Part shown: positions 1 through 64,000 of the stretch, one piece after another
Position numbering within the stretch: position 1 is the stretch's first letter
Layout of the letters: each line of letters opens with the position of its first letter
NCBI RefSeq assembly: GCF_000240165.1
Contig: NC_017585.1
Span: 1,302,001 to 1,366,000 of the forward strand
From: Streptantibioticus cattleyicolor NRRL 8057 = DSM 46488
GTDB taxonomy: Bacteria; Actinomycetota; Actinomycetes; Streptomycetales; Streptomycetaceae
Length of the DNA stretch: 64,000 nt
Direction: 5' to 3'
Made by a program: the position numbers and the translations under genes
The notes under the pieces: model-generated
What the model saw: only the letters and a program-made list of their open reading frames with translations
Told to the model about the DNA's origin: nothing
Database searches by the model: none

Positions 1-2
1 GG

Positions 3-291
3 CGGTTCCGGCGGCGCACGGCTGACGCCTGGAAGCGCAGCGGTGCACCGCCGCTCCACGTCGAGGCGCCCGGCCCGGAACGGGTGGCGCTGGTGGACGC
101 GTTGCGCGGACTCCCCGCCCAGCAGCGCCGCACGCTCACCCTGCACTACCTGTGCGACCTCACCGTCGAGCAGATCGCCGGTGAGACGGGCCTGTCCGCC
201 AGCACCGTCAAGACACACCTGGCCCGCGGACGGACCGCGCTCGCCGACCGCCTGCACGACCCGCGCATCGAGGAGGCCCCCCGATGTCTGA
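3..291 (+). CDS. ECF RNA polymerase sigma factor, C-terminal part (5' end outside window)
   Basis: Only the end of region 2 linker and region 4 are present. Region 4 reads ALRGLPAQQRRTLTLHYL, followed by a helix-turn-helix with EQIAGETGLSASTVKTHLARGR, as in SigE-type ECF factors, which direct RNA polymerase to stress or envelope promoters. As written, the frame runs past the next gene's ATG at 284 to a stop at 443, adding about 53 unconserved residues. If the C run at 277-282 had five Cs instead of six, the protein would end at TGA 289-291, overlapping the next start by eight bases as is usual in this genome. The end given assumes that. The following small membrane protein is probably its partner. 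Confidence 0.75.
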   Translation, partial: GSGGARLTPGSAAVHRRSTSRRPARNGWRWWTRCADSPPSSAARSPCTTCATSPSSRSPVRRACPPAPSRHTWPADGPRSPTACTTRASRRPPDV

Positions 292-694
292 GCCCCAGGA
301 TCCCCTGCGGTCCCTGTTCCACCAGGCCGGCGCCGTGGGGCAGGCGCGCGCCGCCGCGCCACCGGTGGCACGGATCGCCGCCCGCGGACGTCGGGCGTAC
401 CGCCGCCGGATGGCCGTGCTGGCGGCGGGTGCCTGCCTGGTGATCGCCGCCGGCGGCACCGCCGTGGCCGCCTTGCTGCCGGGGCGCCCTGTGACCGTCG
501 CCCCGGCCGGCCCCCCGTCCCTCCGCCTCGGCCCCTCCTCGACCAGCCCGCCGCCGATGCGGGACCTCCCGTTGCCCGGCCGGACCACCCTCGGCGCCCC
601 CACGATGCCGAGCGGGGGATCCCTCGAATCGACATATCCGCCCACCACGCAGCCCCCCAGCTATCCGACCCGCACCTCCCCCTCCTCGCCCTGA
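284..694 (+). CDS. Small single-pass membrane protein, probable partner of the upstream sigma factor
   Basis: 136 residues. An Arg-rich cytoplasmic N-terminus (GRRAYRRRMAV) is followed by one hydrophobic segment at about residues 45-66, then a Pro/Ser/Thr-rich extracytoplasmic tail. The ATG overlaps the presumed end of the sigma factor gene, so the two are likely co-translated. The position and topology resemble proteins encoded beside SigE-family sigma factors, which often act as membrane anti-sigma factors. No zinc anti-sigma (HxxxCxxC) motif is visible, so anti-sigma function is only inferred from position. Confidence 0.6.
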   Translation: MSEPQDPLRSLFHQAGAVGQARAAAPPVARIAARGRRAYRRRMAVLAAGACLVIAAGGTAVAALLPGRPVTVAPAGPPSLRLGPSSTSPPPMRDLPLPGRTTLGAPTMPSGGSLESTYPPTTQPPSYPTRTSPSSP

Positions 695-760
695 TCCGTT
701 CCGCACCGCCACCGTGCCTGCCCGGACATCCGCCCGCGCCCGAAAGATCCGTCCACACCC

Positions 761-1993
761 ATGCCTTCCTCCGAGCTGCGTCACCGTCCGCCCGAGTCGG
801 CGAGACCCTCCGCACAGCATCCGCCGCCCCGGCCCCGCATCGCCCTCGCGGGACGCCTCGCCGCCCGCCTCGACCCGGCCGACCGCGCGGTGCTGGGGCT
901 GTATCTGCTCACCCGGATATCCATCTGGGTCACCGCGTACGGCGTCCGTTACCTCTTCCCCGGCGACGCCGACTCCCACCGCGCCACCTCCCTCCTCGCC
1001 CCCTTCCAGCAGTGGGACTGGGAGCACTATCTGCACATCGCGCGGGACGGCTACTTCCCCGCGCGGACCGGCCCGTGGCTGCCCGGCTGGGACAACCGCG
1101 AAGCGTTCTTCCCCGGCTTCCCCTTCCTGCTGCGTGCCGTGCACACCGTCGTCCCGGACTGGACCGCGGCCGGGCTGCTGATCTCCCTGGTCGCCGGGGC
1201 CGTCGCCGTCCTGGCGTTGGCCCGGATCGCCCGGCTCCACCTGCCCGGCACCGACGCGGGCCGGCGCGCCGTGCTGTTCTTCCTCCTCTCGCCGTGCGCG
1301 ATCTTCCTGGCCGTCGGCTACACCGAGGCGCTCTTCCTCGCGTTCGGGCTGCCCGCCTGGCTCGCGGCCCAGCGGTACAAGTGGGCCCTCGCGGCCACGC
1401 TCACGGCGCTCGCCACCACCGTGCGCGTCAGCGGGCTCTTCGTCGCCGCCGCCATCGCCGTGCACTTCCTCGTCACCGCCCGCGCCCGCGCGCACTGGCG
1501 TCCGCTGCCATGGCTGGCGCTGCCCGCCGTCCCCGCGGCGCTCTACAGCTGGTACCTGCACGCGCACACCGGCGACTGGATGGCCTGGAAACATGCCCAG
1601 GAACGCGGGTGGTACCGCACCTTCCACACCCCTTGGGACGCCTGGGCCAACACCTGGCGCGCCGCCTTCGAGGGCTCCCAGGCCACCGGGTACGCCATCA
1701 TGTTCCGCGCCGAACTCCTCGCGGCGCTCGTCGGACTCCTCCTGCTCGTCGTCCTGCTGCGGCGGCGCCGCTGGGCCGAGGCCGTCTACATCGCCGTCAG
1801 CATGTGGGCACTGACCACCTCCTACTGGTTCATGTCCATCCCGCGCGCCACCCTGCTGTGGTGGCCGCTGTGGATCGGCCTCGCTGCCTGGAGCCTGCGC
1901 AGACCCCAGGTCAAGGCCGTCTACCTCTGCCTCGCCGCCCCCCTGACGACCGTCGTCGCCGTCACCTTCCTGTCGGGACGGTGGGCCGGCTGA
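761..1993 (+). CDS. PIG-V family mannosyltransferase-like integral membrane protein
   Basis: 410 residues with about nine or ten hydrophobic segments. The N-terminal luminal or periplasmic loop contains QQWDWEHYLHIARDGY, with the acidic Asp/Glu pair expected of dolichyl- or polyprenyl-phosphate-sugar-dependent GT-C enzymes; the later PSxAIFLxxxYTEALF stretch is the hallmark of the PIG-V/mannosyltransferase family. Actinomycete members are thought to add mannose to lipid or protein acceptors at the outer face of the membrane. It stands alone: 66 bases after the preceding gene and about 390 before the kinase. The acceptor substrate cannot be deduced. Confidence 0.8.
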   Translation: MPSSELRHRPPESARPSAQHPPPRPRIALAGRLAARLDPADRAVLGLYLLTRISIWVTAYGVRYLFPGDADSHRATSLLAPFQQWDWEHYLHIARDGYFPARTGPWLPGWDNREAFFPGFPFLLRAVHTVVPDWTAAGLLISLVAGAVAVLALARIARLHLPGTDAGRRAVLFFLLSPCAIFLAVGYTEALFLAFGLPAWLAAQRYKWALAATLTALATTVRVSGLFVAAAIAVHFLVTARARAHWRPLPWLALPAVPAALYSWYLHAHTGDWMAWKHAQERGWYRTFHTPWDAWANTWRAAFEGSQATGYAIMFRAELLAALVGLLLLVVLLRRRRWAEAVYIAVSMWALTTSYWFMSIPRATLLWWPLWIGLAAWSLRRPQVKAVYLCLAAPLTTVVAVTFLSGRWAG

Positions 1994-2381
1994 CGTCGGG
2001 AGCGCTGCCGTCACCTACGACGTTAGGCACCACGGGAACGCAGGGGAATCCCACCAGCACCCGTCCTGAGGGTGCGGAAGGTGTCAGGAACAGGGTGAAA
2101 CAGGCACCACCCTGACCGCGGGCGTCCCGCCCACCGACCCGTCATCCACGTACCGTTCACACCACCGCACCCGACGCGCGGCCCCCACACGGCGCCGCCG
2201 CCCCGGCCACGACGCCGCGACGCCGCGGCGCGGACACGACGCCACGACGCGGACACACCATCCGTACCCCCACCGCGACGGCCCCGCGCGGGGGGCGGGC
2301 CCGCCCGGCGTGAACAGGCCATAGGCTGTGGGGCCGACGACGGCAGGCGAGGCGGCCGGGCGCTTGGCCCGGGAGGGAGCG
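1994..2381. other. Intergenic region before the kinase gene, with two small hairpins
   Basis: No credible gene. Just after the mannosyltransferase stop there are two short hairpins: GCACCC/GGGTGC at 2057-2075 (7-base loop) and CAGGGTG/CACCCTG at 2091-2114 (10-base loop). Either could serve as a transcription terminator; neither is followed by a T run. 2180-2260 is a monotonous CGACG/CGCGG-rich stretch. The rest presumably holds the kinase promoter, but no clear -10/-35 pair was identified. Confidence 0.4.
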
Positions 2382-4604
2382 GTGGCAGTGACGGGGACCG
2401 GCGGCGGTTCGAACGGCAAGGTACTCGCCGGGCGGTACCGGGTGATCGAGCAACTCGGGCGCGGCGGCATGGGCGTGGTGTGCCGGGCGATGGACGAGGT
2501 GCTCGGCCGCGAGGTCGCCGTCAAGGAGCTGCGTACCTTCGCCGACGCCTCGGCCGCCGAACTCGCGGAACTGCGGCTGCGCATGCAGCGCGAGGCGCGG
2601 GCCGCGGCCCGGATCCGGCACACGGGCGTGGTCTCCGTCCACGACGTGGCCGAGGAGGACGGCCGCCCGATCATCGTCATGGAGCTGGTGGACGGTCCCT
2701 CCCTCGCCGACGTGCTCGCCGGACGCGGCGTCCTCGAACCGCGCGAGGCCGCCGCCATCGGCGCGAAGGTGGCGGACGCGCTGGGCGCCGCGCACGCCGC
2801 CGGAGTGCTCCACCGCGACGTCAAGCCGGGCAACGTCCTGCTGGAACGCGGCGGCCGGGTGGTCCTCACCGACTTCGGGATCGCCACGATGGACGACCCC
2901 GGGGACGGCGCGGCGGCCGGCCTGACCCAGAGCGGCCAACTCGTCGGCTCGCTCGACTTCCTCGCCCCCGAACGCGCCCAGGGCCGACAGCCCGGCCCGG
3001 CCTCGGACATCTGGTCGCTCGGCGCGATGCTCTACGCGGCGGTGGAGGGCGACTCGCCGTTCCACCGTACGTCGACGTGGTCCACGTTCTCCGCCATCGT
3101 CACCGAGCCGTTGCCGGAGCCCCGGGCGGCGGGTCCGCTCGCCCCGGTGCTCAAGGCGCTGCTCGCCAAGGAGCCGCACGCCCGGCCGGACGCGCGGCGC
3201 GCCCGCGAACTCCTGGAGTCGGTGGCCCGGGACACCCCCTGGCCGGCGGCCGGATCGTTCGGGCCGCCGCCCGGAACGGAGGCCGCCGACCGGACGACCG
3301 AGGCACCGCGCACGCACGGCACGATGCCGGGAACGGTCCCCGCCCGGCCCGTGGAGAACGGGCCGGGCCCCGGTGACACGCAGGGCGGGAGCGGGGGTGC
3401 GCAGTCGGGTACGGCACCGTTCCAGCCCGGGTTCGGGCCTCTGCGGCCGGAGTCCGGCCACCCGCAGGCCGGGACCGCGCGACCCGGGCCCACGGCGGGC
3501 CAGCCGCGGCCGGCGACCGGCCAACCGCAGCCCGGCGCCGCACAACTCCGGCCCGGAGCCGACCAGTTCGACACCGCGTCCGACCAGCCACAACCCTGGG
3601 CCCCACATCCCGAGCCCGGGACCACACAACTCCAGCCAGGGACGGGCCAACCGCACCTCGGGACGGACCAACCCCCCTCCGGCATGGGCCAACCCCACGC
3701 CGCGACCGGCCACCCACAGCCCTGGGCCGCCCAACCCCACCCGGCAACCCCCCAACCCCAACCAGGTCACCCGCACCCCGGACACCCCCACCCCGGCACC
3801 CCCGCCCCCTTCCCCTCCCCGCAACCCCGTCCGCCGCGCGACACCGTCGCCGGGGGCGCGGACGCGGGATGGCGGCCTCCGTCGGGGGAGACGCGGGCAG
3901 TGCCTGCCGGGAGGGCGGGCGGGCGGCGTCAGCGGCGTACCGTCGTGGTGCTGGCCGCCGCGGTCGCCGTGATCGTGGTGGGGGGCGGGGTGACGTGGGG
4001 GTTGATGAAGACGTCGGGCGGCGAGGGGGACGGGGGTGCCGGAGGGCGGACGCGAGCGCAGGCGCCCGCGCAGCCGTCGCAGGGCGACCCCGTCGAGGGG
4101 TTGGCCGGCGGGGCGGCGGCCTCCGCGTCGCCGGGCACCTCTCCGTCCGCCGGGGCCTCCGCGTCCGCGAGCGCGGGCGCGCCCTCGGCCACCGCGTCCC
4201 CTTCCGCGTCCTCCGGCGCCGGGAGGAACCCGGCCGCGCCCGCGCCGAAGGCGCCCACGGACGACCCCGCCTACATCCCCGGCTCGCTGGCGTCGATCAA
4301 CGGGTGCATGGCGTGGCTGGACTACAAGACGTCGGCGGCGGGCGGGTTCGCCATGGGAACGCTCGCGTCGGCCGGCCAGTCGTGCCAGATGCACTTCTTC
4401 CGCAGTTATGTCCCGGATCCGAAGTCCACCCAGAACCTCGACACCACGCACGTGCTCAACGGCGCGGGCAAGCAGTCCACTTACTGGTACTGGGACGGGC
4501 CGAAGTACTACGCGGCCGTCTGCGTCTGGCGCGCCGGTGACTTCCCGCATCACGACTGCGGTGGCCACTACTACGTGGACGGCGGGGCGCCCGTTTCCCG
4601 CTGA
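2382..4604 (+). CDS. Transmembrane Ser/Thr protein kinase (PknB-like) with long Pro/Gln linker and extracytoplasmic domain
   Basis: Hanks-type kinase. GRGGMGVV is the P-loop, VAVKEL holds the ATP lysine, HRDVKPGNVLL is the catalytic loop and DFGIAT the Mg-binding loop. The kinase domain spans about residues 15-280. Then follows a roughly 200-residue linker of degenerate Pro-Gln-His-Gly repeats, one TM helix (VVVLAAAVAVIVVGGGVTWG), an Ala/Ser-rich spacer and a C-terminal globular part of about 110 residues with four cysteines, presumably outside the cell and possibly a sensor. No PASTA repeats are seen. GTG 2382 is preferred because GGGAGGGAG lies just upstream; an in-frame GTG at 2328 would add 18 residues without a ribosome site. 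Confidence 0.88.
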   Translation: MAVTGTGGGSNGKVLAGRYRVIEQLGRGGMGVVCRAMDEVLGREVAVKELRTFADASAAELAELRLRMQREARAAARIRHTGVVSVHDVAEEDGRPIIVMELVDGPSLADVLAGRGVLEPREAAAIGAKVADALGAAHAAGVLHRDVKPGNVLLERGGRVVLTDFGIATMDDPGDGAAAGLTQSGQLVGSLDFLAPERAQGRQPGPASDIWSLGAMLYAAVEGDSPFHRTSTWSTFSAIVTEPLPEPRAAGPLAPVLKALLAKEPHARPDARRARELLESVARDTPWPAAGSFGPPPGTEAADRTTEAPRTHGTMPGTVPARPVENGPGPGDTQGGSGGAQSGTAPFQPGFGPLRPESGHPQAGTARPGPTAGQPRPATGQPQPGAAQLRPGADQFDTASDQPQPWAPHPEPGTTQLQPGTGQPHLGTDQPPSGMGQPHAATGHPQPWAAQPHPATPQPQPGHPHPGHPHPGTPAPFPSPQPRPPRDTVAGGADAGWRPPSGETRAVPAGRAGGRRQRRTVVVLAAAVAVIVVGGGVTWGLMKTSGGEGDGGAGGRTRAQAPAQPSQGDPVEGLAGGAAASASPGTSPSAGASASASAGAPSATASPSASSGAGRNPAAPAPKAPTDDPAYIPGSLASINGCMAWLDYKTSAAGGFAMGTLASAGQSCQMHFFRSYVPDPKSTQNLDTTHVLNGAGKQSTYWYWDGPKYYAAVCVWRAGDFPHHDCGGHYYVDGGAPVSR

Positions 4605-4744
4605 GCGCCGCCCGGCACTCAGGGGATGAACGAGGAATCAGTGGCCGACGCATCGTTCGTCGACGAAATGCGTTGACGCGATGGTCAGTCGCGATGGAAT
4701 CATTGGCGGAACGTCCACCGATCGTTCCACGTGAGGTTTCCGCA

Positions 4745-5419
4745 ATGAGCCATTCCGACCGGCGGCTGTCGCAGACGGACCGGACCCGGCACCGCCGGCT
4801 ACGGGAGCAGGGGAGCGAGGACCGCGCCGACCTCGACGCGATACTCTCCGCCGGGTTCGTCTGCCACCTCGGGGTCCGGGTGGACGGGGACGTGCTGGTC
4901 GTTCCCACCGTCTACGGCAGCGACGGCACGACGTTGTACCTGCACGGTTCGGTGGCCAGTCGCAGCGTGGTCGCCGCGCCGGAGGAGACCGTGTGCGTCA
5001 CGGTGACCCACGTCGACGGGCTGGTGCTGGCCCGGTCGGTCTTCGAGCACGGGGTCAACTACCGCAGTGCCATGGTGTTCGGCACGCCACGGCTGGTCAC
5101 CGACCCCCAGGAGAAGCTGGCGGGGTTGCGTTGCCTCACCGAGCAGGCGGCGCCCGGCCAGTGGGGGTACGCCCGGCAGCCGAGCCGCAAGGAGCTCGCC
5201 GCCACCTCCTTGCTGGCGCTCTCCCTCGACGAGGCGTCCGTGAAGATCCGTACCGGTGCGCCGGACGACGGGGACGGGCCGGACGCCCGGCTCGGCCTGT
5301 GGGCGGGGGTGCTGCCGCTGCACGCCCGATGGGGCGACCTGGAGCCCGACCCCGCCCTCCCCACGGGCGTCGAACCCCCGCCGCACCTCACCGGACGGCA
5401 GGGCACGCCCGCGTCCTGA
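4745..5419 (+). CDS. Pyridoxamine 5'-phosphate oxidase-like flavin/split-barrel protein
   Basis: 224 residues from ATG 4745, which has GTGAGG upstream; an earlier in-frame start at 4673 is not supported. The core starts RADLDAILSAGFVCHLGV and continues with DVLVVPTVYGSDGTTLYLHGS and VCVTVTHVDGLVLARS, the pattern of the PNPOx-like split barrel (FMN-binding family PF12900) found in many actinomycete proteins of unknown substrate. The Tyr in VPTVYG and His in LYLHGS match conserved positions of that family. It is convergent with the CocE-type hydrolase and separated from it by a shared terminator. Confidence 0.82.
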   Translation: MSHSDRRLSQTDRTRHRRLREQGSEDRADLDAILSAGFVCHLGVRVDGDVLVVPTVYGSDGTTLYLHGSVASRSVVAAPEETVCVTVTHVDGLVLARSVFEHGVNYRSAMVFGTPRLVTDPQEKLAGLRCLTEQAAPGQWGYARQPSRKELAATSLLALSLDEASVKIRTGAPDDGDGPDARLGLWAGVLPLHARWGDLEPDPALPTGVEPPPHLTGRQGTPAS

Positions 5420-5420
5420 C

Positions 5421-5454
5421 GGTCCCCGCCGGTCAGCCGTCCTCGGCGGGGACC
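5421..5454. terminator. Bidirectional terminator hairpin between convergent genes
   Basis: GGTCCCCGCCG at 5421-5431 pairs perfectly with CGGCGGGGACC at 5444-5454 around a 12-base loop. It sits across the stops of two convergent genes (5419 and 5433). There is no T run, which is common for Streptomyces terminators. Confidence 0.7.
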
Positions 5455-7121
5455 GGGAGCAGCAGCGCCGAGTCCCCGTGCACCGTGACGCGCACCGCCG
5501 TGAAGTCGACCGCCTCGGCCCGTGGTTCGCCGGTGCCGGGGTTGCGGGCGTAACGGGGGTGGGCGCCGCCGCTGACCTGCCAGCGGATGCGGTGGCCGGG
5601 CAGGAAGCGGTGGGCCGCCGCGCCCATCGCCACGGTGACCTGGGACGGCGCCCGGTCCCCGGTGCTCAACTGGCCGAGTCCGTCGCAGACGTTGACGGAA
5701 CGCCCTGCGGGGTCCACGTCGCACAGCCGGGAGAAGACATCGGTGTGGCCGGTGTCGGCGGAGACGGCCAGGCGTGCGGAGACCGGTCCGAGGACGTCCA
5801 CGGCTGCGGTGAGCGGGGCGCTGGTGAACGTGAGGACGTCGGGCCGGGCCTCCAGCGCGGCGTTGTCGCGGGCGCCGGCGGTGGCGGAGAGCAGCGGGCC
5901 GCCGAGGGACGGGGTGGGGTCGTCGGGGTCGTAGCGGAAGGAGGCGACGGGCGCGTCCGGTGCCGTCGCCTGCCGGGTGAGGTGTCCGTCGGCGGTGGGG
6001 AACCACGGTGTGGTGGCCGGGGAGAGCGGCCACTCGTCGAGGTCCCGCCACGCGTTCTCGCCGCCGACGTGCACCCGTGCCGTGGTCGCGCGCAGGCCGG
6101 AGCGGTCGTCGCACAGGTGGGCGCGCAGCCACGCGAGGCTCTCGGCGAAGACCTCCGGCAGGCCTTTCCCCAACGCCGAGGTGTGCGTCCAGGGGCCGAC
6201 GAGCAGGGCGGTCCGGCAGCCGGCCCGGCGCAGTCTGCCGTACTGCTCGAAGGTCTGGCCGGCCAGGACGTCGTGCCATCCGGTGATCAGGGCGGTGGGT
6301 ACGCTCGGCCGCTCGATCGCCGTCGCCGGTGAAGCGCCGTGCCAGTAGGGGTCGTTGGCGTCCGGATGCGTCATGGCACCGTCCAGCCAGGTCACGTCGT
6401 CGCCGAACGCGGCGGTGTGGGCCCGGCGCAGCGGACGCGCGGTGGTGATGGCACGCAGCCGCTTGCGCAGCCGCAGCGTCGCCCGGAGGAAGGGCCGAAG
6501 TCCCCGGTGCTGGTAGGTCATGGCGGCGCCGACGGCGAGGGCGTTCTCCAGGGCGAACGCGCCGTCGCCGTGGAAGAAGGCGTGCGGGTCGTGCAGTCCG
6601 ACCTGCACCACCATGGCCTTCAGCTCCGGCGGCGGCTCCAGGGCCAGTGCCCACTGCGCGTACCCGAGGTAGCTGGGGCCGATGGTGCCGAGCGCCCCGT
6701 TGAACCAGGGCTGTTCACGCAGCCAGGACACGGTGGCCAGGCCGTCGGCCGGTTCGTTGCGCCACAGGTCGAACGTCCCGCCCGAGCCGCCGGTGCCGCG
6801 GCAGCTCTGCACGACCACGTGGAAGCCCTGCTCGGCGAAGAGGATGCCGAGCATGGGCGACCATGGCAGGCCCCTGCCGTACGGCGAACGCACCAGGAGG
6901 GTGGGGAAGTCGCCCGCGGCGCGCGGGAAGTAGTGGTCGGTGACGAGCGGGGTGCCGTCGGCCGCCGGGACCACCAGGCGCGAGTGCCATCCGACGTCGT
7001 GCCGTCCGGCCGGCAGACCGCGCCAGGTCGCCCTCATCAGCCACGCGGACAGCGGCGGTCTCCCGGCCCTCGGTGCCGGCGCCGGGCTCGTCGCGGTGTC
7101 CCGCTGGAGTGAAGTCGTCAT
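5433..7121 (-). CDS. CocE/NonD family alpha/beta hydrolase (X-Pro dipeptidyl-peptidase-like)
   Basis: 562 residues, the usual length for this family. The nucleophile elbow GPSYLG and the preceding SCRGTGGSGG belong to the CocE/NonD N-terminal hydrolase domain; ALITGWHDVLAGQTFEQY and the distal GPWTHTS supply the acid and histidine regions; the C-terminal third (from about residue 330) is the jelly-roll X-Pro C domain. Such enzymes hydrolyse acyl esters or amides; the substrate is unknown. The ATG at 7119-7121 is preceded by GGAGGGGG on the minus strand. It is divergent from a TetR gene that probably controls it. Confidence 0.85.
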   Translation of the reverse strand: MTTSLQRDTATSPAPAPRAGRPPLSAWLMRATWRGLPAGRHDVGWHSRLVVPAADGTPLVTDHYFPRAAGDFPTLLVRSPYGRGLPWSPMLGILFAEQGFHVVVQSCRGTGGSGGTFDLWRNEPADGLATVSWLREQPWFNGALGTIGPSYLGYAQWALALEPPPELKAMVVQVGLHDPHAFFHGDGAFALENALAVGAAMTYQHRGLRPFLRATLRLRKRLRAITTARPLRRAHTAAFGDDVTWLDGAMTHPDANDPYWHGASPATAIERPSVPTALITGWHDVLAGQTFEQYGRLRRAGCRTALLVGPWTHTSALGKGLPEVFAESLAWLRAHLCDDRSGLRATTARVHVGGENAWRDLDEWPLSPATTPWFPTADGHLTRQATAPDAPVASFRYDPDDPTPSLGGPLLSATAGARDNAALEARPDVLTFTSAPLTAAVDVLGPVSARLAVSADTGHTDVFSRLCDVDPAGRSVNVCDGLGQLSTGDRAPSQVTVAMGAAAHRFLPGHRIRWQVSGGAHPRYARNPGTGEPRAEAVDFTAVRVTVHGDSALLLPVPAEDG

Positions 7122-7136
7122 TCCCCCTCCTCATTT

Positions 7137-7152
7137 CCGGTACGTTGTACGA
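7137..7152. promoter_or_regulatory. Candidate TetR operator between the hydrolase and its regulator
   Basis: The 97-base intergenic gap contains CCGGTACGTTGTACGA, an imperfect inverted repeat centred on GTAC-GTT-GTAC. It is close to the hydrolase start and in the expected place for a local TetR-type repressor. The match is short, so this is a suggestion. Confidence 0.35.
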
Positions 7153-7218
7153 GAATAGAGGATGGTTGGATGGCCTGCGCAAGGGCCCGCAGTGATCAGG
7201 GGAAGGAGTGCGACGACC

Positions 7219-7935
7219 GTGTCCCGTGCCGAGGGGTCCGGCGCCACCGGCGTCGACCCGCAACAGCTCTGGCTGCGCCCCGCGCGGTCCGGCCGGGGCC
7301 GCAAGCCCGCCTTCAGCCGCGAGGCGATCACGGCGGCGGCGGTCGCCCTGGCCGACGCGGAGGGGCTGGAGGCCGTCACGATCCGGCGGGTCGCCGCGCG
7401 GGTCGGCGCCGGCGCGATGTCGCTCTACAGCTACGCACCCGACAAGGAGACGCTGCTGGAGCTGATGGTCGACCACGTCAGCGGCGAACTGCCGGTCACC
7501 GAACCGCTCACCGGCGACTGGCGCGCCGACCTCAAGGCCATCGCCCACCACCAGCGCGCCCTGATGCTGCGTCACCCCTGGCTGCCGGCGACCCTGACCA
7601 CCCGCCGCACCCCCGGCCCCAACACCCTCGCCTTCCTGGAGCGCGCGCTCGCCGCCCTGCGGCCCAGCGGTCTCGACGGCGCCGCCAAGCTGGAGGTGTA
7701 CGCCCAGCTCACCGCGTTCGTCGCCGGACACGTCGGGTACGAGATCGCGCAGGCGGCCGTCGCGTCCTCCCCCGAGCGGGCCGCCGCCGAGACCCGTTAC
7801 CTCGCCGCCGTCGCCGCCGACGGCCACCACCCGGAACTCGCCGAAGCCCTCCGCGCGCCCGGCCGCTCCCTCGCCCCGGAAGCCACGTTCGCCCGGTTCC
7901 TGGGCCGGCTCGTCGACGGCCTCGACGCCGGCTGA
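7219..7935 (+). CDS. TetR/AcrR family transcriptional regulator
   Basis: 238 residues from GTG 7219, chosen because GGGGAAGGAG lies about ten bases upstream; the open frame begins further up at 7162. N-terminal HTH: SREAITAAAVALADAEGLEAVTIRRVAARVGAGAMSLYSYAPDKETLLELM. The C-terminal half (LTGDWRADLKAIAHHQRALMLRHPW) is the TetR_C ligand-binding type found next to tetracyclin-resistance-like and hydrolase genes. Divergent orientation to the CocE-type hydrolase gene suggests it represses that gene and itself in response to a small molecule. Confidence 0.88.
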   Translation: MSRAEGSGATGVDPQQLWLRPARSGRGRKPAFSREAITAAAVALADAEGLEAVTIRRVAARVGAGAMSLYSYAPDKETLLELMVDHVSGELPVTEPLTGDWRADLKAIAHHQRALMLRHPWLPATLTTRRTPGPNTLAFLERALAALRPSGLDGAAKLEVYAQLTAFVAGHVGYEIAQAAVASSPERAAAETRYLAAVAADGHHPELAEALRAPGRSLAPEATFARFLGRLVDGLDAG

Positions 7936-8102
7936 CCCCGCCGGGGCGGCGTGGTCGGGCGAGGGCGGCGGCGGATTTTGCCGAACGGTCGACCGGCGGG
8001 GCTCCGCCGTGCCGTAGCGTCGGCGGCGTTCCCGATCACGGACGCGGACGTCCGGCGGCGGTTTGCATCGCGTGCGCCGGAGGGCCGCTCAGGAGGTGCG
8101 CC

Positions 8103-8492
8103 ATGAGCATTGTCGACATATCGCTAACAGCGGCCGGGTTGCCGGACGCCTGGAGTTCACGTCTGCTCGGGCGCGTCGGCGCCGCCGCGGTGAAGGTGGT
8201 GCGGATGGACGGACGTGCCCTGGCGCCGGAGTCCCACGGCACGGCGGAAGCGCTGCTGGTGCTCGACGGGACGCTTCGACTGGCCGTAGGGGACGCCGAG
8301 TTGGAGGTGGGCCCCGGCCGGATGTGCCTGGGCGAGGCCGGGGTGCGCCATGCCGTGCGGCCCGGCAGCCACGGCACGCTGGTCGTCGTGGAGCGGACGC
8401 CGGACGCCGCCGACGGCCAGGTCGTCTCTAACGCCAGGTCCGGCGCGGGGAGTCCGCCTTCGGGGTGGGTGGCTCGGGCGGCAGGACGCTGA
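8103..8492 (+). CDS. Small cupin-fold protein
   Basis: 129 residues. ATG 8103 has AGGAGG eight bases upstream. The centre reads LLVLDGTLRLAVGDAELEVGPGRMCLGEAGVRHAVRPGSHGTLVVVE, the two-motif beta-barrel pattern of small cupins. The first motif shows Glu and His (PESHGTAEALLVL) and the second a His (VRHAV), so metal binding is possible. The conserved part ends near 8420, but the frame continues 65 bases into the 3' end of the convergent response-regulator gene, adding an unconserved tail; a TAA in another frame at 8429-8431 would avoid the overlap, so the 3' end may contain an indel. Confidence 0.65.
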   Translation: MSIVDISLTAAGLPDAWSSRLLGRVGAAAVKVVRMDGRALAPESHGTAEALLVLDGTLRLAVGDAELEVGPGRMCLGEAGVRHAVRPGSHGTLVVVERTPDAADGQVVSNARSGAGSPPSGWVARAAGR

Positions 8493-9114
8493 GGGCGTAG
8501 CGGACGGCCTCGGCGCGGGAGCTGAGGTCGGCCTTGGCGAACAGGTTGTTGATGTGGGTCTTGACGGTGGCCTCGGAGATGAACAGCCGGGCGGCGATCT
8601 CCGCGTTGCGCAGTCCGTCGCCGATCAGCCGCAGGACCTCCCGTTCCCGCGCGGTGAGCATCGCGACCTGTTCGGCGGCGGGTCGCGGGCGGCGGGTGGC
8701 GAGGTCGAGCAGGCGACGCTGCACCTCGGGGGCGAGCACGGCCTGGCCGAGGGCGGCACTGCGCACCGCCTGGACGATGGTGGCCCGGTCGGCCTCCTTC
8801 GTGAGGTATCCGGCGGCACCGGCCTGGAGGGCGGCGAGCACGGATTCGTCGTCCTCGAAGGTGGTGAGCACGACCACCTCCGTCTCCGGCCGGTCGGCCC
8901 GGATCCGCCGGGTGGCTTCCACACCGTCCATCACCGGCATGTTCAGATCCATCAGCACCACGTCGGGACGGTGTTCGGCGACGACCGCGACCGCCTCCTC
9001 GCCGTTGACCGCGGTGGCCACCACGTCGACGTCCTCGTTGAGGTCGAGCATGACGGCCAGCGCCTCCCGGACGGCCGTCTGGTCGTCCACGACCACCAGC
9101 TTCACGCTGCTCAC
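8428..9114 (-). CDS. NarL/LuxR-type response regulator
   Basis: 228 residues. Receiver domain: VVVDDQ with acidic pocket and phospho-acceptor Asp in VVLMDLNMP; VLTTF and GYLTKEA give the conserved Thr and Lys. C-terminal LuxR HTH: LTAREREVLRLIGDGLRNAEIA and SEATVKTHINNLFAKA. The GTG at 9112-9114 overlaps the stop of the kinase gene (GTGA), so the two are translated together; an in-frame ATG at 9141 is the alternative start. It is activated by phosphorylation from the adjacent kinase; target genes are unknown. Confidence 0.9.
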   Translation of the reverse strand: MSSVKLVVVDDQTAVREALAVMLDLNEDVDVVATAVNGEEAVAVVAEHRPDVVLMDLNMPVMDGVEATRRIRADRPETEVVVLTTFEDDESVLAALQAGAAGYLTKEADRATIVQAVRSAALGQAVLAPEVQRRLLDLATRRPRPAAEQVAMLTAREREVLRLIGDGLRNAEIAARLFISEATVKTHINNLFAKADLSSRAEAVRYALSVLPPEPPTPKADSPRRTWR

Positions 9115-10322
9115 CTGGGTACCTCCAGCTTCACGGTCCACCCGCCCCGGGCGGGGTCCTCGACGGTCGGGCCGGCCCGCAGGGTGCCGCCCACCAGGGC
9201 CGCGCGCTCCCGCATGCCGACCAGGCCCATGCCGGTGCCGGAGGCGCCCTCGGGCGGCCCGCCGTCGGGGCCGGGGCCGTTGACGACGGTGAGGGAGATC
9301 CCGTCCGCGGTGTAGGCGAGCGTCATCGTCCGCGCCGCCCCCGGAGCGTACTTGACGGCGTTGGTCACCGCCTCCTGAGCCACCCGCAGCACGGTCTGCG
9401 CGGTCTCCACCGCGACCGGCGCCGGATCACCGAGCACGTCGAAGGAGACGTCCGCACCGGCGGCCATCAGCCGCAGCGTCTCCGGCAGCGGCAGGGTGTC
9501 CTCCCGCAGCGCGTGAACGGCCCGGCGGGTCTCGGCGATGCTGTCGACGGCCAGCGTGCGGGCCCGGCGGATCGCCTCGCCCGCCTCCTCGTCACGGCCG
9601 CTGCCGCGCAGCGCGTCGGCCATGTCCAGTTGCAGCGCTATGCCGGACAGGGAGTGCCCGAGCACATCGTGGATCTCCCGCGCGATACGCCCCCGTTCCC
9701 GCAACGCCGCCTCCCGCGCCTCGGAGTCCGTGGCGCGGCGGGCCTCGGCAGTCGCTCGCCGGGCGTTCTCCAACGCCTGCCGGAAATCACGGTTGGAGAT
9801 GCCCATGTACACCGGGAGCCCCACGGTCAGCGCCAGCCACCACGACCAGCCGTCCTGTGTCGGCACGGTGTGGTTGACGATCAGCTGCGTCACGGCGCCG
9901 ACGATCGAGCCGCCGGCCGCCACCAGCAGCGCGGCCCGCCGGGACGCCAGGTTGGTCCCGGCGACGGCGGCGGCGAGGTACGGCAGCAACGGGGCCAACG
10001 TCGTGTGCGCCAGCGGCAGCAGCAGCGACGCCGACCCCATGTAGCAGGCGGCCAGCGCGATTTGCCGGCCGGGCGACAACCGGTTCCAGAAGAGGCGCAC
10101 GCAGACCGCGGCGACGGCGAGCACGACGAAGGCGGCGACCGCCAGCGGAGCGGCGATCAGCCGGTGCGTCGGCAACTCGACGGCGACCACCGCGATGACG
10201 GTGAACGCGACGAACGGCCGCAGGAGTTCGTCACCGAAACGCACGGTCCGCGGCGTCGGCGCGGTCTCCGTCACGGCAGGCCGGACCGACGCGGGATCCG
10301 CACCGGGTGTCGTTGATGGCAC
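9111..10322 (-). CDS. Membrane sensor histidine kinase (HisKA_3 family)
   Basis: 403 residues from GTG 10322, with GGGCGGAG upstream. The N-terminal half has about five or six hydrophobic segments. The dimerisation/phosphoacceptor helix is RGRIAREIHDVLGHSLSGIALQLD, with the phosphorylated His in EIHD; the ATPase domain shows AVTNAVKYAPGA (N box) and GTGMGLVGMRERA (G box). This is the NarX/DesK-like class usual in Streptomyces. It forms an operon with the overlapping response regulator. No extracytoplasmic sensor domain is evident, so it may sense membrane state or a ligand within the membrane. Confidence 0.9.
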   Translation of the reverse strand: MPSTTPGADPASVRPAVTETAPTPRTVRFGDELLRPFVAFTVIAVVAVELPTHRLIAAPLAVAAFVVLAVAAVCVRLFWNRLSPGRQIALAACYMGSASLLLPLAHTTLAPLLPYLAAAVAGTNLASRRAALLVAAGGSIVGAVTQLIVNHTVPTQDGWSWWLALTVGLPVYMGISNRDFRQALENARRATAEARRATDSEAREAALRERGRIAREIHDVLGHSLSGIALQLDMADALRGSGRDEEAGEAIRRARTLAVDSIAETRRAVHALREDTLPLPETLRLMAAGADVSFDVLGDPAPVAVETAQTVLRVAQEAVTNAVKYAPGAARTMTLAYTADGISLTVVNGPGPDGGPPEGASGTGMGLVGMRERAALVGGTLRAGPTVEDPARGGWTVKLEVPR

Positions 10323-10426
10323 GGCGTGGGTTCTCCGCCCTCGGCTGCGTCGGGATGACGGGGGCCGGCATCCTCGTACGCGTCCAGCATAGGGACCCGC
10401 ACGGACACCGGCGGCGGTGGGACGGT

Positions 10427-11281
10427 TCAGGCCGCGAGGATCTGGCGGGTGAGGGCCAGCAGATCGGGGACGGCGGGGTGCGCCAGCCCGTCGCGCCAGG
10501 CGAGGACGACGGGGACAGCCGGGGCGTCCAGCAGCGGGCGGTAGATCAGCGACGGCCGCGCGTGGGTGCTCGGGGTGGCCGACGTGGAGACGCCGACGGC
10601 GCGGCCCGCCGCGATGGCGATGAGCCACTCGTCGGTGTTGGTCACCTCGACGGTCGCGGTGGGGCGGGCCGACGGCGGCCACAGGTCCATGGTGGTGGTG
10701 CCGGAGACGGTGTTGAGGGCGATCGGATGCGGGGCGAGGTCGGCCAGGGTGAGGCGGGGGAAGGCGGCGAGCGGACTGTCCGCCGCCATGACGACCACCC
10801 GTTCCTCCCGCAACAGCAGCTCGGTGCGGATCCCGGCGGTGGTCACCGGGCCGCGCAGCAGCGCCGCGTCGACCTTGCCCTGGGTGAGCCCCGCCGTGCG
10901 GTCGTCCACCCGCAGCAGCTCCAGCGGGATGCCGGGGCGCGTCTCGTCCCAGCGGCGCAGCAACGGGACGGTGTGGTCGCCGAGCGCCGCCCAGGTGTGA
11001 CCGAGGCGCAGCGGACGCCCGCCCAACGACCCCGGTTCCAGGGCGGTTTCGACGGCGGCGACGGCGGCCCGGGCCCGCTCGCGGAAGGCCCGGCCCTCGC
11101 CGGTCAGCTCCAGATGGTGGGTGGACCGGTCGACCAGGCGGGCGCCGAGGTGGCTCTCCAGTTGCCGCAGGGTACGGGAGAGCGCGGGGTGGCCCACATG
11201 GAGCCGGGCGGCGGCGCGGGTGATGGTGCCTTCCTCCGCTATGGCGAGGAAGGCCCGCAGGTGCCGCAGCTCGATGGTCAT
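10427..11281 (-). CDS. LysR family transcriptional regulator
   Basis: 284 residues. Winged HTH at the start: ELRHLRAFLAIAEEGTITRAAARLHVGHPALSRTLRQLE, with HVGHPALSRT the recognition helix. The effector domain runs from about residue 90. It diverges from an EamA exporter gene over a gap of only about 60-70 bases, the usual arrangement in which a LysR protein activates the neighbouring transporter and represses itself. Confidence 0.9.
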   Translation of the reverse strand: MTIELRHLRAFLAIAEEGTITRAAARLHVGHPALSRTLRQLESHLGARLVDRSTHHLELTGEGRAFRERARAAVAAVETALEPGSLGGRPLRLGHTWAALGDHTVPLLRRWDETRPGIPLELLRVDDRTAGLTQGKVDAALLRGPVTTAGIRTELLLREERVVVMAADSPLAAFPRLTLADLAPHPIALNTVSGTTTMDLWPPSARPTATVEVTNTDEWLIAIAAGRAVGVSTSATPSTHARPSLIYRPLLDAPAVPVVLAWRDGLAHPAVPDLLALTRQILAA

Positions 11282-11350
11282 GCCTCAGAAGCATAACCGT
11301 GCCCCGACCGGCATTTCCCGCGACCGCCGAGGGTTCCTAGCGTGGTAGGC

Positions 11351-12253
11351 ATGACATCCACCACGCCCACCTCCTCCGCGGCGACCGCCGCGCCCGCCGT
11401 CCTGCGTCACGCCCCGGGGCGTGGCACCCTCACCGGTGTCGGCCTGGTGCTGGCCGGGTCGGTCTCCGTGCAGTTCGGGTCGGCGTTCGCCGCGTCGCTG
11501 TTCCCACGGGCCGGAGCGCTCGGCACGGTCGCGTTGCGGGTGACGTTCGCCGCGGTGCTGCTGCTGGCCGTCGCCCGGCCGCGGCTGCGCGGGCACTCGC
11601 GCGCCGACTGGGCGGTGGCCGGCGGGTTCGGGCTGGCGCTCGGCGGCATGAACATCCTCTTCTACCAGGCGATCGACCGCATCCCGCTGGGGGCCGCGGT
11701 CACCGTCGAGGTGCTCGGGCCGCTGCTGCTGTCGGTCGTGGTCGCCCGACGTGCCGCCAGCCTGGTGTGGGCCGGGCTCGCGCTGACCGGGGTGTTCCTG
11801 CTGGGCCGTGGTGACTTCGGCCGCCTCGGCGTCGCCGGGGTCGCCTTCGCGCTGGGCGCCGGGGCGATGTGGGCGGCGTACATCGTGCTCAACGCCCGTG
11901 CCGGGGCCCGGTTCCCGAGGCTGGACGGCCTGGCGATCGCGATGACCGTCGCCGCGCTGGTCAGCCTGCCGCTGGGGGTCGGCGCGTCGGGCGGGCGGCT
12001 GCTGGAACCGGGGGTGCTCGGGCTGGGTCTGGTGATCGCGGTGATGAGCTCCGGGGTCCCCTACACCCTGGAACTCCTCGCCCTGCGACGGCTGCCCGCG
12101 GCCGCCTTCGCGGTGCTGACCAGCCTGGCGCCGGCCCTCGCCGCGCTCGCCGGCTACCTGGTGCTCGGTCAGGGGCTGTCGCTGCCGCAGTGCGCCGCCA
12201 TCGCGATGGTGGTCATGGCGAGCGTGGGCGCGGTCCGTACCGGACGGTGCTGA
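11351..12253 (+). CDS. EamA/RhtA-like drug/metabolite transporter
   Basis: About 300 residues with ten hydrophobic segments in two EamA repeats. Motifs include the first-repeat GGMNILFYQAIDRIPLGAAVTVEVLGPLL and the second-repeat SGVPYTLELLALRRLPAAAFAVLTSLAPALAALAGYLVLGQ, close to the threonine/homoserine exporter RhtA subgroup. It likely exports amino acids or related metabolites. A GTG at 11342 is in frame three codons before ATG 11351; no Shine-Dalgarno is visible for either, so the mRNA may be nearly leaderless. Control by the divergent LysR protein is likely. Confidence 0.85.
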   Translation: MTSTTPTSSAATAAPAVLRHAPGRGTLTGVGLVLAGSVSVQFGSAFAASLFPRAGALGTVALRVTFAAVLLLAVARPRLRGHSRADWAVAGGFGLALGGMNILFYQAIDRIPLGAAVTVEVLGPLLLSVVVARRAASLVWAGLALTGVFLLGRGDFGRLGVAGVAFALGAGAMWAAYIVLNARAGARFPRLDGLAIAMTVAALVSLPLGVGASGGRLLEPGVLGLGLVIAVMSSGVPYTLELLALRRLPAAAFAVLTSLAPALAALAGYLVLGQGLSLPQCAAIAMVVMASVGAVRTGRC

Positions 12254-12372
12254 CCGGCACGGCTCGCGGCGTTGGCGGGAACCCGTCGAGGGCTGTCGGT
12301 CCGGCCCATGTCCCGGGGACGGCGACCCTCCTAGGTTGTGTCGTCAAGAGATCGCCGGCCGGAACGTCCATC

Positions 12373-12399
12373 ACGCCGGGGTACCGCGTACCCCGGCGT
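12373..12399. promoter_or_regulatory. Perfect 12-3-12 inverted repeat upstream of the DUF3817 gene
   Basis: ACGCCGGGGTAC (12373-12384), CGC, GTACCCCGGCGT (12388-12399): a perfect inverted repeat. It lies six bases before the ribosome site GGTAGGAG at 12405-12412. It could be an operator, or a leader hairpin that would hold the ribosome site near a very stable stem. It could also end the EamA transcript, but it stands 120 bases past that gene. Confidence 0.65.
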
Positions 12400-12419
12400 C
12401 GCACGGTAGGAGTCGTCCC

Positions 12420-12728
12420 ATCACCGCCGTCACCCCGTCGACGCCCAGGAGCCCGCGCGGCGCGCTGCGTGTCTCCGCGGCCGTCGAACTGATCACCCTG
12501 GCCGTCCTGTTGACCAACATGGCCACCCTGGACGCCCGTCCGGTCGCCGCGCTGACCGGCCCCGTGCACGGCTTCGCCTGGCTCTTCGGCGTCATCGTCA
12601 CCTGGCGCGACGCCCGCCGCACCACCGGCACCGTGGTGCGCGCCGCGATCCCCGGCATCGGCGGCATGCTCGCGCTCCGCGCGCTGGGACGCGCCGACGC
12701 CCGGGCGGGGGCGCCTGCGGCGCGGTGA
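12420..12728 (+). CDS. DUF3817 family small membrane protein
   Basis: About 102 residues. ALRVSAAVELITLAVLLTNM, GPVHGFAWLFGVIVTWRDA and IPGIGGMLALRAL match the three-helix DUF3817 membrane family, of unknown function. The start is odd: the only good ribosome site (GGTAGGAG, 12405-12412) points to ATC at 12420, a very rare start codon, and there is no in-frame ATG or GTG. A TTG at 12336 is in frame but would place the 27-base palindrome inside coding sequence and has no ribosome site. Either ATC is used, ATG has mutated to ATC, or a base was misread. Confidence 0.6.
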   Translation: MTAVTPSTPRSPRGALRVSAAVELITLAVLLTNMATLDARPVAALTGPVHGFAWLFGVIVTWRDARRTTGTVVRAAIPGIGGMLALRALGRADARAGAPAAR

Positions 12729-12740
12729 GGGCGCCGGGTG

Positions 12741-13589
12741 CTACCAGGGGAGCACGGCCGCGCGCCCCTGCGCCCGGCCGGCCTCGGCGGCGGGGGCGCG
12801 GGTGGCCGGGTCGAGGGCGTTGGTGCCCATGGCGGCAAGTGACGCCTCGTCAGGTGTGAACACGGCGACCTCCGCGCCCTCGGCCCGCAGCTTGCCGACG
12901 ACGTCGGCGAAGGTGCCGGAGGGCCGGGGCAGGTTCTCGGGGTCCATCGGAAGGACCGCCACCACGCGGCGCGCCCCGCGGCCCAACGCCAGCTCCGCGT
13001 TGTCGATGGTGAGCACGCCGCCGTCGGTGTACCGGCGTCCCCGCACCGTGGCCGCCGGCCAGATCCCGGGCACCGCGCAGCTGGCGGTGACGGCGTCGAC
13101 CAGGTCCACCCCGCTGTCGCGGTCGAAGACACGCGGCTCACCGGTCTCGGCGTCCACGGCGACGATCAGCAGGCGGTGTCCGGGCCACCGGTCGGACGGC
13201 AGCCGGGAGACGATCACCGCGCGGCGCTCCGCCTCGGGGACGGTCTTCGCCTCCAGCGCGAGCCGGCCGAGGCGGCGGCGCTGGTCCTCGGGGGAGTCGG
13301 CGGCCTCGTAGGCGGCGGCGAACGAGGCGGCGAACGCGTCGGCGTCGAACTCCGCGGCGATCTCGGCGGCTTGCAGCGCCGGGTCCACCTGCCGCGCGTA
13401 CAGCTCCTCCAGGCTCAGCCCGCTGCCGAGCTGGGCGCCCACCGCGGAACCGGCCGACGTGCCGATGACGGTGCCGGCCCGGCTCACGTCGTTGCCCTGG
13501 TCCGCCAGCCCCGTCAGGAGACCGGTCGCCCACGCGATCCCGGCCACGCCCCCACCGCCGAGGATCAGGATCCGGTCCGACTCACTCAT
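12741..13589 (-). CDS. Patatin-like phospholipase / serine acylhydrolase
   Basis: 282 residues from ATG 13589, with GGAGGGG upstream. Oxyanion loop LGGGGVAGIAW, nucleophile elbow GTSAGS and catalytic Asp in YTDGGV form the Ser-Asp dyad of patatins. The fold covers the whole protein and there is no signal peptide, so it should act inside the cell on acyl esters, probably phospholipids. Convergent with the DUF3817 gene, with only 12 bases between stops. Confidence 0.85.
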   Translation of the reverse strand: MSESDRILILGGGGVAGIAWATGLLTGLADQGNDVSRAGTVIGTSAGSAVGAQLGSGLSLEELYARQVDPALQAAEIAAEFDADAFAASFAAAYEAADSPEDQRRRLGRLALEAKTVPEAERRAVIVSRLPSDRWPGHRLLIVAVDAETGEPRVFDRDSGVDLVDAVTASCAVPGIWPAATVRGRRYTDGGVLTIDNAELALGRGARRVVAVLPMDPENLPRPSGTFADVVGKLRAEGAEVAVFTPDEASLAAMGTNALDPATRAPAAEAGRAQGRAAVLPW

Positions 13590-13698
13590 GTCCCCTCCAG
13601 GGCTCGTCACGCCAACTGGTCCGCGGTACACGGACGTCAGGCACAACCACGGGTGCGTCCGTGGTCTTCCCCACGCAACGGGTCGTCCCGGGGCGCCG

Positions 13699-14214
13699 TC
13701 AGGGCAGGTCCAGGCGCCACCTGACCTCTCCGTCGTGCCACTGATCGGTGGGGGTCAGCCCGGCCGCGGCGGCGACCGCGGCGGACGCGGTGTGGTCGGG
13801 GTGGATGTGGGCGAGGACCGTACGCACCTCGCGTGCCGTGAGCCAGCCGACCAGCCCGCGGGCCGCCTCGGTGGCGATGCCGCGCCGCTGCCACGAAGTC
13901 CCCACCACCCAGGCGACCTCCGCGACGACGCCGTCCTCCCCGCCGGTCACCGTGGCCTGGACGGTGCCGACGAGGCGGTCCGCCTCGGTGAGGCGGACCA
14001 CCCAGTTGCACCAGGAGACGGTGGGGTCGGGCGAGCCGGCGACCAGTCGTTCGTAGCGGGCACGCAAGGCGTCGGCGGTGGCCGGGGCACCGCCGATGAA
14101 GGTGTGCAGATCCGGGTCGGACAGCACCGCGGCCATCTCCTCGGCGTGTTCGACCCGCAGCGGCACGAGGGAGAGCCTGCCGGTCCGGACGGGCTCCGGC
14201 GCGAGCGTGGTCAT
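13699..14214 (-). CDS. GNAT family N-acetyltransferase
   Basis: 171 residues from ATG 14214 (an ATG at 14262 is in frame but adds an unconserved Pro/Arg leader). TGRLSLVPLRVEHAEEM begins the fold typical of RimJ-like acetyltransferases, and the acetyl-CoA pyrophosphate loop is VVGTSWQRRGIATEAA. The substrate is unknown. It is downstream of katG on the same strand but separated by a strong terminator, so is probably independent. Confidence 0.8.
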   Translation of the reverse strand: MTTLAPEPVRTGRLSLVPLRVEHAEEMAAVLSDPDLHTFIGGAPATADALRARYERLVAGSPDPTVSWCNWVVRLTEADRLVGTVQATVTGGEDGVVAEVAWVVGTSWQRRGIATEAARGLVGWLTAREVRTVLAHIHPDHTASAAVAAAAGLTPTDQWHDGEVRWRLDLP

Positions 14215-14403
14215 TCGGTGCCGTGCCGTGGGGAGCGGGAACAGGCGCGGGCCGGGGCCCACCGCGGCGCGGGCGGCGCCTTCGTGGGGTCGTCGGCGGC
14301 GGAGGTCATCGCGGGCGCTCTCCAGAGGGGGTCGGGTTGTCGTCCGGGAGGAATCCCAGGTCCGCCGTACACCGTCCGACGGACCGGCGGGCCCGCGGAC
14401 GAG

Positions 14404-14446
14404 CGGCCTCCCGCGCTCCGGGACGTTGCCGGAACGCGGGAGGCCG
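14404..14446 (-). terminator. Strong terminator downstream of katG
   Basis: CGGCCTCCCGCGCTCCGG (14404-14421) and CCGGAACGCGGGAGGCCG (14429-14446) form an 18-base stem with one C/T difference (a wobble pair in RNA) around a 7-base loop. It begins about 20 bases past the katG stop. No T run. Confidence 0.8.
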
Positions 14447-14466
14447 GTGACGGGTGTGCGGGCGGA

Positions 14467-16713
<2,247 letters not shown>

Positions 16714-16887
16714 CTACGGACTGGGCGGATCACCGTGCTCAACAACTGCGGGCGGTGGAACGTGCGGGGCGGAACGGGCCGACGCGGCCGACGGCACGGA
16801 ACGGCCGGGCACGAGGCGGTGGTGGTCCACGCGCCGTCCCCCCGGCCTCGTCCCGCTCCCTTGGCTGTCACCGGAACCGATCCTACG

Positions 16888-16908
16888 ATTGACCAAATCC
16901 AAGTCAAT
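16888..16908. promoter_or_regulatory. Fur/FurA-like operator between katG and fur
   Basis: ATTGAC-N9-GTCAAT, a perfect 6-9-6 inverted repeat in an A/T-rich patch that stands out from the GC-rich surroundings. It lies 180 bases before katG and 73 before the fur start. Its position fits autorepression and repression of katG by the Fur protein. Confidence 0.65.
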
Positions 16909-16980
16909 ATGGCGACCAGAACTGAACGAACTCTTTGGTCCGACCCTGTTGTCCGATGACGCACAGTGAGGCTGGTGGGC

Positions 16981-17397
16981 ATGAGTGACCTGCTGGAACG
17001 GCTTCGCGGACGTGGCTGGCGGATGACCGCCCAGCGGCGGGCCGTCGCCGAGGTGCTCGACGGCGACCACGTCCACCTGACCGCGGACGAGGTGCTGGCA
17101 CGGGCCGCCGCCAGGCTGCCGGAGATATCCCGCGCGACCGTCTACAACACCCTGGGCGAACTGGTCCAGCTCGGTGAGGTGGCCGAGGTGGCCGCCGACG
17201 GCCGCGCCAAGCGCTACGACCCCAACGCCCACCGCCCCCACCACCATCTGGTGTGCGCGCGCTGCGGCACGATCCGCGACGTCCACCCCGGCGGCGACCC
17301 GCTGGCCGACCTGCCGGCCGGCGAACGGTTCGGCTTCACCGTCCTGGCGGCCGAGGTGACCTACCGCGGCCTGTGCCCGGAGTGCGCCGGCGCGTGA
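16981..17397 (+). CDS. furA: Fur family regulator (FurA/PerR-like), probable peroxide-responsive repressor of katG
   Basis: 138 residues. Winged-helix N-terminus: GWRMTAQRRAVAEVLDG, HLTADEVLARAA and SRATVYNTLGELVQLG. The metal-binding part has PHHHLVCARCGTIRDV and a C-terminal CPEC pair, giving the CxxC...CxxC structural zinc site. Together with divergence from katG this indicates the FurA/CatR class, repressors released by metal-catalysed oxidation. ATG 16981 follows GTGAGG; an in-frame GTG at 16966 is possible. In many Streptomyces furA and the catalase gene are in tandem; here they are divergent. Confidence 0.88.
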   Translation: MSDLLERLRGRGWRMTAQRRAVAEVLDGDHVHLTADEVLARAAARLPEISRATVYNTLGELVQLGEVAEVAADGRAKRYDPNAHRPHHHLVCARCGTIRDVHPGGDPLADLPAGERFGFTVLAAEVTYRGLCPECAGA

Positions 17398-17416
17398 CCG
17401 CCGCCGGGGGCGCCGC

Positions 17417-18706
17417 TCACCGGGGCGGAACACCCGCTTCCGTCGGCTGGTTGAGATGCACCCGCCGGGCGGCGAGCCCGGTCAACTGGGGGCACAACCA
17501 CGACGCCTTGGCGCGCGTGTACACACTCAGGTGCGGCCCGGTCAGCCGGGCCAGCGCCAGCGCCTCCGCCCAGGCGGTGAACGGGACGACCGAGGCGACC
17601 GGCCCGACAGGGGTACGCGGCGGGGAACCGGTCGCCCGGCCCAGCAGGACGAGCGGGTACGGCACCCGGGGCACGGCACCGTCCCGTACCGTCCGGTGCC
17701 ACACGACCTCGACGCCGACGGCCGCCTCAGCGCAGGCGCTGAAGGCGCGACGCTGCCGCCGTTCGGGCAGCGCGGTGACCGGGGTGAACCGCTCGGCGGT
17801 GTAGGCGAGTTGCTCCAGGAAGGCCGGGAGCACACTGTCGTGCACCGCCACCGCGGGGGTGGCGGAGCAGGGGCGCCCGGCGCGCGCGAAGCAGGCGCGG
17901 AGCGTGCCGCGCACGGCGTCGGGCACCCGCGCGTCGTGCCGGACCACCAGGAGCCCGGGACGGTGCCGCGGGCTCCCCGGCCCGTACCGGCAGCACTGCG
18001 GCGCCGGCCCGTCGGCGTGTTCGGCGAGCACCGCGCGGACCGCCGAGGGATCCGCGTCCGCCGGGCCCCGGACGACCAGTTGCCACACGTGGCGCGGCAG
18101 CCCGGCCCGGCGAGCGGCGGCGACGACGGCGAGAGCCGGCACCGCGCTGCGCCGGTCCGCCTCGGTGACCACGGCGACCCCGTCGAGCAGCGCGGGCACC
18201 ACCCCTTCCAGCAGCGAGGCGAGCGGACGGGCGTCGTCCACCCGGGAGAACACCACGGCCGGCCGATCGGCGGACCACCACGCCGTACCCGCACCGCCGC
18301 GCCGGGGCCGGACGGCCGCCGTGAGCGAACGCACCACCCGGTCCGCGTTCCGGCACTCGGCCTCGGCATCGGGCGGCCCCAGCCCGGAGGACTCCGGCAG
18401 CACGGCGAGGAAGGCGTCCGCACCGCACGCCATCGCCCGGCGCAACCGCCGTGCCCACCGCGCCCGTTGATCCGCCGGCACCCCGCTCCACCGCCCTGCC
18501 GCCTCCCGCGCCCGGACGACGGCCGCCCGCGCCTCGCCGGCCGAGGAGACCGGCACCGACAACAGCGGCCGGCCGGAGAAGACACCGGTCACCGGCGGAT
18601 CCGGCCCGGCCGCCGCCCCCAGACCGCTGAACGCCAGCGCGTCGGCCGCGCACCCGCCGAGCAGCCGTGCCGTGGCCGGATCCGGACACACCTGACGACC
18701 CGTCAC
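17417..18706 (-). CDS. Aldehyde dehydrogenase-superfamily protein of the PUFA-type synthase operon, active site atypical
   Basis: 429 residues. The GTG at 18706 overlaps the PfaD-like stop (GTGA), so it is the last gene of the synthase operon. Superfamily signs: RAAVVRAREAAGRWSGVPADQRARWARRL near the N-terminus, LPRHVWQLVVRG in the Rossmann part, the catalytic-Cys neighbourhood ARAGRPCSATPAVAVHDSVL, and the C-terminal LTGPHLSVYTR and RVHLNQPT. The ELGG-type segment with the general-base Glu is not recognisable; its place is taken by RYGPGSPRHRP. It may therefore be an acyl-thioester reductase acting on the synthase product, or a non-oxidising relative. Gene ends 20 bases from the convergent furA stop. 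Confidence 0.72.
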   Translation of the reverse strand: MTGRQVCPDPATARLLGGCAADALAFSGLGAAAGPDPPVTGVFSGRPLLSVPVSSAGEARAAVVRAREAAGRWSGVPADQRARWARRLRRAMACGADAFLAVLPESSGLGPPDAEAECRNADRVVRSLTAAVRPRRGGAGTAWWSADRPAVVFSRVDDARPLASLLEGVVPALLDGVAVVTEADRRSAVPALAVVAAARRAGLPRHVWQLVVRGPADADPSAVRAVLAEHADGPAPQCCRYGPGSPRHRPGLLVVRHDARVPDAVRGTLRACFARAGRPCSATPAVAVHDSVLPAFLEQLAYTAERFTPVTALPERRQRRAFSACAEAAVGVEVVWHRTVRDGAVPRVPYPLVLLGRATGSPPRTPVGPVASVVPFTAWAEALALARLTGPHLSVYTRAKASWLCPQLTGLAARRVHLNQPTEAGVPPR

Positions 18707-20286
18707 CGCACACCGCCGCCGACGACGGACACCGGCGCCGCCGCGACCGGCGGCGGAGCCTCCACGCACCAGGAAGGCAGCCGCACCCCGGCGAAACGCA
18801 ACTGCGCCAGCCGGCTGTGGTAGGCGGCGCCCCGCAGCAGCGCCCCGGCCACCTCCGCCACGCGCCGGTTCTCCGGGGCGCTCCACGCGGTCCCCGCGAC
18901 CCACGCGTTGAAGGCGCCCATCGCCGGGCCGCACCAGATCTGGAAGTCCGCCTGCCGGGCCGGGTCGCCGCGCGTCGCCCAGCGGGACGACAGCCCCAGG
19001 TACCAGCGGAAGACCAGGGCCATCCGCAGCCTGGGGTCGTGCTCGGCGCGCTCGGCCCGTTCCGGATGGTGCCGGCGCAGATAGGCGGCGACGTTGGGCC
19101 ACATCGCCTCCAGCGGGCGGCGGAAGATCTCACGTTCCAGCCGGGCGCGGTCCGGGGCGGGGATGCCGTCGAGGCAGGCGTGGTCGCGGTAGAGCCGGTG
19201 GAGCCAGGCGGCCCGGCCGGGGAAGAGCGTGCCGCGTCTGAGTACCTGGACGTCCACCCCCATCTCGAACATGTCGGCCGACGGCGCCATGACGCAGTCG
19301 GTCACCCCGGCCTCCGCCAGCAGCGCCTTGACCGCGGTTGAGGTCCCGGCCTCCACGCACCCCTGGTTGACGGACCCGGTGACGATGTAGTCGGCGCCCA
19401 GCGCGAACGCCGCGAAGGCCGCCTGCGGGGTGCCGATGCCGCCCGCGGCCCCGACGCCCACCACCTTGCCGGGCCGTCCGGCGCGCGCCTCGTCGTCGCG
19501 CAGCGCGAGGACCAGGGGCAACTGGGTGACCAGCGGGCGGCGGTCGGTGTGGCCGGCGGAGTCGGCCTCCACCGTGATGTCGTCGGCCAGCGGCACCCGG
19601 GCGGCGAGCGCGGCCTGTTCGGCGGTGAGGGCACCCTGCCGCTCCAGGACGGCGACCAGTTCGGCCGGGGCGGGCCGGAGGAAGAACGCGGCCGGGCCGG
19701 CCTGGGAAACCTTGGCGATCACCTGGTGTCCGGCGTGCACCGTCCCGTCGCGGTCGCGGCGCAGCCCGGTGGCGCGGTAGCGGACCAGGTCGACGGTGGG
19801 CGTCATGAACGCCGACGCCTCGATCCTGGTCACCCCGAGCCGCAGGAAGAGGTCGACGGTCTCGCGTTCGGCTCGCGGATCGGCCGGGTTGTGGATGAGG
19901 TTGCATGCCCACGGCGCATCGGGCAGCCGCCGGTGGAGCTCGCGCAGGGCCCGTTCGACGCGTACGGTGCGCAGGCCGGCGGCGCCGTACGAGGCGAGGC
20001 ATCCGGCGTCGGCCAGGGCGACCACCAGGTCCTCGGAGGAGATGCCGCCCGCCATCGACCCGGCCATGTACGGAGCCCGCAGCCGGTGGCGCCGCAGGAA
20101 CGCGGCCGACCCCAACTGCTGGGCGGCCACCGGCGGTACGGTGGCCAGCACCTGGGCCCCGGAACGGGTGCGCGGCGGCTCGTCGCCCACCCCCACCCGT
20201 CCGTCGGCGAGGACGACGTAGCACGGCCGGTCCAGCGCGGCGACCGCGTCGCGGATACCGGCCCGGTCGAAGCGCACGGTGGTCAC
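18703..20286 (-). CDS. PfaD-type FMN enoyl reductase
   Basis: 527 residues from GTG 20286, which overlaps the previous stop (GTGA) and has GGGAGG just upstream. It follows the PfaD family over its full length: APYMAGSMAGGISSEDLV at the N-terminal barrel start, GVGAAGGIGTPQAAFAAFALGADYIVTGSVNQ for FMN phosphate binding, and the family-specific C-terminal FRWYLGLSSRWATRGD...FQIWCGPAMGAFNAW. In polyunsaturated fatty acid synthases PfaD is the trans-acting enoyl-ACP reductase. Here it would reduce double bonds made by the adjacent dehydratases. Confidence 0.93.
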   Translation of the reverse strand: MTTVRFDRAGIRDAVAALDRPCYVVLADGRVGVGDEPPRTRSGAQVLATVPPVAAQQLGSAAFLRRHRLRAPYMAGSMAGGISSEDLVVALADAGCLASYGAAGLRTVRVERALRELHRRLPDAPWACNLIHNPADPRAERETVDLFLRLGVTRIEASAFMTPTVDLVRYRATGLRRDRDGTVHAGHQVIAKVSQAGPAAFFLRPAPAELVAVLERQGALTAEQAALAARVPLADDITVEADSAGHTDRRPLVTQLPLVLALRDDEARAGRPGKVVGVGAAGGIGTPQAAFAAFALGADYIVTGSVNQGCVEAGTSTAVKALLAEAGVTDCVMAPSADMFEMGVDVQVLRRGTLFPGRAAWLHRLYRDHACLDGIPAPDRARLEREIFRRPLEAMWPNVAAYLRRHHPERAERAEHDPRLRMALVFRWYLGLSSRWATRGDPARQADFQIWCGPAMGAFNAWVAGTAWSAPENRRVAEVAGALLRGAAYHSRLAQLRFAGVRLPSWCVEAPPPVAAAPVSVVGGGVR

Positions 20287-22385
20287 GGCGCCTCCCACGG
20301 GGTGTGCAGCGCGATCCCGTCGACGGCGTAGATGCGCAGCCCGTCACGCCAGACGCTGCCGTCCGCCACCGCGACCAGCCGCCCGTCCGCCACGCGCACC
20401 TCCCGCAGGTGCACCTCCGCCTGGACCTCGCGGTCGCGCGGCAGGATCTGCCCCCGGTACGTCCAGCGCAGCACCTGCCCGGGGACCGGCACGAGCCCGC
20501 GCACCGCCTCCTCGGACAGCCTGCCGCCGTGCAGCAGAAGGAACTTCAGCGCCTGGAACAGCGTCTCCACCCCGCACGACCCGGGCAGCACCGGGTCGTC
20601 GAGGAAGTGGTGGGCGAAGTACCAGTCGTCCGCCCGCACGGCCCTGGTCACCAGCAGGCACCCCAGCCCGTACCGCCCGCCGTCCGGGACGAGGACGCAC
20701 TCGGCGCCGGACAGCAGCGCGAGGCGGCCGTGGCCGAGCGGCGGCCCGTCGTCCGCGTCGAGCCGGCGGGCCGAGGGCGGCGGCGCCTCCAGGCCGAGCA
20801 GCCACGGCGGGACACGGCGACCGCCGTCGAGGCCCTGCTGCCGGGCGAGCACCGGCCGGGTGAAGAACCCGTGCACGGTCTCCCCCTGCTGGAACACCTC
20901 GTCGTCCACGGCGAGTTCGAAGGCGTACCGCTGGAGCACCGCACCCGGCAGCGGGGTGTGCGCCAGCAGCGTGGTGCGCTGGCGGACGGTACGGCCGCAC
21001 AGCCGGACCGGGCGCAGCAGATGGCTGTGGCCCTCCAGGTTGCGGACGGTGAAGTCCTCGCCGGGGTGTTCCAGGCTGGTGCCCAGTGCGGCCCCGACGA
21101 ACGCCGTCGCCTGCAGGGCGCTCTCCAGATGCGCGAACCAGGGGAAGACGCCGCCGTTCTCCCGTACGTACCAGGGGACTTCGGGGACGTCGTACTCGGT
21201 GGTGTGCACCGAGCCGAGTGGCCGGTCGCGGCGTGGCGCGGTCAGCAGGCGGTCGAGCATCAGCATGTCGCCGCGGGGCAGCCGGGGGCGTACCCGGGCC
21301 GCCGTGGTGTGGGCGGCGGGGCCGTAGGTGACGGCGAGGTCGCCCTCGGCGGCGTGGGCCATGTGGAGTTCGTCGGCGTGGACACGTTCGCCGCGGCTGG
21401 AGCGGCGGACGGTGCCGGTGGCCGGGTCCGGGGCGACGCGGGAACCGGGCGCCTCCCGCAGGGCCACGCCCGGACCGCGTACCCAGGCGACGGTGCCGCG
21501 GGCGTCGCAGACCCGTACGTCCGCCACGAGATGGGGGCGCGGCACCAGTCCGATCGCCGTGATGTCGGCGCCCAGCGCCAGCGGGCCGGCGAGCCGGGCG
21601 ACGTCGCGGACGTGGACGGTGAGCGGCGCCCCCCGCAGCGGGTGGACGAAGGGGGCGGGCAGGCACAGGTGGAGCCCTTGGTGGAGGGCGTGCACCCCGA
21701 GCAACTGCCATACGGCACGCACCAGTTCGGTCCAGCCACGGTTGCCGGCGGGGGCGGCCGGCACGGTGGCCGTGACGTGCCCCAGCCCGTGCCGGCCGGC
21801 CCCGGGACCGGTCGGCACGGCCGAGGCGAGCAGGTCGAGCCCGGTGTGGCGGCACCAGTCGGGGTGGGCGCCCGGGGCCTGGGGACCGTCGAAGACCTCC
21901 TGGATCCGTCCGGCGGCGAGGGCGTCGAGACCGGCCCGGGACAGCACGTGCCGGGAAGCCCGTCGCAGGGGCCGCCACTGTGGCGGTACCGGGGGTACGG
22001 GGGAGTGGCAGTCGTGCGCGTCCGGTGGCGTCGCCCGGTGGGCCTCGGCCAGGATCCGTCCGTTCTGCCGGACCGTCCAGCCGGGCGGATCGGTGACCGC
22101 GAGCCCCAACAGCCGGGCGGCGCCAGATTCTTGACACCACGTCAGCTCGATGTGGACGGCTCCGGCCGGACCGGCGAGAGCGAGGGCACGTTCCCCTTCG
22201 GCGAGGACCGCGGCCGTGGTGGCGGACGGCCGCTCGGCGGCGCGCCGGCCCGGCACCGGTGGCGCGTCGGGGGCCAGCCCCTGCAACTGCGTCAGGAGCA
22301 GGTCGCCGAGGGCGCGGTGGGCGTTGAGCACGGTGGAGTGGGCCGGGACGGCAGCGGCGGGGTCGCCGAGCGCCGGATCGTCCAT
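20283..22385 (-). CDS. FabA-type dehydratase protein (PfaC-like tandem hotdog domains)
   Basis: 700 residues. The C-terminal third contains DDWYFAHHFLDDPVLPGSCGVETLFQALKFLLLHGG, the His...DPVLPGS pattern of FabA-like beta-hydroxyacyl-ACP dehydratases. The centre (RLPRGDMLMLDRLLTA, then WYVRENGGVFPWFAHLESALQATAFVG) resembles the second FabA-like unit of PfaC. The N-terminal 200 residues are only weakly suggestive of another hotdog. In PfaC these domains follow KS-CLF; here no KS or CLF is attached. It probably dehydrates, and may isomerise, the chain on the ACP. ATG 22385 is 37 bases after the ACP-KR-DH gene. Confidence 0.82.
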   Translation of the reverse strand: MDDPALGDPAAAVPAHSTVLNAHRALGDLLLTQLQGLAPDAPPVPGRRAAERPSATTAAVLAEGERALALAGPAGAVHIELTWCQESGAARLLGLAVTDPPGWTVRQNGRILAEAHRATPPDAHDCHSPVPPVPPQWRPLRRASRHVLSRAGLDALAAGRIQEVFDGPQAPGAHPDWCRHTGLDLLASAVPTGPGAGRHGLGHVTATVPAAPAGNRGWTELVRAVWQLLGVHALHQGLHLCLPAPFVHPLRGAPLTVHVRDVARLAGPLALGADITAIGLVPRPHLVADVRVCDARGTVAWVRGPGVALREAPGSRVAPDPATGTVRRSSRGERVHADELHMAHAAEGDLAVTYGPAAHTTAARVRPRLPRGDMLMLDRLLTAPRRDRPLGSVHTTEYDVPEVPWYVRENGGVFPWFAHLESALQATAFVGAALGTSLEHPGEDFTVRNLEGHSHLLRPVRLCGRTVRQRTTLLAHTPLPGAVLQRYAFELAVDDEVFQQGETVHGFFTRPVLARQQGLDGGRRVPPWLLGLEAPPPSARRLDADDGPPLGHGRLALLSGAECVLVPDGGRYGLGCLLVTRAVRADDWYFAHHFLDDPVLPGSCGVETLFQALKFLLLHGGRLSEEAVRGLVPVPGQVLRWTYRGQILPRDREVQAEVHLREVRVADGRLVAVADGSVWRDGLRIYAVDGIALHTPWEAP

Positions 22386-22422
22386 GGTCGTCGTCCCTTC
22401 GAAAGGCGGGGGTGCCGTGGGG

Positions 22423-25212
22423 TCACGCCGGGTCGGGGTGGGGGACGGGCCAGGCGGCGCGGCTGCCGAGCTGCGGTGCGGCGACGATGCCCTTCAGGCC
22501 GCTCCAGCGTTGCAGGACGGTGCCGTCGGGCAGGCAGGCCGTCACGGCGCAGGTCAGCTCCAGCGGGTTGTGGTCGAGCAGTTCCGCAGTGATGGTGAAG
22601 GGCTCGCCGTCCGGCAGCGGCGCGAGGAGTTCGACCCGTTCCACCGCGACGGGCAGGCAGCGGTGACCGCAGACCCGCCGGCCGAGCAGCGCGGCGGCCT
22701 GGAGGAGGAGATCGGCCAGCGCCGGGCTGTGGTACGCGCCCGCGTAGGCGCCGCCGGCCAGCGGGGGATCGGGCAGGCACGCCTGGACGGTCAGCCGGGC
22801 GTCGTCCTCGTGGAGCACCGGTCCCAGCCCGCGCAGCAGCGGCCCGTGGAAGAGGAACCCCTCGTCGTAGGCCGGGTGGAACAGGAACGGCGGCGGCGCA
22901 GCGGCGGCCGGGGCGGCGGGCGCCGGACGCGGGACGCCGGTGTCCTCGGCCGTGCGGAAGACGCCCTCGTAGCGCGGTACCGCGGGCGCCGCGTCGTCGT
23001 GGACGGTCACCGTGGTCCCGCCGTCCGGACGCGGGCGCAGCACGACGCGGGCGCGCGCCGGGTGGGCGCCGTTCAGCACCAGCCCCTTGCGGACCCGGAA
23101 GTCGCGGACCTCGGTCACCGCCCGGCCGCCCGCGGTGCGCTCCACGGCGCCCAGGCACCAGCCGATCGCCGCGGTCATCGGGAGCACCGGGTGGCCGTCG
23201 ATGGTGTGGTCGCGCAGCACCGGTTCGGCGGCGAGACCGGTCAGGTCCCGCAGCAACTCGGCCCCGCCGGACGGCAGCGGGGCGGGCGGCACCGGCGGGG
23301 TGAGCGGACCGAGCACGGCGACCACGTCGTCACCGCGCTCGGCGGCGAACTGCTCGGTGAAGTAGGCGCACCCCTCCTCCCGTGACAGCACCGGCACCCC
23401 GAGCCGCCGGAACAGGTCCTGCGTGTGCTCGGTCGCCATGCCGCCACGCCACGGCCCCCAGGCGAGCGCGGCGACCCGGGTCCCGGGCCGGGCGGCCTTC
23501 CAGGCGCAGGCGAAGCGGTTGAGCGCCTCGTTGGCCATCGCGTAGTCCGTCTGCCTGCCGTTGCCGAAGACCCCGGAGACCGAGGTGAACAGGACGAGAT
23601 GGCGCAGCCGTTCGGCCGGGAGGACATCCGCCACGTTGAGCAGACCGGTGAGCTTGGTGGCGACCACCCGCTCGACGTCCCGCGGGCGCTTCGCCGCCAG
23701 AGGCTGGTCGGCCAGGACGCCGGCCCCGTGGACGACGCCGGTCACCTGGTCGGCGTAGGGGGCGAGCGCGGTGCGCAGCGCGTCGGTGTCGCCGACGTCG
23801 ACGCCGAGGTAGTCGGCCCGGGCGCCGAGGCCGCGCAGGGCGGTGAGGGTCGCGTCCAACTCCCGCTGCCGGTACAGGAGTTGGGCCTGCGCCTCGACGG
23901 CCTCCTGGTGGTCCGGGTGGCGTGGGTCCCGTCCCTCGGCACGGGACCGCGCGGCGCACGCCTCCCGCAGCGCGGGCAGGGTGTCCAGGCCGGCGGCCCA
24001 GTCGGGCGGATCCGCCTGCGGGGTACGCCCCAGCAGCAGCAAGCGGCACGGCCGGCGGGCGGCCAGCGCGATCAGGCACCAGGCGGTGATGCCCCGGGCC
24101 CCGCCGGTGACCACCAGGAAGTCGTCCGGACCCGGCTCGTCCACCGCGGGCCCGGACGGCAGCAGCCCCGAAGGGCGGGGTGACAACGCCAGGGCGCGGC
24201 GCGACACACCGTCCCAGGCGACCTCCGGGACGGGCGCGGCGTCGGCCGCCTCGCGCACCACCTGCCCGGCCGACTCGGCCGGGTCGAGCCCGGGCGCGAG
24301 GTCCACGGTGCGGCAGAACACGTCCGGTTCCTCGACGGCGACCGCCTTGGTCAGCCCGCCCAGGCCGCCGTGGAGCGCCTGGGCGAGGTCACCGCCGGAA
24401 CCGGCCAGCCCCAGCGCGCCGTCGAGCTGGGTGACGGCGAGGAAGCCGGCCCGGTGTCCATCGGCGGCGGCCCGTTTCAGCGCCGGCACGGTGTGTTTGG
24501 CGACGAGCACGGCGTGCCGCAGCCGGGTGACGGCGTCCCGCGCGCCGACCGCCGTTCCCCGGCCGGCGACCAGCAGGCACAGGTCGAGCCGTTCCTCCGG
24601 CGGCACCAGGTGACCGATCTCCTTGCGCAGCGTCCCCTCCCGCCAGTCGGGCAGGCACCGGCCGGAGGCGCCGTCGGCGGTGCCCGGGATCCCCAGGCGG
24701 CGCACGTTCCACCCCTCGGCGGTGAAGGCGGTGGCCAGCGCGTCCGCCAGGGCGCTGCCGTCCGCCACGAGGAGCGCGGTGGGCCGCGGCCGGTAGGGGT
24801 CCGCGAGCGTGTCGACCGGGGGCAGCGGACGCAGGCCCACGCAGGCCCGTCCCGCGGGGCGCACCGGGACCGGCTCGCCGGGTGCCGCCGGTGCCGCCGG
24901 GGCCGTCGTGCTGGCGGCGAGCAGTCCGGCCAGCTCCCGTACGGTGCGGGCCTGCGCGAAGCGGTAGATCTCCTCGCGCGGCAGGAACGGGTAGCGGCGC
25001 CAGGCCTCGGAGGCGATCTCGACCTGCTTGAGGGAGTCGATCCCCAGGTCGGTCTGGATGTCGAGGGACGGGTCGACCATCTCGACGGTGTAACCGGTCT
25101 TCTCGGCGACGAGTTCACGCAGGATGCGTTCGACCTCGGCCGGGTCGGTGGGCGGGGTGCCGGGCGCCTCGACGGGCGCGGGCGCTTCGGCCTGGTTCGC
25201 GGAGGTGTTCAT
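22423..25212 (-). CDS. ACP-KR-DH protein of a PUFA-type synthase
   Basis: 929 residues. Residues 22-100 are one acyl carrier domain; the phosphopantetheine Ser is about residue 60 in DLGIDSLKQVE. Residues of about 110-600 are a PfaA-type ketoreductase, with NADPH loop VVTGGARGIT, catalytic Ser in FTSVSGVFGN and Tyr in TDYAMANEALN. Residues 600-900 are a product-template-like dehydratase hotdog beginning LRDHTIDGHPVLPM. PfaA proteins have the same KR and DH but four to nine tandem ACPs after KS-AT; here there is one ACP, at the N-terminus of a separate protein. GAGGAAG precedes ATG 25212; 25 bases separate it from the KS-AT gene. Confidence 0.9.
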   Translation of the reverse strand: MNTSANQAEAPAPVEAPGTPPTDPAEVERILRELVAEKTGYTVEMVDPSLDIQTDLGIDSLKQVEIASEAWRRYPFLPREEIYRFAQARTVRELAGLLAASTTAPAAPAAPGEPVPVRPAGRACVGLRPLPPVDTLADPYRPRPTALLVADGSALADALATAFTAEGWNVRRLGIPGTADGASGRCLPDWREGTLRKEIGHLVPPEERLDLCLLVAGRGTAVGARDAVTRLRHAVLVAKHTVPALKRAAADGHRAGFLAVTQLDGALGLAGSGGDLAQALHGGLGGLTKAVAVEEPDVFCRTVDLAPGLDPAESAGQVVREAADAAPVPEVAWDGVSRRALALSPRPSGLLPSGPAVDEPGPDDFLVVTGGARGITAWCLIALAARRPCRLLLLGRTPQADPPDWAAGLDTLPALREACAARSRAEGRDPRHPDHQEAVEAQAQLLYRQRELDATLTALRGLGARADYLGVDVGDTDALRTALAPYADQVTGVVHGAGVLADQPLAAKRPRDVERVVATKLTGLLNVADVLPAERLRHLVLFTSVSGVFGNGRQTDYAMANEALNRFACAWKAARPGTRVAALAWGPWRGGMATEHTQDLFRRLGVPVLSREEGCAYFTEQFAAERGDDVVAVLGPLTPPVPPAPLPSGGAELLRDLTGLAAEPVLRDHTIDGHPVLPMTAAIGWCLGAVERTAGGRAVTEVRDFRVRKGLVLNGAHPARARVVLRPRPDGGTTVTVHDDAAPAVPRYEGVFRTAEDTGVPRPAPAAPAAAAPPPFLFHPAYDEGFLFHGPLLRGLGPVLHEDDARLTVQACLPDPPLAGGAYAGAYHSPALADLLLQAAALLGRRVCGHRCLPVAVERVELLAPLPDGEPFTITAELLDHNPLELTCAVTACLPDGTVLQRWSGLKGIVAAPQLGSRAAWPVPHPDPA

Positions 25213-25237
25213 GGTGGCTTCCTCGTCGGGTTCGTGC

Positions 25238-28156
25238 CTACAGGGGGCGGGGCGGCGGGGACGTCGGGGGCTGGGGGGCGTCGGCCGGTCCGGGCGCGGC
25301 GGAGCGGTCCGGCGGCGGTCCGGTGGGCGTGCACCGGTAGGGGACGGCGAGCCCGGCCTCGTACGCCGCCCGGCGCGCCCGCATCGCGAACACGGGTCCG
25401 GCCAGCCGCCGGGCCACGGGGGACGGCGGGGCGGGGGGCGGTGGGTCCGGCGCGTCGTAGCGGTTGATGTGCCGGATGCCGAAGCCCAGGACGGCCAGCC
25501 GCAGCGCCGCGTTCTTCAGTGCCGCCGCGCTGTCCGTCCCCGGCCCGGTGTCGGCGGGCACGGTCTCCACGGTGGCGTCGCCGAGGGTACGTCGCACCAG
25601 CCGGCTCAGGATCCCCTTGGGGCCGCACTCGACGAAGACCCGGCAGCCGTCGTCGTACAACTCCCGTACCCGGCCCGCGAAGTCGACCGGGCGCGTGATC
25701 TGCTCGGCGAGGACGCGCCGGTCGGCCTCCGGGTCCGTGCCGTACCGGGCCCCGGGGGTGCAGGCGAGCACCGGGTGGGCCGGCGGGCGTACCTCGGTGC
25801 GGGAGACGGCCTCGGCGAAGACGGGGACCGCGTGCGCCATCAGCGGGGTGTGGAAGGCGGCGGCCACCGGCAGGCGGCGCACGGCCGGTCCGCCGTCGCG
25901 CAGGCAGGCCGCGGCCAGTTCCTCGACGGCCGGGGTGGGGCCGCCGACCACGATCTCGTCCGGGGCGTTGATGTTGCACAGCGCCAACTGCGGGAAGTTC
26001 TGGGCACGTTGGCGCCATTCCTCGGCGGACAGCCGTACCGCGGCCATCGCTCCCGCGTCGCGGTCCGTGCCGCCCGGTGCCGGCCGCATGGCCTGACCGC
26101 GCCGCCGGGTGAGCAGCAGGCAGTCCGCGTCGGACAGGCTCCCGGCCGACCACAGCGCGGTCACCTCGCCGCAGCTGTGCCCCAGCGCCGCCGCCGGGGC
26201 GAACCCCAGCTCGGCGAGGTAGGCGTAGTGGCCCATGGCGAGCGCCCCGATCGCCGGCTGCGCGTACGCGGTGCGACGCAACCGGGCCGTATCGGCGGCC
26301 GGGTCACGCCGCCCCGGCTCGGGGTGGACGACCTGGGCCAGCGTCTCCTCCTCCCCCTCCCACAGCGCGTTGGCGTCGTCGAAGGCCCGGCGGACCGGGG
26401 GGACGGCGAGGAGCGCGTCGGCCCCCATGCCGACGTACTGGCTGCCCTGGCCGGCGAAGAGCACGGCGGCCCGCGCGTCGGGCGGCAGCCCCGAACGCCG
26501 GTAGTGCGCACGTCCGGCGAGGGTCCAGCCGTCGGCGTCCGGGGTGTCGGACAGCCGTGCCGTCGCCGCGGCCAGCAGCGCCTCGCGGTCCGCCGCGTCG
26601 TGGACGAGGACGCCCAGCCGGGCGTGGTGCGGCGGCACCGGGCCGCCGTCGGCCGGGTCCGCGCCGTCGCGCACCAGGGCGAGCAGCGCGGCCGGGTCGG
26701 GGGCGTGCCACACCAACGCCCGCGGGGTGCGGTGCAGCGTCCGGGGCGGGGTGGGCGGGTGTTCCTCCAGGACGGCGTGGAAGTTCACCCCGCCGAAGCC
26801 GAACGAGGAGACCCCGGCGCGGCGCACCGGACGGGCCGGGTCACGGATCCAGGGGCGGGCGCGGGTGTTGACGTACAGGGCGCTGTCGCGGAGCGCGTCG
26901 TTGGGTTCGGTGACGTTGATGGTGGGCGGCAGCAGGCGGTGGTGCAGGGCGAGCGCCGCCTTGATCAGCCCGGCCGCGCCGGCCGCCGCCTTGGTGTGCC
27001 CGATCTGGGACTTCACGCTGCCGACGGCGATCCGCGGCCGGTCCGGGGCGGGGCCGAGAACGGTGCGCAGGGCGCCGAGTTCGACGGTGTCGCCGACCCG
27101 GGTGCCCGTGCCGTGCGCCTCGATCAGCTCCACGGAGGCGGCGGGGACCCCGGCGTCGGCGTAGGCCCGGCGCATCGCGGTGACCTGACCGTCGGCGCTG
27201 GGGGCGTAGATGCTGCCGGTGCGGCCGTCGCTGGAGCCGCCGAGTCCGCGCAGCACGGCGTAGACGCGGTCGCCGTCCCGTTCGGCGTCGGCGAGGCGTT
27301 TGAGCGCCAGCATGCCGATGCCCTCGCCGAGCAGGGTGCCGTCGGCCTCCCGGTCGAAGGGGCGGACGGCGCCGCTGGGCGACAGGGCCGGTGTCTTGCT
27401 GAAGCACAGGAACGTGGTGACCGAGTTGTCGGCGTCGCAGCCCCCGGTGATCATCAGGTCGGCGCGGTGCTCGACGAGTTCGCTCACCGCCATCCGCAAC
27501 GCGGCCAGCGAGCTGGCGCACGCGGCGTCGACCACGCAGTTGGCGGCGCCCAGGCCGAACCGGTTGGCGATGCGCCCGGCGACGACGTTGGCCAGGATCC
27601 CGGGGAAGCTGTCCTCGGTCCACTCCGGGGACTCCGCGAGGAACCTGCGGGCGATCTCGTCGGCGTCCCGGGGCGACAGACCGCAACTGAGCGCCGCCCT
27701 GCGCACGGCGGGGGCACGCAACCGGGAGGCGAGCGGCACCATCGTGCTGTTCTGGCCGCACACCCCGAGGACCACCCCGGTGCGGCCCGGGTCGTACCAC
27801 GCCGCCCCCGGGCACCCGGCGTCCCGCAGCACCTCACGCGCCACCCGCAGACTCAGCAACTGCACCAGCCCGATGGAGTCCAGCGTCGCGGGCGGCATGG
27901 CGAACTCCACGGGGTCGAAGACGACCGGCGGCAGAAAGCCACCACGCCGGGCGTACGTCTTGTCCGGCGCCCGCATGTCGGGGTCGTAATGGTCGGCGAC
28001 GCTCCATGACGTCTCCGGCACGTCGGTGACGCAGTCGCGGCCGGTCACCACGTTGTCCCAGAACTCCCGCACGTCGTGCGCCTGCGGGAACATCGCCGCC
28101 AGGCCGACGATGGCGACGGGGTGCCCGGAGGGCTGGTACGCGTGTGAATCCACCAC
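25238..28156 (-). CDS. PfaA-like ketosynthase-acyltransferase
   Basis: 972 residues. KS: Cys about 213 (DAACASS), His about 348 (EAHGTGT) and His about 387 (GHTKAAAG), all present. The segment MPPATLDSIGLVQLLSLRVA is typical of PfaA-type KS domains. AT: FAGQGSQYVGMG at about 570 and the nucleophile Ser at about 662 in LGHSCGEVTALW. The last 100 residues are Pro-rich. It would load malonyl units and extend the chain on the ACP of the next protein. GTG 28156 has GAGG six bases upstream; another GTG follows directly. A hairpin separates it from the small upstream gene. Confidence 0.93.
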   Translation of the reverse strand: MVDSHAYQPSGHPVAIVGLAAMFPQAHDVREFWDNVVTGRDCVTDVPETSWSVADHYDPDMRAPDKTYARRGGFLPPVVFDPVEFAMPPATLDSIGLVQLLSLRVAREVLRDAGCPGAAWYDPGRTGVVLGVCGQNSTMVPLASRLRAPAVRRAALSCGLSPRDADEIARRFLAESPEWTEDSFPGILANVVAGRIANRFGLGAANCVVDAACASSLAALRMAVSELVEHRADLMITGGCDADNSVTTFLCFSKTPALSPSGAVRPFDREADGTLLGEGIGMLALKRLADAERDGDRVYAVLRGLGGSSDGRTGSIYAPSADGQVTAMRRAYADAGVPAASVELIEAHGTGTRVGDTVELGALRTVLGPAPDRPRIAVGSVKSQIGHTKAAAGAAGLIKAALALHHRLLPPTINVTEPNDALRDSALYVNTRARPWIRDPARPVRRAGVSSFGFGGVNFHAVLEEHPPTPPRTLHRTPRALVWHAPDPAALLALVRDGADPADGGPVPPHHARLGVLVHDAADREALLAAATARLSDTPDADGWTLAGRAHYRRSGLPPDARAAVLFAGQGSQYVGMGADALLAVPPVRRAFDDANALWEGEEETLAQVVHPEPGRRDPAADTARLRRTAYAQPAIGALAMGHYAYLAELGFAPAAALGHSCGEVTALWSAGSLSDADCLLLTRRRGQAMRPAPGGTDRDAGAMAAVRLSAEEWRQRAQNFPQLALCNINAPDEIVVGGPTPAVEELAAACLRDGGPAVRRLPVAAAFHTPLMAHAVPVFAEAVSRTEVRPPAHPVLACTPGARYGTDPEADRRVLAEQITRPVDFAGRVRELYDDGCRVFVECGPKGILSRLVRRTLGDATVETVPADTGPGTDSAAALKNAALRLAVLGFGIRHINRYDAPDPPPPAPPSPVARRLAGPVFAMRARRAAYEAGLAVPYRCTPTGPPPDRSAAPGPADAPQPPTSPPPRPL

Positions 28157-28230
28157 TGATGACCTCGGTTTCCTTGACGTTTACGGAGGTTTGACGCGGC
28201 GCGCGGCACGGGCCGCGATCGCGCCGCCCG

Positions 28231-28268
28231 ACCGGATCCGGCGAGGCCGGGACCGCGCCGGATCCGGT
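28231..28268 (-). terminator. Hairpin between the small protein gene and the KS-AT gene
   Basis: ACCGGATCCGGCG (28231-28243) and CGCCGGATCCGGT (28256-28268) are perfect 13-base arms around a 12-base loop. The stem starts 17 bases after the small protein's stop and 75 before the KS-AT start. It could terminate a short transcript, leaving read-through or a second promoter for the synthase genes. Confidence 0.7.
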
Positions 28269-28284
28269 GCCGCGGCGAAGCGGG

Positions 28285-28584
28285 CTACCGCGCCGGTGTC
28301 TTCGACGGCGCCCGCCCCGTCACCGCGTCCAGGAGCTGGCGCATCCGGTCGAACTCGGCGCGCAGCGCCTCGATCCGCTCGTCGTCGGGGCCGCGTTCCC
28401 GCTGGGCACGGGTGGCTTCGTCACGGACGTCGCAGCCCGCGGCGCGCTGCCTGCGTACGGCGGACGGCGACTCACCGCCGCCCTCGACCATGTCCAGGGC
28501 GTCGATGACGTCGTCGAGGTAGTCCTTGATGTCCGCGACGAGCTCGTGCAGCACGCGGGCGAGGTGGAAGCGGTGCAGTGGCAT
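28285..28584 (-). CDS. Small charged helical protein preceding the synthase genes, unknown function
   Basis: 99 residues; ATG 28584 has GGAAGGAA upstream. The N-terminal half (HLARVLHELVADIKDYLDDVIDALDMVEGG) is acidic and amphipathic. The C-terminal half (DDERIEALRAEFDRMRQLLDAV) has heptad-like spacing and could form a coiled coil. A single Cys is present. No family was recognised. It is the first gene on the strand that carries the synthase, so it might help assembly or dosing of the enzyme, but a strong hairpin follows it and the link is positional only. Confidence 0.6.
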   Translation of the reverse strand: MPLHRFHLARVLHELVADIKDYLDDVIDALDMVEGGGESPSAVRRQRAAGCDVRDEATRAQRERGPDDERIEALRAEFDRMRQLLDAVTGRAPSKTPAR

Positions 28585-29522
28585 GGGGGTTCCTTCCGCT
28601 GGAGGGTGGAGGACGGCGCCGGAAGACACGGGCGACCGCAGGCGCAGGCGCAGGAGCAGGCGAAGGCACGGCCACGGCACACCGGGCACGGCACGTCCGG
28701 GAACCGCGCCCGGCCGTGCCCGGGGGTGTGGGCAGGCGGGGCGCCGGCTGAGGGGTGCGTGGACGGGCGTCACCGACGCGGTGACGGTGAGCCGTGGTGT
28801 GGTGTGCTCGGTGAGCTGCGGATGCCGGGTGCCGGTGGCGAGTGGTGCCCTGGTGGGGGCGGGGAACCGATCAGGTCCGCGCGGCCGATGCGTCGTCGGA
28901 CCTGGCCGAGCCGGGCCGCGGATGCGGCCACCTCTTCCGGTACCGCCGTCGTCGCGCATCCCTGGTCACCCGGGAGTGCGTCGTCCTCTTACGTTGGATC
29001 GGGACCGGTGATTTCCGCAATACCCCGAATGACGTACATCCGGTACAGACGTTCGCCGGTTGTCTTCCGTGTGCCATCGGAAGGGGAGGCCCGGACGCCG
29101 GCACGCGGGCCGCGTTGTGTTCTCCGGCCGGGCCGCGTCGAGTTCACAACACGACGATCCCCCCAACGGGCGGTTTCCCGGGTGTGTGCGGGTGCGAGTG
29201 CGCCGCCGCGTGACGGCACTTCGCCGTTGCTATGTTTCGGCCCCCCGCGGTGTGGCCAATGACGTAACGAAGGCACGCTTCAGCGCGGAACCGCGGCCCG
29301 GTGCGCGCCCGAGCCCGAGTGGCCCGTGCCCCATCCACATCGAAGACCCCCGGCACGGGGCGCGCCATGCCACGGCAGGCGGCGGCGCCCCGCGCCGAAG
29401 TCACCGTGCGGTGCCGTCCGGAAGGGTGCGGCGACCGCACACCCACCGGTGTTGTGACGTGCCCCGTCACAACACCAGCCCCCTCGCCCGCCTGCCGAAG
29501 ACGTCCCCGACCGGAGGTGCCG
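28585..29522. other. Long divergent intergenic region between the lipid synthase operon and the ABC1 kinase gene
   Basis: About 0.9 kb with no supported gene; frames that remain open here lack ribosome sites and recognisable domains. 28600-28760 is CAGG/GGCACGG-rich. 28990-29300 is less GC-rich and is where promoters are most likely; TTGGAT near 28994 and CAATAC near 29018 have 18-base spacing on the plus strand, a weak candidate. A perfect palindrome lies at 29448-29476. A region this long between two operons suggests regulation that is more than minimal. Confidence 0.45.
29448..29476. promoter_or_regulatory. Perfect 12-5-12 palindrome upstream of the ABC1 kinase gene
   Basis: GGTGTTGTGACG (29448-29459), TGCCC, CGTCACAACACC (29465-29476). 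Perfect arms; the core TTGTGACG-N5-CGTCACAA looks like a repressor site. It ends 47 bases before the proposed GTG start at 29523. No repressor gene is adjacent. Confidence 0.65.
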
Positions 29523-31046
29523 GTGCTTGCTGAACGTGGTCGGCTGCTGCTCACCGTCGTCGGTGAGCTGCTCGCCGCGGAAGTCTGTGCGGCCGGCACC
29601 CGGATACGCGGCCCGGACGAACGCGCCCGCCGGGAACGCCAACGCGCGCTGCGGATCCGCACCGCCCTGGAACGGCTCGGCCCGCTGTACGTGAAGGCCG
29701 GCCAGGTGCTCTCCACCCGCGAGGACCTGGTGCCGCCCGCCGTCGCCCGTGAGCTGGAGAGCCTGCACGACCGCGCGGCGCCCTGCCCCTTCGACCGGAT
29801 GTCCGCCGTCCTGGAGGCGGAACTGGGCCCCGACTGGCGCCGGCGCTTCCGGCACTTCGACACCGAACGCCCGCTGGGCTGCGCCTCCATCGCCCAGGCC
29901 TACGCGGCCGTCCTCGACGACGGCCGGTCCGTGGTGGTCAAGGTCCAGCGCCCCGGCATCGCGGCGCAGATGACCACCGACATGCGCCTGCTGCGCGGCA
30001 TGACCCGGACCCTGGCCCGCCGCACCCCCGTCCTGAGCGAAACCATCGACTTCGAGGCCATGCTCGCGGTGATCTTCGAGGCGGTACGGAACGAACTCGA
30101 CCTCACCCTCGAAGCGGCCAACATGGACGAAGCACGCGCCGCCGTCACCGCCGTCCCCGGCATCGACGTGCCCGGCGTGGTGCACGCCACCGAGCGGGTC
30201 CTGATCCAGCGGCGCGCCCCGGGCACCAGCGTCCGCGACGCCGACCCCGCCGCCTTCGACGACGCCGAACGCGAACGCGTCGGCACCGGCCTGCTGACCG
30301 TGATGTACCAGGGATACTTCATCGACCACCGCTTCCACGCCGACCCCCACCCCGGCAATGTCTTCGTCTGCCCCGGCGGCCCGACGACCCTCATCGACTG
30401 GGGCATGATCGGCCGCCTCGACCGTCACTTGAGCTCCACGCTGCTGATGACCCTGCTCGGGCTCGCCAACAACGACGCCCACGCGGTGGCCCGCGCCTGG
30501 TCGGAGATGGGCCGGCCGACGCCCTGGGCCGACATCGGCGCCTTCGAGCAGGACATGTCCGTCGTGGTGCCGCGCCTGGCGTCGATCCCGCTGGACCGGC
30601 TGCGCTTCGGTGCCTCGCTCGCCACCTTGCTGCGGCTGTCCACCCGGCGGGGCATCCGTACCAACCCCATGATCGGCCTGCTCGGCAAGTCCTTCGCCAA
30701 CATGGAAGGCACCGTCCGCCACCTCGCCCCCCACCTGAGCGCCACCGACGTCCTGGTCCGCCAGACCGGCCGGGTGCTCGGCGAGTACGCGGCGCAGTCG
30801 CTCTCCCAGCAGCAACTGGGCTTCACGGCGCTGCAACTCCTCTCCGGCCTGGAGACGTTGCTGCCGCACGCCCGGGCCGTCGGCCGCAGCCTGTCCGGCG
30901 GCGACCTCACCCTCCAGCACACCGCCGTCACCCGCCCCTTCTCCCTCGTCGACCACCGCTCGTCCGCCCGAATAAGGCGTGCCGAACACCACTTGCTCGG
31001 CGCGGCGGCCCTGGTGTGGCTGCTCCGGCGCCGTGGCCGGGGCTGA
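29523..31046 (+). CDS. ABC1/UbiB (AarF-type) atypical kinase family protein
   Basis: 507 residues from GTG 29523, five bases after GGAGG; the open frame extends to 29301 without support. UbiB hallmarks: LGPLYVKAGQVLSTREDLVP (the KxGQ motif), the Ala-rich loop ASIAQAYAA, the Lys in VVVKVQRPG, the catalytic loop HADPHPGNVFV and the metal site DWGMIG. A C-terminal hydrophobic stretch (LLGAAALVWLLRR) may anchor it to the membrane. Family members are ATPases or kinases affecting ubiquinone, menaquinone or other prenyl-lipid metabolism. Its position between two lipid-related operons suggests a role with them. Confidence 0.85.
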   Translation: MLAERGRLLLTVVGELLAAEVCAAGTRIRGPDERARRERQRALRIRTALERLGPLYVKAGQVLSTREDLVPPAVARELESLHDRAAPCPFDRMSAVLEAELGPDWRRRFRHFDTERPLGCASIAQAYAAVLDDGRSVVVKVQRPGIAAQMTTDMRLLRGMTRTLARRTPVLSETIDFEAMLAVIFEAVRNELDLTLEAANMDEARAAVTAVPGIDVPGVVHATERVLIQRRAPGTSVRDADPAAFDDAERERVGTGLLTVMYQGYFIDHRFHADPHPGNVFVCPGGPTTLIDWGMIGRLDRHLSSTLLMTLLGLANNDAHAVARAWSEMGRPTPWADIGAFEQDMSVVVPRLASIPLDRLRFGASLATLLRLSTRRGIRTNPMIGLLGKSFANMEGTVRHLAPHLSATDVLVRQTGRVLGEYAAQSLSQQQLGFTALQLLSGLETLLPHARAVGRSLSGGDLTLQHTAVTRPFSLVDHRSSARIRRAEHHLLGAAALVWLLRRRGRG

Positions 31047-31096
31047 CGGTCCTGGCCACTTGTTCCACGCCCGCGCTGCCGTCACCGGAGGAGTTC

Positions 31097-31756
31097 CTAC
31101 CCGGTGGGTGAGGAAACCCGGCCGGCACGGCAGCCGCCCTCACCGGCGAGAACCGCCTCGTCCGTCTCGACGCGGTCGGCGGTCATGGCCACCCCCTGCG
31201 CCTCGACGTCGGTCAGTTGGATCCACGGCACCGGAACGCCGGGCAGCAGGCGGGTGGAGAGGGTGACCGGGAGGTGGCCGAGGAGGAGGCCGGACAGCCG
31301 CTCGGCGCGGATGCGCACCGGCCCGCCGATCGTCATCCGGCTCGCCCGCAGGCACATCCGCGCCGGACCGTCGTACCTGACCACGACGTCGTCGAGCACC
31401 ACCGAACCGGCCGCGCAGACACCGTCACCGAGCGGCACCAGCGGACACATCAACCCGGTGACCGTCATCGTCCGCGCCGTGACGCCGACCTCGGCGGGGC
31501 GGAGCGCCGGTGCCGTACCGGCGTTCCGCCCCGCCGCGCGCAGACAACCGGCGAGGGCGCTGACCGGCACCGGATCCGCGGCGGCCGACGCGTCGGCGGG
31601 AAACCGGTCCGGACGGCATTCCGGCGGCGCCGGAGGCACCGGCCGCGCGGTGGGCGTGGGCGTCGCCGCGGCCGGGCCGGCGGGGCCGCCCGCACCGGTC
31701 AGGAACCCCGGGACGAGCACCGCCAGCGCCGCCCAGCGCGTGCTCCGCGATGCCAT
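31097..31756 (-). CDS. Secreted or exported protein, last gene of the DUF6230/DUF6114 operon
   Basis: 219 residues. Positively charged start and a hydrophobic segment (RWAALAVLVPGFLTGAGG), then an Ala/Pro/Thr-rich stretch: a secretory signal followed by a linker. The mature part has several Cys residues (ECRPDRF, GCLRAAG, LMCPLV, GVCAAG, RMCLRA, GGCRAG) and beta-like patterns similar to the DUF6230 product in the same operon (PARMCLRASRMTIGGPVRIRAERLSG), so it may be a distant relative. ATG 31756 overlaps the DUF6114 stop (TGATG), so translation is coupled. Confidence 0.68.
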   Translation of the reverse strand: MASRSTRWAALAVLVPGFLTGAGGPAGPAAATPTPTARPVPPAPPECRPDRFPADASAAADPVPVSALAGCLRAAGRNAGTAPALRPAEVGVTARTMTVTGLMCPLVPLGDGVCAAGSVVLDDVVVRYDGPARMCLRASRMTIGGPVRIRAERLSGLLLGHLPVTLSTRLLPGVPVPWIQLTDVEAQGVAMTADRVETDEAVLAGEGGCRAGRVSSPTG

Positions 31757-32151
31757 CACGCCGTCGTGGGCCCACCGGACGCGGGCGACCACGCCAGGGC
31801 GAACGCACCACCGAGCACGGCCAGCACCATCCCGACGACGAACCCCCCGAGGTTGGCCATCGGACAGGAGACGAGCCCCAGCACGACGGCGGCCACCCCG
31901 ATGACGGACGCATGGCGCGGTCGGCACAGCACCAGCACCCCGCACCCGGTCAACGCGGCGGCGATCAGCAGGGCCGACGTCCCGCCGAGCCCCTGCAACC
32001 CGAGGAACTCCGGGTGCCGCAACGGCGGATACGCCAGCTCCACACCGGCCGCGGTCATCAGCGCGGACGCGGCGAACGGCCGCCGTGGCAGGCGGCGCGG
32101 GAACCCCCGCCGACCGGTACGCGGCCCCGGGACACCGTCGGTCACAGGCAT
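31756..32151 (-). CDS. DUF6114 family small membrane protein
   Basis: 131 residues with four hydrophobic segments, including LMTAAGVELAYPP, GTSALLIAAALTGCGVLVL, SVIGVAAVVLGLVSC and GGFVVGMVLAVLGGAFALAW. The N-terminus is Arg-rich and cytoplasmic. Its start overlaps the end of the DUF6230 gene by ten bases. DUF6230 and DUF6114 genes are commonly adjacent in Streptomyces; the function of neither is known. The pair most likely forms a membrane plus surface complex. Confidence 0.8.
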   Translation of the reverse strand: MPVTDGVPGPRTGRRGFPRRLPRRPFAASALMTAAGVELAYPPLRHPEFLGLQGLGGTSALLIAAALTGCGVLVLCRPRHASVIGVAAVVLGLVSCPMANLGGFVVGMVLAVLGGAFALAWSPASGGPTTA

Positions 32152-32789
32152 GGGTGGTCCCCCGGCTCGATGGACATCCCGGCGTTCTTCAGGCTGAACG
32201 TCCCGGCCGCGATGGACCAGGCGTGCAGCCGCATGCGGTCGATCTCCAAGGTGCCCGCCTGCTGCCCGTACGCGCCCGGCAGGCCGTGGACGCCCTCCAC
32301 GGCGTCCAGCCGCCCCGCGTCCCGTCCCATCACCACCTGGCCGAACCGCCAGCGGCCCTCCAGCCGGTCGAGGTCGATGACCAGGTGGTCGGCTTCCACC
32401 GGGTTGTCCCCGACGGAGCGGATCCTCAACGTCACACTGCCGAACGGGGTGCGGGCCACCGAGGACTGGCACATCCGGTAGATGCGCGCGTGGTTCACCC
32501 CGGCGACCGCCACCGGTCGCTGCTTGCCCGAGTTGTCCTGGGCGAAGGCGGCGAACTGCACCGCTCCCGTACCGGTCAGATGGTCGGCGGCGACCTGGAA
32601 CGTACTGCCGGAGACCGCGAACGACACCGGCGCCCCGACGGCCGTCGAGGCCCAGACGGTCCCTGCGGCCAGCGCCAGCGTCACCGGCGCCACCATGGCG
32701 AACCGCCGCCAGTTGGTGCGCGCGGGGGTCGAAGGGTGTGGGCCGGTCCGGCCGGTGCCCGCGGTCGGGGTGGCGGTTCTCGACGTCAT
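32142..32789 (-). CDS. DUF6230 family membrane-anchored protein
   Basis: 215 residues. A Pro/Thr-rich N-terminus, then one hydrophobic segment (FAMVAPVTLALAAGTVWAS), then an extracytoplasmic beta-rich domain with VSFAVSGSTFQVAADHLTGTG and LRIRSVGDNPVEADHLVIDL. The ATG at 32787-32789 overlaps the stop of the upstream reductase (32786-32788), so reductase, DUF6230, DUF6114 and the secreted protein form one coupled operon. Function unknown. Confidence 0.8.
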   Translation of the reverse strand: MTSRTATPTAGTGRTGPHPSTPARTNWRRFAMVAPVTLALAAGTVWASTAVGAPVSFAVSGSTFQVAADHLTGTGAVQFAAFAQDNSGKQRPVAVAGVNHARIYRMCQSSVARTPFGSVTLRIRSVGDNPVEADHLVIDLDRLEGRWRFGQVVMGRDAGRLDAVEGVHGLPGAYGQQAGTLEIDRMRLHAWSIAAGTFSLKNAGMSIEPGDHPCL

Positions 32790-34022
32790 CGGTGGTGCTC
32801 CTGGAGGACGGGGGTGGCGGGGCTCTGTTCCGGGACGACGGCCACGGTGCCGTCCGGTGCGGTCGTCCGGGTCCGGCCGAGGGCCTGGTGCTGGACGTTG
32901 CCGAGCGCCCGGGCCAGGTAGGCGCTGTCGACCGGGCCGGGGTCGGGGAGGTCGCCCACGGCACGGCCGAGGTTGGTGCGGTCGTAGGTACGCCGGTGCG
33001 CGCTCAGGCTGAGCAGGCGGGTGCCGTAGGTGGCGAGCAGGGTCTCGTACCGGGTGGGGGCCGGGACGGTCGGCATCATGGTGACGGTGGCCCCGGGATA
33101 GAGCTCGGCCAGGGCCGGTTCGATGGCGTCGGCGCTGGTGTTGCGCGGATGCGTGAGGTGCACGGTGTGGACCCCGGTGCCACCGGCGCGGGCGGCGGCG
33201 ACCCGTACCGCGGCCTGTGCCGCGTACTCGACCTGGACCATGTTGGCGGTGCCCTCCGGATCCCCCCTGGACCCGGAAGACCAGGCCGCCGCCGTGGGCG
33301 GTGGCCTGCGGGTCGTCGAGGAGTTCGGCCAGCGCCTCGTCCTCGGTGGCCATGACGCGCACCCCGTCGGCGACGAGTCGCGCCAGTACGCCCAGCGGCT
33401 GGTCGGGCATCCCCTCGGGGATCGGCCGGTCGGTGACGAGCAGGCTGGGGCGCAGGATGGTCGCGGGCCGGCCGGTGCGGTGGGCCCACGCGTGGACGAG
33501 GCGCTCCGCGGTGTACTTGCTCTCCTCGTAGTAGGTCTGGAAGCCTTCCGCCTCGCTGAGTTCGTCCTCGCGGACGTGGCCGGTGGCGCGGCGTCCGGCG
33601 ACGTACACGGTGCTGATGTGGAGCAGCCGCGCTCCCGGTGCCTCGTCGGCGAGCTCCAGGACGCGGCGGGTGCCGAGGACGTTGGTCTTGTACACGTCGG
33701 TCGGGTCACCGTCGAGCGCCAGCCGGGCCGCGCAGTGCCACACCGTGGTGACGCCCTCGGTCACCCGGGCGCGCAGTCTGGGCCCGAGCCCGAGGTCCGG
33801 CTCGGTGAGGTCGGCGCGCAGGTAACGCAGCCGGCCGAGCGAACGGGCGCCGCCCTCGGGAAGGCCGAGCCAGGTCAGCGCGGACTCCACCCGCCGGCGC
33901 AGCTTCCTGGGGGTGTCGTGGCCCAGCACCGTGATCACCTCGTCGCCGCCGTCCGCGAGGAGTTCGCGCAGGATCCGGCAGCCGAGGAAGCCGGTGGCGC
34001 CGGTGAACAGCACTGACAACAC
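32786..34022 (-). pseudogene. Thioester-reductase-like SDR (NAD(P)-dependent epimerase family), frameshifted
   Basis: N-terminal part (34022 to about 33270): FTGATGFLGCRILREL is the NAD(P) loop and YYEESKYTAERLVHAWAH carries the SDR Tyr-x-x-x-Lys. The same protein continues one frame over (EGTANMVQVEYAAQAAVRV onward) to a stop at 32786. The break is at six Cs on the plus strand, 33262-33267; removing one restores a single protein of about 412 residues. It resembles reductases that release acyl chains from carrier proteins as aldehydes or alcohols, and it heads the DUF6230 operon near the lipid synthase. The break may be real or a sequencing error. Confidence 0.8.
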
Positions 34023-34271
34023 AGTCTCCTTGGGGGATGCGGGCGGCGCGCCGCCGATGCACGGCGGGCGTTGTCCTCATGGCGCCGGCTCCTGATGCCG
34101 GCCCGGACCCGGAACGGCCGCGATGTGGTGACCGGCCGCACTATGCCGGACAGCGGTGACCGGCTTGCCGTGCCACAGCGGCGCGGCCGGACTTTCACCC
34201 GAAAGCGCAGCTCCGAACACCCGCCGAGAATCACACTATGTGTGTGCCTCCCACGGGGGGGCGAGGGGTCG

Positions 34272-34649
34272 ATGAACCGCAGCCGGTTTGACGACGGCGA
34301 TCAGGACCGTCGGATCGCCGTCGTGGGGGTCTCCTGCCGCCTGCCGGGCGGCGTGGACGACCTCGGTGCGGTGTGATGCCACCGCTGGTCGAACCCCGCG
34401 CCTGCCCGCCCGTGTTGCACCCGGACGGCACCTACGTCGTCACCGGCGGGTTCGGCGCCGCCACCGCGGGCCGTCTCGCCGACCTCGGCGCCCGACACCT
34501 CGCGCTGGTCAGCCGACGTGGCGCCGACGCCCCGGAAGCCGCTGGCCTGATCACCCGGCTCGCCGAACGCGGGGTCACCGCCACCGCCCACGCGGCCGAC
34601 CTCGACGCCACCCTCGCCGACTTCGACCGTGCCGCGCGAGCAACTGCCG
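34272..34649 (+). pseudogene. Relic of a modular type I polyketide synthase (KS start joined to KR fragment)
   Basis: ATG 34272, with a G-rich ribosome site, opens a normal PKS ketosynthase start (RRIAVVGVSCRLPGGVDDLGAV) that stops at TGA 34374-34376. Immediately after, in another frame, comes a PKS ketoreductase piece: PDGTYVVTGGFGAATAGRL then DLGARHLALVSRRGADAPEAA, fading near 34640. Compared with intact KR domains a few residues are missing after TGGFG. Everything that should lie between (most of KS, AT, other domains) is gone, so a PKS gene has been deleted, leaving its ends. The amidohydrolase gene's 3' end lies just beyond. Confidence 0.75.
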
Positions 34650-34712
34650 GCATCCGTGCCGGGAGCTATCCGCACCCGGCCGTGAAGCCCCACCCTCCGT
34701 GCCTCCGCTGCC

Positions 34713-37700
34713 TCAGCCGTGCATGTCGCAGCAACTGTCGCGGCGCAACTGCCGGCTCACCATCTGCCAGTGCGCGTCGTGGGCGTCCGTGCGTGTTCCG
34801 TCGGCGAAGGCGGCCACCAGGTCGGCCTGGCGGAACGGGACGCCGCCGCGCAGGACGGAGGCGGTGCGGACCAGGGTGGAGAAGTCGGTGAAGGGGTCGC
34901 CGTCCACGATGGTGAGGTCGGCGAGTCTGCCGGGGCGCAGGGTGCCCAGGTGGGCGTCGACGCCGAAGACGCGGGCCGGGGTCACGGTGGCCGTGCGGAG
35001 GGTTTCGGCCGGGGACAGTCCGGCGCGGTGGAGCGCGCGCAGCGCGAGGTGGAGGTGGAGGCCGACCGGGACGAGGGGGGAGTCGGTGCCGAGCGCGACG
35101 AGGGCGCCGTCGGCGAGCAGGCGGCGGTAGATGTCGGTTTCCGTGGTGAGCGCCGCCAGTTGGGCCGGGGTCGGCGGGGCCGCCGCCTGGGCGCGGACCA
35201 CGGCGGTGTCCCAGGGCGGCATCAAGGTGGTGACGCGGGGGTCGGCGGCGAGCGCGGGGTCGGCGCCGAGCAGCGGCAGCGCGGTGAACGGCGTGGCGAT
35301 CATGTGGAACCGGTCGCCGGCGTAGAGCGCGGTCACGTCCTGGTAGGCGTGGCCGGTGGCGGTGGTGGCGTGGCCGTACTCCAGGCGTTGCGTCGCCTGG
35401 AGATGGGTGGTGAGGTCCTGCCCGGTCTGGATGCCGGGGGTGCACAGGTGGCCGCCGGAGCGTACGCCCAACTCCTCGTGGGCGAAGCGCGCCGCCTCCG
35501 CCATCAGCCAACCCGGCGCCCGCACATAGGTCTTGACGAAGTCCCAGTCGAGCGCGGCGCCCCGGGCGAGGGAACGGCGCAGTCCCTCGGCGGTGCGGTG
35601 GGCCCGCCCCATGCTGTAGGCGACGCGGGAGCCGTCGAGGAGTTCGCCGGTGGTCAGCAGCCGGGGTCCGGCGAGTTCGCCGGCGTCGACGGCCTCGCGC
35701 AACCGGGCCTGCTCGTAGGCGAAGCCGCCGAGGGAGACGGCCGTGGTGATGCCGTAGGCGAGTTGCAGCGCGGTCTGCCGGCCGCCGTAGGTGCTCTGCC
35801 AGGGGTGGGTGTGCGCGTCCCACAGCCCGGGGACGACCGTGGCCGCCGAGGCGTCGACGTGGCGTACGGCGGCCCGGGGCCGGGCCCGGTGCGGTTCGAC
35901 CGCGGCGACGCGGCCCCGGCGTACGACCACGTCGACGTCGTCCCGGACCGTCTCGCCGGTGCCGTCCCAGAAGCGGCCCGCGTGGACGACGGTGTCGGCG
36001 GGCTCGGGGCGCCGCTGGTCGAGCGGGATCCGCAGGGTACGGGCCTTGCCGGTGGCCACGTCGAGCAGGCGCGGCCGGCCCGCCGACAGGTACAGCAGCG
36101 AACCGGAGTCGCCCGACCACGACGGATGGTCGGCGCTCTCCTCGGTGACCTGCCGGGCGGGGCCGTCGGGCGTACCGTCCGGCCGCACCGGCAGCAGCCA
36201 CAGCGCCGACTCGACGATCACCGCCATCCACCGCCCGTCCGGCGACCACACCGGGCCGGAGTCGTAGCGGTCGGAGAGCGAGGTGTGCGGGGCGGCGGTG
36301 TGCAGGCGGGAGGTGCCGTCCGCGGTGTCGACCACCCGGATGAGGTTGTATCCCTCACGGAAGCGCTGGTTGAGCCGGTTGCGGTCGCACAGGGCGACGT
36401 ACCGTCCGTCCGGGGACCAGGAGGGACGGCCGGGCAGGCCGCCGCCGCCCATCGGTGCCGCCAGCACCCGTTCGGCGCCGGTGGACAGGTCGCGGACGAG
36501 GAGGCGGCCGGCCATGTCGAGGCAGGCGAGCCGGGTGCCGTCGGGGGAGAGCGCCGGATGCACCCGGCCGCCCGGGGCCAGGACGGTCTCGGCGCCGGTG
36601 GCCAGATCGTGGCGGCGGACGGCGTGCAGGCCGTCGCGGTCGTCGGTGTACAGCAGCGACCGCCCGTCCCGCGCCCAGACCGGACCGAGCAGATAGCGCG
36701 TGGGGTCGGCACGGGTGATCCGCCGTGGCGTACCGCCCGAAGTCTCCTGCACCCACAGCGAGTTGAGTGCGGCGAACGCGATCCGCCGCCCGTCGGGGGA
36801 GAGCGCGGGCAGATGGATCCCGCGCACCGGACGCACGGCGCCGCCCGCCAGGTCGTACGACTTGACGCGGTAGGCGGGGCGGGCGACGGACATGGCGGCG
36901 CGGAACGGGATGACCTCACCCGTTCCCCGGCCCGGGCGCAGCAGGCGGAAGTGGCCGTCCACGGTGAGCAGCAGTTCCTCCGGCGAGACCCAGCGCGGCG
37001 GCACCGGCGCGAGGTCGCCGTCCACCGGTACGTCCCGGCCGTCCACGACCAGGGTGCAGGAGGCCGCCGGGGAGGGCGTGGTGCGCAGGTAGGCCAGGCG
37101 CCCGTCCGGGGCGACGGCGGGCACCATCAGCTGTCCCGCGGCGGTGTCGGTGTGGGCCACGGTGACCGGGCCCGAGCCGTCGGCGGCCACCGCCGCGATG
37201 GTCCGGGCCTCGAGCACCGTGCCGGCCGGGCCGGGGTCGGGGACGGTACGGCCGCGGACGAAGAGCACCCGGCGCCCGTCGGGGGACCACGTCGGGTCGA
37301 AGTCCTCCCAGGGGCCGTCCTGCGACGGCCCGTCCTGGCCGGGCAGCCCGGTGAGGCGCAGCAGCCGCCCGGTGGCCACCTCCAGCACCCAGATCCGGTA
37401 CGGGCTCCCCGCTACCGGGTCGCCGCCGCGCTCGGAGGCGAAGGCGATCCGGGTGCCGTCCGGCGACCAGGCCGGCCCCCGGTCGTCCCACGGCCCCTCG
37501 GTGAGCTGCCGGACCCCCGAGCCGTCCGGGTCCAGCGACCACAGGTGGAACTGGCCGCCACGGTAGGCGCAGACCACGAGCCGCGAGCCGTCGGGGGAGA
37601 AGACCGGCCGGGTCGGCTCCAGGTCCGGGGTCGTCAGCGGCACCGCGTCACCGCCGCCGCGCGGCACGGACCACAGCACGTTCTGCATCTCCGCGACGAG

Positions 37701-37889
37701 GCGGTCACCGGCCGGGGAGAGCGTCGCCGCGCCGTTGGTGGCCGAGGTGAACGACAGCGTGACGTGTTCCGGCGTCGCGGCGGTGGCGGACGCGGCCGGG
37801 GTGAGCACCGCCCCCGCCGCCGCGGTCCCCGCCGCGGCCTGGATGAACCGGCGCCGGGACAGTCCGGAAACGTGCGGTGCGTTGTCCAT
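34713..37889 (-). CDS. Tat-exported TolB-like beta-propeller amidohydrolase
   Basis: 1058 residues from ATG 37889 with GGGGAGG upstream. Twin-arginine signal SRRRFIQAAAGTAAAGAVL at residues 10-30, so export in folded form is expected. Residues of about 40-620 contain PD40 propeller repeats (FSPDGSRLVV, WSPDGTRIAF, WSPDGRRVLF, LSPDGTRLAC). From about 690 a metal-dependent amidohydrolase follows: VPGLWDAHTHPW supplies the HxH ligands and LGTDSPLVPVG the catalytic Asp. Such fusions are thought to be exported peptidase- or imidazolonepropionase-like hydrolases; the substrate is unknown. Its 3' end abuts the PKS relic. Confidence 0.88.
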   Translation of the reverse strand: MDNAPHVSGLSRRRFIQAAAGTAAAGAVLTPAASATAATPEHVTLSFTSATNGAATLSPAGDRLVAEMQNVLWSVPRGGGDAVPLTTPDLEPTRPVFSPDGSRLVVCAYRGGQFHLWSLDPDGSGVRQLTEGPWDDRGPAWSPDGTRIAFASERGGDPVAGSPYRIWVLEVATGRLLRLTGLPGQDGPSQDGPWEDFDPTWSPDGRRVLFVRGRTVPDPGPAGTVLEARTIAAVAADGSGPVTVAHTDTAAGQLMVPAVAPDGRLAYLRTTPSPAASCTLVVDGRDVPVDGDLAPVPPRWVSPEELLLTVDGHFRLLRPGRGTGEVIPFRAAMSVARPAYRVKSYDLAGGAVRPVRGIHLPALSPDGRRIAFAALNSLWVQETSGGTPRRITRADPTRYLLGPVWARDGRSLLYTDDRDGLHAVRRHDLATGAETVLAPGGRVHPALSPDGTRLACLDMAGRLLVRDLSTGAERVLAAPMGGGGLPGRPSWSPDGRYVALCDRNRLNQRFREGYNLIRVVDTADGTSRLHTAAPHTSLSDRYDSGPVWSPDGRWMAVIVESALWLLPVRPDGTPDGPARQVTEESADHPSWSGDSGSLLYLSAGRPRLLDVATGKARTLRIPLDQRRPEPADTVVHAGRFWDGTGETVRDDVDVVVRRGRVAAVEPHRARPRAAVRHVDASAATVVPGLWDAHTHPWQSTYGGRQTALQLAYGITTAVSLGGFAYEQARLREAVDAGELAGPRLLTTGELLDGSRVAYSMGRAHRTAEGLRRSLARGAALDWDFVKTYVRAPGWLMAEAARFAHEELGVRSGGHLCTPGIQTGQDLTTHLQATQRLEYGHATTATGHAYQDVTALYAGDRFHMIATPFTALPLLGADPALAADPRVTTLMPPWDTAVVRAQAAAPPTPAQLAALTTETDIYRRLLADGALVALGTDSPLVPVGLHLHLALRALHRAGLSPAETLRTATVTPARVFGVDAHLGTLRPGRLADLTIVDGDPFTDFSTLVRTASVLRGGVPFRQADLVAAFADGTRTDAHDAHWQMVSRQLRRDSCCDMHG

Positions 37890-38096
37890 GCGGTGGCCTC
37901 CCCGAGGCTGACCAGGTGACGCTCCATCAGATGTCTGGCACGCAACCCGCCGATCATGGCACAGTCCACCGCCGGATGAGGTGATGTGTGCGCGAATCGG
38001 CCGACCGGCCGGTGTCGGCGACGGACGGTCCGGTTGCGGAGCCCGGTCAACACCCGCCTCGGCGGCGGCGATTGGCGGCCTCGTAGACTCGTGGGC

Positions 38097-38585
38097 ATGT
38101 CCGATCACCACGTCCCTCGCGCCCGCCGGGTGGCGGTGAACCCGGCCGGTGCCCATGACGCGTCGGCGTTCGCGCTGCCGGCCGCCGCTCTGCCGTCCCT
38201 GACGCCCGAGGAGTGGGCGCGGGCCACCTTCGAGGGTGCGCCCGGTCCCCTGCGGCAGGTGTTGCGGGCCGGGTGGACCGCCGGGCTCGGACTGCGGCTG
38301 GGACCCGGCTCGTCCCCCCGCCACGTGCTGGGCTGGCCGATCACCGGGTCCGGGGCCGACGCGGTCACGCTGGAGGCGCGTTCACCACTGCTCACCGCGC
38401 GCAACGTGGTGACGGTGGAGGGGTCCCGGCTGGTCTGGGCCACCTTCGTGTGGTTCGAGAAGCCGGCGGGCCGCGCGGTGTGGTCGGCCGCCGCGCCGGT
38501 GCACCACCGCACGGTCCCCTACCTCCTCGCCCGCGCGGCCCGCCGGAGAGCCCCGACCCCCGGGAGCCGGCTCAGCCGACCTTGA
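38097..38585 (+). CDS. DUF2867-like hypothetical protein
   Basis: 162 residues. The region ATFEGAPGPLRQVLRAGWTAGLGLRLG, then GWPITGSGADAVTLEARSPLLTARNVVTVEGSRLVWATFVWFEKPAGRAVW, resembles SRPBCC/DUF2867-like lipid-pocket folds. No catalytic motif is seen. ATG 38097 has no good ribosome site, while TAGACT at 38084-38089 could be a -10 box placing transcription start at or near the ATG (leaderless mRNA). The 3' end overlaps the convergent secreted-protein gene by 14 bases. Confidence 0.65.
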   Translation: MSDHHVPRARRVAVNPAGAHDASAFALPAAALPSLTPEEWARATFEGAPGPLRQVLRAGWTAGLGLRLGPGSSPRHVLGWPITGSGADAVTLEARSPLLTARNVVTVEGSRLVWATFVWFEKPAGRAVWSAAAPVHHRTVPYLLARAARRRAPTPGSRLSRP

Positions 38586-38931
38586 TGGAGTTCCACACGG
38601 TCAGAAAGCCCCAGCTTCCGTAGCGCGAGGCGAGGTCGGTCGTGCCGGGCGGGATGACCACGCCGTCCGTGGCCGACCCGGTGCAGTCCTTGCTGAAATA
38701 GGCCGTGACGTTGACGTTGGTGTTGTTCGTGACGCTGTGCGCGCCGGGGTAGCCGTTGCTGCCCAGCAGCTTGGTGTAGCACGTCCCGTTCGGCGAGTTG
38801 GTCAGCACCTGCGAGCCGTTGTCGATGACCACCGTTCCCGTCGCGGCCTCGGCGGAGCCCGGGACGGTCAGGACGGCGGCGGCCGACAGGGCGGCCAGCA
38901 CCCCGACGCGGCCTTGGATCTTCCTACGCAT
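38572..38931 (-). CDS. Small secreted protein, unknown function
   Basis: 119 residues from ATG 38931, eight bases after GGAGG; an ATG two codons earlier is too close to the ribosome site. Signal peptide RRKIQGRVGVLAALSAAAVLTVPGSAEA, with cleavage likely after AEA. The mature part has about 90 residues with two Cys (GTCYTKLLG and SKDCTGS), which may form a disulphide, and many Asn/Thr/Gly residues typical of small extracellular beta proteins. An array of three 11-base repeats lies about 100 bases upstream, so it is probably specifically regulated. Confidence 0.75.
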   Translation of the reverse strand: MRRKIQGRVGVLAALSAAAVLTVPGSAEAATGTVVIDNGSQVLTNSPNGTCYTKLLGSNGYPGAHSVTNNTNVNVTAYFSKDCTGSATDGVVIPPGTTDLASRYGSWGFLTVWNSIKVG

Positions 38932-39243
38932 ACGCATGTCCTCCAAAGGGTCCTCGGAGAAATCCGGGAAAGACGTTTCCGTCACTTCGGCGAAGGTGTC
39001 CCACGCCAGCCAACGGACGCTAAGCAGGCCGGTTATCGGCCGACTATCCGCCGCCTATCGGCGAACGGCAGCCTCGTACCGGACACACCACGGGGCGTGC
39101 CCGCTCCCCGTGGTGCTCCGGTGTGCGCCCTCGTGTGCCTCCGCCCGCGCCCGAACGGTACGAGCGGTCGCCGCCGGCGCGGATAGATTCGGGGAACGGG
39201 AACGTGGGCGGCGGGACGCGGCACGGGCTCGGGGAGGGGTCGG
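38932..39243. other. Divergent intergenic region with a three-copy 11-base repeat
   Basis: No gene. It separates the secreted-protein gene from the short ORF at 39244 and contains the tandem repeat described separately. The rest is GC-rich with GGGAACGGGAACG near 39194 and no obvious hairpin. Confidence 0.5.
39029..39061. repeat. Three tandem 11-base repeats, candidate OmpR/PhoP/SARP-type binding array
   Basis: CCGGTTATCGG (39029-39039), CCGACTATCCG (39040-39050), CCGCCTATCGG (39051-39061); consensus CCGNYTATCSG. The copies are contiguous, giving an exact 11-base, one-helical-turn period as in sites for winged-helix regulators such as PhoP or SARPs. The array lies about 98-130 bases upstream of the secreted-protein start. 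Confidence 0.7.
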
Positions 39244-39477
39244 GTGGAGATCACGGTACGGCCGGGCTGGCGCCGGTACTCTCCACGGCTGTTCCGGTCC
39301 TTCGACGACCCGGACGGTCCGCTGTGGTCCGTCTACGACCGCCAACTCCGCGCCGATTGCGCCCTGCCCGACCCGGACGGAACCCCGCGCCCACTGCTGT
39401 TCACCACACCGGAGCAGGCCGACCGCTGGCTGGAGGGGTGCTACCGCGCGTGGGGCCGGATCCCGCTGGTCGAGTAG
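39244..39477 (+). CDS. Short hypothetical protein
   Basis: 77 residues. GTG 39244 follows GGGGAGGGG. The sequence is rich in aromatic and acidic residues (RYSPRLFRSFDDPDGPLWSVYDRQL and TTPEQADRWLEGCYRAWGRIPLVE), soluble, with no signal or membrane segment. No family recognised. Codon bias at third positions is as strong as in its neighbours, which supports it being a real gene. Confidence 0.6.
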   Translation: MEITVRPGWRRYSPRLFRSFDDPDGPLWSVYDRQLRADCALPDPDGTPRPLLFTTPEQADRWLEGCYRAWGRIPLVE

Positions 39478-39613
39478 GCCGGCGCGATGCGGGGGCGGGG
39501 GGACGCCTTCCCCTGACACCGCTCGTCCCCGCCCACTCGGCTTCCCGCCTGCGGGGCATGGTGTGTTGGCCGTAGCATGACCCGGCACGGAGTCACGGAG
39601 GGGACGAGTCAGC

Positions 39614-40036
39614 ATGTCGGACGAGCAGTACAACCCTTATGCGGCGCAGCCGGATCAGCAGCAGCCGCAGCAGCAGCCCGGGTACGGATACCCGGCTGCC
39701 AACTACCCGCCGGCCCCGCCCTACGGCGCCCCGGGGTACGGCGCTCCGGGGTACGGCGTCATGCCGATGCAGCCGAGCAACGGCATGGGGACCGCCGGCC
39801 TGGTGCTGGGCATCATCGGTCTGGTCATGAGCCTCACCTTCGTGCTGACGGTCATCGGCATGATCCTCGGCCTCCTCGCGATCATCTTCGGCGGCATCGG
39901 GATCAGCAAGGCGAACAAGGGCGAGGCCACCAACAAGGGGGCCGCCATCACGGGACTGGTCACCGGCATCCTGGCCCTGGTGCTGCTCCCGCTGCTGTTC
40001 ACACTGTTCCTGGGCAGCGTGTACAGCAGCATGTAG
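39614..40036 (+). CDS. DUF4190 membrane protein with Gln/Pro/Tyr-rich N-terminus
   Basis: 140 residues. Residues 1-50 are disordered and rich in Gln, Pro, Gly and Tyr (QPQQQPGYGYPAANYPP, then repeats of YGAPG). Two hydrophobic helices follow (LVLGIIGLVMSLTFVLTVIGMILGLLAIIFGGIGI and GAAITGLVTGILALVLLPLLF), joined by SKANKGEATNKG, the DUF4190 arrangement common in actinomycetes. Function unknown; such proteins often accompany cell-envelope or division functions. A ribosome site GGAGGGGACG precedes ATG 39614. Confidence 0.85.
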   Translation: MSDEQYNPYAAQPDQQQPQQQPGYGYPAANYPPAPPYGAPGYGAPGYGVMPMQPSNGMGTAGLVLGIIGLVMSLTFVLTVIGMILGLLAIIFGGIGISKANKGEATNKGAAITGLVTGILALVLLPLLFTLFLGSVYSSM

Positions 40037-40052
40037 CCCGGCACGACACGGC

Positions 40053-41012
40053 CTATGGGCGGGGCGGCCGGTCGCCGGTGACCGCTCGGCGGGCCTCCGC
40101 GACCAGTTCCGCCGCGGGGCCCACCAGCCGGCGTCCGGTGGGCCAGACCGCGCGCAGGTCGCGGGTGAGGTCGACGCCCGCGACGTCGACGCCGACGAGC
40201 CGGCCCTCGGCGATGTCCCCGCGGACGGCGAGTTCGCTCAGGACGGACGGCCCGGTACCGGCGATCACCGCACCGCGCACGGCCGCCGTCGAACCCAGTT
40301 CCACCAGCGGCCGGACGCGTTCACAACCGGCCAGGTACAACGCGCGGTCCAGGGTCTGCCGGGTACCGGAACCGCTCTCCCGCAGCACCAGCGGCGTACG
40401 CGACAACTCCCGCGCCGACAGCGGCTCCTGCCGCCGCGCCCACGGGTGGCCGGGGTCGACCACGACGACGAGCCGGTCCTCGGCCACCTGCCGGGTGGAC
40501 ATCACACGGGACAGCCGCGGCCCCTCGATGAACCCGATGTCGGCCTCGCCCGACTCCACCAGCTCGGGAACGTTCTCGCTGTTGGTCACCTGAAGCCCGA
40601 TGTACAACTCGGGCCGCCGGCCGCGCAGCCGGCTGATCCACACCGGCAGCAGATACTCCGCGATGGTCAGGCTCGCCGCGACCCGCAGCTCGGCCTCCCG
40701 CCGGTCGCGCAGCTTGCCCGCCCCGGCCAGCAGCTCGTCCAGTTCGTCCAGCACCCGCCGGGCGTGGCCGGCGACGACCTGACCGGCCAGCGTCAACCGG
40801 GACCCGCGGCGGGTCCGGTCGACCAGCACCAGCCCGAGCCCGCGTTCCAGCGTGGACAGCCGGCGGCTGGCGGACGGCTGGGAGATCCGCAGCCGCTCGG
40901 CCGCCCGGCCCAGACTCCCCAGGTCGGCCACGAGCACCAGGAGCCGCAGCGACTCCAGATCCGGCGTGCGCGGCGGGAGGGGAACGGTACGGGGGTCGGG
41001 CACGCGGGGCAC
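40053..41012 (-). CDS. LysR family regulator (CysL/CbbR-like), probable regulator of the YeiH exporter
   Basis: 319 residues from GTG 41012, eight bases after GGAG; GTG 41018 and ATG 41042 are in frame, but ATG 41042 would put the inverted repeat inside the gene. HTH: LVADLGSLGRAAERLRISQPSASRRLSTLERGLG. The effector domain (ELRVAASLTIAEYLLPVWI) resembles the CysL/YeiE group, which commonly regulates sulphite or sulphate-related yeiH genes. Divergent orientation from yeiH with a shared inverted repeat supports that. Confidence 0.87.
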   Translation of the reverse strand: MPRVPDPRTVPLPPRTPDLESLRLLVLVADLGSLGRAAERLRISQPSASRRLSTLERGLGLVLVDRTRRGSRLTLAGQVVAGHARRVLDELDELLAGAGKLRDRREAELRVAASLTIAEYLLPVWISRLRGRRPELYIGLQVTNSENVPELVESGEADIGFIEGPRLSRVMSTRQVAEDRLVVVVDPGHPWARRQEPLSARELSRTPLVLRESGSGTRQTLDRALYLAGCERVRPLVELGSTAAVRGAVIAGTGPSVLSELAVRGDIAEGRLVGVDVAGVDLTRDLRAVWPTGRRLVGPAAELVAEARRAVTGDRPPRP

Positions 41013-41028
41013 AGTCACAGCTCCACCG

Positions 41029-41057
41029 TATGACGAGCTCATACACCTGCGCTATGA
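41029..41057. promoter_or_regulatory. LysR-type operator between the regulator and yeiH
   Basis: TATGA-N5-TCATA (41029-41043) is a perfect inverted repeat, and a third half-site TATGA follows at 41053-41057. LysR proteins commonly bind one recognition palindrome and one weaker activation half-site, as seen here, between divergent genes. Confidence 0.6.
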
Positions 41058-41113
41058 CCTCCTGCTCGATCAAGGGCTACAGGACGGACGCCGGGCCGCC
41101 CACAGTGGTGATC

Positions 41114-42199
41114 ATGAAGAACGCCAGCCTTTCCCGGCCAGGGACCACCCGCCGCCCGTCGCGCCTCGCCACCGCGGGAAGACCGGGCACCGCCCGGCTG
41201 CCCGGGCTCGCCCTCGCCGTCGCGGTCGCCCTCGTCGCCACGGTGCTCGGCCGGCTGGTCCCCGTGGTCGGCGGGCCGGTGAGCGGGATCGTGCTCGGGG
41301 TGCTGGTCGCGCTGGTGGTGCGGCCCGGCGAGCGGACGCGGCCCGGCATCGCCTTCGCCGGACGCGGAGTGCTCCAGGCCGCCGTGGTGGTCCTGGGCGC
41401 ACAGCTCTCCCTCGGCCAGGTGCTGCGGGTCGGCGTCGGCTCGCTGCCGGTGATGATCGTGACCCTCGCGGTCTGCCTGGCGGCGGCGTACGGGATCGGA
41501 CGCCGCCTCGGTGTCGTACGCGACCTGCGCACCCTGATCGGTGTCGGCACCGGGATCTGCGGCGCCTCCGCGATCGCCGCGGTCACCCCGGTCATCGGCG
41601 CGGCCGAGGCGGAGGTGGCCTACGCCGTCTCCACGATCTTCGTGTTCAACATCGCCGCGGTGCTGACCTTCCCCGCCCTCGGGCATCTGCTGGGGATGGG
41701 CCAGCACGCCTTCGGCCTGTTCGCCGGAACCGCGGTCAACGACATGTCGTCGGTGGTCGCCGCCGCCACCACCTACGGCGGCCCGGCGGCCGACTACGCG
41801 GTGGTGGTGAAGCTGGCCCGCACGCTGCTGATCATCCCGATCTGCCTGGGCCTCGCCGCCCTCGCCCGCCGCCGCGCGCGGACGGTGGACGCGGCGGCCG
41901 ACCCCGGCCAGGGCCGCGCCGGTGCGGTGCGCGTCGGCCGGCTGGTGCCGTGGTTCCTCGTCGGCTTCCTCGTCCTGGCCGCCGTGAACACCGCCGGTCT
42001 CGTGCCGTCCGCCGCGCACGCCCCGCTCAGCACGCTCGCCGTCTTCCTGATCACCGTCGCCCTGTCCGCGATCGGCCTGTCCACCGAACCCGCCAGGCTG
42101 CGCCGCACCGGCCCGGCGCCGCTGCTGCTCGGCGGTTGCCTGTGGCTGGTGGTCTCCGCCACCAGCCTGGGCGTCCAGTTCCTGGCCCGGTACGTGTGA
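41114..42199 (+). CDS. yeiH: YeiH family (UPF0324) putative sulphate/anion exporter
   Basis: 361 residues from ATG 41114; upstream in-frame starts at 41030 and 41105 would run into the operator. About ten hydrophobic helices. Family motifs: VLGVLVALVVRPGERTRPGIAFAGRGVLQAAVVVLGAQLS, GVGTGICGASAIAAVTPVI and LFAGTAVNDMSSVVAAATTYG. YeiH proteins are predicted inner-membrane exporters, often tied to sulphite or sulphate by neighbouring CysL-like regulators, as here. Confidence 0.87.
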   Translation: MKNASLSRPGTTRRPSRLATAGRPGTARLPGLALAVAVALVATVLGRLVPVVGGPVSGIVLGVLVALVVRPGERTRPGIAFAGRGVLQAAVVVLGAQLSLGQVLRVGVGSLPVMIVTLAVCLAAAYGIGRRLGVVRDLRTLIGVGTGICGASAIAAVTPVIGAAEAEVAYAVSTIFVFNIAAVLTFPALGHLLGMGQHAFGLFAGTAVNDMSSVVAAATTYGGPAADYAVVVKLARTLLIIPICLGLAALARRRARTVDAAADPGQGRAGAVRVGRLVPWFLVGFLVLAAVNTAGLVPSAAHAPLSTLAVFLITVALSAIGLSTEPARLRRTGPAPLLLGGCLWLVVSATSLGVQFLARYV

Positions 42200-42204
42200 C
42201 CGCC

Positions 42205-42525
42205 GCGCCGATCCAGCCGTCCACCTGCGCGGCCTTGCGCGCCCGGCGAGTTGGAGGTTGGCGGCCGGCCCGGACGTGAAGTCGTGATGGCCGGTACGCC
42301 AGTCGTCGGCGGGCGGCCCGGCCACCCGCTCGACGGAGAAGGCCCCGGTGAGCGGGCCGGACCGGAGCGGTGAGCAGGCGATGACGCCGGTCCCGTGCGC
42401 ACGGGACCAGGCGATCTCGTCGGCGGACGAGCGGTTGGCCGCGGAGAACGGCCGAGCTGGACCACGCCGACGTGGGCGATCCGCTCGGCGGCCTCCAGCA
42501 GGTCGGGCGTGTCGCAGTCATCAGT
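42205..42525 (-). pseudogene. Decayed aldo/keto reductase fragment
   Basis: On the minus strand, pieces in different frames spell an aldo/keto reductase. DTPDLLEAAERIAHVGVVQL (near 42470-42525) is followed one frame over by FSAANRSSADEIAWSRAHGTGVIACSPLRSGPLTGAFSVERVAG, then DDWRTGHHDF, and in a third frame by the C-terminal AAQVDGWIGAAV. The N-terminal barrel with the catalytic Tyr/Lys is absent, and part of the C-terminus is deleted. It is not expected to make an enzyme. Confidence 0.65.
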
Positions 42526-42650
42526 GATGCGTTCCTTACGAATCGGAGAGCCGGAACCGTTCCGGCGGGCCACGACTCTCCGCGTTCCGCCCGGACCCAG
42601 GCAGTGGCCGACGTTGCCCAGGCACGCCATGACCACCCGGACCCGGCCGG

Positions 42651-43838
42651 TCAGATGCCGTACGACGGCGACGCGCCCACCGCGCCGGGGCGGACGGACT
42701 CGCGCAGTTCCGCGAAGTCGAGCGGCGGCAGTTGTGACAGCGCGGCGTCGGCGGCGCTCATGGCGGCGCCGTAGCGCGCGGTGCCGAGGAGGTCCGTCAC
42801 GGCGTCGGCGATCTGGTCGCGCGCCGCCCCGATGTCCAGCGCGCGGCCCAGGCCACGGCGGGCGAACGAGGCGGTGTTGTCGGGCTGGTCGGCGAGAACG
42901 CCCATGCCGAGCACGGGGGTCGCGCCCTGCACCGCGTCGAGCAGGGAGGCCCGGCCGCCGTGCGTGACGAACAGGTCGGCGCGGCGCAGGAGGGCGGGCT
43001 GCGGGACGTGCTCGACCACCGTGACGCGCGGGTCCGCGCCGCGCAGGCGCTCCGCGAGGTCGCCCGCGGACACGATCACGTCGCAGCCGATTCCGGAGAG
43101 CGCGGCCATGATCTCCCGGTACGCGCTCTCGACGACGGTACGCAGACCGGACATCGCGGTGGTCAACGTGCCGAGGCTGACGTAGACGAGCGGGCGGGAG
43201 GAGGGGGAGCGGTCCAGCCACTCCGGGAGGACGGTCCGGTATTCCGCGACGGTGCGCCGGACGGCGCGCGCCGAGGGCGGAGGGGTCCGGTAGAACCACT
43301 CGACCGGCGCGGGGGTGAGCATCGCGGGGAGCGTGGGCGCGTCCAGCTCGTACCGCTCGCACAGGGGGGACAGGGCGGGCGCGATGTCGGTCTCCCAGAG
43401 ATCCAGCAGCAGCGGGCCGAGGCCGTTGTCCGCCGCGAGCAGGGGCAGCCCCAGGATCCTGGCCGCGAGGTGGGCGCCGTGATCGCCGCATTCGGCGACC
43501 ACCAGATCGGGCCGTTCCCGTGTCCACGCGGTGAGCAGGTCACGCGCTTTCGCCTCGGCCTGTTCCGGCCACAGGTGACCGAAGACGTACCGGTTGAAGA
43601 CCGCGTTCCCCGATCCGCTCCAGATCGCGCTCACCGTTCGCTGAACGGTCGGATCGCACGTCCAATTCGTTCCGGCACCGTGGAACTCCACCCCGCGCCG
43701 CCGGGCGTCGCGGCGGAACATCCCGGAGGCGTGGAGGGCGACATGGTGGCCCTGTTCACGGGCCGGACGGATGACGTGATCCAGCGCGGACACGTGCGAC
43801 GGTATCGGCTCGGCGGTGATCGCCATCCGTAGGGCCAC
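42651..43838 (-). CDS. MGT-type (GT1) glycosyltransferase
   Basis: 395 residues. GTG 43838 has GGAG six bases upstream. GT-B fold: the N-terminal acceptor domain begins MAITAEPIPSHVSALDHVIRPAREQGH; the C-terminal donor domain has VYVSLGTL, then VPQPALLRRADLFVTHGGRASLLDAVQGATPVLGMGVLADQPDNTASFARRGLG, the nucleotide-sugar-binding signature of macrolide/UDP-glycosyltransferases. Relatives add a sugar to small hydrophobic natural products, for synthesis or self-resistance. No biosynthetic partners are adjacent apart from the decayed reductase. Confidence 0.87.
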   Translation of the reverse strand: MALRMAITAEPIPSHVSALDHVIRPAREQGHHVALHASGMFRRDARRRGVEFHGAGTNWTCDPTVQRTVSAIWSGSGNAVFNRYVFGHLWPEQAEAKARDLLTAWTRERPDLVVAECGDHGAHLAARILGLPLLAADNGLGPLLLDLWETDIAPALSPLCERYELDAPTLPAMLTPAPVEWFYRTPPPSARAVRRTVAEYRTVLPEWLDRSPSSRPLVYVSLGTLTTAMSGLRTVVESAYREIMAALSGIGCDVIVSAGDLAERLRGADPRVTVVEHVPQPALLRRADLFVTHGGRASLLDAVQGATPVLGMGVLADQPDNTASFARRGLGRALDIGAARDQIADAVTDLLGTARYGAAMSAADAALSQLPPLDFAELRESVRPGAVGASPSYGI

Positions 43839-44197
43839 GAATACTCCAAGGGTTTTTCCGTCGATGGAGAACGCGGTGATCTGATCACGGCGTGATGAAT
43901 CGCTTTCTTTCGGGCAGCGGTTTTCAGTCGTGATCGTTCAGGCGGTGCGGAGGTACGGCGGGGATCACGTCGTCGCTGCCGGAGGAGTCGGCGGATACAC
44001 GGAATTCGGCGCCGCCTGTGTCGGACTTTGGCCGGAAACATTCTGAAAACGCTCCGGACGTGCCCGTTTCGGGCAGGGAGACGGTGTGCCCGGGGACACG
44101 AGGGGCGGGGTACGCGGTCCGGGGGGCGCGGGGTGTCACCATACCGGCAGGGCCGTCGTCCGACGGTTCGTCAGAAACGGGCGGAGGGTGATGCGCC
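43839..44197. other. Divergent intergenic region with a 13-base palindrome
   Basis: No gene supported. A/T content rises at 43850-43930, consistent with promoters. GTGATC-T-GATCAC at 43876-43888 is a perfect short palindrome about 40 bases before the glycosyltransferase start and may be an operator. The frame open across 43924-44211 on the minus strand lacks a ribosome site and domain content. Confidence 0.45.
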
Positions 44198-44641
44198 ATG
44201 GGGGAGCACACGGCGGACCGGCCGCGGATCGTGGTCGGGATCGACGGCTCCGCTCCCTCGAAGGCGGCGCTGCGCTGGGCGATGCGCCAGGCGGAGCTGT
44301 CCGGGGCCGTCGTCGAGCCGGTCCTCGCCCGCCGCGAGCCCCTGGAGAGCTGGTACGGCCTGGCCGAGAACCAGTCGTACTACGACGAGGCCGCGGGCAA
44401 CTACCTGGCCGAGGTGGTGGACGAGGTGCTCGGGGCCGACCGGGCGGGCGAGGTCCGGCCCAAGGTGGTCCAGGGCCACGCCGCCGCCGTGCTGGTGGAG
44501 GCCGCCCAGGGCGCCGACCTGCTGGTCATCGGCCACCGCGGCCTCGGCGGGCTCGCCGGGTCGCTGCTGGGCTCGGTCTCCCGCTACTGCGTCCAGCACG
44601 CGACGTGCCCCGTGGTGGTCGTGCGCAAGCCTCGGGACTGA
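44198..44641 (+). CDS. Universal stress protein (UspA family)
   Basis: 147 residues. GGCGGAGGG precedes ATG 44198. The N-terminal VVGIDGSAPSKAALRWAMRQAE and C-terminal VIGHRGLGGLAGSLLGSVSRYCVQHATCPVVVV, with G-2x-G-9x-G-S, form the ATP-binding motif, so this is the nucleotide-binding class. A single Usp domain; streptomycetes often have many. Role in stress or dormancy is assumed from the family. Confidence 0.92.
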   Translation: MGEHTADRPRIVVGIDGSAPSKAALRWAMRQAELSGAVVEPVLARREPLESWYGLAENQSYYDEAAGNYLAEVVDEVLGADRAGEVRPKVVQGHAAAVLVEAAQGADLLVIGHRGLGGLAGSLLGSVSRYCVQHATCPVVVVRKPRD

Positions 44642-44644
44642 CCC

Positions 44645-44666
44645 CCGCCGCATCAGGCACCGGCGG
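44645..44666 (+). terminator. Possible terminator after the universal stress gene
   Basis: CCGCCG (44645-44650) and CGGCGG (44661-44666) pair around a 10-base loop, three bases past the stop. Short stem, no T run, so moderate confidence. Confidence 0.45.
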
Positions 44667-44805
44667 CACGCGGTCCGCCTCGGCCCGCCCGCATGGTCGC
44701 GTGGACCAGGGAGCGCGTGCGGACACCGACCCGGCCGGCCACGCCGCGATCGGCCGGGGCGCCAAGGCGCCGCTCGGCGGGCCGCGCCCGGAGGACGGTG
44801 GTGCG

Positions 44806-45993
44806 TCACGCCGGGCGCTCGCCGCGGCCGACCGTGGCCGGGACGCGGTGGTCCGCGCTCTCGGGCCGGGGCCGCTCGCGCGGGTCGCGGTGGATCGGGG
44901 AGTCGGAACCGGTCAGCGGCAGACCCGTCCCGCCCTCGCGGGCCGCGACGATCTCGGCCGCGATGGACAGGGCGGTCTCCTCCGGGGTACGCGCGCCGAG
45001 GTCGAGCCCGATCGGCGAACGCAGCCGGGCGAGTTGGGCCTCGGTCACCCCGGCCTCGCGGAGCCTGCGCTCGCGGTCCTCGTGGGTGCGGCGCGACCCC
45101 ATCGCCCCGACGAACGCGACCGGCAGCCGCAACGCCTCGACCAGCAACGGCACGTCGAACTTGGCGTCGTGGGTGAGCACGCACACCACCGTGCGGCCGT
45201 CGGTGCGGGTACGCCGCAGATAACGGTGGGGCCACTCCACCACGATCTCGTCGGCCTCCGGGAAACGGGCCCGGGTGGCGAAGACCGGACGGGCGTCGCA
45301 GACGGTCACGTGGTAGCCGAGGAACGCACCCACCCGCACCAGCGCCGCCGCGAAGTCGATCGCCCCGAAGACGATCATGCGGGGCGGCGGCAGACTCGAC
45401 TCGACGAACACCGTCAGCGCGGCGTCGCAGTACGAACCGTCCTCCGCGATGTCGAAGACACCGGTGCGGCCCGCCTCCAGCATCGCCCGGGCCCGCCCCG
45501 CGACCGCCCCGTCCAGCTCCGCGGCCACGCCGAAGCCGCCCTCGGCCGAACCGTCGGGGCGTACCAGCAGCGCCCGGCCCAGCAGATGCTCCGGGCCCGC
45601 GGCCACCCGGACGAGGGCCGCAGCCTCACCCCGGGCAGCCGCCGCCACGGCCGCCGCGAACACCGCGCGGTCGGCGGCGTCCGCACGCACCGGGGTGACC
45701 AGGACGTCCACCTCCCCGCCGCAGGTCAGCCCGACCGCGAAGGCGTCCTCCGCGCTGTAGCCGAAGCGTTCGCGCACCACCGTGCCGTCCTGGAGCGCCT
45801 GGACGCACAGCTCGTACACGGCCCCCTCCACGCAGCCGCCGGAGACCGAGCCGACGGCCTCGCCGCGGTCGTCCACGGCGAGGGCGGCGCCGGGGCCGCG
45901 CGGCGCGCTGCCGCCGACCGTCACCACGGTGGCGACGGCGAAGTCCCGGCCCTGCTCGACCCATCGGTTCAACTCGTCGGCGATGTCCAGCAT
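44806..45993 (-). CDS. XdhC/CoxI family molybdenum cofactor maturation protein
   Basis: 395 residues. N-terminal XdhC_CoxI domain: TVGGSAPRGPGAALAVDDRGEAVGSVSGGCVEGAVYE; C-terminal XdhC Rossmann domain: RMIVFGAIDFAAALVRVGAFLGYHVTVCDARPVF and VGAMGSRRTHEDR, with SPIGLDLGARTPEE near the end. XdhC binds and protects the molybdenum cofactor and supports its sulphuration before insertion. It is the last gene of the hydroxylase operon, 62 bases after the large subunit gene, and would activate that enzyme. Confidence 0.9.
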   Translation of the reverse strand: MLDIADELNRWVEQGRDFAVATVVTVGGSAPRGPGAALAVDDRGEAVGSVSGGCVEGAVYELCVQALQDGTVVRERFGYSAEDAFAVGLTCGGEVDVLVTPVRADAADRAVFAAAVAAAARGEAAALVRVAAGPEHLLGRALLVRPDGSAEGGFGVAAELDGAVAGRARAMLEAGRTGVFDIAEDGSYCDAALTVFVESSLPPPRMIVFGAIDFAAALVRVGAFLGYHVTVCDARPVFATRARFPEADEIVVEWPHRYLRRTRTDGRTVVCVLTHDAKFDVPLLVEALRLPVAFVGAMGSRRTHEDRERRLREAGVTEAQLARLRSPIGLDLGARTPEETALSIAAEIVAAREGGTGLPLTGSDSPIHRDPRERPRPESADHRVPATVGRGERPA

Positions 45994-46054
45994 CTCGAAT
46001 CTCCTGTGGCCGTGCGGGGCCGGAAAACGGTGCGCGAACGGACGGCGGCGCGGG

Positions 46055-48184
46055 TCAGGCGTTCCGGGCCGCCGCCAGGACCCGGTCGGGACGGATCGGC
46101 AGGTGCCGGTGGCGTACCCCGGTCGCGTGCCAGACCGCGTTGGCGACGGCCGCCGCGGCCCCCACGATCCCGATCTCGCCCACGCCCTTCAGGCCGATCG
46201 GGTCGTCCTCGTCCGGGTCGTCCACCCAGTCCGCCTCGACGACGGGTACGTCGGCGTGCGCGGCGATGTGGTATCCGGCGAGGTCGGGGCCGACATGGGC
46301 GCCGGAGGTACGGTCCCGTACCGCCTCCTCGTGCAGGGCCATGGACAGGCCCCAGATCATCCCGCCGACGAGCTGGCTGCGCGCGGTGAGCGGGTTGACG
46401 ATCCGGCCGGCGGCGAAGATGCCCAGCATCCGGCGGACCCGGACCTCGCCGGTGGTGACGTCCACGGCGACCTCGGCGAACTGCGCGCCGAAGGAGTGGC
46501 GTTCCTTCTGCGACAGCGCGGCGACCGCCTCGGTGGTGTCGGCCCGGGCGGTGATGCCCTGCGGCGGGATGTCACCGCCCAGGTCGAGCCGGTCCCGCAG
46601 TTCGCGCACCGCGGTGCGCACCGCCCACGCCCACGAACGGGTGCCCATCGAACCGCCGGCCACCATCGCCTGTCCGAAGTCGCTGTCGGCGATGCGCATC
46701 CGGATGCGTTCCGGCGCCACCCCGAGCGCGTCGGCGGCGACCAGGGTCAGCGCGGTGCGGGCCCCGGTGCCGACGTCGGCGGCGGTGATCCGGACCGTGA
46801 AGGTGCCGTCCGGCTCCGCCGTCATGGCCGCCGTGGAGGGGGCGACCCCGGAGGGGAACGAGGCGGCGGCGGTGCCGGTGCCCAGCAGCCAGCGCCCCTC
46901 GCGGCGCACCCCCGGGCGCGGGTCCCGGTCGGCCCAGCCGAACCTGCGGGCGCCCTCCTCGAAGCAGGCGAGCACGTTGCGGCTGCTGAACGGCAGACCG
47001 GAGACGGGGCCCGCCTGCGGTTCGTTGCGGGCGCGCAGCGCCACGGGGTCCACGCCGCACTTCTCGGCGAGTTCGTCGAGCGCGCACTCGACCGCGAACG
47101 AGCCGGGGGCCTCGCCCGGGCCCCGCACCCAGGTCGGGGTGGGCACGTCGAGGCGGACGACCCGGTTGACGGTGTGGTGCGCGTCGGCGTCGTACATGGT
47201 GCGCCCGACCGAGGCGCTCTGCTCGACGAACTCGTGGATGGTGGACGTCTGGTTGAGCGCCTGGTGGTCGAAGACGCGCAGGCGTCCGTCGCGATCGGCG
47301 CCGAGCCGGACGCGGTGCGCCGTGGGGCTCCGATAGCCGACCAGCGAGAACATCTGACGCCGCGTCAGGGCGACCCGGACCGGGCGTTGCAGAACGGTCG
47401 CCGCCATCACGGCGCACACCTGGTGCGGACGGATCCCCTTGGAACCGAAGGCACCGCCGACGTGTTCGGAACGCACCCGCACCGACGCCACGTCGAGGGA
47501 GAAGAGCTTCGCCAGCTCCTCCGCGACCCACCTGCTGCCCTGGTTGGAGTCGAGGATCTCCAGCCGGCCGCCGTCCCAGTGCGCCAGCGCCGCGTGCGGC
47601 TCCATCATGGCGTGGTGTTCTTCCGGGGTGGTGTACTCGGCGTCCACCACGGCGGCGGAGGCGGCGAGAGAGGCCTCCAGGTCGCCCTTGGTGGTCTCGG
47701 CGGGCATCCGCGGGTTGCCCTCGGGGGTGTACACCCCCGGCCGCCCGGCGGAGAACGCCACGTCGGGCGCCTCCTCGTCGTACCGCACCACCAGCGCCTC
47801 GGCGGCCTCCCTGGCCTGCTCCGGGGTCTCGGCGACGACCAGCGCCACCGGCCACCCCGCGAACGGCACCCGGTCGTGCTGGAAGACCGCGACGGTCGGA
47901 TCGGGCTTGCCCAGCAGGCCGACGTAGTCCGCGTCGACCCGCGGCGCGTTGCCGTGGTGGAGCACGGCCAGCACGCCGGGCATCTGGAGGACGGGGCCGG
48001 ACTCCACGGCACGCACCCGGCCCCGGGCGACGGTGGAGAGCACCAGCCAGCCGTGGGCGAGGTCGGCCGCGGGGAAGTCGGCGGCGTAACGGGCCGCCCC
48101 GGTGACCTTCTCCCGGCCCTCCACCCGGCGGTACGACGTGCCCAGCGCCCCGGTGGCACCGGCGGTCTTCGTGGGTGTGGTCAT
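46055..48184 (-). CDS. Molybdopterin-binding large subunit of a PaoABC/xanthine dehydrogenase-type hydroxylase
   Basis: 709 residues, typical of the PaoC/YagR subgroup. The N-terminal SYRRVEGREKVTGAARYAADFP begins the Ald_Xan_dh_C domain. The Moco domain has VRVRSEHVGGAFGSKG, VRGPGEAPGSFAVECALDEL and, near the C-terminus, LKGVGEIGIVGAAAAVANAVW with the catalytic Glu. No signal peptide. It hydroxylates an aldehyde or N-heterocycle at the Mo centre. The start at 48184 overlaps the FAD subunit stop (48181). The substrate cannot be read from sequence. Confidence 0.92.
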   Translation of the reverse strand: MTTPTKTAGATGALGTSYRRVEGREKVTGAARYAADFPAADLAHGWLVLSTVARGRVRAVESGPVLQMPGVLAVLHHGNAPRVDADYVGLLGKPDPTVAVFQHDRVPFAGWPVALVVAETPEQAREAAEALVVRYDEEAPDVAFSAGRPGVYTPEGNPRMPAETTKGDLEASLAASAAVVDAEYTTPEEHHAMMEPHAALAHWDGGRLEILDSNQGSRWVAEELAKLFSLDVASVRVRSEHVGGAFGSKGIRPHQVCAVMAATVLQRPVRVALTRRQMFSLVGYRSPTAHRVRLGADRDGRLRVFDHQALNQTSTIHEFVEQSASVGRTMYDADAHHTVNRVVRLDVPTPTWVRGPGEAPGSFAVECALDELAEKCGVDPVALRARNEPQAGPVSGLPFSSRNVLACFEEGARRFGWADRDPRPGVRREGRWLLGTGTAAASFPSGVAPSTAAMTAEPDGTFTVRITAADVGTGARTALTLVAADALGVAPERIRMRIADSDFGQAMVAGGSMGTRSWAWAVRTAVRELRDRLDLGGDIPPQGITARADTTEAVAALSQKERHSFGAQFAEVAVDVTTGEVRVRRMLGIFAAGRIVNPLTARSQLVGGMIWGLSMALHEEAVRDRTSGAHVGPDLAGYHIAAHADVPVVEADWVDDPDEDDPIGLKGVGEIGIVGAAAAVANAVWHATGVRHRHLPIRPDRVLAAARNA

Positions 48185-49173
48185 CGGCCGGCCTCCTCGG
48201 CGAGTTCGGTCAGGACGGCGACGACGAGGTTGCGCATCAGCGTCACCTTGTATCCGTTGTCGGGCAGCGGCCGGGCGGCGGCCAGTTCGGTGTCGGCCGC
48301 GGCGGCGAACGCCTCGGCGGTCGCCGGGCCGCCGGTGAGCACCCGTTCGGCCTCCGCCGCCCGCCACGGCCGGGAGGCGACCGCGCCGAACGCGAGGCGG
48401 ACGTCGGCCACCACCCCGTCCCGCACCGTCAGGGCGGCGGCCACCGAACCGATGCCGAAGGCGTACGACGCCCGCTCGCGCACCTTGCGGTAACGGGAGA
48501 CGGCGGCGACCGGGGCCGGCGGCAGGGTGACCCCGGTGATCAGGGCGCCCGGCGGCAGCGCGGTCTCCAGATGCGGGGTGTCGCCCACCGGCAGGTAGAA
48601 GTCCCGCAGCGCCAACTCGCCCGCGCCGTCGGCGGTTTCGTAACCGATGACGGCGTCGAACGCGGCGAGCGTGACCGCCATGTCCGAGGGGTGGACCGCC
48701 ACGCACGCCGTGGAGGCGCCCAGGATCGCGTGGTTGCGGTGTTCGCCGGTGATCGCCGGGCAGCCGCTGCCGGGGAGCCGCTTGTTGCACGGCCGCGCCA
48801 CGTCCGTGAAGTAGCCGCAGCGGGTGCGCTGGAGCAGGTTGCCGCCGACGGTGGCCATGTTGCGCAACTGGCCGGAGGCGCCGGCCAGTACGGCCTGGGC
48901 CAGCGCCGGGTAGCGGCGGCGCACCTCGGGGTGGGCCGCCAGGTCGCTGTTGGTGACCGTCGCGCCGATGCGCAGGCCCCCGTCGCCGGTGACCTCGATC
49001 CGGTCCAGGGGCAGGTGGCGTACGTCGATGAGCAGACCGGGCCGTTCCACCCCGGCCTTCATCAGGTCGACGAGGTTGGTGCCGCCGCCGAGGAAACGCG
49101 CCTCGGGGTCGCCGTCGAGCACGGCGACCGCGTCGGCGACGTCGTACACCCGCTGGTAGCCGAACTCCTTCAC
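48181..49173 (-). CDS. FAD-binding subunit with extra Cys cluster (PaoB/YagS-like)
   Basis: 330 residues from GTG 49173, which overlaps the 2Fe-2S gene's stop. FAD loops FLGGGTNLVDLMKAG and NMATVGGNLLQRTRCGYF. The insertion RTRCGYFTDVARPCNKRLPG and SGCPAITG supplies the Cys residues that, in E. coli PaoB, hold a [4Fe-4S] cluster not found in xanthine dehydrogenases. This places the enzyme in the PaoABC aldehyde oxidase class. The C-terminal CO_deh_flav_C domain includes FGAVASRPWRAAEAE. Confidence 0.92.
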   Translation of the reverse strand: MKEFGYQRVYDVADAVAVLDGDPEARFLGGGTNLVDLMKAGVERPGLLIDVRHLPLDRIEVTGDGGLRIGATVTNSDLAAHPEVRRRYPALAQAVLAGASGQLRNMATVGGNLLQRTRCGYFTDVARPCNKRLPGSGCPAITGEHRNHAILGASTACVAVHPSDMAVTLAAFDAVIGYETADGAGELALRDFYLPVGDTPHLETALPPGALITGVTLPPAPVAAVSRYRKVRERASYAFGIGSVAAALTVRDGVVADVRLAFGAVASRPWRAAEAERVLTGGPATAEAFAAAADTELAAARPLPDNGYKVTLMRNLVVAVLTELAEEAGR

Positions 49174-49730
49174 GCCGCCCCCTCGTTCGTGGTCCGCGCG
49201 CCGGTCTCCGCCGCGGCGCGGGCGACCGCGCGCACGATCGACACGTACGCGCCGCAGCGGCACAGGTTGCCGCTCATCCGCTCCCTGATCTCCTCGGCGG
49301 TCAGCGGTGGCGGCCCCGCTTCCGGGCGTACGTCGGCGGTGGCGGCGCTCGGCCATCCCGCCGCGTGCTCCTCGATCACCGCGATCGCCGAGCAGATCTG
49401 GCCCGGGGTGCAGTAGCCGCACTGGTAGCCGTCGAGGTCGAGGAAGGCCTCCTGCACCGGGTGGAGCCGGTCCCCCTCGGCGACGCCCTCGATGGTGGTG
49501 ATCTCCTGTCCTTCGGCGGCCACCGCGAGGTGCAGGCAGGAAAGGGAGCGGCGGCCGTCGAGCAGCACCGTGCAGGCACCGCACTGCCCCTGGTCGCACC
49601 CCTTCTTGGTGCCGGTCAGGTCGAGCCGCTCGCGCAGCGCGTCGAGCAGGGTGGTGCGGTGGTCGACCGGCAGCGTGTGTTTCTCGCCGTTGACGTTGAG
49701 CGTGATGACGCCGGCCGTCGATCGGGCCAT
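49170..49730 (-). CDS. [2Fe-2S] subunit of the PaoABC-like hydroxylase
   Basis: 186 residues from ATG 49730; the open frame extends to 49970 but that part is unconserved. The first cluster has GCDQGQCGACTVLLDG with SCL downstream; the second has YQCGYCTPGQI and NLCRCGAY. It transfers electrons from the Mo centre to the FAD. First gene of the four-gene operon; unlike E. coli PaoA it shows no Tat signal, so the enzyme is cytoplasmic. Confidence 0.93.
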   Translation of the reverse strand: MARSTAGVITLNVNGEKHTLPVDHRTTLLDALRERLDLTGTKKGCDQGQCGACTVLLDGRRSLSCLHLAVAAEGQEITTIEGVAEGDRLHPVQEAFLDLDGYQCGYCTPGQICSAIAVIEEHAAGWPSAATADVRPEAGPPPLTAEEIRERMSGNLCRCGAYVSIVRAVARAAAETGARTTNEGAA

Positions 49731-50001
49731 GCTCAGCCTTCTTTCACGTGTCTGGTGCGCTGCCGGTGCCAGGGCCCCGGCACCGGCGTGGTGGACCGGG
49801 GGCCGGGACGCCGGCGCCGCCCGGGAAAGGGGTGGTGGCCGGAGGGTCCCGGCGGTTCCGGAGGGGTGGAGCTGGACGTTGTGGTCGTATGGCGTGCGTG
49901 CGGTGCCGGCCCGCCCGTCGCGGACGCGCCGGTGGCCGACCGGGTACGGGCGGCCCCGCGGGTCCCGCACCGGTCGCGCCGACCGCTATGGTGAGCGCAA
50001 G

Positions 50002-50015
50002 CGGACAGCTGTCCG
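50002..50015. promoter_or_regulatory. TetR operator 1 (14-base perfect palindrome)
   Basis: CGGACAGCTGTCCG. The same core as operator 2; centres are 33 bases apart, about three helical turns, so dimers would sit on one face of the DNA. Upstream of the TetR gene and facing the hydroxylase operon. Confidence 0.75.
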
Positions 50016-50032
50016 ATCTATCCTGGGAACTT

Positions 50033-50050
50033 ACCGGACAGCTGTCCGGT
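50033..50050. promoter_or_regulatory. TetR operator 2 (18-base perfect palindrome)
   Basis: ACCGGACAGCTGTCCGGT, the longer and probably stronger of the two sites, 41 bases before the TetR start. Its position, straddling the expected TetR promoter, suggests autorepression. Confidence 0.8.
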
Positions 50051-50090
50051 CAGCAAGGGCGATTCCGGCGCGACCCCGGGAGGAGGACGA

Positions 50091-50693
50091 GTGCAGGACA
50101 GGAAGGACACCCAACTGCGCTCGGACGCGCAGCGGAACCGTGAACGCATCCTGGCCGTGGCCCTGACCGAGCTGACCCGCTCCGCCGACGTGCCGCTCAG
50201 CCTCATCGCGAAGAAGGCCGGCGTCGGCCAGGGCACGTTCTACCGCAACTTCCCCAACCGCGAAGCCCTGGTGCTGGAGGTCTACCGCCACGAGGTCCAG
50301 CAGGTCCACGACGTCGCCGTCCACCTGCTCGCCACCCGCCCGCCCGACCTCGCGCTGCGCGAGTGGATGGACCGCCTCGCCCAGTACGCCATGGCCAAGG
50401 TCGGCCTCGCCGAGGCGATGCGCAAGGCCGCCAGCGCCCCCGGCGCCTTCGGACGGGTCGGCCGCGGACCGCTGACCAGCGCCGTCGAACTGCTGCTCGG
50501 CGCCAACGAGGAGGCCGGCACCATCCGCCCTGGGGTCACCGCCGACGACTTCATGCTCGCCATCGCCGGCCTGTGGCAGATCGACCCGCGCGGAGACTGG
50601 CAGCCGCGCGCCCGGCGCCTGCTCGACCTGGTGATGGACGGACTGCGGGCCGGCGCCCCGGGCGGTGACGGAGAAGTTCACCGTCACGGGTAG
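50091..50693 (+). CDS. TetR/AcrR family repressor, probable regulator of the hydroxylase operon
   Basis: 200 residues. GTG 50091 follows GGGAGGAGGACG. HTH: NRERILAVALTELTRSADVPLSLIAKKAGVGQGTFYRNFPNREALVLEVYRHE. The C-terminal domain (LALREWMDRLAQYAMAKVGLAEAMRKA, WQIDPRGDWQPRARRLLDLVMDGL) is the TetR_C type often linked to oxidoreductase genes. Two palindromes with the core CGGACAGCTGTCCG lie directly upstream in the region shared with the hydroxylase operon. The inducer may be that enzyme's substrate or a similar xenobiotic. Confidence 0.9.
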   Translation: MQDRKDTQLRSDAQRNRERILAVALTELTRSADVPLSLIAKKAGVGQGTFYRNFPNREALVLEVYRHEVQQVHDVAVHLLATRPPDLALREWMDRLAQYAMAKVGLAEAMRKAASAPGAFGRVGRGPLTSAVELLLGANEEAGTIRPGVTADDFMLAIAGLWQIDPRGDWQPRARRLLDLVMDGLRAGAPGGDGEVHRHG

Positions 50694-50792
50694 TGTTCGC
50701 GGTTTCCGTCCCCTCCCCGCCCGGTCGCCGGTGCATCCTGCTGGTAGGGGGCCGCGATCCGGTGGGCTCTACGGGGAGGAGGGAGAGCGCTC

Positions 50793-51365
50793 GTGCGCGC
50801 TGTGGTCAATGTCCACGCCAGACCGCTGCCGGTGCCTGCGGCGCGGGTCGGGGCGTTGCTCGACACGCTCGGCGGTCCGGACGACCGGCTGTGGGCGCAC
50901 CGTTGGTGGCCGCCGGTCTGGTTCGACCGGCCCCTGTCGACCGGGGCCAGGGGCGGTCACGGTCCGGTGCGCTACACCGTCAGCCATTACGTGCCCGGCC
51001 GGTGGGTACGGCTGGGTTTCACCGGTCCGCGCGGGTTCTCCGGCTTCTGCGAGTTCACCGTCGAACCCGACGGGCCCGGGCGCACCGTGCTGCGCAACAC
51101 CCTGGTGCTGCGCCCGCACGGGGTGAGCTGGACGGCCTGGCCGCTGTTCTTCCGCCCGATGCACGACGCCGCCCTGGAGGACGCCCTCGACCGCGTCGAG
51201 TCGGCACTGACCGGACGCGTCGCCCGGGCCCCGCGGTGGAGCGGGTACGTACGGCTGCTGCGCGCCCTCTGCCGGCCGTTCGCGGGGCGCTGGAACGTCC
51301 GGGGGTTCGCGGTCCCGCCGGACGGGGTCCACGCCATGGCCGCCGGGGAGGGCCGGACGCGGTAG
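50793..51365 (+). CDS. SRPBCC-like hypothetical protein
   Basis: 190 residues. GTG 50793 has GGGAGGAGGGAG upstream. RWWPPVWFDRPLSTGARGGHGPVRYTVSHYVPGRWVRLGFTGPRGFSGFCEFTVEPDGPGRTVLRNTL has the alternating beta pattern of START/SRPBCC ligand-binding folds, and the end is helical (HDAALEDALDRVESAL). No catalytic residues are known. It follows the TetR gene by 100 bases on the same strand and converges on another TetR gene. Confidence 0.65.
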   Translation: MRAVVNVHARPLPVPAARVGALLDTLGGPDDRLWAHRWWPPVWFDRPLSTGARGGHGPVRYTVSHYVPGRWVRLGFTGPRGFSGFCEFTVEPDGPGRTVLRNTLVLRPHGVSWTAWPLFFRPMHDAALEDALDRVESALTGRVARAPRWSGYVRLLRALCRPFAGRWNVRGFAVPPDGVHAMAAGEGRTR

Positions 51366-51372
51366 CCGGCGA

Positions 51373-51954
51373 CTACGGCCGGTCCACGCCCGGCTCCCGG
51401 GCCGGCAGCCCCCGCAACAGGGTGTCGAGGAACAGCTCGAAGCGCGGGGCGCCGTGACCGAGGTCGAGCGGGTTCTCCTGGGCGGCGAGCCAGCTGACGA
51501 CGGAGGTGATGAAGATGTACCAGCTCTGCTCGGCCAGTCCGGGGCCGACCCCGGCGTTGGTGAAGGCGGTGACGACCTCGTGCCGGAGCCGTCCGAAGGA
51601 GTGCGAGGTGTGGCGGTGCGGCCGAGCGGTGCGGGTCGCGTAGCCGGGTACCGCGAGGAACTGGTCGTGCATGGCCCACCCGACCCGCGCGAGCCACGGC
51701 CGCCAGTCCTGGCCGGGCGGACCGTCGGGGGGCAGGATCCGCTTGACGATCACTTCGCTGACCAGGTCGAGGAGTTGGTCCCGGTCCTTCACCCAGCGGT
51801 ACAGCGCGCCGTGGGTGACCCCGAGCCGGGCGGCCAGCTCCCGCATGGTCAGCGTGTCGAGGTTCCCGGCCGACAACGCGGCCTCGACGATGCGTTCACG
51901 GTTGATCCGCGCGGGGCGTCCCGGGCGCTGTCGGCTCGTCGCGGCTTCGGCCAT
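51373..51954 (-). CDS. TetR/AcrR family regulator
   Basis: 193 residues. HTH: RINRERIVEAALSAGNLDTLTMRELAARLGVTHGALYRWVKDRDQLLDLVSEVI. The C-terminal ligand domain includes AMHDQFLAVPGYATRTARPHRHTSHSFGRLRHEVV; its His residues are notable beside a metal-exporter gene. It is downstream of that CDF gene on the same strand, 31 bases away, so it could regulate it, though the ligand is unknown. Confidence 0.87.
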   Translation of the reverse strand: MAEAATSRQRPGRPARINRERIVEAALSAGNLDTLTMRELAARLGVTHGALYRWVKDRDQLLDLVSEVIVKRILPPDGPPGQDWRPWLARVGWAMHDQFLAVPGYATRTARPHRHTSHSFGRLRHEVVTAFTNAGVGPGLAEQSWYIFITSVVSWLAAQENPLDLGHGAPRFELFLDTLLRGLPAREPGVDRP

Positions 51955-51985
51955 GACCAGGACTTTACGACCTCGCCGGCCCCCG

Positions 51986-53083
51986 TCACCCCGGCGACCC
52001 CCGGCCGGCGGCGTGGTGGGCCAGGACGGCGTGCGGGTCGGAGCCGTCGGCGGGGTGGTCGGTGTGGACGGTGGCGGCGGTCAGGCGGGGCACGGCGTGG
52101 ATGAGGGCGTGCTCCGCGGCGACCGCGAGGGAGTGGGCCTGGACGACGGTGAGGTGCGGCGCGACGACGATCTCGGCTTCGGCCCGCAGGGCGTGCCCGA
52201 TCCACCGCATCCGGACCCGGCCCACGTCCAGCACACCGGCCACGCCCCGCAACGCCCGCTCGGCGGTGTCGACCAGCTCCGGGTCGACCGAGTCCATCAG
52301 CCGCCGGTAGACCTCGCGCGCGGCGTCCTTGAGGACCATCGCGATCGCCACCGTGATCAGCAGGCCGACCACCGGATCGGCCCAGCGCACACCGGCCCCG
52401 GCACCCCCGGCGCCGAGCAGGACGGCCAGCGAGGCCAACCCGTCGCTGCGGGCGTGCAGGCCGTCGGCGACCAGCGCCGCCGAACCGATCCGCCGGCCGG
52501 TGCGGATCCGGTACCGCGCCACCCACTCGTTCCCGGCGCACCCCACGACCGCCGCCGCCGCGACCGCCCACAGATGCGTGACCTCCCGGGGACGCAGCAG
52601 ACGGTCGACGGCCCCGTACACGGCCGGCACCGCCGACACCGCGATCACCACCACGACCGCGATCCCGGCCAGGTCCTCCGCCCTGCCGTACCCGTAGGTG
52701 TAACGGCGGTCGGCCGCCCGCCGTCCGAGCAGGAACGCGACGGCCAATGGCACGGCGGTCAGCGCGTCGGCCGCGTTGTGGACGGCGTCACCCAGCAGCG
52801 CCACCGACCCCGACAACGCCACGATCACACCCTGCGCGACGGCGGTCGCCCCCAGCACCCCGAGTGACAGCCACAACGTACGCATGCCGACGCGGGAGGT
52901 CTCCATCGCCGCGTCGACCTTGTCCACGGTGCGGTGGCTGTGCGGGGTCACCAGGTGCGCGATCCGGTGCCGCACCCGCCGCCACCGTCCGCCGTGCCGG
53001 TGTCCGGATCCGTGCCCTGGCCCGTGGTGGCCGTGGGCCGCGTCGTGCGTGGAGGAGTGGTCGCCTGCCATGGCGTCCACCAT
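51986..53083 (-). CDS. Cation diffusion facilitator (CDF) metal exporter
   Basis: 365 residues. The His-rich N-terminal tail (HDAAHGHHGPGHGSGHRHGG) is typical of zinc-type members. Six TM helices follow. The metal site motifs are DAVHNAADALTAVPLAVAF (HxxxD in TM2) and ADGLHARSDGLASLAVLLG (HxxxD in TM5). The C-terminal cytoplasmic domain (DSVDPELVDTAERALRGVAGVLDVGRVRMR) is the metallochaperone-like dimer domain. It exports Zn or related divalent ions in exchange for protons. ATG 53071 is an alternative start. Confidence 0.9.
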   Translation of the reverse strand: MVDAMAGDHSSTHDAAHGHHGPGHGSGHRHGGRWRRVRHRIAHLVTPHSHRTVDKVDAAMETSRVGMRTLWLSLGVLGATAVAQGVIVALSGSVALLGDAVHNAADALTAVPLAVAFLLGRRAADRRYTYGYGRAEDLAGIAVVVVIAVSAVPAVYGAVDRLLRPREVTHLWAVAAAAVVGCAGNEWVARYRIRTGRRIGSAALVADGLHARSDGLASLAVLLGAGGAGAGVRWADPVVGLLITVAIAMVLKDAAREVYRRLMDSVDPELVDTAERALRGVAGVLDVGRVRMRWIGHALRAEAEIVVAPHLTVVQAHSLAVAAEHALIHAVPRLTAATVHTDHPADGSDPHAVLAHHAAGRGSPG

Positions 53084-53271
53084 GGCACGGGACGACGATC
53101 GCGGCTATAACGGTCATACCGCCCACAAGTAGGTGAGAAGCGTTGGCAGTTGCGGCCGACGCGCCGCCGCCCGGCCGTGTTGACCTTCGAGTTGGTCGAA
53201 GCCCGATGCTTCCGCCGGTGCCGCCGGTGCCCGACCCCGGCACCTCACCCGACCGGGACGAGGAGGAACCC

Positions 53272-53775
53272 ATGACCGCCGACCCCACCATGGACGCCAT
53301 CGGCCGAGCCGTCGCCGAGGGGCGGGCCGGTGACGCCGCCTCGGCCCGCCGCCAACTCCTGGAACTGTGGGCCGAGACCGGGGTCACCGGCGACCCACTG
53401 CACCGCTGCACCCTCGCGCACCACCTGGCGGACTTCTACCCGCACCCCGCCCGGGCCCTGGTGTGGGACGTCCGCGCGCTGGACGCCGCCGACGCGGTGA
53501 CCGACCAACGCGTCCAGGCACACCACGCCGGCCTGCGCATCGCCGGCTTCTCCCCGTCCCTCCACCTCAACCTCGCCGACGACCACCGCCGGCTCGGCTC
53601 CTTCGACGCCGCCGCCGAACACGTCGAGGCGGCCGAAGCGCACGCCCCGGCCTTCCCCCGGGCCCGTACGGCGACGCGATCCGCACCGCCGTACGGGAGG
53701 TGGCCGAGGCCATCACCCGGCGCGACACCGCCGCACGGGCCTCCGCCCCCGGCCCCGCCTGACGGCCCCTACTGA
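53272..53775 (+). CDS. TPR-repeat protein with a C-terminal frameshift
   Basis: ATG 53272 follows GAGGAGGAA. The protein matches a short actinomycete TPR family: RCTLAHHLADFYPHPARALVWDVRALDAAD, SLHLNLADDHRRLGSFDAAAEHVEAAEAHAP. At the five Cs at 53658-53662 the conserved sequence moves to another frame, where PPGPYGDAIRTAVREVAEAITRR continues to a stop at 53762; the frame as written instead adds a Pro-rich tail to 53775. The intact version would have about 163 residues. The break may be a mutation or a sequencing indel. Confidence 0.7.
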   Translation: MTADPTMDAIGRAVAEGRAGDAASARRQLLELWAETGVTGDPLHRCTLAHHLADFYPHPARALVWDVRALDAADAVTDQRVQAHHAGLRIAGFSPSLHLNLADDHRRLGSFDAAAEHVEAAEAHAPAFPRARTATRSAPPYGRWPRPSPGATPPHGPPPPAPPDGPY

Positions 53776-54122
53776 CGCCGCTGACCGAGGACGCAGAACT
53801 CGTTGCCCTCGGGGTCCGCCAGCACGACCCACGACTGGTCACCCTGGCCGATGTCGACACGCCGGGCCCCATGGGCCACCAGCCGGGCCACCTCGGCCTC
53901 CTGGTCATCGGGGCGGAAGTCGAGATGCAACCGGCTCTTGGCCTTCCTCTCCTCGTCGATCCGGACGAAGTCCAACCCCGGCAGGCGATCCGGCGCCGGG
54001 CGGATCTCGAACTCGTCGTCGGAGGAGTGGACCACGACCCAGCCAAGGGCTTCGGCCCACCACCGGCCCAGCGCCGCCGGATCCACCGAGTGAACGATCA
54101 CTTGTTCCCATTCCAAGGGCAT
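53769..54122 (-). CDS. VOC/glyoxalase superfamily protein
   Basis: 117 residues: EWEQVIVHSVDPAALGRWWAEALGWVVV starts the first beta-alpha-beta unit and HLDFRPDDQEAEVARLVAHGARRVDIG with VVLADPEGNEFCVL the second. This is the single-domain VOC pattern used in glyoxalase, bleomycin-binding and dioxygenase families. Several expected metal positions are visible (H9, H in SRLHLDF, E in GNEFC). The role is unknown. Its stop meets the end of the convergent TPR gene. Confidence 0.85.
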   Translation of the reverse strand: MPLEWEQVIVHSVDPAALGRWWAEALGWVVVHSSDDEFEIRPAPDRLPGLDFVRIDEERKAKSRLHLDFRPDDQEAEVARLVAHGARRVDIGQGDQSWVVLADPEGNEFCVLGQRRQ

Positions 54123-54190
54123 GCGGGGATCCTAGATCAGCCGGGTCTGGCCCCGCGCGACCCACGGGAGCATGATGACCGGGTGATGTC

Positions 54191-55075
54191 ATGGGGGGAG
54201 CGGCGGCGCCGCGCGTCGGACGAAAACGCCCGTTCCAGGGGCAGTTGACCGCGTTCGGCGAGATGCTGGCCGGGCATCCCTTCGCCACGGACCGCCCGGG
54301 GGCCACGCACGAGATGGCGGTGGAGTACGCGCGGGCCCTGGACGCCTACGAACGGGCGACGCGCGAGGCCGTCCGCGACCCGGCGCTCGCCCGCCGGGAA
54401 CTGGACGACGGCCTCGCGGCGCTCAACCGCCTCAACGTCCTGCTCGTCGGAGCCCTGCCGGGAGACCCGCCGCCACCCCCGAAGGACGCTCGGCTGGACA
54501 AGCCCCCACCGGCCGGAACCCCCCGGCCACCGGTCGCCGCCGTCGGCCGGACGAAGCCGGGGCTGCGCGACCGGTACACCCGGGAGCAACTGCTGCTGCG
54601 GGCAGGGCTGTCGGGGCTGGCCTGCTACATCACGCTGGTGGGCGTCCTGGGCAGCTGGCAGTATGCCGTCTTCTGCCTCGTCGGGACGAACTTCGGCGTA
54701 GGGCTCGCCGCCGGCGGTGGCGTCTTCACCGGATGGCCGGTCGCCCAGCTCCGCGGTGCCCTCAAAGGCGGCCGGGTCGTCGCGGAGTACACGGGCACCA
54801 AGCGTTCCGGGAGCGGCGGCACGTCGTGGCAGCAGCACTACGTCCATGTCCGCCCGGACGGAGGCGCGTTGACCTACCGGCGCGACGTTCCCAGCGAGTC
54901 ACGCGCCCCGCTGCCGACCCGCCGGCTCTGGCTGGTGGCGGGGGCGAAACCCGAGATGTTCCTCACCCCGCTGGCGCTGCTCCTCGGCGTCCCCCTCCTG
55001 CTGGGCGGCACCGCGCTCACCCTGGCCGCCGTGCCCGGCACCCTGATCCTGGCGTTGGCGCACCACCACGGGTGA
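54191..55075 (+). CDS. Membrane protein of unknown function
   Basis: 294 residues. The N-terminal 115 residues are soluble and helical, then a Pro-rich linker (GDPPPPPKDARLDKPPPAG). Two hydrophobic helices lie at about 148-190 (LSGLACYITLVGVLGSWQYAVFCLVGTNFGVGLAAGGGVF) and two more at the end (FLTPLALLLGVPLLLGGTALTLAAVPGTLILALA), with a beta-like soluble segment between them. No family recognised. ATG 54191 has a weak upstream site (GGTGATGTC). It is convergent with the injection-system operon, sharing a terminator. Confidence 0.65.
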   Translation: MGGAAAPRVGRKRPFQGQLTAFGEMLAGHPFATDRPGATHEMAVEYARALDAYERATREAVRDPALARRELDDGLAALNRLNVLLVGALPGDPPPPPKDARLDKPPPAGTPRPPVAAVGRTKPGLRDRYTREQLLLRAGLSGLACYITLVGVLGSWQYAVFCLVGTNFGVGLAAGGGVFTGWPVAQLRGALKGGRVVAEYTGTKRSGSGGTSWQQHYVHVRPDGGALTYRRDVPSESRAPLPTRRLWLVAGAKPEMFLTPLALLLGVPLLLGGTALTLAAVPGTLILALAHHHG

Positions 55076-55096
55076 GGCCCCGCCCGGCCGGCCTCA
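55073..55096. terminator. Bidirectional terminator at the end of the injection-system operon
   Basis: TGAGGCC (55073-55079) and GGCCTCA (55090-55096), separated by ten bases, pair perfectly. The left arm includes the stop of the membrane-protein gene and the right arm that of the zinc-ribbon gene. Confidence 0.55.
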
Positions 55097-56056
55097 GCGG
55101 CGGGCGAAGAACTCGACCTCGCCCAGGGCGATGTGGCGGCCGGGGGCGGTGCCGGCGGCGGAGCGGATGACGAGTTGGATGCGGGTGACGTCGCTGATGC
55201 CGGTGGGCACGGTTTGCTGGCCGGGGCGGTCGTCGAGGGTGAGGTGTTGTTGGTGGCGTCGTCCGTCCTTGGTGGTGGTCCACATGTCGAGGGCGATGGG
55301 GCGGGCCTGGCGGTGGAACTCCTGGGGGTCGGTGGAGGCCCCGGTGTGGATGACGAGGTCCACGAGGCGGAAGGGGTCACGGAAGGTGAAGGTGACCGAG
55401 TCGCCGAGGGCGGGCGCGCCCCAGTAGCGGTTGGTGAGGCCGTCGGCGGCGGCGGACGCGGGGTGACCGGGCACGGCCGCGTCGGCCGAGACACCGGCGG
55501 GGGTGATCTGCTTGGCGCCGCGCAGTTTGTCCTCCGTGTCCTGGACCGTACCGCGCAGCGCCAGGTACGCCACGACGGCCCCGGCCACCACGCAGGCCGC
55601 CACGAGGAGCATGACGAGACGGCGCACGGCGTTGCCGGAACCGCCGAAGCGGCGCCTGCGGCGGGTGAACCACCGGCGCCACCACGGCAGATCGGCGGCG
55701 GCCGGACCGGAGGCCGTCAGCGGCTCGGCGCACCGCGCGCAGAACCGCCTGCCGGGCGGGTTGGGGGTGCCGCAGTGGGGGCACGGCGCGCCGTCCCGCG
55801 GAGTGTCGGCGACCACCCGGCGCACCTTCGGCCGCTGTGCCACGGGCTTGGCCGGCCGCACGGCCACCGGATCGCCCGCGGCGTCCGCAGGCGTGGTCGG
55901 CGGCTCCGGCGGGCGGTCGGCGGGGGGCGGGGCCGGGGCCGGGGACGTGGCAGGGCCGGTCCCCGCCGTACGCGACCAGCCCAGGTACGCACCGCAGTTG
56001 GGGCAGAAGTCCTCGCCGTCGGCGACGGCCGTGCCGCAGTCGGGGCAGCTACGCAT
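55094..56056 (-). CDS. Zinc-ribbon, single-pass membrane protein with discoidin-like C-terminal domain, injection-system associated
   Basis: 320 residues. Two zinc ribbons: CPDCGTAV...FCPNCGAYLG at 4-25 and CPHCGTPNPPGRRFCARCAEPL at about 92-114. A basic patch (WWRRWFTRRRRRFGG) precedes one TM helix (LVMLLVAACVVAGAVVAYLAL). The outer part (ADGLTNRYWGAP, VTFTFRDPFRLVDLVIHTG, IALGEVEFFARR) has the jelly-roll pattern of discoidin or glycan-binding domains. Inside, it could bind the particle; outside, the wall. It overlaps the tail protein I gene by eight bases, so it belongs to the operon, and may tether the cytoplasmic particle to the membrane. Confidence 0.8.
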   Translation of the reverse strand: MRSCPDCGTAVADGEDFCPNCGAYLGWSRTAGTGPATSPAPAPPPADRPPEPPTTPADAAGDPVAVRPAKPVAQRPKVRRVVADTPRDGAPCPHCGTPNPPGRRFCARCAEPLTASGPAAADLPWWRRWFTRRRRRFGGSGNAVRRLVMLLVAACVVAGAVVAYLALRGTVQDTEDKLRGAKQITPAGVSADAAVPGHPASAAADGLTNRYWGAPALGDSVTFTFRDPFRLVDLVIHTGASTDPQEFHRQARPIALDMWTTTKDGRRHQQHLTLDDRPGQQTVPTGISDVTRIQLVIRSAAGTAPGRHIALGEVEFFARR

Positions 56057-56624
56057 CGGTCACCTCTCCTTCGTCGGGGGGCGGGCCGGGGAGGACCTCG
56101 ACCCGGCACGAGAGGTGGACCGGGCAGCTCGCCCGGACGACGGCGAGCACCTGCGCCGGATCCACCTCGGCGACCCGTTCCGGCCAGACCCGTACCAGCA
56201 GTTCCCCGGAGGGCGCGGGCGGCAGGGGCGCGCCGGGGGTGGTCGACCAGTACACGCCGCCGCCGTCCGTGATCCGCGCGCCGACCCCGAGGGCGAGCCG
56301 CAGCAGCTCCCGCAACCCGCGTCGCGTCCCGCGCAGGCGGTGCAGCTCCACCGCGCGCGCGACCACGGTGCGGCGTACCTCGTCCGGCCACGAGGGGTCG
56401 TCCTCCACCCCGAGCCACCGCGCCAGCCAGGCGAGGAAGTCCGGCGGCGCCAGCCGTGGCTGGAAGTAGGCGGGCAGGTTGTCCAGCGTGGCGAAGACCG
56501 GCGCGAGGACGGTGTCGAGACCGGCCGTGAACCGCTGGGCGAAGTCGTCGTCCGCGTAGAGCGCGGGCAGCAGGCCGCCGATCGGGTGCGGCGTCGGCAG
56601 TCCGGGGACGGCGGCGCGGCTCAT
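56049..56624 (-). CDS. Phage tail protein I-like baseplate wedge protein
   Basis: 191 residues from ATG 56624, which overlaps the baseplate J stop. LPALYADDDFAQRFTAGLDTVLAPVFATLDNLPAYFQPRLAPPDFLAWLARWLG and RRTVVARAVELHRLRGTRRGLRELLRLALG are the signature of the TIGR02242/P2-I-like tail family found in phage-tail-like particles (Afp12-like). It forms the outer baseplate wedge with baseplate J. The C-terminal 50 residues look like a small beta domain. No separate tail fibre gene follows. Confidence 0.88.
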   Translation of the reverse strand: MSRAAVPGLPTPHPIGGLLPALYADDDFAQRFTAGLDTVLAPVFATLDNLPAYFQPRLAPPDFLAWLARWLGVEDDPSWPDEVRRTVVARAVELHRLRGTRRGLRELLRLALGVGARITDGGGVYWSTTPGAPLPPAPSGELLVRVWPERVAEVDPAQVLAVVRASCPVHLSCRVEVLPGPPPDEGEVTDA

Positions 56625-58582
56625 GCCGTACCCCCCGGCGCCGGGGGCTCGACGGCGACCTGGTGCTGGTAGGAGAAGACCAGGGTGTCCGGCGCGAGGT
56701 CGATCCGCTCGGCCGGGGCGCCACGGCGTCCGGTGACCGGATCCGCGGGGAAGAGCCGCAACTCCTCGACGGAGGCCACCCCCGCCACCCGTTGCAGCAG
56801 CGCGAAGACGTCGCCGTACCGCACGGCCAGGCCGAACGGCCAGCCGGTCCCGTCCGGTCCGCCGCGCAGCGGGTTGAGGTGGCGGTACAGGGCGGCCAGC
56901 GCCGACTGCCGTACCCGGTCCGTCCCGTCCGGGCGGCCGGTGAGCCGGGCCACCACCGTCACCCCCTGGTAGTCGGGGGGCCGCACCACCAGGCGGGTGC
57001 CGACCAGACGCCGTTCGTCGAGGGCCGACGCGATGGCGGCCAGCATCGGCTCGCCGGGGATCAACTGCTCGAAACGCAGCCGGTCGCCGTCGTCCGCGAC
57101 CGCGTCCGGCGTCACCAGCACGCGCACCGCGCCCGGCTCGTCCGCGACCGCGGGCAGACAGGTGACCCGCGCCGCGGACGGGGCCGCCTGCCGGGCGATC
57201 ACCTCGAAGTCCCGTGCCGTGACGGCCCGTTCCTGGAGCCGCAGCACATGCGGGGCGCGCAGCCGGGCGTTCTCCACCGTCTCGCCGTCCACCCCGCCCC
57301 GGGCCGCCTCGCGGTTGCCGACCCGGGCCACGTACGGCACCGAGCTGCGCAGCAGCGAGATGGCGCCGCGGGCCACGTTGCCCGCGGTGCCGCCGCCGGT
57401 GCGGTAGGAGGGGACGCGCAGCCGGGCGCCCTTGGGGGGTACGGCACCGAAGGCGCGCAGGGCGCCGTCGGGCTCGCGGACGGCGGGCGGGAAGGCGAAC
57501 TCCCCCGTGGTGGCGTCGATCACCACGTGCCGGTCGGCGGGGCCGGAGTCGCCGAAGTGCTCGACGGCCGTCCAGGTCTCCCATCCGTCACCCGCCGACA
57601 CCTCCACCACCGGCGGCTCCCCGTCCAGCAGCACCGGTGCCTTGGCGAGCCGGAAGCGCTGCCCCGCGACGCCCTCGGAGGTGCCCAGGGGCGCGTCGGT
57701 CACGGTCTCCGCGTGGGTGACGGTGGCCGTGCCGCCCACCGTGAAGACCTCGGCGCGCCGGATCGTCGGCGACTCGGAGTAGAACGGCTGGTCCGGGGCG
57801 GGCTCGGTCACCCGGCAGCGCAGCCAGCCCGCGGTGCGGCCGAGGACCGCCGACGCGGTGTGTCCGTCCGGCACGAAGACGACCACCTCACCGGCCCGGT
57901 TGAGGCCGCCGGTGGTGTCCGAGCCGGTCTCGCAGCCGATCCACCGCGCGCCGTCCCACACCTCCCACACCAGCGGCGGCTGCCGTGGATCGACCCCGAC
58001 GCCCTCGACCCGGCTGTCGAGGCGCACCACGAGGATGCACCGGGGCACCACGGCGGGCAGGCCGAAGAGCATGGTGTCGCCCGGCTCCGGACGCGTCTGG
58101 AAACACGGCACGTCGGCGCCCTCGGCCAACCGCCCGGTGCGGTCGGTGTGTTCCCCGGTGGCGGAGACGGTGACCAGCCGGTCCAGGGCGCTGGGGACGA
58201 CGGCGAGGTCCTCGGTGGTGGCGAAGACCACGGCCTCCTCGGTCCCGGTGCGCACCGTGGAGACCTCGGTGCCCGCCCGGAGCGGCACCGTGTCGGGCTG
58301 CGGGGCGGAGAGCCAGAAGTCCACCTCGGCGGTTGCCGCCGCCGGGGGGAAGAGCCGGATGCCCAGCAGGTCGAGGAAGGCGGTGTAGTTCTTCTCCGGC
58401 ACCCGGTTGAGCCGGTACAGCAACTGGTCGACCAGGTAGGCGAAGGTCTCGATGAGGGTGACCCCGGGGTCGGAGACGTTGTGGTCGGTCCACTCCGGGG
58501 CGCGCTGCTGCACGTACCGCTTGGCCTCGTCGACGAGTTGCTGGAACCGGCGGTCGTCCAGGTTGGGGGAGGGCAGCGCCAT
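56621..58582 (-). CDS. Baseplate J/gp47-like protein
   Basis: 653 residues, the long form seen in contractile injection systems (Afp11-like). The N-terminal PNLDDRRFQQLVDEAKRYVQQRAPEWTDHNVSDPGVTLIETFAYLVDQLLYRLNRVPEKNYTAFLDLLGIRL is the diagnostic start of 'putative baseplate assembly' proteins. ARGAISLLRSSVPYVARVGNREAARGG and AVTARDFEVIARQAAPS give the core gp6/gp47 region. It builds the wedge that opens on contraction. Overlaps gp25 by start/stop (TGATG). Confidence 0.93.
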   Translation of the reverse strand: MALPSPNLDDRRFQQLVDEAKRYVQQRAPEWTDHNVSDPGVTLIETFAYLVDQLLYRLNRVPEKNYTAFLDLLGIRLFPPAAATAEVDFWLSAPQPDTVPLRAGTEVSTVRTGTEEAVVFATTEDLAVVPSALDRLVTVSATGEHTDRTGRLAEGADVPCFQTRPEPGDTMLFGLPAVVPRCILVVRLDSRVEGVGVDPRQPPLVWEVWDGARWIGCETGSDTTGGLNRAGEVVVFVPDGHTASAVLGRTAGWLRCRVTEPAPDQPFYSESPTIRRAEVFTVGGTATVTHAETVTDAPLGTSEGVAGQRFRLAKAPVLLDGEPPVVEVSAGDGWETWTAVEHFGDSGPADRHVVIDATTGEFAFPPAVREPDGALRAFGAVPPKGARLRVPSYRTGGGTAGNVARGAISLLRSSVPYVARVGNREAARGGVDGETVENARLRAPHVLRLQERAVTARDFEVIARQAAPSAARVTCLPAVADEPGAVRVLVTPDAVADDGDRLRFEQLIPGEPMLAAIASALDERRLVGTRLVVRPPDYQGVTVVARLTGRPDGTDRVRQSALAALYRHLNPLRGGPDGTGWPFGLAVRYGDVFALLQRVAGVASVEELRLFPADPVTGRRGAPAERIDLAPDTLVFSYQHQVAVEPPAPGGTA

Positions 58583-59004
58583 CAGTCGTCGTCTCCGTCC
58601 TCGGGGTCCGGCGAGACCGGAATGGTGTAGAAGGGGAAGACGAGGTTGCGCCGGTCGTTGGTGGAGCGCACGGAGTAGCGCAGGTCGATGTAGAGGGTGC
58701 CGAGGTCGACGGTGTCGAAGGCGATCAGCACGTCCTCGACGTCGATCCGCGGCTCCCAGCGCTCCAGCGCCGCCCGCACCTCCCGGGCGATACGGCCCGC
58801 GGTGGAGCCGTCGCCCGGCGCGAAGACGTGCTCGTGGATGCCGCAGCCGAACTCCGGGCGCATCGGCCGCTCGCCCGGCGCCGTACCGAGGATCAGCCGG
58901 ATGGACTCGGCGATCTCCCGGTCCCGGTCGACCATGCCGATGCCGCCGGTGGCGTTGACGCGCAGCGGGAACGCCCAGCCGCGGCCGATGAACCCCCCGC
59001 TCAC
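58582..59004 (-). CDS. GPW/gp25 family baseplate protein
   Basis: 140 residues from GTG 59004, overlapping the PAAR gene's stop (GTGA). Contains GRGWAFPLRVNATGGIGMVDRDREIAESIRLILGTAPGERPMRPEFGCGIHEHVFA, matching gp25, whose EPR-like motif (here ERPMRPEFG) is conserved. gp25 starts sheath polymerisation from the baseplate. Between PAAR and baseplate J as in other injection systems. Confidence 0.93.
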   Translation of the reverse strand: MSGGFIGRGWAFPLRVNATGGIGMVDRDREIAESIRLILGTAPGERPMRPEFGCGIHEHVFAPGDGSTAGRIAREVRAALERWEPRIDVEDVLIAFDTVDLGTLYIDLRYSVRSTNDRRNLVFPFYTIPVSPDPEDGDDD

Positions 59005-59312
59005 ACCACGCCTCCGATCAGCACGTCGAAGGCTCCGACGACCACCTGGGCGCCGCAGGCCGTCCTGTCCCGCGCGCGGGCCGCGGGCAGGCCGCCGATG
59101 AGGACCAGCCCCGGCCCCCCGGTGGCCGCGCCGGGCAGGATGACGTTGGCGGGGCCCAGTTCGGGGTGGGCGGGGCAGACGTGCAGGCTGCCGGTGACGG
59201 CCGCCGGCCGGCCGCCGATCAGTACGGTCTCCACCGCGACGGCGCCCGGCGGCGGGGTCGTGATGACACCGCCGTGATCCGTGGCGTCGCCCGTCCTGGC
59301 TGCGGGGGGCAT
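59001..59312 (-). CDS. PAAR-repeat spike-tip protein
   Basis: 103 residues. ARTGDATDHGGVITTPPPGAVAVETVLIGGRPAAVTGSLHVCPAHP, then GPGLVLIGGLPAARARDRTACGAQVVVGAFDVLIGG shows PAAR repeats with His/Cys (DHGG, HVCPAH, TACG) that would bind a metal at the tip. It caps the VgrG-like spike. No toxin extension, so any effector must be loaded by another route. Confidence 0.9.
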   Translation of the reverse strand: MPPAARTGDATDHGGVITTPPPGAVAVETVLIGGRPAAVTGSLHVCPAHPELGPANVILPGAATGGPGLVLIGGLPAARARDRTACGAQVVVGAFDVLIGGVV

Positions 59313-59357
59313 GTGCGTTCTCCATTCCGAGGGTGGTCAACGGCGCCCAGCGCCGGG

Positions 59358-61139
59358 TCAGTTGATGCGGATCTCGTCGGCCTTGAACACCGCGAGCACA
59401 CCGCCGTCCACGGTGACCCCGGTGGTGCCGCCGACGGTCACCGACCCGCCGCGCAGGTCGAGCGATCCGGTGCCGGCGTCGACGGTGATCCCGGAGCCGG
59501 TGACCCGTACCGAACCGGCCGCGCGCCGGCCGCCCGCGCCGAAGACGGTGAGCGTGATCTCGCCGCGCTGCTCGTCCAGCCTGACCTCCAGCCTGCCGTC
59601 ACCGCTGGCGAGGCGGACTCCGGACGGGCCCGCGGGGGCGTCCAGCAGCTCCACCCGGTTGCCGGAACGGGACACCAGCGAGCGGCGGTTGACCTTCCCC
59701 GAGGCGCCGTCGACCAGCGGCACGTCGTGCGGGGAGGGCCGGTCCACCCCGTTGTACAGGCCGCCGATCACGTAGGGGCTGTCCAGCGAACCCTGCTCGA
59801 AGCCGACCAGCACCTCGTCGTTGACCTCGGGGCTGAAGACACCGCCGCCGCCCTGGCCGCCCCACTGCACGGTGCGCGCCCAGTCGGAGACGTAGTCGTC
59901 GTCCAGCCACGGGAACTTCAGCCGCACCCAGCCGCGTTGGCCGCCGTCGGGTTCGTGGACGTCGGTGACCACGCCGATGGCCAGGCCCGGTACGCGTGGG
60001 GCGTGCGGGGGCGCGGCGGCGCCGGTGACGAGGCCGGTGAGGGAGCGGTCCGGTGCGGTGCAGACCGTCACCGTGGTGCGGTAGCCCCGGTGGGGTTCGA
60101 GGAGGTGGCGCACGGCGGTGGCGGTGTAGCGGCCGGAGAAGGCCGGCCCGACGTTGCCCAGCGCGACCGGGGTGCCCGCCTTGATGTCCGGGTTGCCCTC
60201 GGCGACCGCCTCCAGCTCCGCGACGCCGGCCCCCACCGACGAGGCGAGCGCGTCCGCCGCCGCGTCCGCCTCCGCCTGCGTGCGGTACGGCGTGTCGGTG
60301 ACCGTCGTGCGCGGGCTGCCGGGGAAGGCGGAGACCACCGTGGCCGGACTCATCCCCGGCCGCACCGCCTGCGTGGACACCGGGCGCCCGGTGGCGACCA
60401 GCGGGGTCTTCGTGGTGACGTCCCACCCCCGAACCTGCACGGTGTCCGCCGTGTCCGCGCCGGTGAGCGCGCTGCTCAGCTCCAGCAGGTTGCGGCCGTA
60501 CTCCAGCACCAGCGGGTCGCGCGGCGCCGGGGTGGCCGGGTCCGGGGCGCCGGAGGCCGGCCGGGGCCGGACGAACTCCAGTCGGCCGTCCTCGTCCACC
60601 CCGGTCCACGCGCCGCTCTCCCGCGCGAGGTACCGCAGGAACTCCCAGTCCGAGACGTTCGCCTGCGACAGGTGCCGGTGCACCACCGGGAACGCGTCGA
60701 CCCGGGCGCACTCGACACCCGCGTCCGCCGCCACCCGGCGCACGATGTCCGAGGTCGTCATGTTGCGGAACGCCTTGACCTTCCGCCCGCGCATCAGACG
60801 GTGCGTCACCGCCGACGCCCGCACCACGGTGAACGTGCCGGTGGTGTCCACGTCCAGCTCCAGCGCGGTCACCTCCCCGGAGAACAGCGGCACTTGGGCG
60901 TGTTCCTGCACCGTGACCACGGAGACCTTCAGCCGGGTGCCGATGGTGATCCCGGTCTCGGTGAGGAAACGGTGGTCGGCGTCGCGGAACGTCAGCGCCA
61001 CGGCGTCGGGCAGGCCGACGCTCTGCTCGATGTCGCAGGAGACCAGCTGGGTCGCCCACACCGGCGGCAGCCGGCCCGGCGCCTCCACGACCGGCTCGGC
61101 GGCGAACGCGCGGCCACCCCGCGCCTCCGGGGCGCTCAC
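59358..61139 (-). CDS. VgrG-like spike (gp27-gp5 fusion, phage late control D family)
   Basis: 593 residues from GTG 61139, overlapping the LysM protein's stop. N-terminal gp27-like part: CDIEQSVGLPDAVALTFRDADHRFLTETGITIGTRLKVSV and FLRYLARESGAWTGVDEDGRLEFVRP. Then the OB-fold: IGVVTDVHEPDGGQRGWVRLKFPWLDDDYVSDWARTVQWGG and DEVLVGFEQGSLDSPYVIGGLYNG. The C-terminus is a short repeat beta-helix region (LEVRLDEQRGEITLTVFG, ITVDAGTGSLDLRGGSV). It forms the central hub and spike and has no effector extension. Confidence 0.93.
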   Translation of the reverse strand: MSAPEARGGRAFAAEPVVEAPGRLPPVWATQLVSCDIEQSVGLPDAVALTFRDADHRFLTETGITIGTRLKVSVVTVQEHAQVPLFSGEVTALELDVDTTGTFTVVRASAVTHRLMRGRKVKAFRNMTTSDIVRRVAADAGVECARVDAFPVVHRHLSQANVSDWEFLRYLARESGAWTGVDEDGRLEFVRPRPASGAPDPATPAPRDPLVLEYGRNLLELSSALTGADTADTVQVRGWDVTTKTPLVATGRPVSTQAVRPGMSPATVVSAFPGSPRTTVTDTPYRTQAEADAAADALASSVGAGVAELEAVAEGNPDIKAGTPVALGNVGPAFSGRYTATAVRHLLEPHRGYRTTVTVCTAPDRSLTGLVTGAAAPPHAPRVPGLAIGVVTDVHEPDGGQRGWVRLKFPWLDDDYVSDWARTVQWGGQGGGGVFSPEVNDEVLVGFEQGSLDSPYVIGGLYNGVDRPSPHDVPLVDGASGKVNRRSLVSRSGNRVELLDAPAGPSGVRLASGDGRLEVRLDEQRGEITLTVFGAGGRRAAGSVRVTGSGITVDAGTGSLDLRGGSVTVGGTTGVTVDGGVLAVFKADEIRIN

Positions 61140-61858
61140 CGGCGCCCCTTGGCGCCCGGCTGGTGCGTACCCGGCACGATCAGCTCGGTGCCGGGCACCA
61201 GCACCATCGGGTCGTCGATGTCGTTGGCCTCCGCGATGGTGCGCCAGGCCGTCGCGTCGCCGTACTCCCGCCAGGCGAGCAGCGGCAGGCTGTCGCCGGC
61301 GACCACCTGGTGGGTGCGGCGTGCCTCCGGCGACCCGGAGGTCGGGTTCTGGCCCGGCGGATCGACGCTCGCCTCGTCGATGGTGAGCGAGCAGATCGCC
61401 CGCAGCGGCTTGCCGTCCACGTCGAAGAGCGTGTACCGCACGGACAGCCCGGTCAGCACCCCGTCGAACGACGTGGTCTTCGCCGTCCCCCAGTCGAACC
61501 GCACCCAGGGGCTGGCCGGTGCCTTGCGGGCCAGGCTGGCCGGGGTGGGCACACAGGCCGTCATCAACTGCTCCACGGCCCGCTCCACCGAGTTGTCGTG
61601 GCGTGCCGTGGCGTCCAGGAAGACATCCAGGGAGAGCGAGCGCGGCCCGCTGCCGACGAATTCCGGCAGCGCCGACTGCCCGGCCATGCGCGAGGGCGTG
61701 CGCCGCCACTCGGTGGTCTTGCTCAACGACAAGGTGGCCGGGTTGAACTGGAGGGGCAGCCGGGTGATCGTGCCGCCGGGAGGGGCTCCCACCATGGACG
61801 GCGGTTCCATGATGGTCAGTTGGGCACGGGCCTGGCTCGTGGGAACGGCGGACGCCAC
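61136..61858 (-). CDS. LysM-containing tube-baseplate adaptor protein
   Basis: 240 residues. The N-terminal domain begins with LQFNPATLSLSKTTEWRR, typical of CIS tube-associated Afp7-like proteins, and the C-terminus is a LysM motif (HQVVAGDSLPLLAWREYGDATAWRTIAEANDIDDPMVLVPGTELIVP). In contractile systems this protein connects the inner tube to the spike; LysM here binds neighbouring baseplate proteins rather than peptidoglycan. Located between the tube protein and VgrG genes, as expected. Confidence 0.9.
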   Translation of the reverse strand: MASAVPTSQARAQLTIMEPPSMVGAPPGGTITRLPLQFNPATLSLSKTTEWRRTPSRMAGQSALPEFVGSGPRSLSLDVFLDATARHDNSVERAVEQLMTACVPTPASLARKAPASPWVRFDWGTAKTTSFDGVLTGLSVRYTLFDVDGKPLRAICSLTIDEASVDPPGQNPTSGSPEARRTHQVVAGDSLPLLAWREYGDATAWRTIAEANDIDDPMVLVPGTELIVPGTHQPGAKGRR

Positions 61859-61901
61859 CTGCTGCCTCCTTCCGGGACGGGGTCGGCACGACGGAACGCG
61901 G

Positions 61902-62327
61902 TCAGGACGGGCGCAGACCGCAATGGGCTATCTCCAGGGACTCCACGGCCGCCGCGGAGTTCGCCGGGTCGAACGAGGGCCCCTGCCACCGCACCGGCAC
62001 GATGCCGAGCACCTGCCAGCTGACGATCGGCGTCAGGTTGGGGCGCAGCGCGACGATCTCGCCGTCCTTCGGCTCGACCCGCCGCACGATCTCGTCCAGC
62101 CAGCGCGCGATCTTCGTGGTGTCCTCGGTGACCGCGCGGGTGAGCGTGATGTTCGACCAGGTGATGCGGCCCGGCAACTGCCAGGAGAAACCGTTGTTGC
62201 CGCCCTCCGCGTAGCTCTCGATCTCCACCTCGGCGCCGAGCCCGGAGCAGGTGGAGAAGTCCCCCAGGTCGTTGCCGCCGATCGTGAGCTTGAAGAACAC
62301 ACTCGTTGCGAAGATGCCGTCGGTCAT
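61902..62327 (-). CDS. gp19-like inner tube initiator protein
   Basis: 141 residues. FFKLTIGGNDLGDFSTCSGLGAEVEIESYAEGGNNGFSWQLPGRITWSNITLTRAVTEDTTKIARWLDE is the T4 gp19-like tail-tube fold. Its place directly before the LysM adaptor, apart from the main tube gene that should lie beyond the window, suggests it is the specialised tube initiator (Afp5-like) at the baseplate. Confidence 0.9.
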   Translation of the reverse strand: MTDGIFATSVFFKLTIGGNDLGDFSTCSGLGAEVEIESYAEGGNNGFSWQLPGRITWSNITLTRAVTEDTTKIARWLDEIVRRVEPKDGEIVALRPNLTPIVSWQVLGIVPVRWQGPSFDPANSAAAVESLEIAHCGLRPS

Positions 62328-62372
62328 TCCCGTCTCTCTCCGTCACCCTGCCCGCCGATGCCGTCCACGCGC

Positions 62373-64000
62373 TCACCGCCGGCCGTCGTACGGCCGTCCG
62401 GCGCGCTCCCTTCCCCTGCGCAGTTCGGTGCGCAGCAACCTTCCGACGGGCTCGATCAGCCGGCGGGCCAGTTCGTCGATGTCGAGCCCGGCGACCGGCC
62501 CGCCCGACCCCTCCGCCCCGGCCGTCCCGGTTTGGCGGGTGGCGTCGGGTGGCGCGGCGGCCGGCTCGCGCGGCGGTACGGCGGTCACCTCGACCTCGGG
62601 CACCCCGGACGGCACCGATCTGCGCTGCACCGCCTGCGCCGTGGCCGCCGGTGGCCGTACCCGCGCCGGCGCCGGACGCCCGCCCGCCCCCGCCCGCCCG
62701 GAGAACACCGCCGGTACGGCCGGCGGCCCGGCCTCGGCCACTGTCCCGCTCCCGTTCCCGACGGGCCGCGGACGCACCACGGGCATCGCGGGCCGGGCCG
62801 CACGCCCGGAGACGGGGGCCGGCGACCGGGCGATCGTGAGGGGATGTGTGGTGCCGGGTGCGAAGTCCGTCGGCACGGAGGCTGGTTGGGCCACCGCGTC
62901 GCGGGTCGGGCGCCGGTACGGGGTGGTGGGCCCCGGACGGGCCGCGGAACGCTGGACCGCCGGGCCGGACGGCTCCGGGTGCGGGGCTTTGGGCGCGGCC
63001 GGGCGAACGCTCCGTGCGCGCCCCGGCCCGCCCGTACGCCCTCGGGGACCCACCGCACCGTCCGGCGCGTCGCTGTCCCGCACCCACACCGCCCGCGCGA
63101 CGGGTACGGCGGCACCGGCACGCGACGGCCCCGCCCCGCCCTTCGGCGCGGCGTGACCGGTGCGCAGCCCGAGCACGGGGCGGCGTTCCCCCAGCAACGG
63201 GCGCACACGCGGTGCCGTTCCGCCGGAGCGCGCCGCCAACCGTACGACCGCCGGACCGCCCGACGAGGCGCGGCGGTCGGTGGACGGACGCCCGGTCGGC
63301 GCGTGGTCGCCGGATCGCGTCAACTGGACGTCAACGGGCCGGTGTTCGCCCGCTGTCGCGCAGGGGCGGGCGGACGGACTCGTACGTGACGTGTCGTGCC
63401 CGGAGGCCGTCGGCCGGACGAGCGGACCCGTCGCGGGCGTGGTGCGGCTGGACCGCACCGGCCGGGCCGAAGCGCCGCCGCTCGCCGTGGCGGACGGTCG
63501 GGCGGACGGGACCGCGCTCGACGTGCCACCACCGGCGCCCGTCCCGCCGTCCCGCCGACCGGAAACCGTGCCGGAGACACCCGGGGCCGCGGATCGGTCC
63601 CCCTGACCGGAAGGACGCGGCACGACGGTGCGAGGCTCGCTCGGTGGCGGGGTGTCGGGGCGGTCCCGCCGCGCGCGTTGGACGGCCGGGCCGCGACCGG
63701 GCGCGGCGTACGGCAGGTCCGCCCGGGGGCTGAACGGGCCCGGAACGTTCCCGGCCGGGGCGGCTGTCGGGGGAAGGGCGTTGAGCGGTGCTCCGAGTCC
63801 GCCGTGGGCCCGCGCGTCACCGGGGCCCGTGCGGGCGCGTTGGACGGTGCCGGACGCTCGGTCCGCCGCCGTACCCGGAACCGCCGGGGCGCCACTGGCC
63901 GGCAACGTGGTCAGCGGCGCGCCGAGCAGGGGCCTGCGCGGCGCGGGCGTAGCGGCACCGTTCGGGGAAGGCGTGTCGGACACGCCCGGGACGGGGCTGC
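62373..64000 (-). CDS. Long disordered Pro/Arg-rich protein of the injection-system operon (5' end probably outside window)
   Basis: At least 536 residues. The frame is still open at the window edge, and GTG 63983 may be internal. Almost all of it is low-complexity Pro/Ala/Arg/Gly/Ser without predicted structure. Short motifs recur: LLGAPLTTLPASG, GLGAPLNALPPTA, and VQRAR/VQRS/VQRR. Only the last 45 residues look ordered, a helix GLDIDELARRLIEPVGRLLRTELRRGRERAG. It is 45 bases upstream of the tube initiator gene. Streptomyces clusters carry a comparable gene; a cargo, a scaffold or a length-related role are all possible. Confidence 0.6.
   Translation of the reverse strand, partial: SPVPGVSDTPSPNGAATPAPRRPLLGAPLTTLPASGAPAVPGTAADRASGTVQRARTGPGDARAHGGLGAPLNALPPTAAPAGNVPGPFSPRADLPYAAPGRGPAVQRARRDRPDTPPPSEPRTVVPRPSGQGDRSAAPGVSGTVSGRRDGGTGAGGGTSSAVPSARPSATASGGASARPVRSSRTTPATGPLVRPTASGHDTSRTSPSARPCATAGEHRPVDVQLTRSGDHAPTGRPSTDRRASSGGPAVVRLAARSGGTAPRVRPLLGERRPVLGLRTGHAAPKGGAGPSRAGAAVPVARAVWVRDSDAPDGAVGPRGRTGGPGRARSVRPAAPKAPHPEPSGPAVQRSAARPGPTTPYRRPTRDAVAQPASVPTDFAPGTTHPLTIARSPAPVSGRAARPAMPVVRPRPVGNGSGTVAEAGPPAVPAVFSGRAGAGGRPAPARVRPPAATAQAVQRRSVPSGVPEVEVTAVPPREPAAAPPDATRQTGTAGAEGSGGPVAGLDIDELARRLIEPVGRLLRTELRRGRERAGRPYDGRR

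Follow-up and report, generated by a model that had tools for sequence, protein, structure and literature searches.

A candidate minimal Pfa-type (secondary lipid) synthase with a split PfaA and no KS-CLF on the linear megaplasmid of Streptantibioticus cattleyicolor

In Streptantibioticus (Streptomyces) cattleyicolor, a soil bacterium known for the antibiotic thienamycin, the linear megaplasmid carries a run of Pfa-related genes on the minus strand of the 64-kb window (the whole stretch of DNA analysed, in which all coordinates are given). They are kin to the synthases with which marine microbes form omega-3 fatty acids. As the original prediction stated, five genes follow one another in this run, encoding a KS-AT protein (PfaA N-terminal half, 972 aa; 25238..28156), an ACP-KR-DH protein (PfaA C-terminal half, 929 aa; 22423..25212), a stand-alone dehydratase (DH) protein with FabA-type units (700 aa; 20283..22385), a PfaD-type enoyl reductase (ER; 527 aa, GTG start; 18703..20286), and an ALDH-like protein (about 424 aa; 17417..18691). 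We chose the start positions 20286 and 18691, and the PfaD open frame extends to 20298. Most junctions were predicted to overlap or to be shorter than 40 bases, and the coordinates give gaps of 25 nt and 37 nt, a 4-base GTGA overlap in which the PfaD GTG start overlaps the DH gene stop, and a gap of 11 nt. The exception in spacing is a small upstream gene on the same strand (99 aa; 28285..28584), which 128 nt separate from the KS-AT gene. A counterpart of this gene also lies upstream of PfaA in genome G043, and the changes gather at third positions in the true frame (51 vs. 30 and 27) and not in the two shifted frames, a codon-position pattern of selection that rejects a chance ORF. None of the six genes contains a TTA codon, and there is therefore no hint of bldA control. 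The sole regulator adjoining the operon is a Fur-type gene, which lies on the catalase-peroxidase side and is convergent with the operon.

The two halves of PfaA together contain the canonical domain set KS-MAT-ACP-KR-DH, spread over two proteins instead of one. The KS-AT protein matches the PfaA family TIGR02813 with 907 bits, vs. 509 bits for the next family, and keeps the catalytic residues of KS (Cys/His/His) and AT (Ser/His, in GHSCGE and AAFH). The ACP-KR-DH protein, assigned by Pfam/NCBIfam profiles and motifs, has one ACP (GIDSL), a KR motif and, as judged by eye, the PKS-type DH histidine motif DHTIDGHPVLP. A motif scan finds this ACP as the one ACP of the operon and no tandem ACPs, as predicted. 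A single ACP is a weak argument, however, because single-ACP PfaA proteins also stand beside PfaC-like proteins in three loci.

A KS tree had been set beforehand as the result that could overturn the original prediction, and it groups the window KS with PfaA KSs, not with modular PKSs. In a second KS tree of 27 chosen rows (the label cisAT denoting modular KSs of the genome of S. cattleyicolor itself), the window KS lies inside a 12-row PfaA KS clade with support of 100/99 and is set apart from the 11 rows that represent modular or trans-AT KSs. The first tree left out KS/CLF pieces of up to about 330 aa (L020, L050, L052, L053, L055, L057, L061, L066, and L067); in addition, one L053 duplicate was dropped and one G043 duplicate was kept. 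An origin from modular PKS is rejected on both KS trees. KS, AT, KR, DH, and ER domains also occur in ordinary modular or trans-AT PKSs, and PfaD-like ERs serve trans-AT PKSs, but the KS trees and the PfaD tree (see below) place the window proteins elsewhere, which makes a PKS fragment extremely improbable. In the accessible part of its source, a secondary lipid synthase is defined as having a minimum of one KS, one ACP, and one KR, the KS being akin to those of validated Pfa-type pathways (PMC3098273); the operon has KS, ACP, and KR, and its KS is so related.

The break in PfaA lies after the AT and removes a conserved linker, and among CLF-less loci it is seen only here. An assembly slip is unlikely: the separately deposited sequence NC_016113.1, which has another total length, is identical over 32,100 bases, and the GAGGAAG stretch preceding the ATG of the ACP gene also counts against a slip.

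Profiles and alignments divide the stand-alone DH protein into an N-terminal helix-like stretch (22281..22340, likeness judged by eye), a decayed first FabA-type unit without the HFxxDPVLAG active-site segment (21441..21938), and a second unit with the motif HHFLDDPVLPG (20580..20612). The second of the two units is thus the only one with an active-site motif. The same pattern, a missing active-site segment in the first unit and a retained HF-x-x-DPV-x-PGS in the second, recurs in all five stand-alone DH proteins (the DH tree omits G024, G033, G071, and Azospirillum). The acidic residue of the second unit, found in GVE in the window, is replaced by Q in S. mashuensis, in which this unit may therefore be impaired. 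From its layout, the DH protein looks like a C-terminal remnant of PfaC. The AlphaFold model is of low confidence (mean pLDDT 41.2) and adds nothing reliable.

PfaD matches TIGR02814 with 578 bits (cut-off 449), and its best solved relatives are PfaDs of PUFA synthases (PDB 6lkc and 4yx6). In the PfaD tree it groups with PfaDs of Pfa-type loci, with a five-member clade repeated at 100/98, and on this tree and the best PDB relatives a trans-AT type ER is rejected. The ALDH-like protein matches the Pfam ALDH profile in parts only (68 bits); it keeps the ALDH-type Cys and ends before the usual C-terminal arm, which is missing. The usual ELGG glutamate motif is absent in both ALDH-like homologues; in ordinary ALDHs this glutamate drives hydrolysis. 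A chance ORF is rejected for this gene as well, given that changes gather at third positions (223 vs. 141 and 127) in the true frame and not in the two shifted frames, the codon-position pattern of selection. Its AlphaFold model is of low confidence (mean pLDDT 34.8) and adds nothing reliable. The ALDH-like gene is present in two of the six CLF-less loci (the window and Streptomyces sp. WAC 01529), and one of the four absences, that in S. mashuensis, is no fair test, as the contig stops 0.9 kb after PfaD.

The operon was predicted to lack a CLF, an extra ACP, and PfaB. No second KS or CLF is found in the 64-kb window (E 1e-10, frames of at least 250 codons), in which the sole KS is that of the KS-AT protein, and no extra ACP is found in the operon. 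Genome-wide, no PUFA-type CLF is recognised: the best match of a PUFA CLF query is the window KS itself, at 116.7 bits, and nearly the same query domain scores 250–634 bits on five other CLFs vs. 120 on the window KS, although a very degenerate CLF, such as that of G024 or G071, could slip past the query. The sole AT domain in the operon is that of the KS-AT protein, in keeping with the lack of PfaB. A PPTase was also predicted to be lacking; none is found among the scanned part of the window genes, and a PF01648 genome search gives five PPTase-family matches, all on the other contig and none on that of the window. Because PPTases are encoded elsewhere, their absence from the operon means little and is a weak argument.

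The architecture of the operon is not unique to the S. cattleyicolor genome. The same plan, minus the PfaA split, is found in Streptomyces sp. WAC 01529, S. mashuensis, another Streptomycetaceae genome, and Rhodococcus opacus, in which the CLF-less locus L062 comprises PfaA, a stand-alone DH protein with a decayed first unit, and PfaD. S. cattleyicolor also has a second, smaller synthase, L009 (contig C2, about 6.09–6.10 Mb), which consists of a PfaA in one protein with one ACP, an 88-aa ORF, and PfaD. No FabA-type DH gene is found in L009, and a genome search with the window DH protein gives one match, itself. By eye, the 88-aa ORF keeps a counterpart of the helix-like stretch at the N terminus of the DH protein, similar to the stretch that precedes the DH region in other loci. 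These features would fit a sharing of parts, in which L009 borrows the stand-alone DH protein of the megaplasmid and both synthases feed one product. Such sharing is unlikely: the two PfaA proteins are just 52% identical and lie on different contigs, and S. mashuensis, whose locus is nearest to L009, has its own DH protein.

Canonical PfaABCDE systems, described as Types A and B in the accessible part of PMC3098273, have in common with the window the PfaA-type domains, a FabA-type DH, PfaD, and clustered genes. On that description, the window differs in having no tandem ACPs, KS-CLF, PfaB AT, or adjoining pfaE, in having one rather than two motif-bearing FabA-type DH units, and in the PfaA split after the AT. 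Seven full Streptomycetaceae Pfa loci (G042, G060, G064, G106, G120, G133, and the S. albogriseolus plasmid) contain relatives of PfaA, the DH region, and PfaD in the same order as the window. Unlike the window, they have a fused PfaBC with KS-CLF-AT and two FabA-type units, and at least two ACPs where PfaA is read through; two more genes, of about 570–610 aa, follow PfaD. These loci do not match the published Type L (pfaD first, AT last).

Among the secondary lipid synthases, Type Q is represented by Rhodococcus erythropolis PR4 in the available part of the source (PMC3098273). The R. opacus locus L062 shares the plan of the window and is a lead toward Type Q, but it differs from the window in its undivided PfaA and in having three ACPs; the window operon may overlap Type Q of Shulse and Allen. 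L009 resembles Type J, which in the same partial source comprises Planctomyces limnophilus with PfaD and PfaA only and three ACPs in PfaA (PMC3098273); both pair PfaA with PfaD and have no DH/CLF protein, and L009 differs in its one ACP and 88-aa ORF. A pfaBC without the KS-CLF pair in Ottowia is a published precedent for a Pfa-like system, which differs from the window in its pfaD-pfaA fusion and its adjoining PKS-NRPS line (PMC13291983). No CLF-less PfaA-DH-PfaD operon in Streptomyces appears among the literature matches listed, which consist of titles and the starts of abstracts from an incomplete open literature. What appears to be new is a split-PfaA, CLF-less variant within the known secondary lipid synthases.

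Taken on sequence, the operon probably specifies a minimal, iteratively acting synthase of the Pfa (secondary lipid) type, which makes a short-to-medium, saturated or lightly unsaturated chain and not a C20–C22 PUFA. Its origin would be explained most simply by losses from a PfaA–PfaBC–PfaD system, in which the KS-CLF and the PfaB-type AT disappeared and the first FabA-type DH was left with no active site. Among what is missing are parts credited with setting a long chain length and repeated double bonds. The roles of the PfaA KS, the KS-CLF, and the DH types are reviewed in PMC9702510, and PfaB is described as a long-chain acyltransferase (PMC12895367), both as given in the accessible parts of these sources. 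The PfaA KS alone would then build a short-to-medium chain, saturated or with one or a few double bonds, and no methylene-interrupted C20–C22 PUFA would be formed; holo-ACP would be made by a PPTase encoded elsewhere. More tentatively, the ALDH-like protein might release the acyl chain reductively as an aldehyde, or transfer it. The predicted product was a probably shorter or specialised unsaturated lipid or polyene distinct from EPA/DHA. Distinctness from EPA/DHA is well supported, because the locus has lost the KS-CLF, the AT, and the first FabA-type DH, and a shorter chain is a reasonable inference in view of the published roles of KS-CLF. The description as an unsaturated lipid or polyene is neither borne out nor refuted: one motif-bearing FabA-type DH and one ER would suit saturated, mono-unsaturated, and partly conjugated chains alike.

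Two other fates of the operon bear on this product. The acyl chain could stay on the ACP and be passed to another pathway, for example to a condensation of the OleA type or to an assembly line. OleABCD-like cassettes adjoin Pfa-like synthases in G043, which is CLF-less, and in G024, and Ole–Pfa coupling is established in Shewanella, according to the available part of PMC6463001. Such a hand-over is nonetheless rather unlikely, given that no Ole or assembly-line genes occur among the scanned part of the window genes; the S. cattleyicolor plasmid is also not among the 12 of 225 records listed for an OleA-like query, which does not settle the matter. Alternatively, the loss of several domains, the shortened ALDH, the PfaA split, and an adjoining regulator limited to the convergent Fur-type gene on the catalase-peroxidase side could mark a decaying remnant with no product. 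This is quite improbable, as the remaining domains keep their catalytic motifs, the genes are tightly spaced, the ALDH-like and 99-aa genes show the codon-position pattern of selection, and the plan minus the split is kept in other species.

Beyond a minimal iterative synthase, it is possible, if doubtful, that the operon belongs to an Actinomycetota class of Pfa systems without KS-CLF, PfaB, and first DH activity, in which the decayed hotdog and the helix would serve as a docking scaffold and one branch would have gained a thioester-reducing ALDH-like protein that yields an aldehyde. If true, such a class would amount to a natural experiment on the contributions of KS-CLF and the first FabA-type DH to PUFA synthesis. 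The control of chain length and of double-bond placement by PUFA synthases is still incompletely understood, and a CLF-less synthase with one ACP and one motif-bearing DH would be a small experimental system in which to ask what the PfaA ketosynthase does alone. The operon points to an unexplored product, a lipid or a metabolite derived from one, in a well-known producer of antibiotics, whose genome also holds a second, smaller synthase seemingly without a dehydratase partner.

The minus-strand run at 17417–28584 in the original prediction was borne out by codon-bias gene calling and family scans, which give five tightly packed genes: KS-AT (25238–28156, 972 aa), ACP-KR-DH (22423–25212, 929 aa), a stand-alone FabA-type dehydratase (DH) protein with two units (20283–22385, 700 aa), PfaD (18703–20286, 527 aa counted from a GTG overlapping the DH stop codon), and an ALDH-like protein (17417–18691, about 424 aa, the start being our choice). 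A small gene on the same strand, a 99-aa ORF (28285–28584), lies upstream of the five. TIGR02813 (PfaA) is the top NCBIfam model for both halves of the split PfaA, KS-AT (907 bits) and ACP-KR-DH (336 bits), each below the whole-protein cut-off of 1010, as expected of halves; PfaD exceeds its curated cut-off (578 vs. 449). In the family scans, a UbiB/ABC1-type kinase gene lies on the upstream side, with genes for a Fur-type regulator and a catalase-peroxidase on the downstream side, and none of the closest flanking genes has an evident place in the pathway. The host replicon is the linear plasmid pSCAT, of which a separate deposit (1,809,491 bases; the window contig has 1,812,548) is identical across the 32,100 bases compared, and the gene boundaries are therefore independent of any single assembly. 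Further along the window, baseplate-J-like and phage baseplate V/GPD-type genes (56621–61139) appear to belong to a contractile injection system carried by the megaplasmid.

The assignment to PUFA-type synthases is upheld by KS phylogeny. A 37-row tree (36 rows different) puts the window KS inside the clade of PfaA KS domains, where it forms a five-member group (support 100/99) with genome G043 of the sampled Streptomycetaceae, Streptomyces sp. WAC 01529, S. mashuensis, and a second locus in the same genome. A second tree, which includes modular KS of the same genome and trans-AT KS, agrees (PfaA clade 100/99, five-member group 100/100) and leaves 11 modular and trans-AT rows outside the PfaA clade; a modular PKS origin of the KS was rejected, since both trees place it in that clade. 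The same five-member group is recovered in the PfaD tree (100/98, 23 rows), and PfaA and PfaD thus appear to have travelled together. Among six PDB relatives of the window PfaD, PUFA-synthase ERs take the first four places and the trans-AT enzymes DfnA and MlnA the remaining two.

The absence of a CLF from the operon, as originally noted, extends to the window, which holds one KS (search at E 1e-10, frames of at least 250 codons) and no CLF, and to what is recognizable in the genome. The PUFA-type CLF of another sampled genome (G106) gave 55 matches genome-wide, topped by the window's own KS (116.7 bits); a near-identical CLF domain used as query scored 250–634 bits against five other CLFs and 120 bits against the window KS. 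No PUFA-type CLF is therefore recognizable in the genome with this query, which a very degenerate CLF could escape. The predicted lack of a phosphopantetheinyl transferase (PPTase) holds for the window's contig but not for the genome, whose five PPTase-family genes all lie on the other contig. The window and the four other loci of the five-member group have one ACP each; however, an ACP count of one does not set the CLF-less type apart, because three loci with a PfaC-like protein (G024, G071, G033) also have a single-ACP PfaA.

The DH protein, whose only match in its own genome is the window itself, aligns solely to the C-terminus of PfaC proteins (KS-CLF-AT followed by two FabA-type units). 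The first-unit segment WYFxCHFxxDPVLAGS, or a variant of it (for example WFFDGHFHHDPCMPGT), is present in all eight full-PfaC rows that cover the region (the Azospirillum row is cut too short); none of the stand-alone proteins (window, G043, WAC 01529, S. mashuensis, R. opacus) has this active-site segment. The second-unit motif HF-x-x-DPV-x-PGS is retained in 5/5 stand-alone DH proteins; S. mashuensis has Q in place of the acidic residue that follows it (GVE or GIE), which speaks against every one of these proteins having a fully intact second unit. Read by eye, the stretch preceding the DH region of full PfaC (in one example THSVVMETQRVLQDS) corresponds to AHSTVLNAHRALGDL in the window. The second locus has just 88 aa between PfaA and PfaD, an ORF with the similar stretch NRAHTAVLDAHRAVL (also by eye); that it persists there with its enzymes gone suggests that it serves for docking or as a scaffold.

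In prokaryotic PUFA synthases, the PfaA KS elongates C2–C10 and C16–C18 chains and KS-CLF elongates C10 and C20, and PKS-type DH leads to reduction and FabA-type DHs to cis double bonds (PMC9702510). In a eukaryotic enzyme, PUFA production was abolished when the first FabA-type unit was lost, and without the second a little DPA and no DHA remained (PMC9702510). PfaB handles long acyl chains (PMC12895367). Given these published roles, a synthase like that of the window, which lacks KS-CLF, PfaB, and a functional first FabA-type unit, should not make EPA or DHA; its product would most likely be shorter, with at most a few double bonds. Release may occur through the ALDH-like protein, by hand-over to another pathway, or by hydrolysis; the first route is favored only by the place of the ALDH-like gene in the operon.

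The ALDH-like gene has a homolog in WAC 01529 (50% identity), located after PfaD with one extra 286-aa gene between. Domain search found none in the stretches from G043, S. mashuensis (whose contig stops 0.9 kb past PfaD), the second locus, or R. opacus. In both homologs the ALDH cysteine is retained (in GRPCS and GRMCS) and the glutamate of the usual ELGG motif is absent, with APQCC near that position; both also end short of the usual ALDH C-terminal arm. A counterpart of the 99-aa gene occupies the same place upstream of PfaA in G043 (46% in tblastn; identical residue at 51/94 aligned codons); the 99-aa protein itself has a sub-threshold DUF6779 match and no other. In both the ALDH-like and the 99-aa genes, changes are concentrated at third positions of the true frame. 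The window PfaA breaks after the AT, where unsplit relatives have a conserved and seemingly helical segment of about 70 residues (HLELHTQYVEGQLHTARSL...VEAVRDHGVALSRAHIRAQEVLL in WAC 01529) that also occurs in R. opacus and S. albogriseolus and is absent from the window; the PfaBC loci of S. albogriseolus (after the ACPs) and G033 split PfaA differently.

Among the twenty types defined by Shulse and Allen (2011; PMC3098273), split pfaA is on record in Types D and H, and PfaD plus PfaA only in Type J; the plan of the window may be partly the same as Type Q (R. erythropolis PR4). A pfaBC without KS-CLF is on record in Ottowia (PMC13291983). Among the papers listed by literature searches, judged by titles and the openings of abstracts, none was found to describe the combination (CLF-less, inactivated first DH, split single-ACP PfaA). 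Two deposited versions of this plasmid have 16 and 15 BGCs, counts that probably include the window locus; no mention of PUFA or hglE was found in the text of that article (PMC10434180).

Across three overlapping genome samples, a genome-contig scan, and a plasmid scan, the CLF-less plan is rare yet recurrent. The DH protein matched 13/121 sampled Streptomycetaceae genomes: two as stand-alone full-length proteins (its own genome and G043), ten in frames of 2439–3322 aa (full PfaC type), and one as a short partial match (435-aa frame). Matches were also found in 11/70 genomes of the genus of G060, all in frames >2000 aa, and in 7/41 relatives, all except its own genome in 1938–2646-aa frames. 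The genome-contig scan, based on short peptide patterns and hence limited to close relatives, contributed WAC 01529 and S. mashuensis (two relatives among 27 candidate stretches), and the plasmid scan added R. opacus pRho-G13 (L062, 9297–19557). The latter locus encodes a three-ACP PfaA, a 675-aa DH protein whose first unit is decayed as in the window, and PfaD, with one KS only within 37.5 kb. An unrooted DH tree (12 rows) sets R. opacus apart from the Streptomycetaceae four (100/99), and neither KS tree resolves its position relative to S. albogriseolus (full PfaBC); the CLF was possibly lost twice independently, in Streptomycetaceae and in R. opacus.

The second locus of the same genome (L009, 8375–16279; contig C2, about 6.092–6.100 Mb) consists of an unsplit one-ACP PfaA, the 88-aa ORF, and PfaD, with no dehydratase/CLF protein. 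A third PfaD-family gene (L020, 13309–16572; C2, about 3.861 Mb) lies in a 1087-aa ORF with an acyltransferase-like start that adjoins modular PKS genes, and its PfaD part groups with a trans-AT type ER. Another Pfa-like type, in G017 and G019 (L111, L112), has PfaD, a two-ACP PfaA, and a KS-containing protein running off the stretch read; the window DH protein had no match in these genomes.

The scanned genes of the window include none of Ole type. In G043, an OleA/OleB/OleC/OleD-like set with ACP and KS genes adjoins the CLF-less synthase on the opposite strand (L065, 13136–19506; L049), and in G024 a similar set, also with extra KS and ACP genes, immediately precedes PfaD-PfaA-PfaC (L066, 6086–15141; L052); the OleC and OleD model matches are below curated cut-offs. 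Shewanella is known to couple Pfa and Ole, and oleABCD can be found in a cluster with pfa (PMC6463001), an example of the use to which such acyl chains can be put. Cassettes of this kind beside Pfa-like synthases in Streptomycetaceae could feed β-lactone or olefin products.
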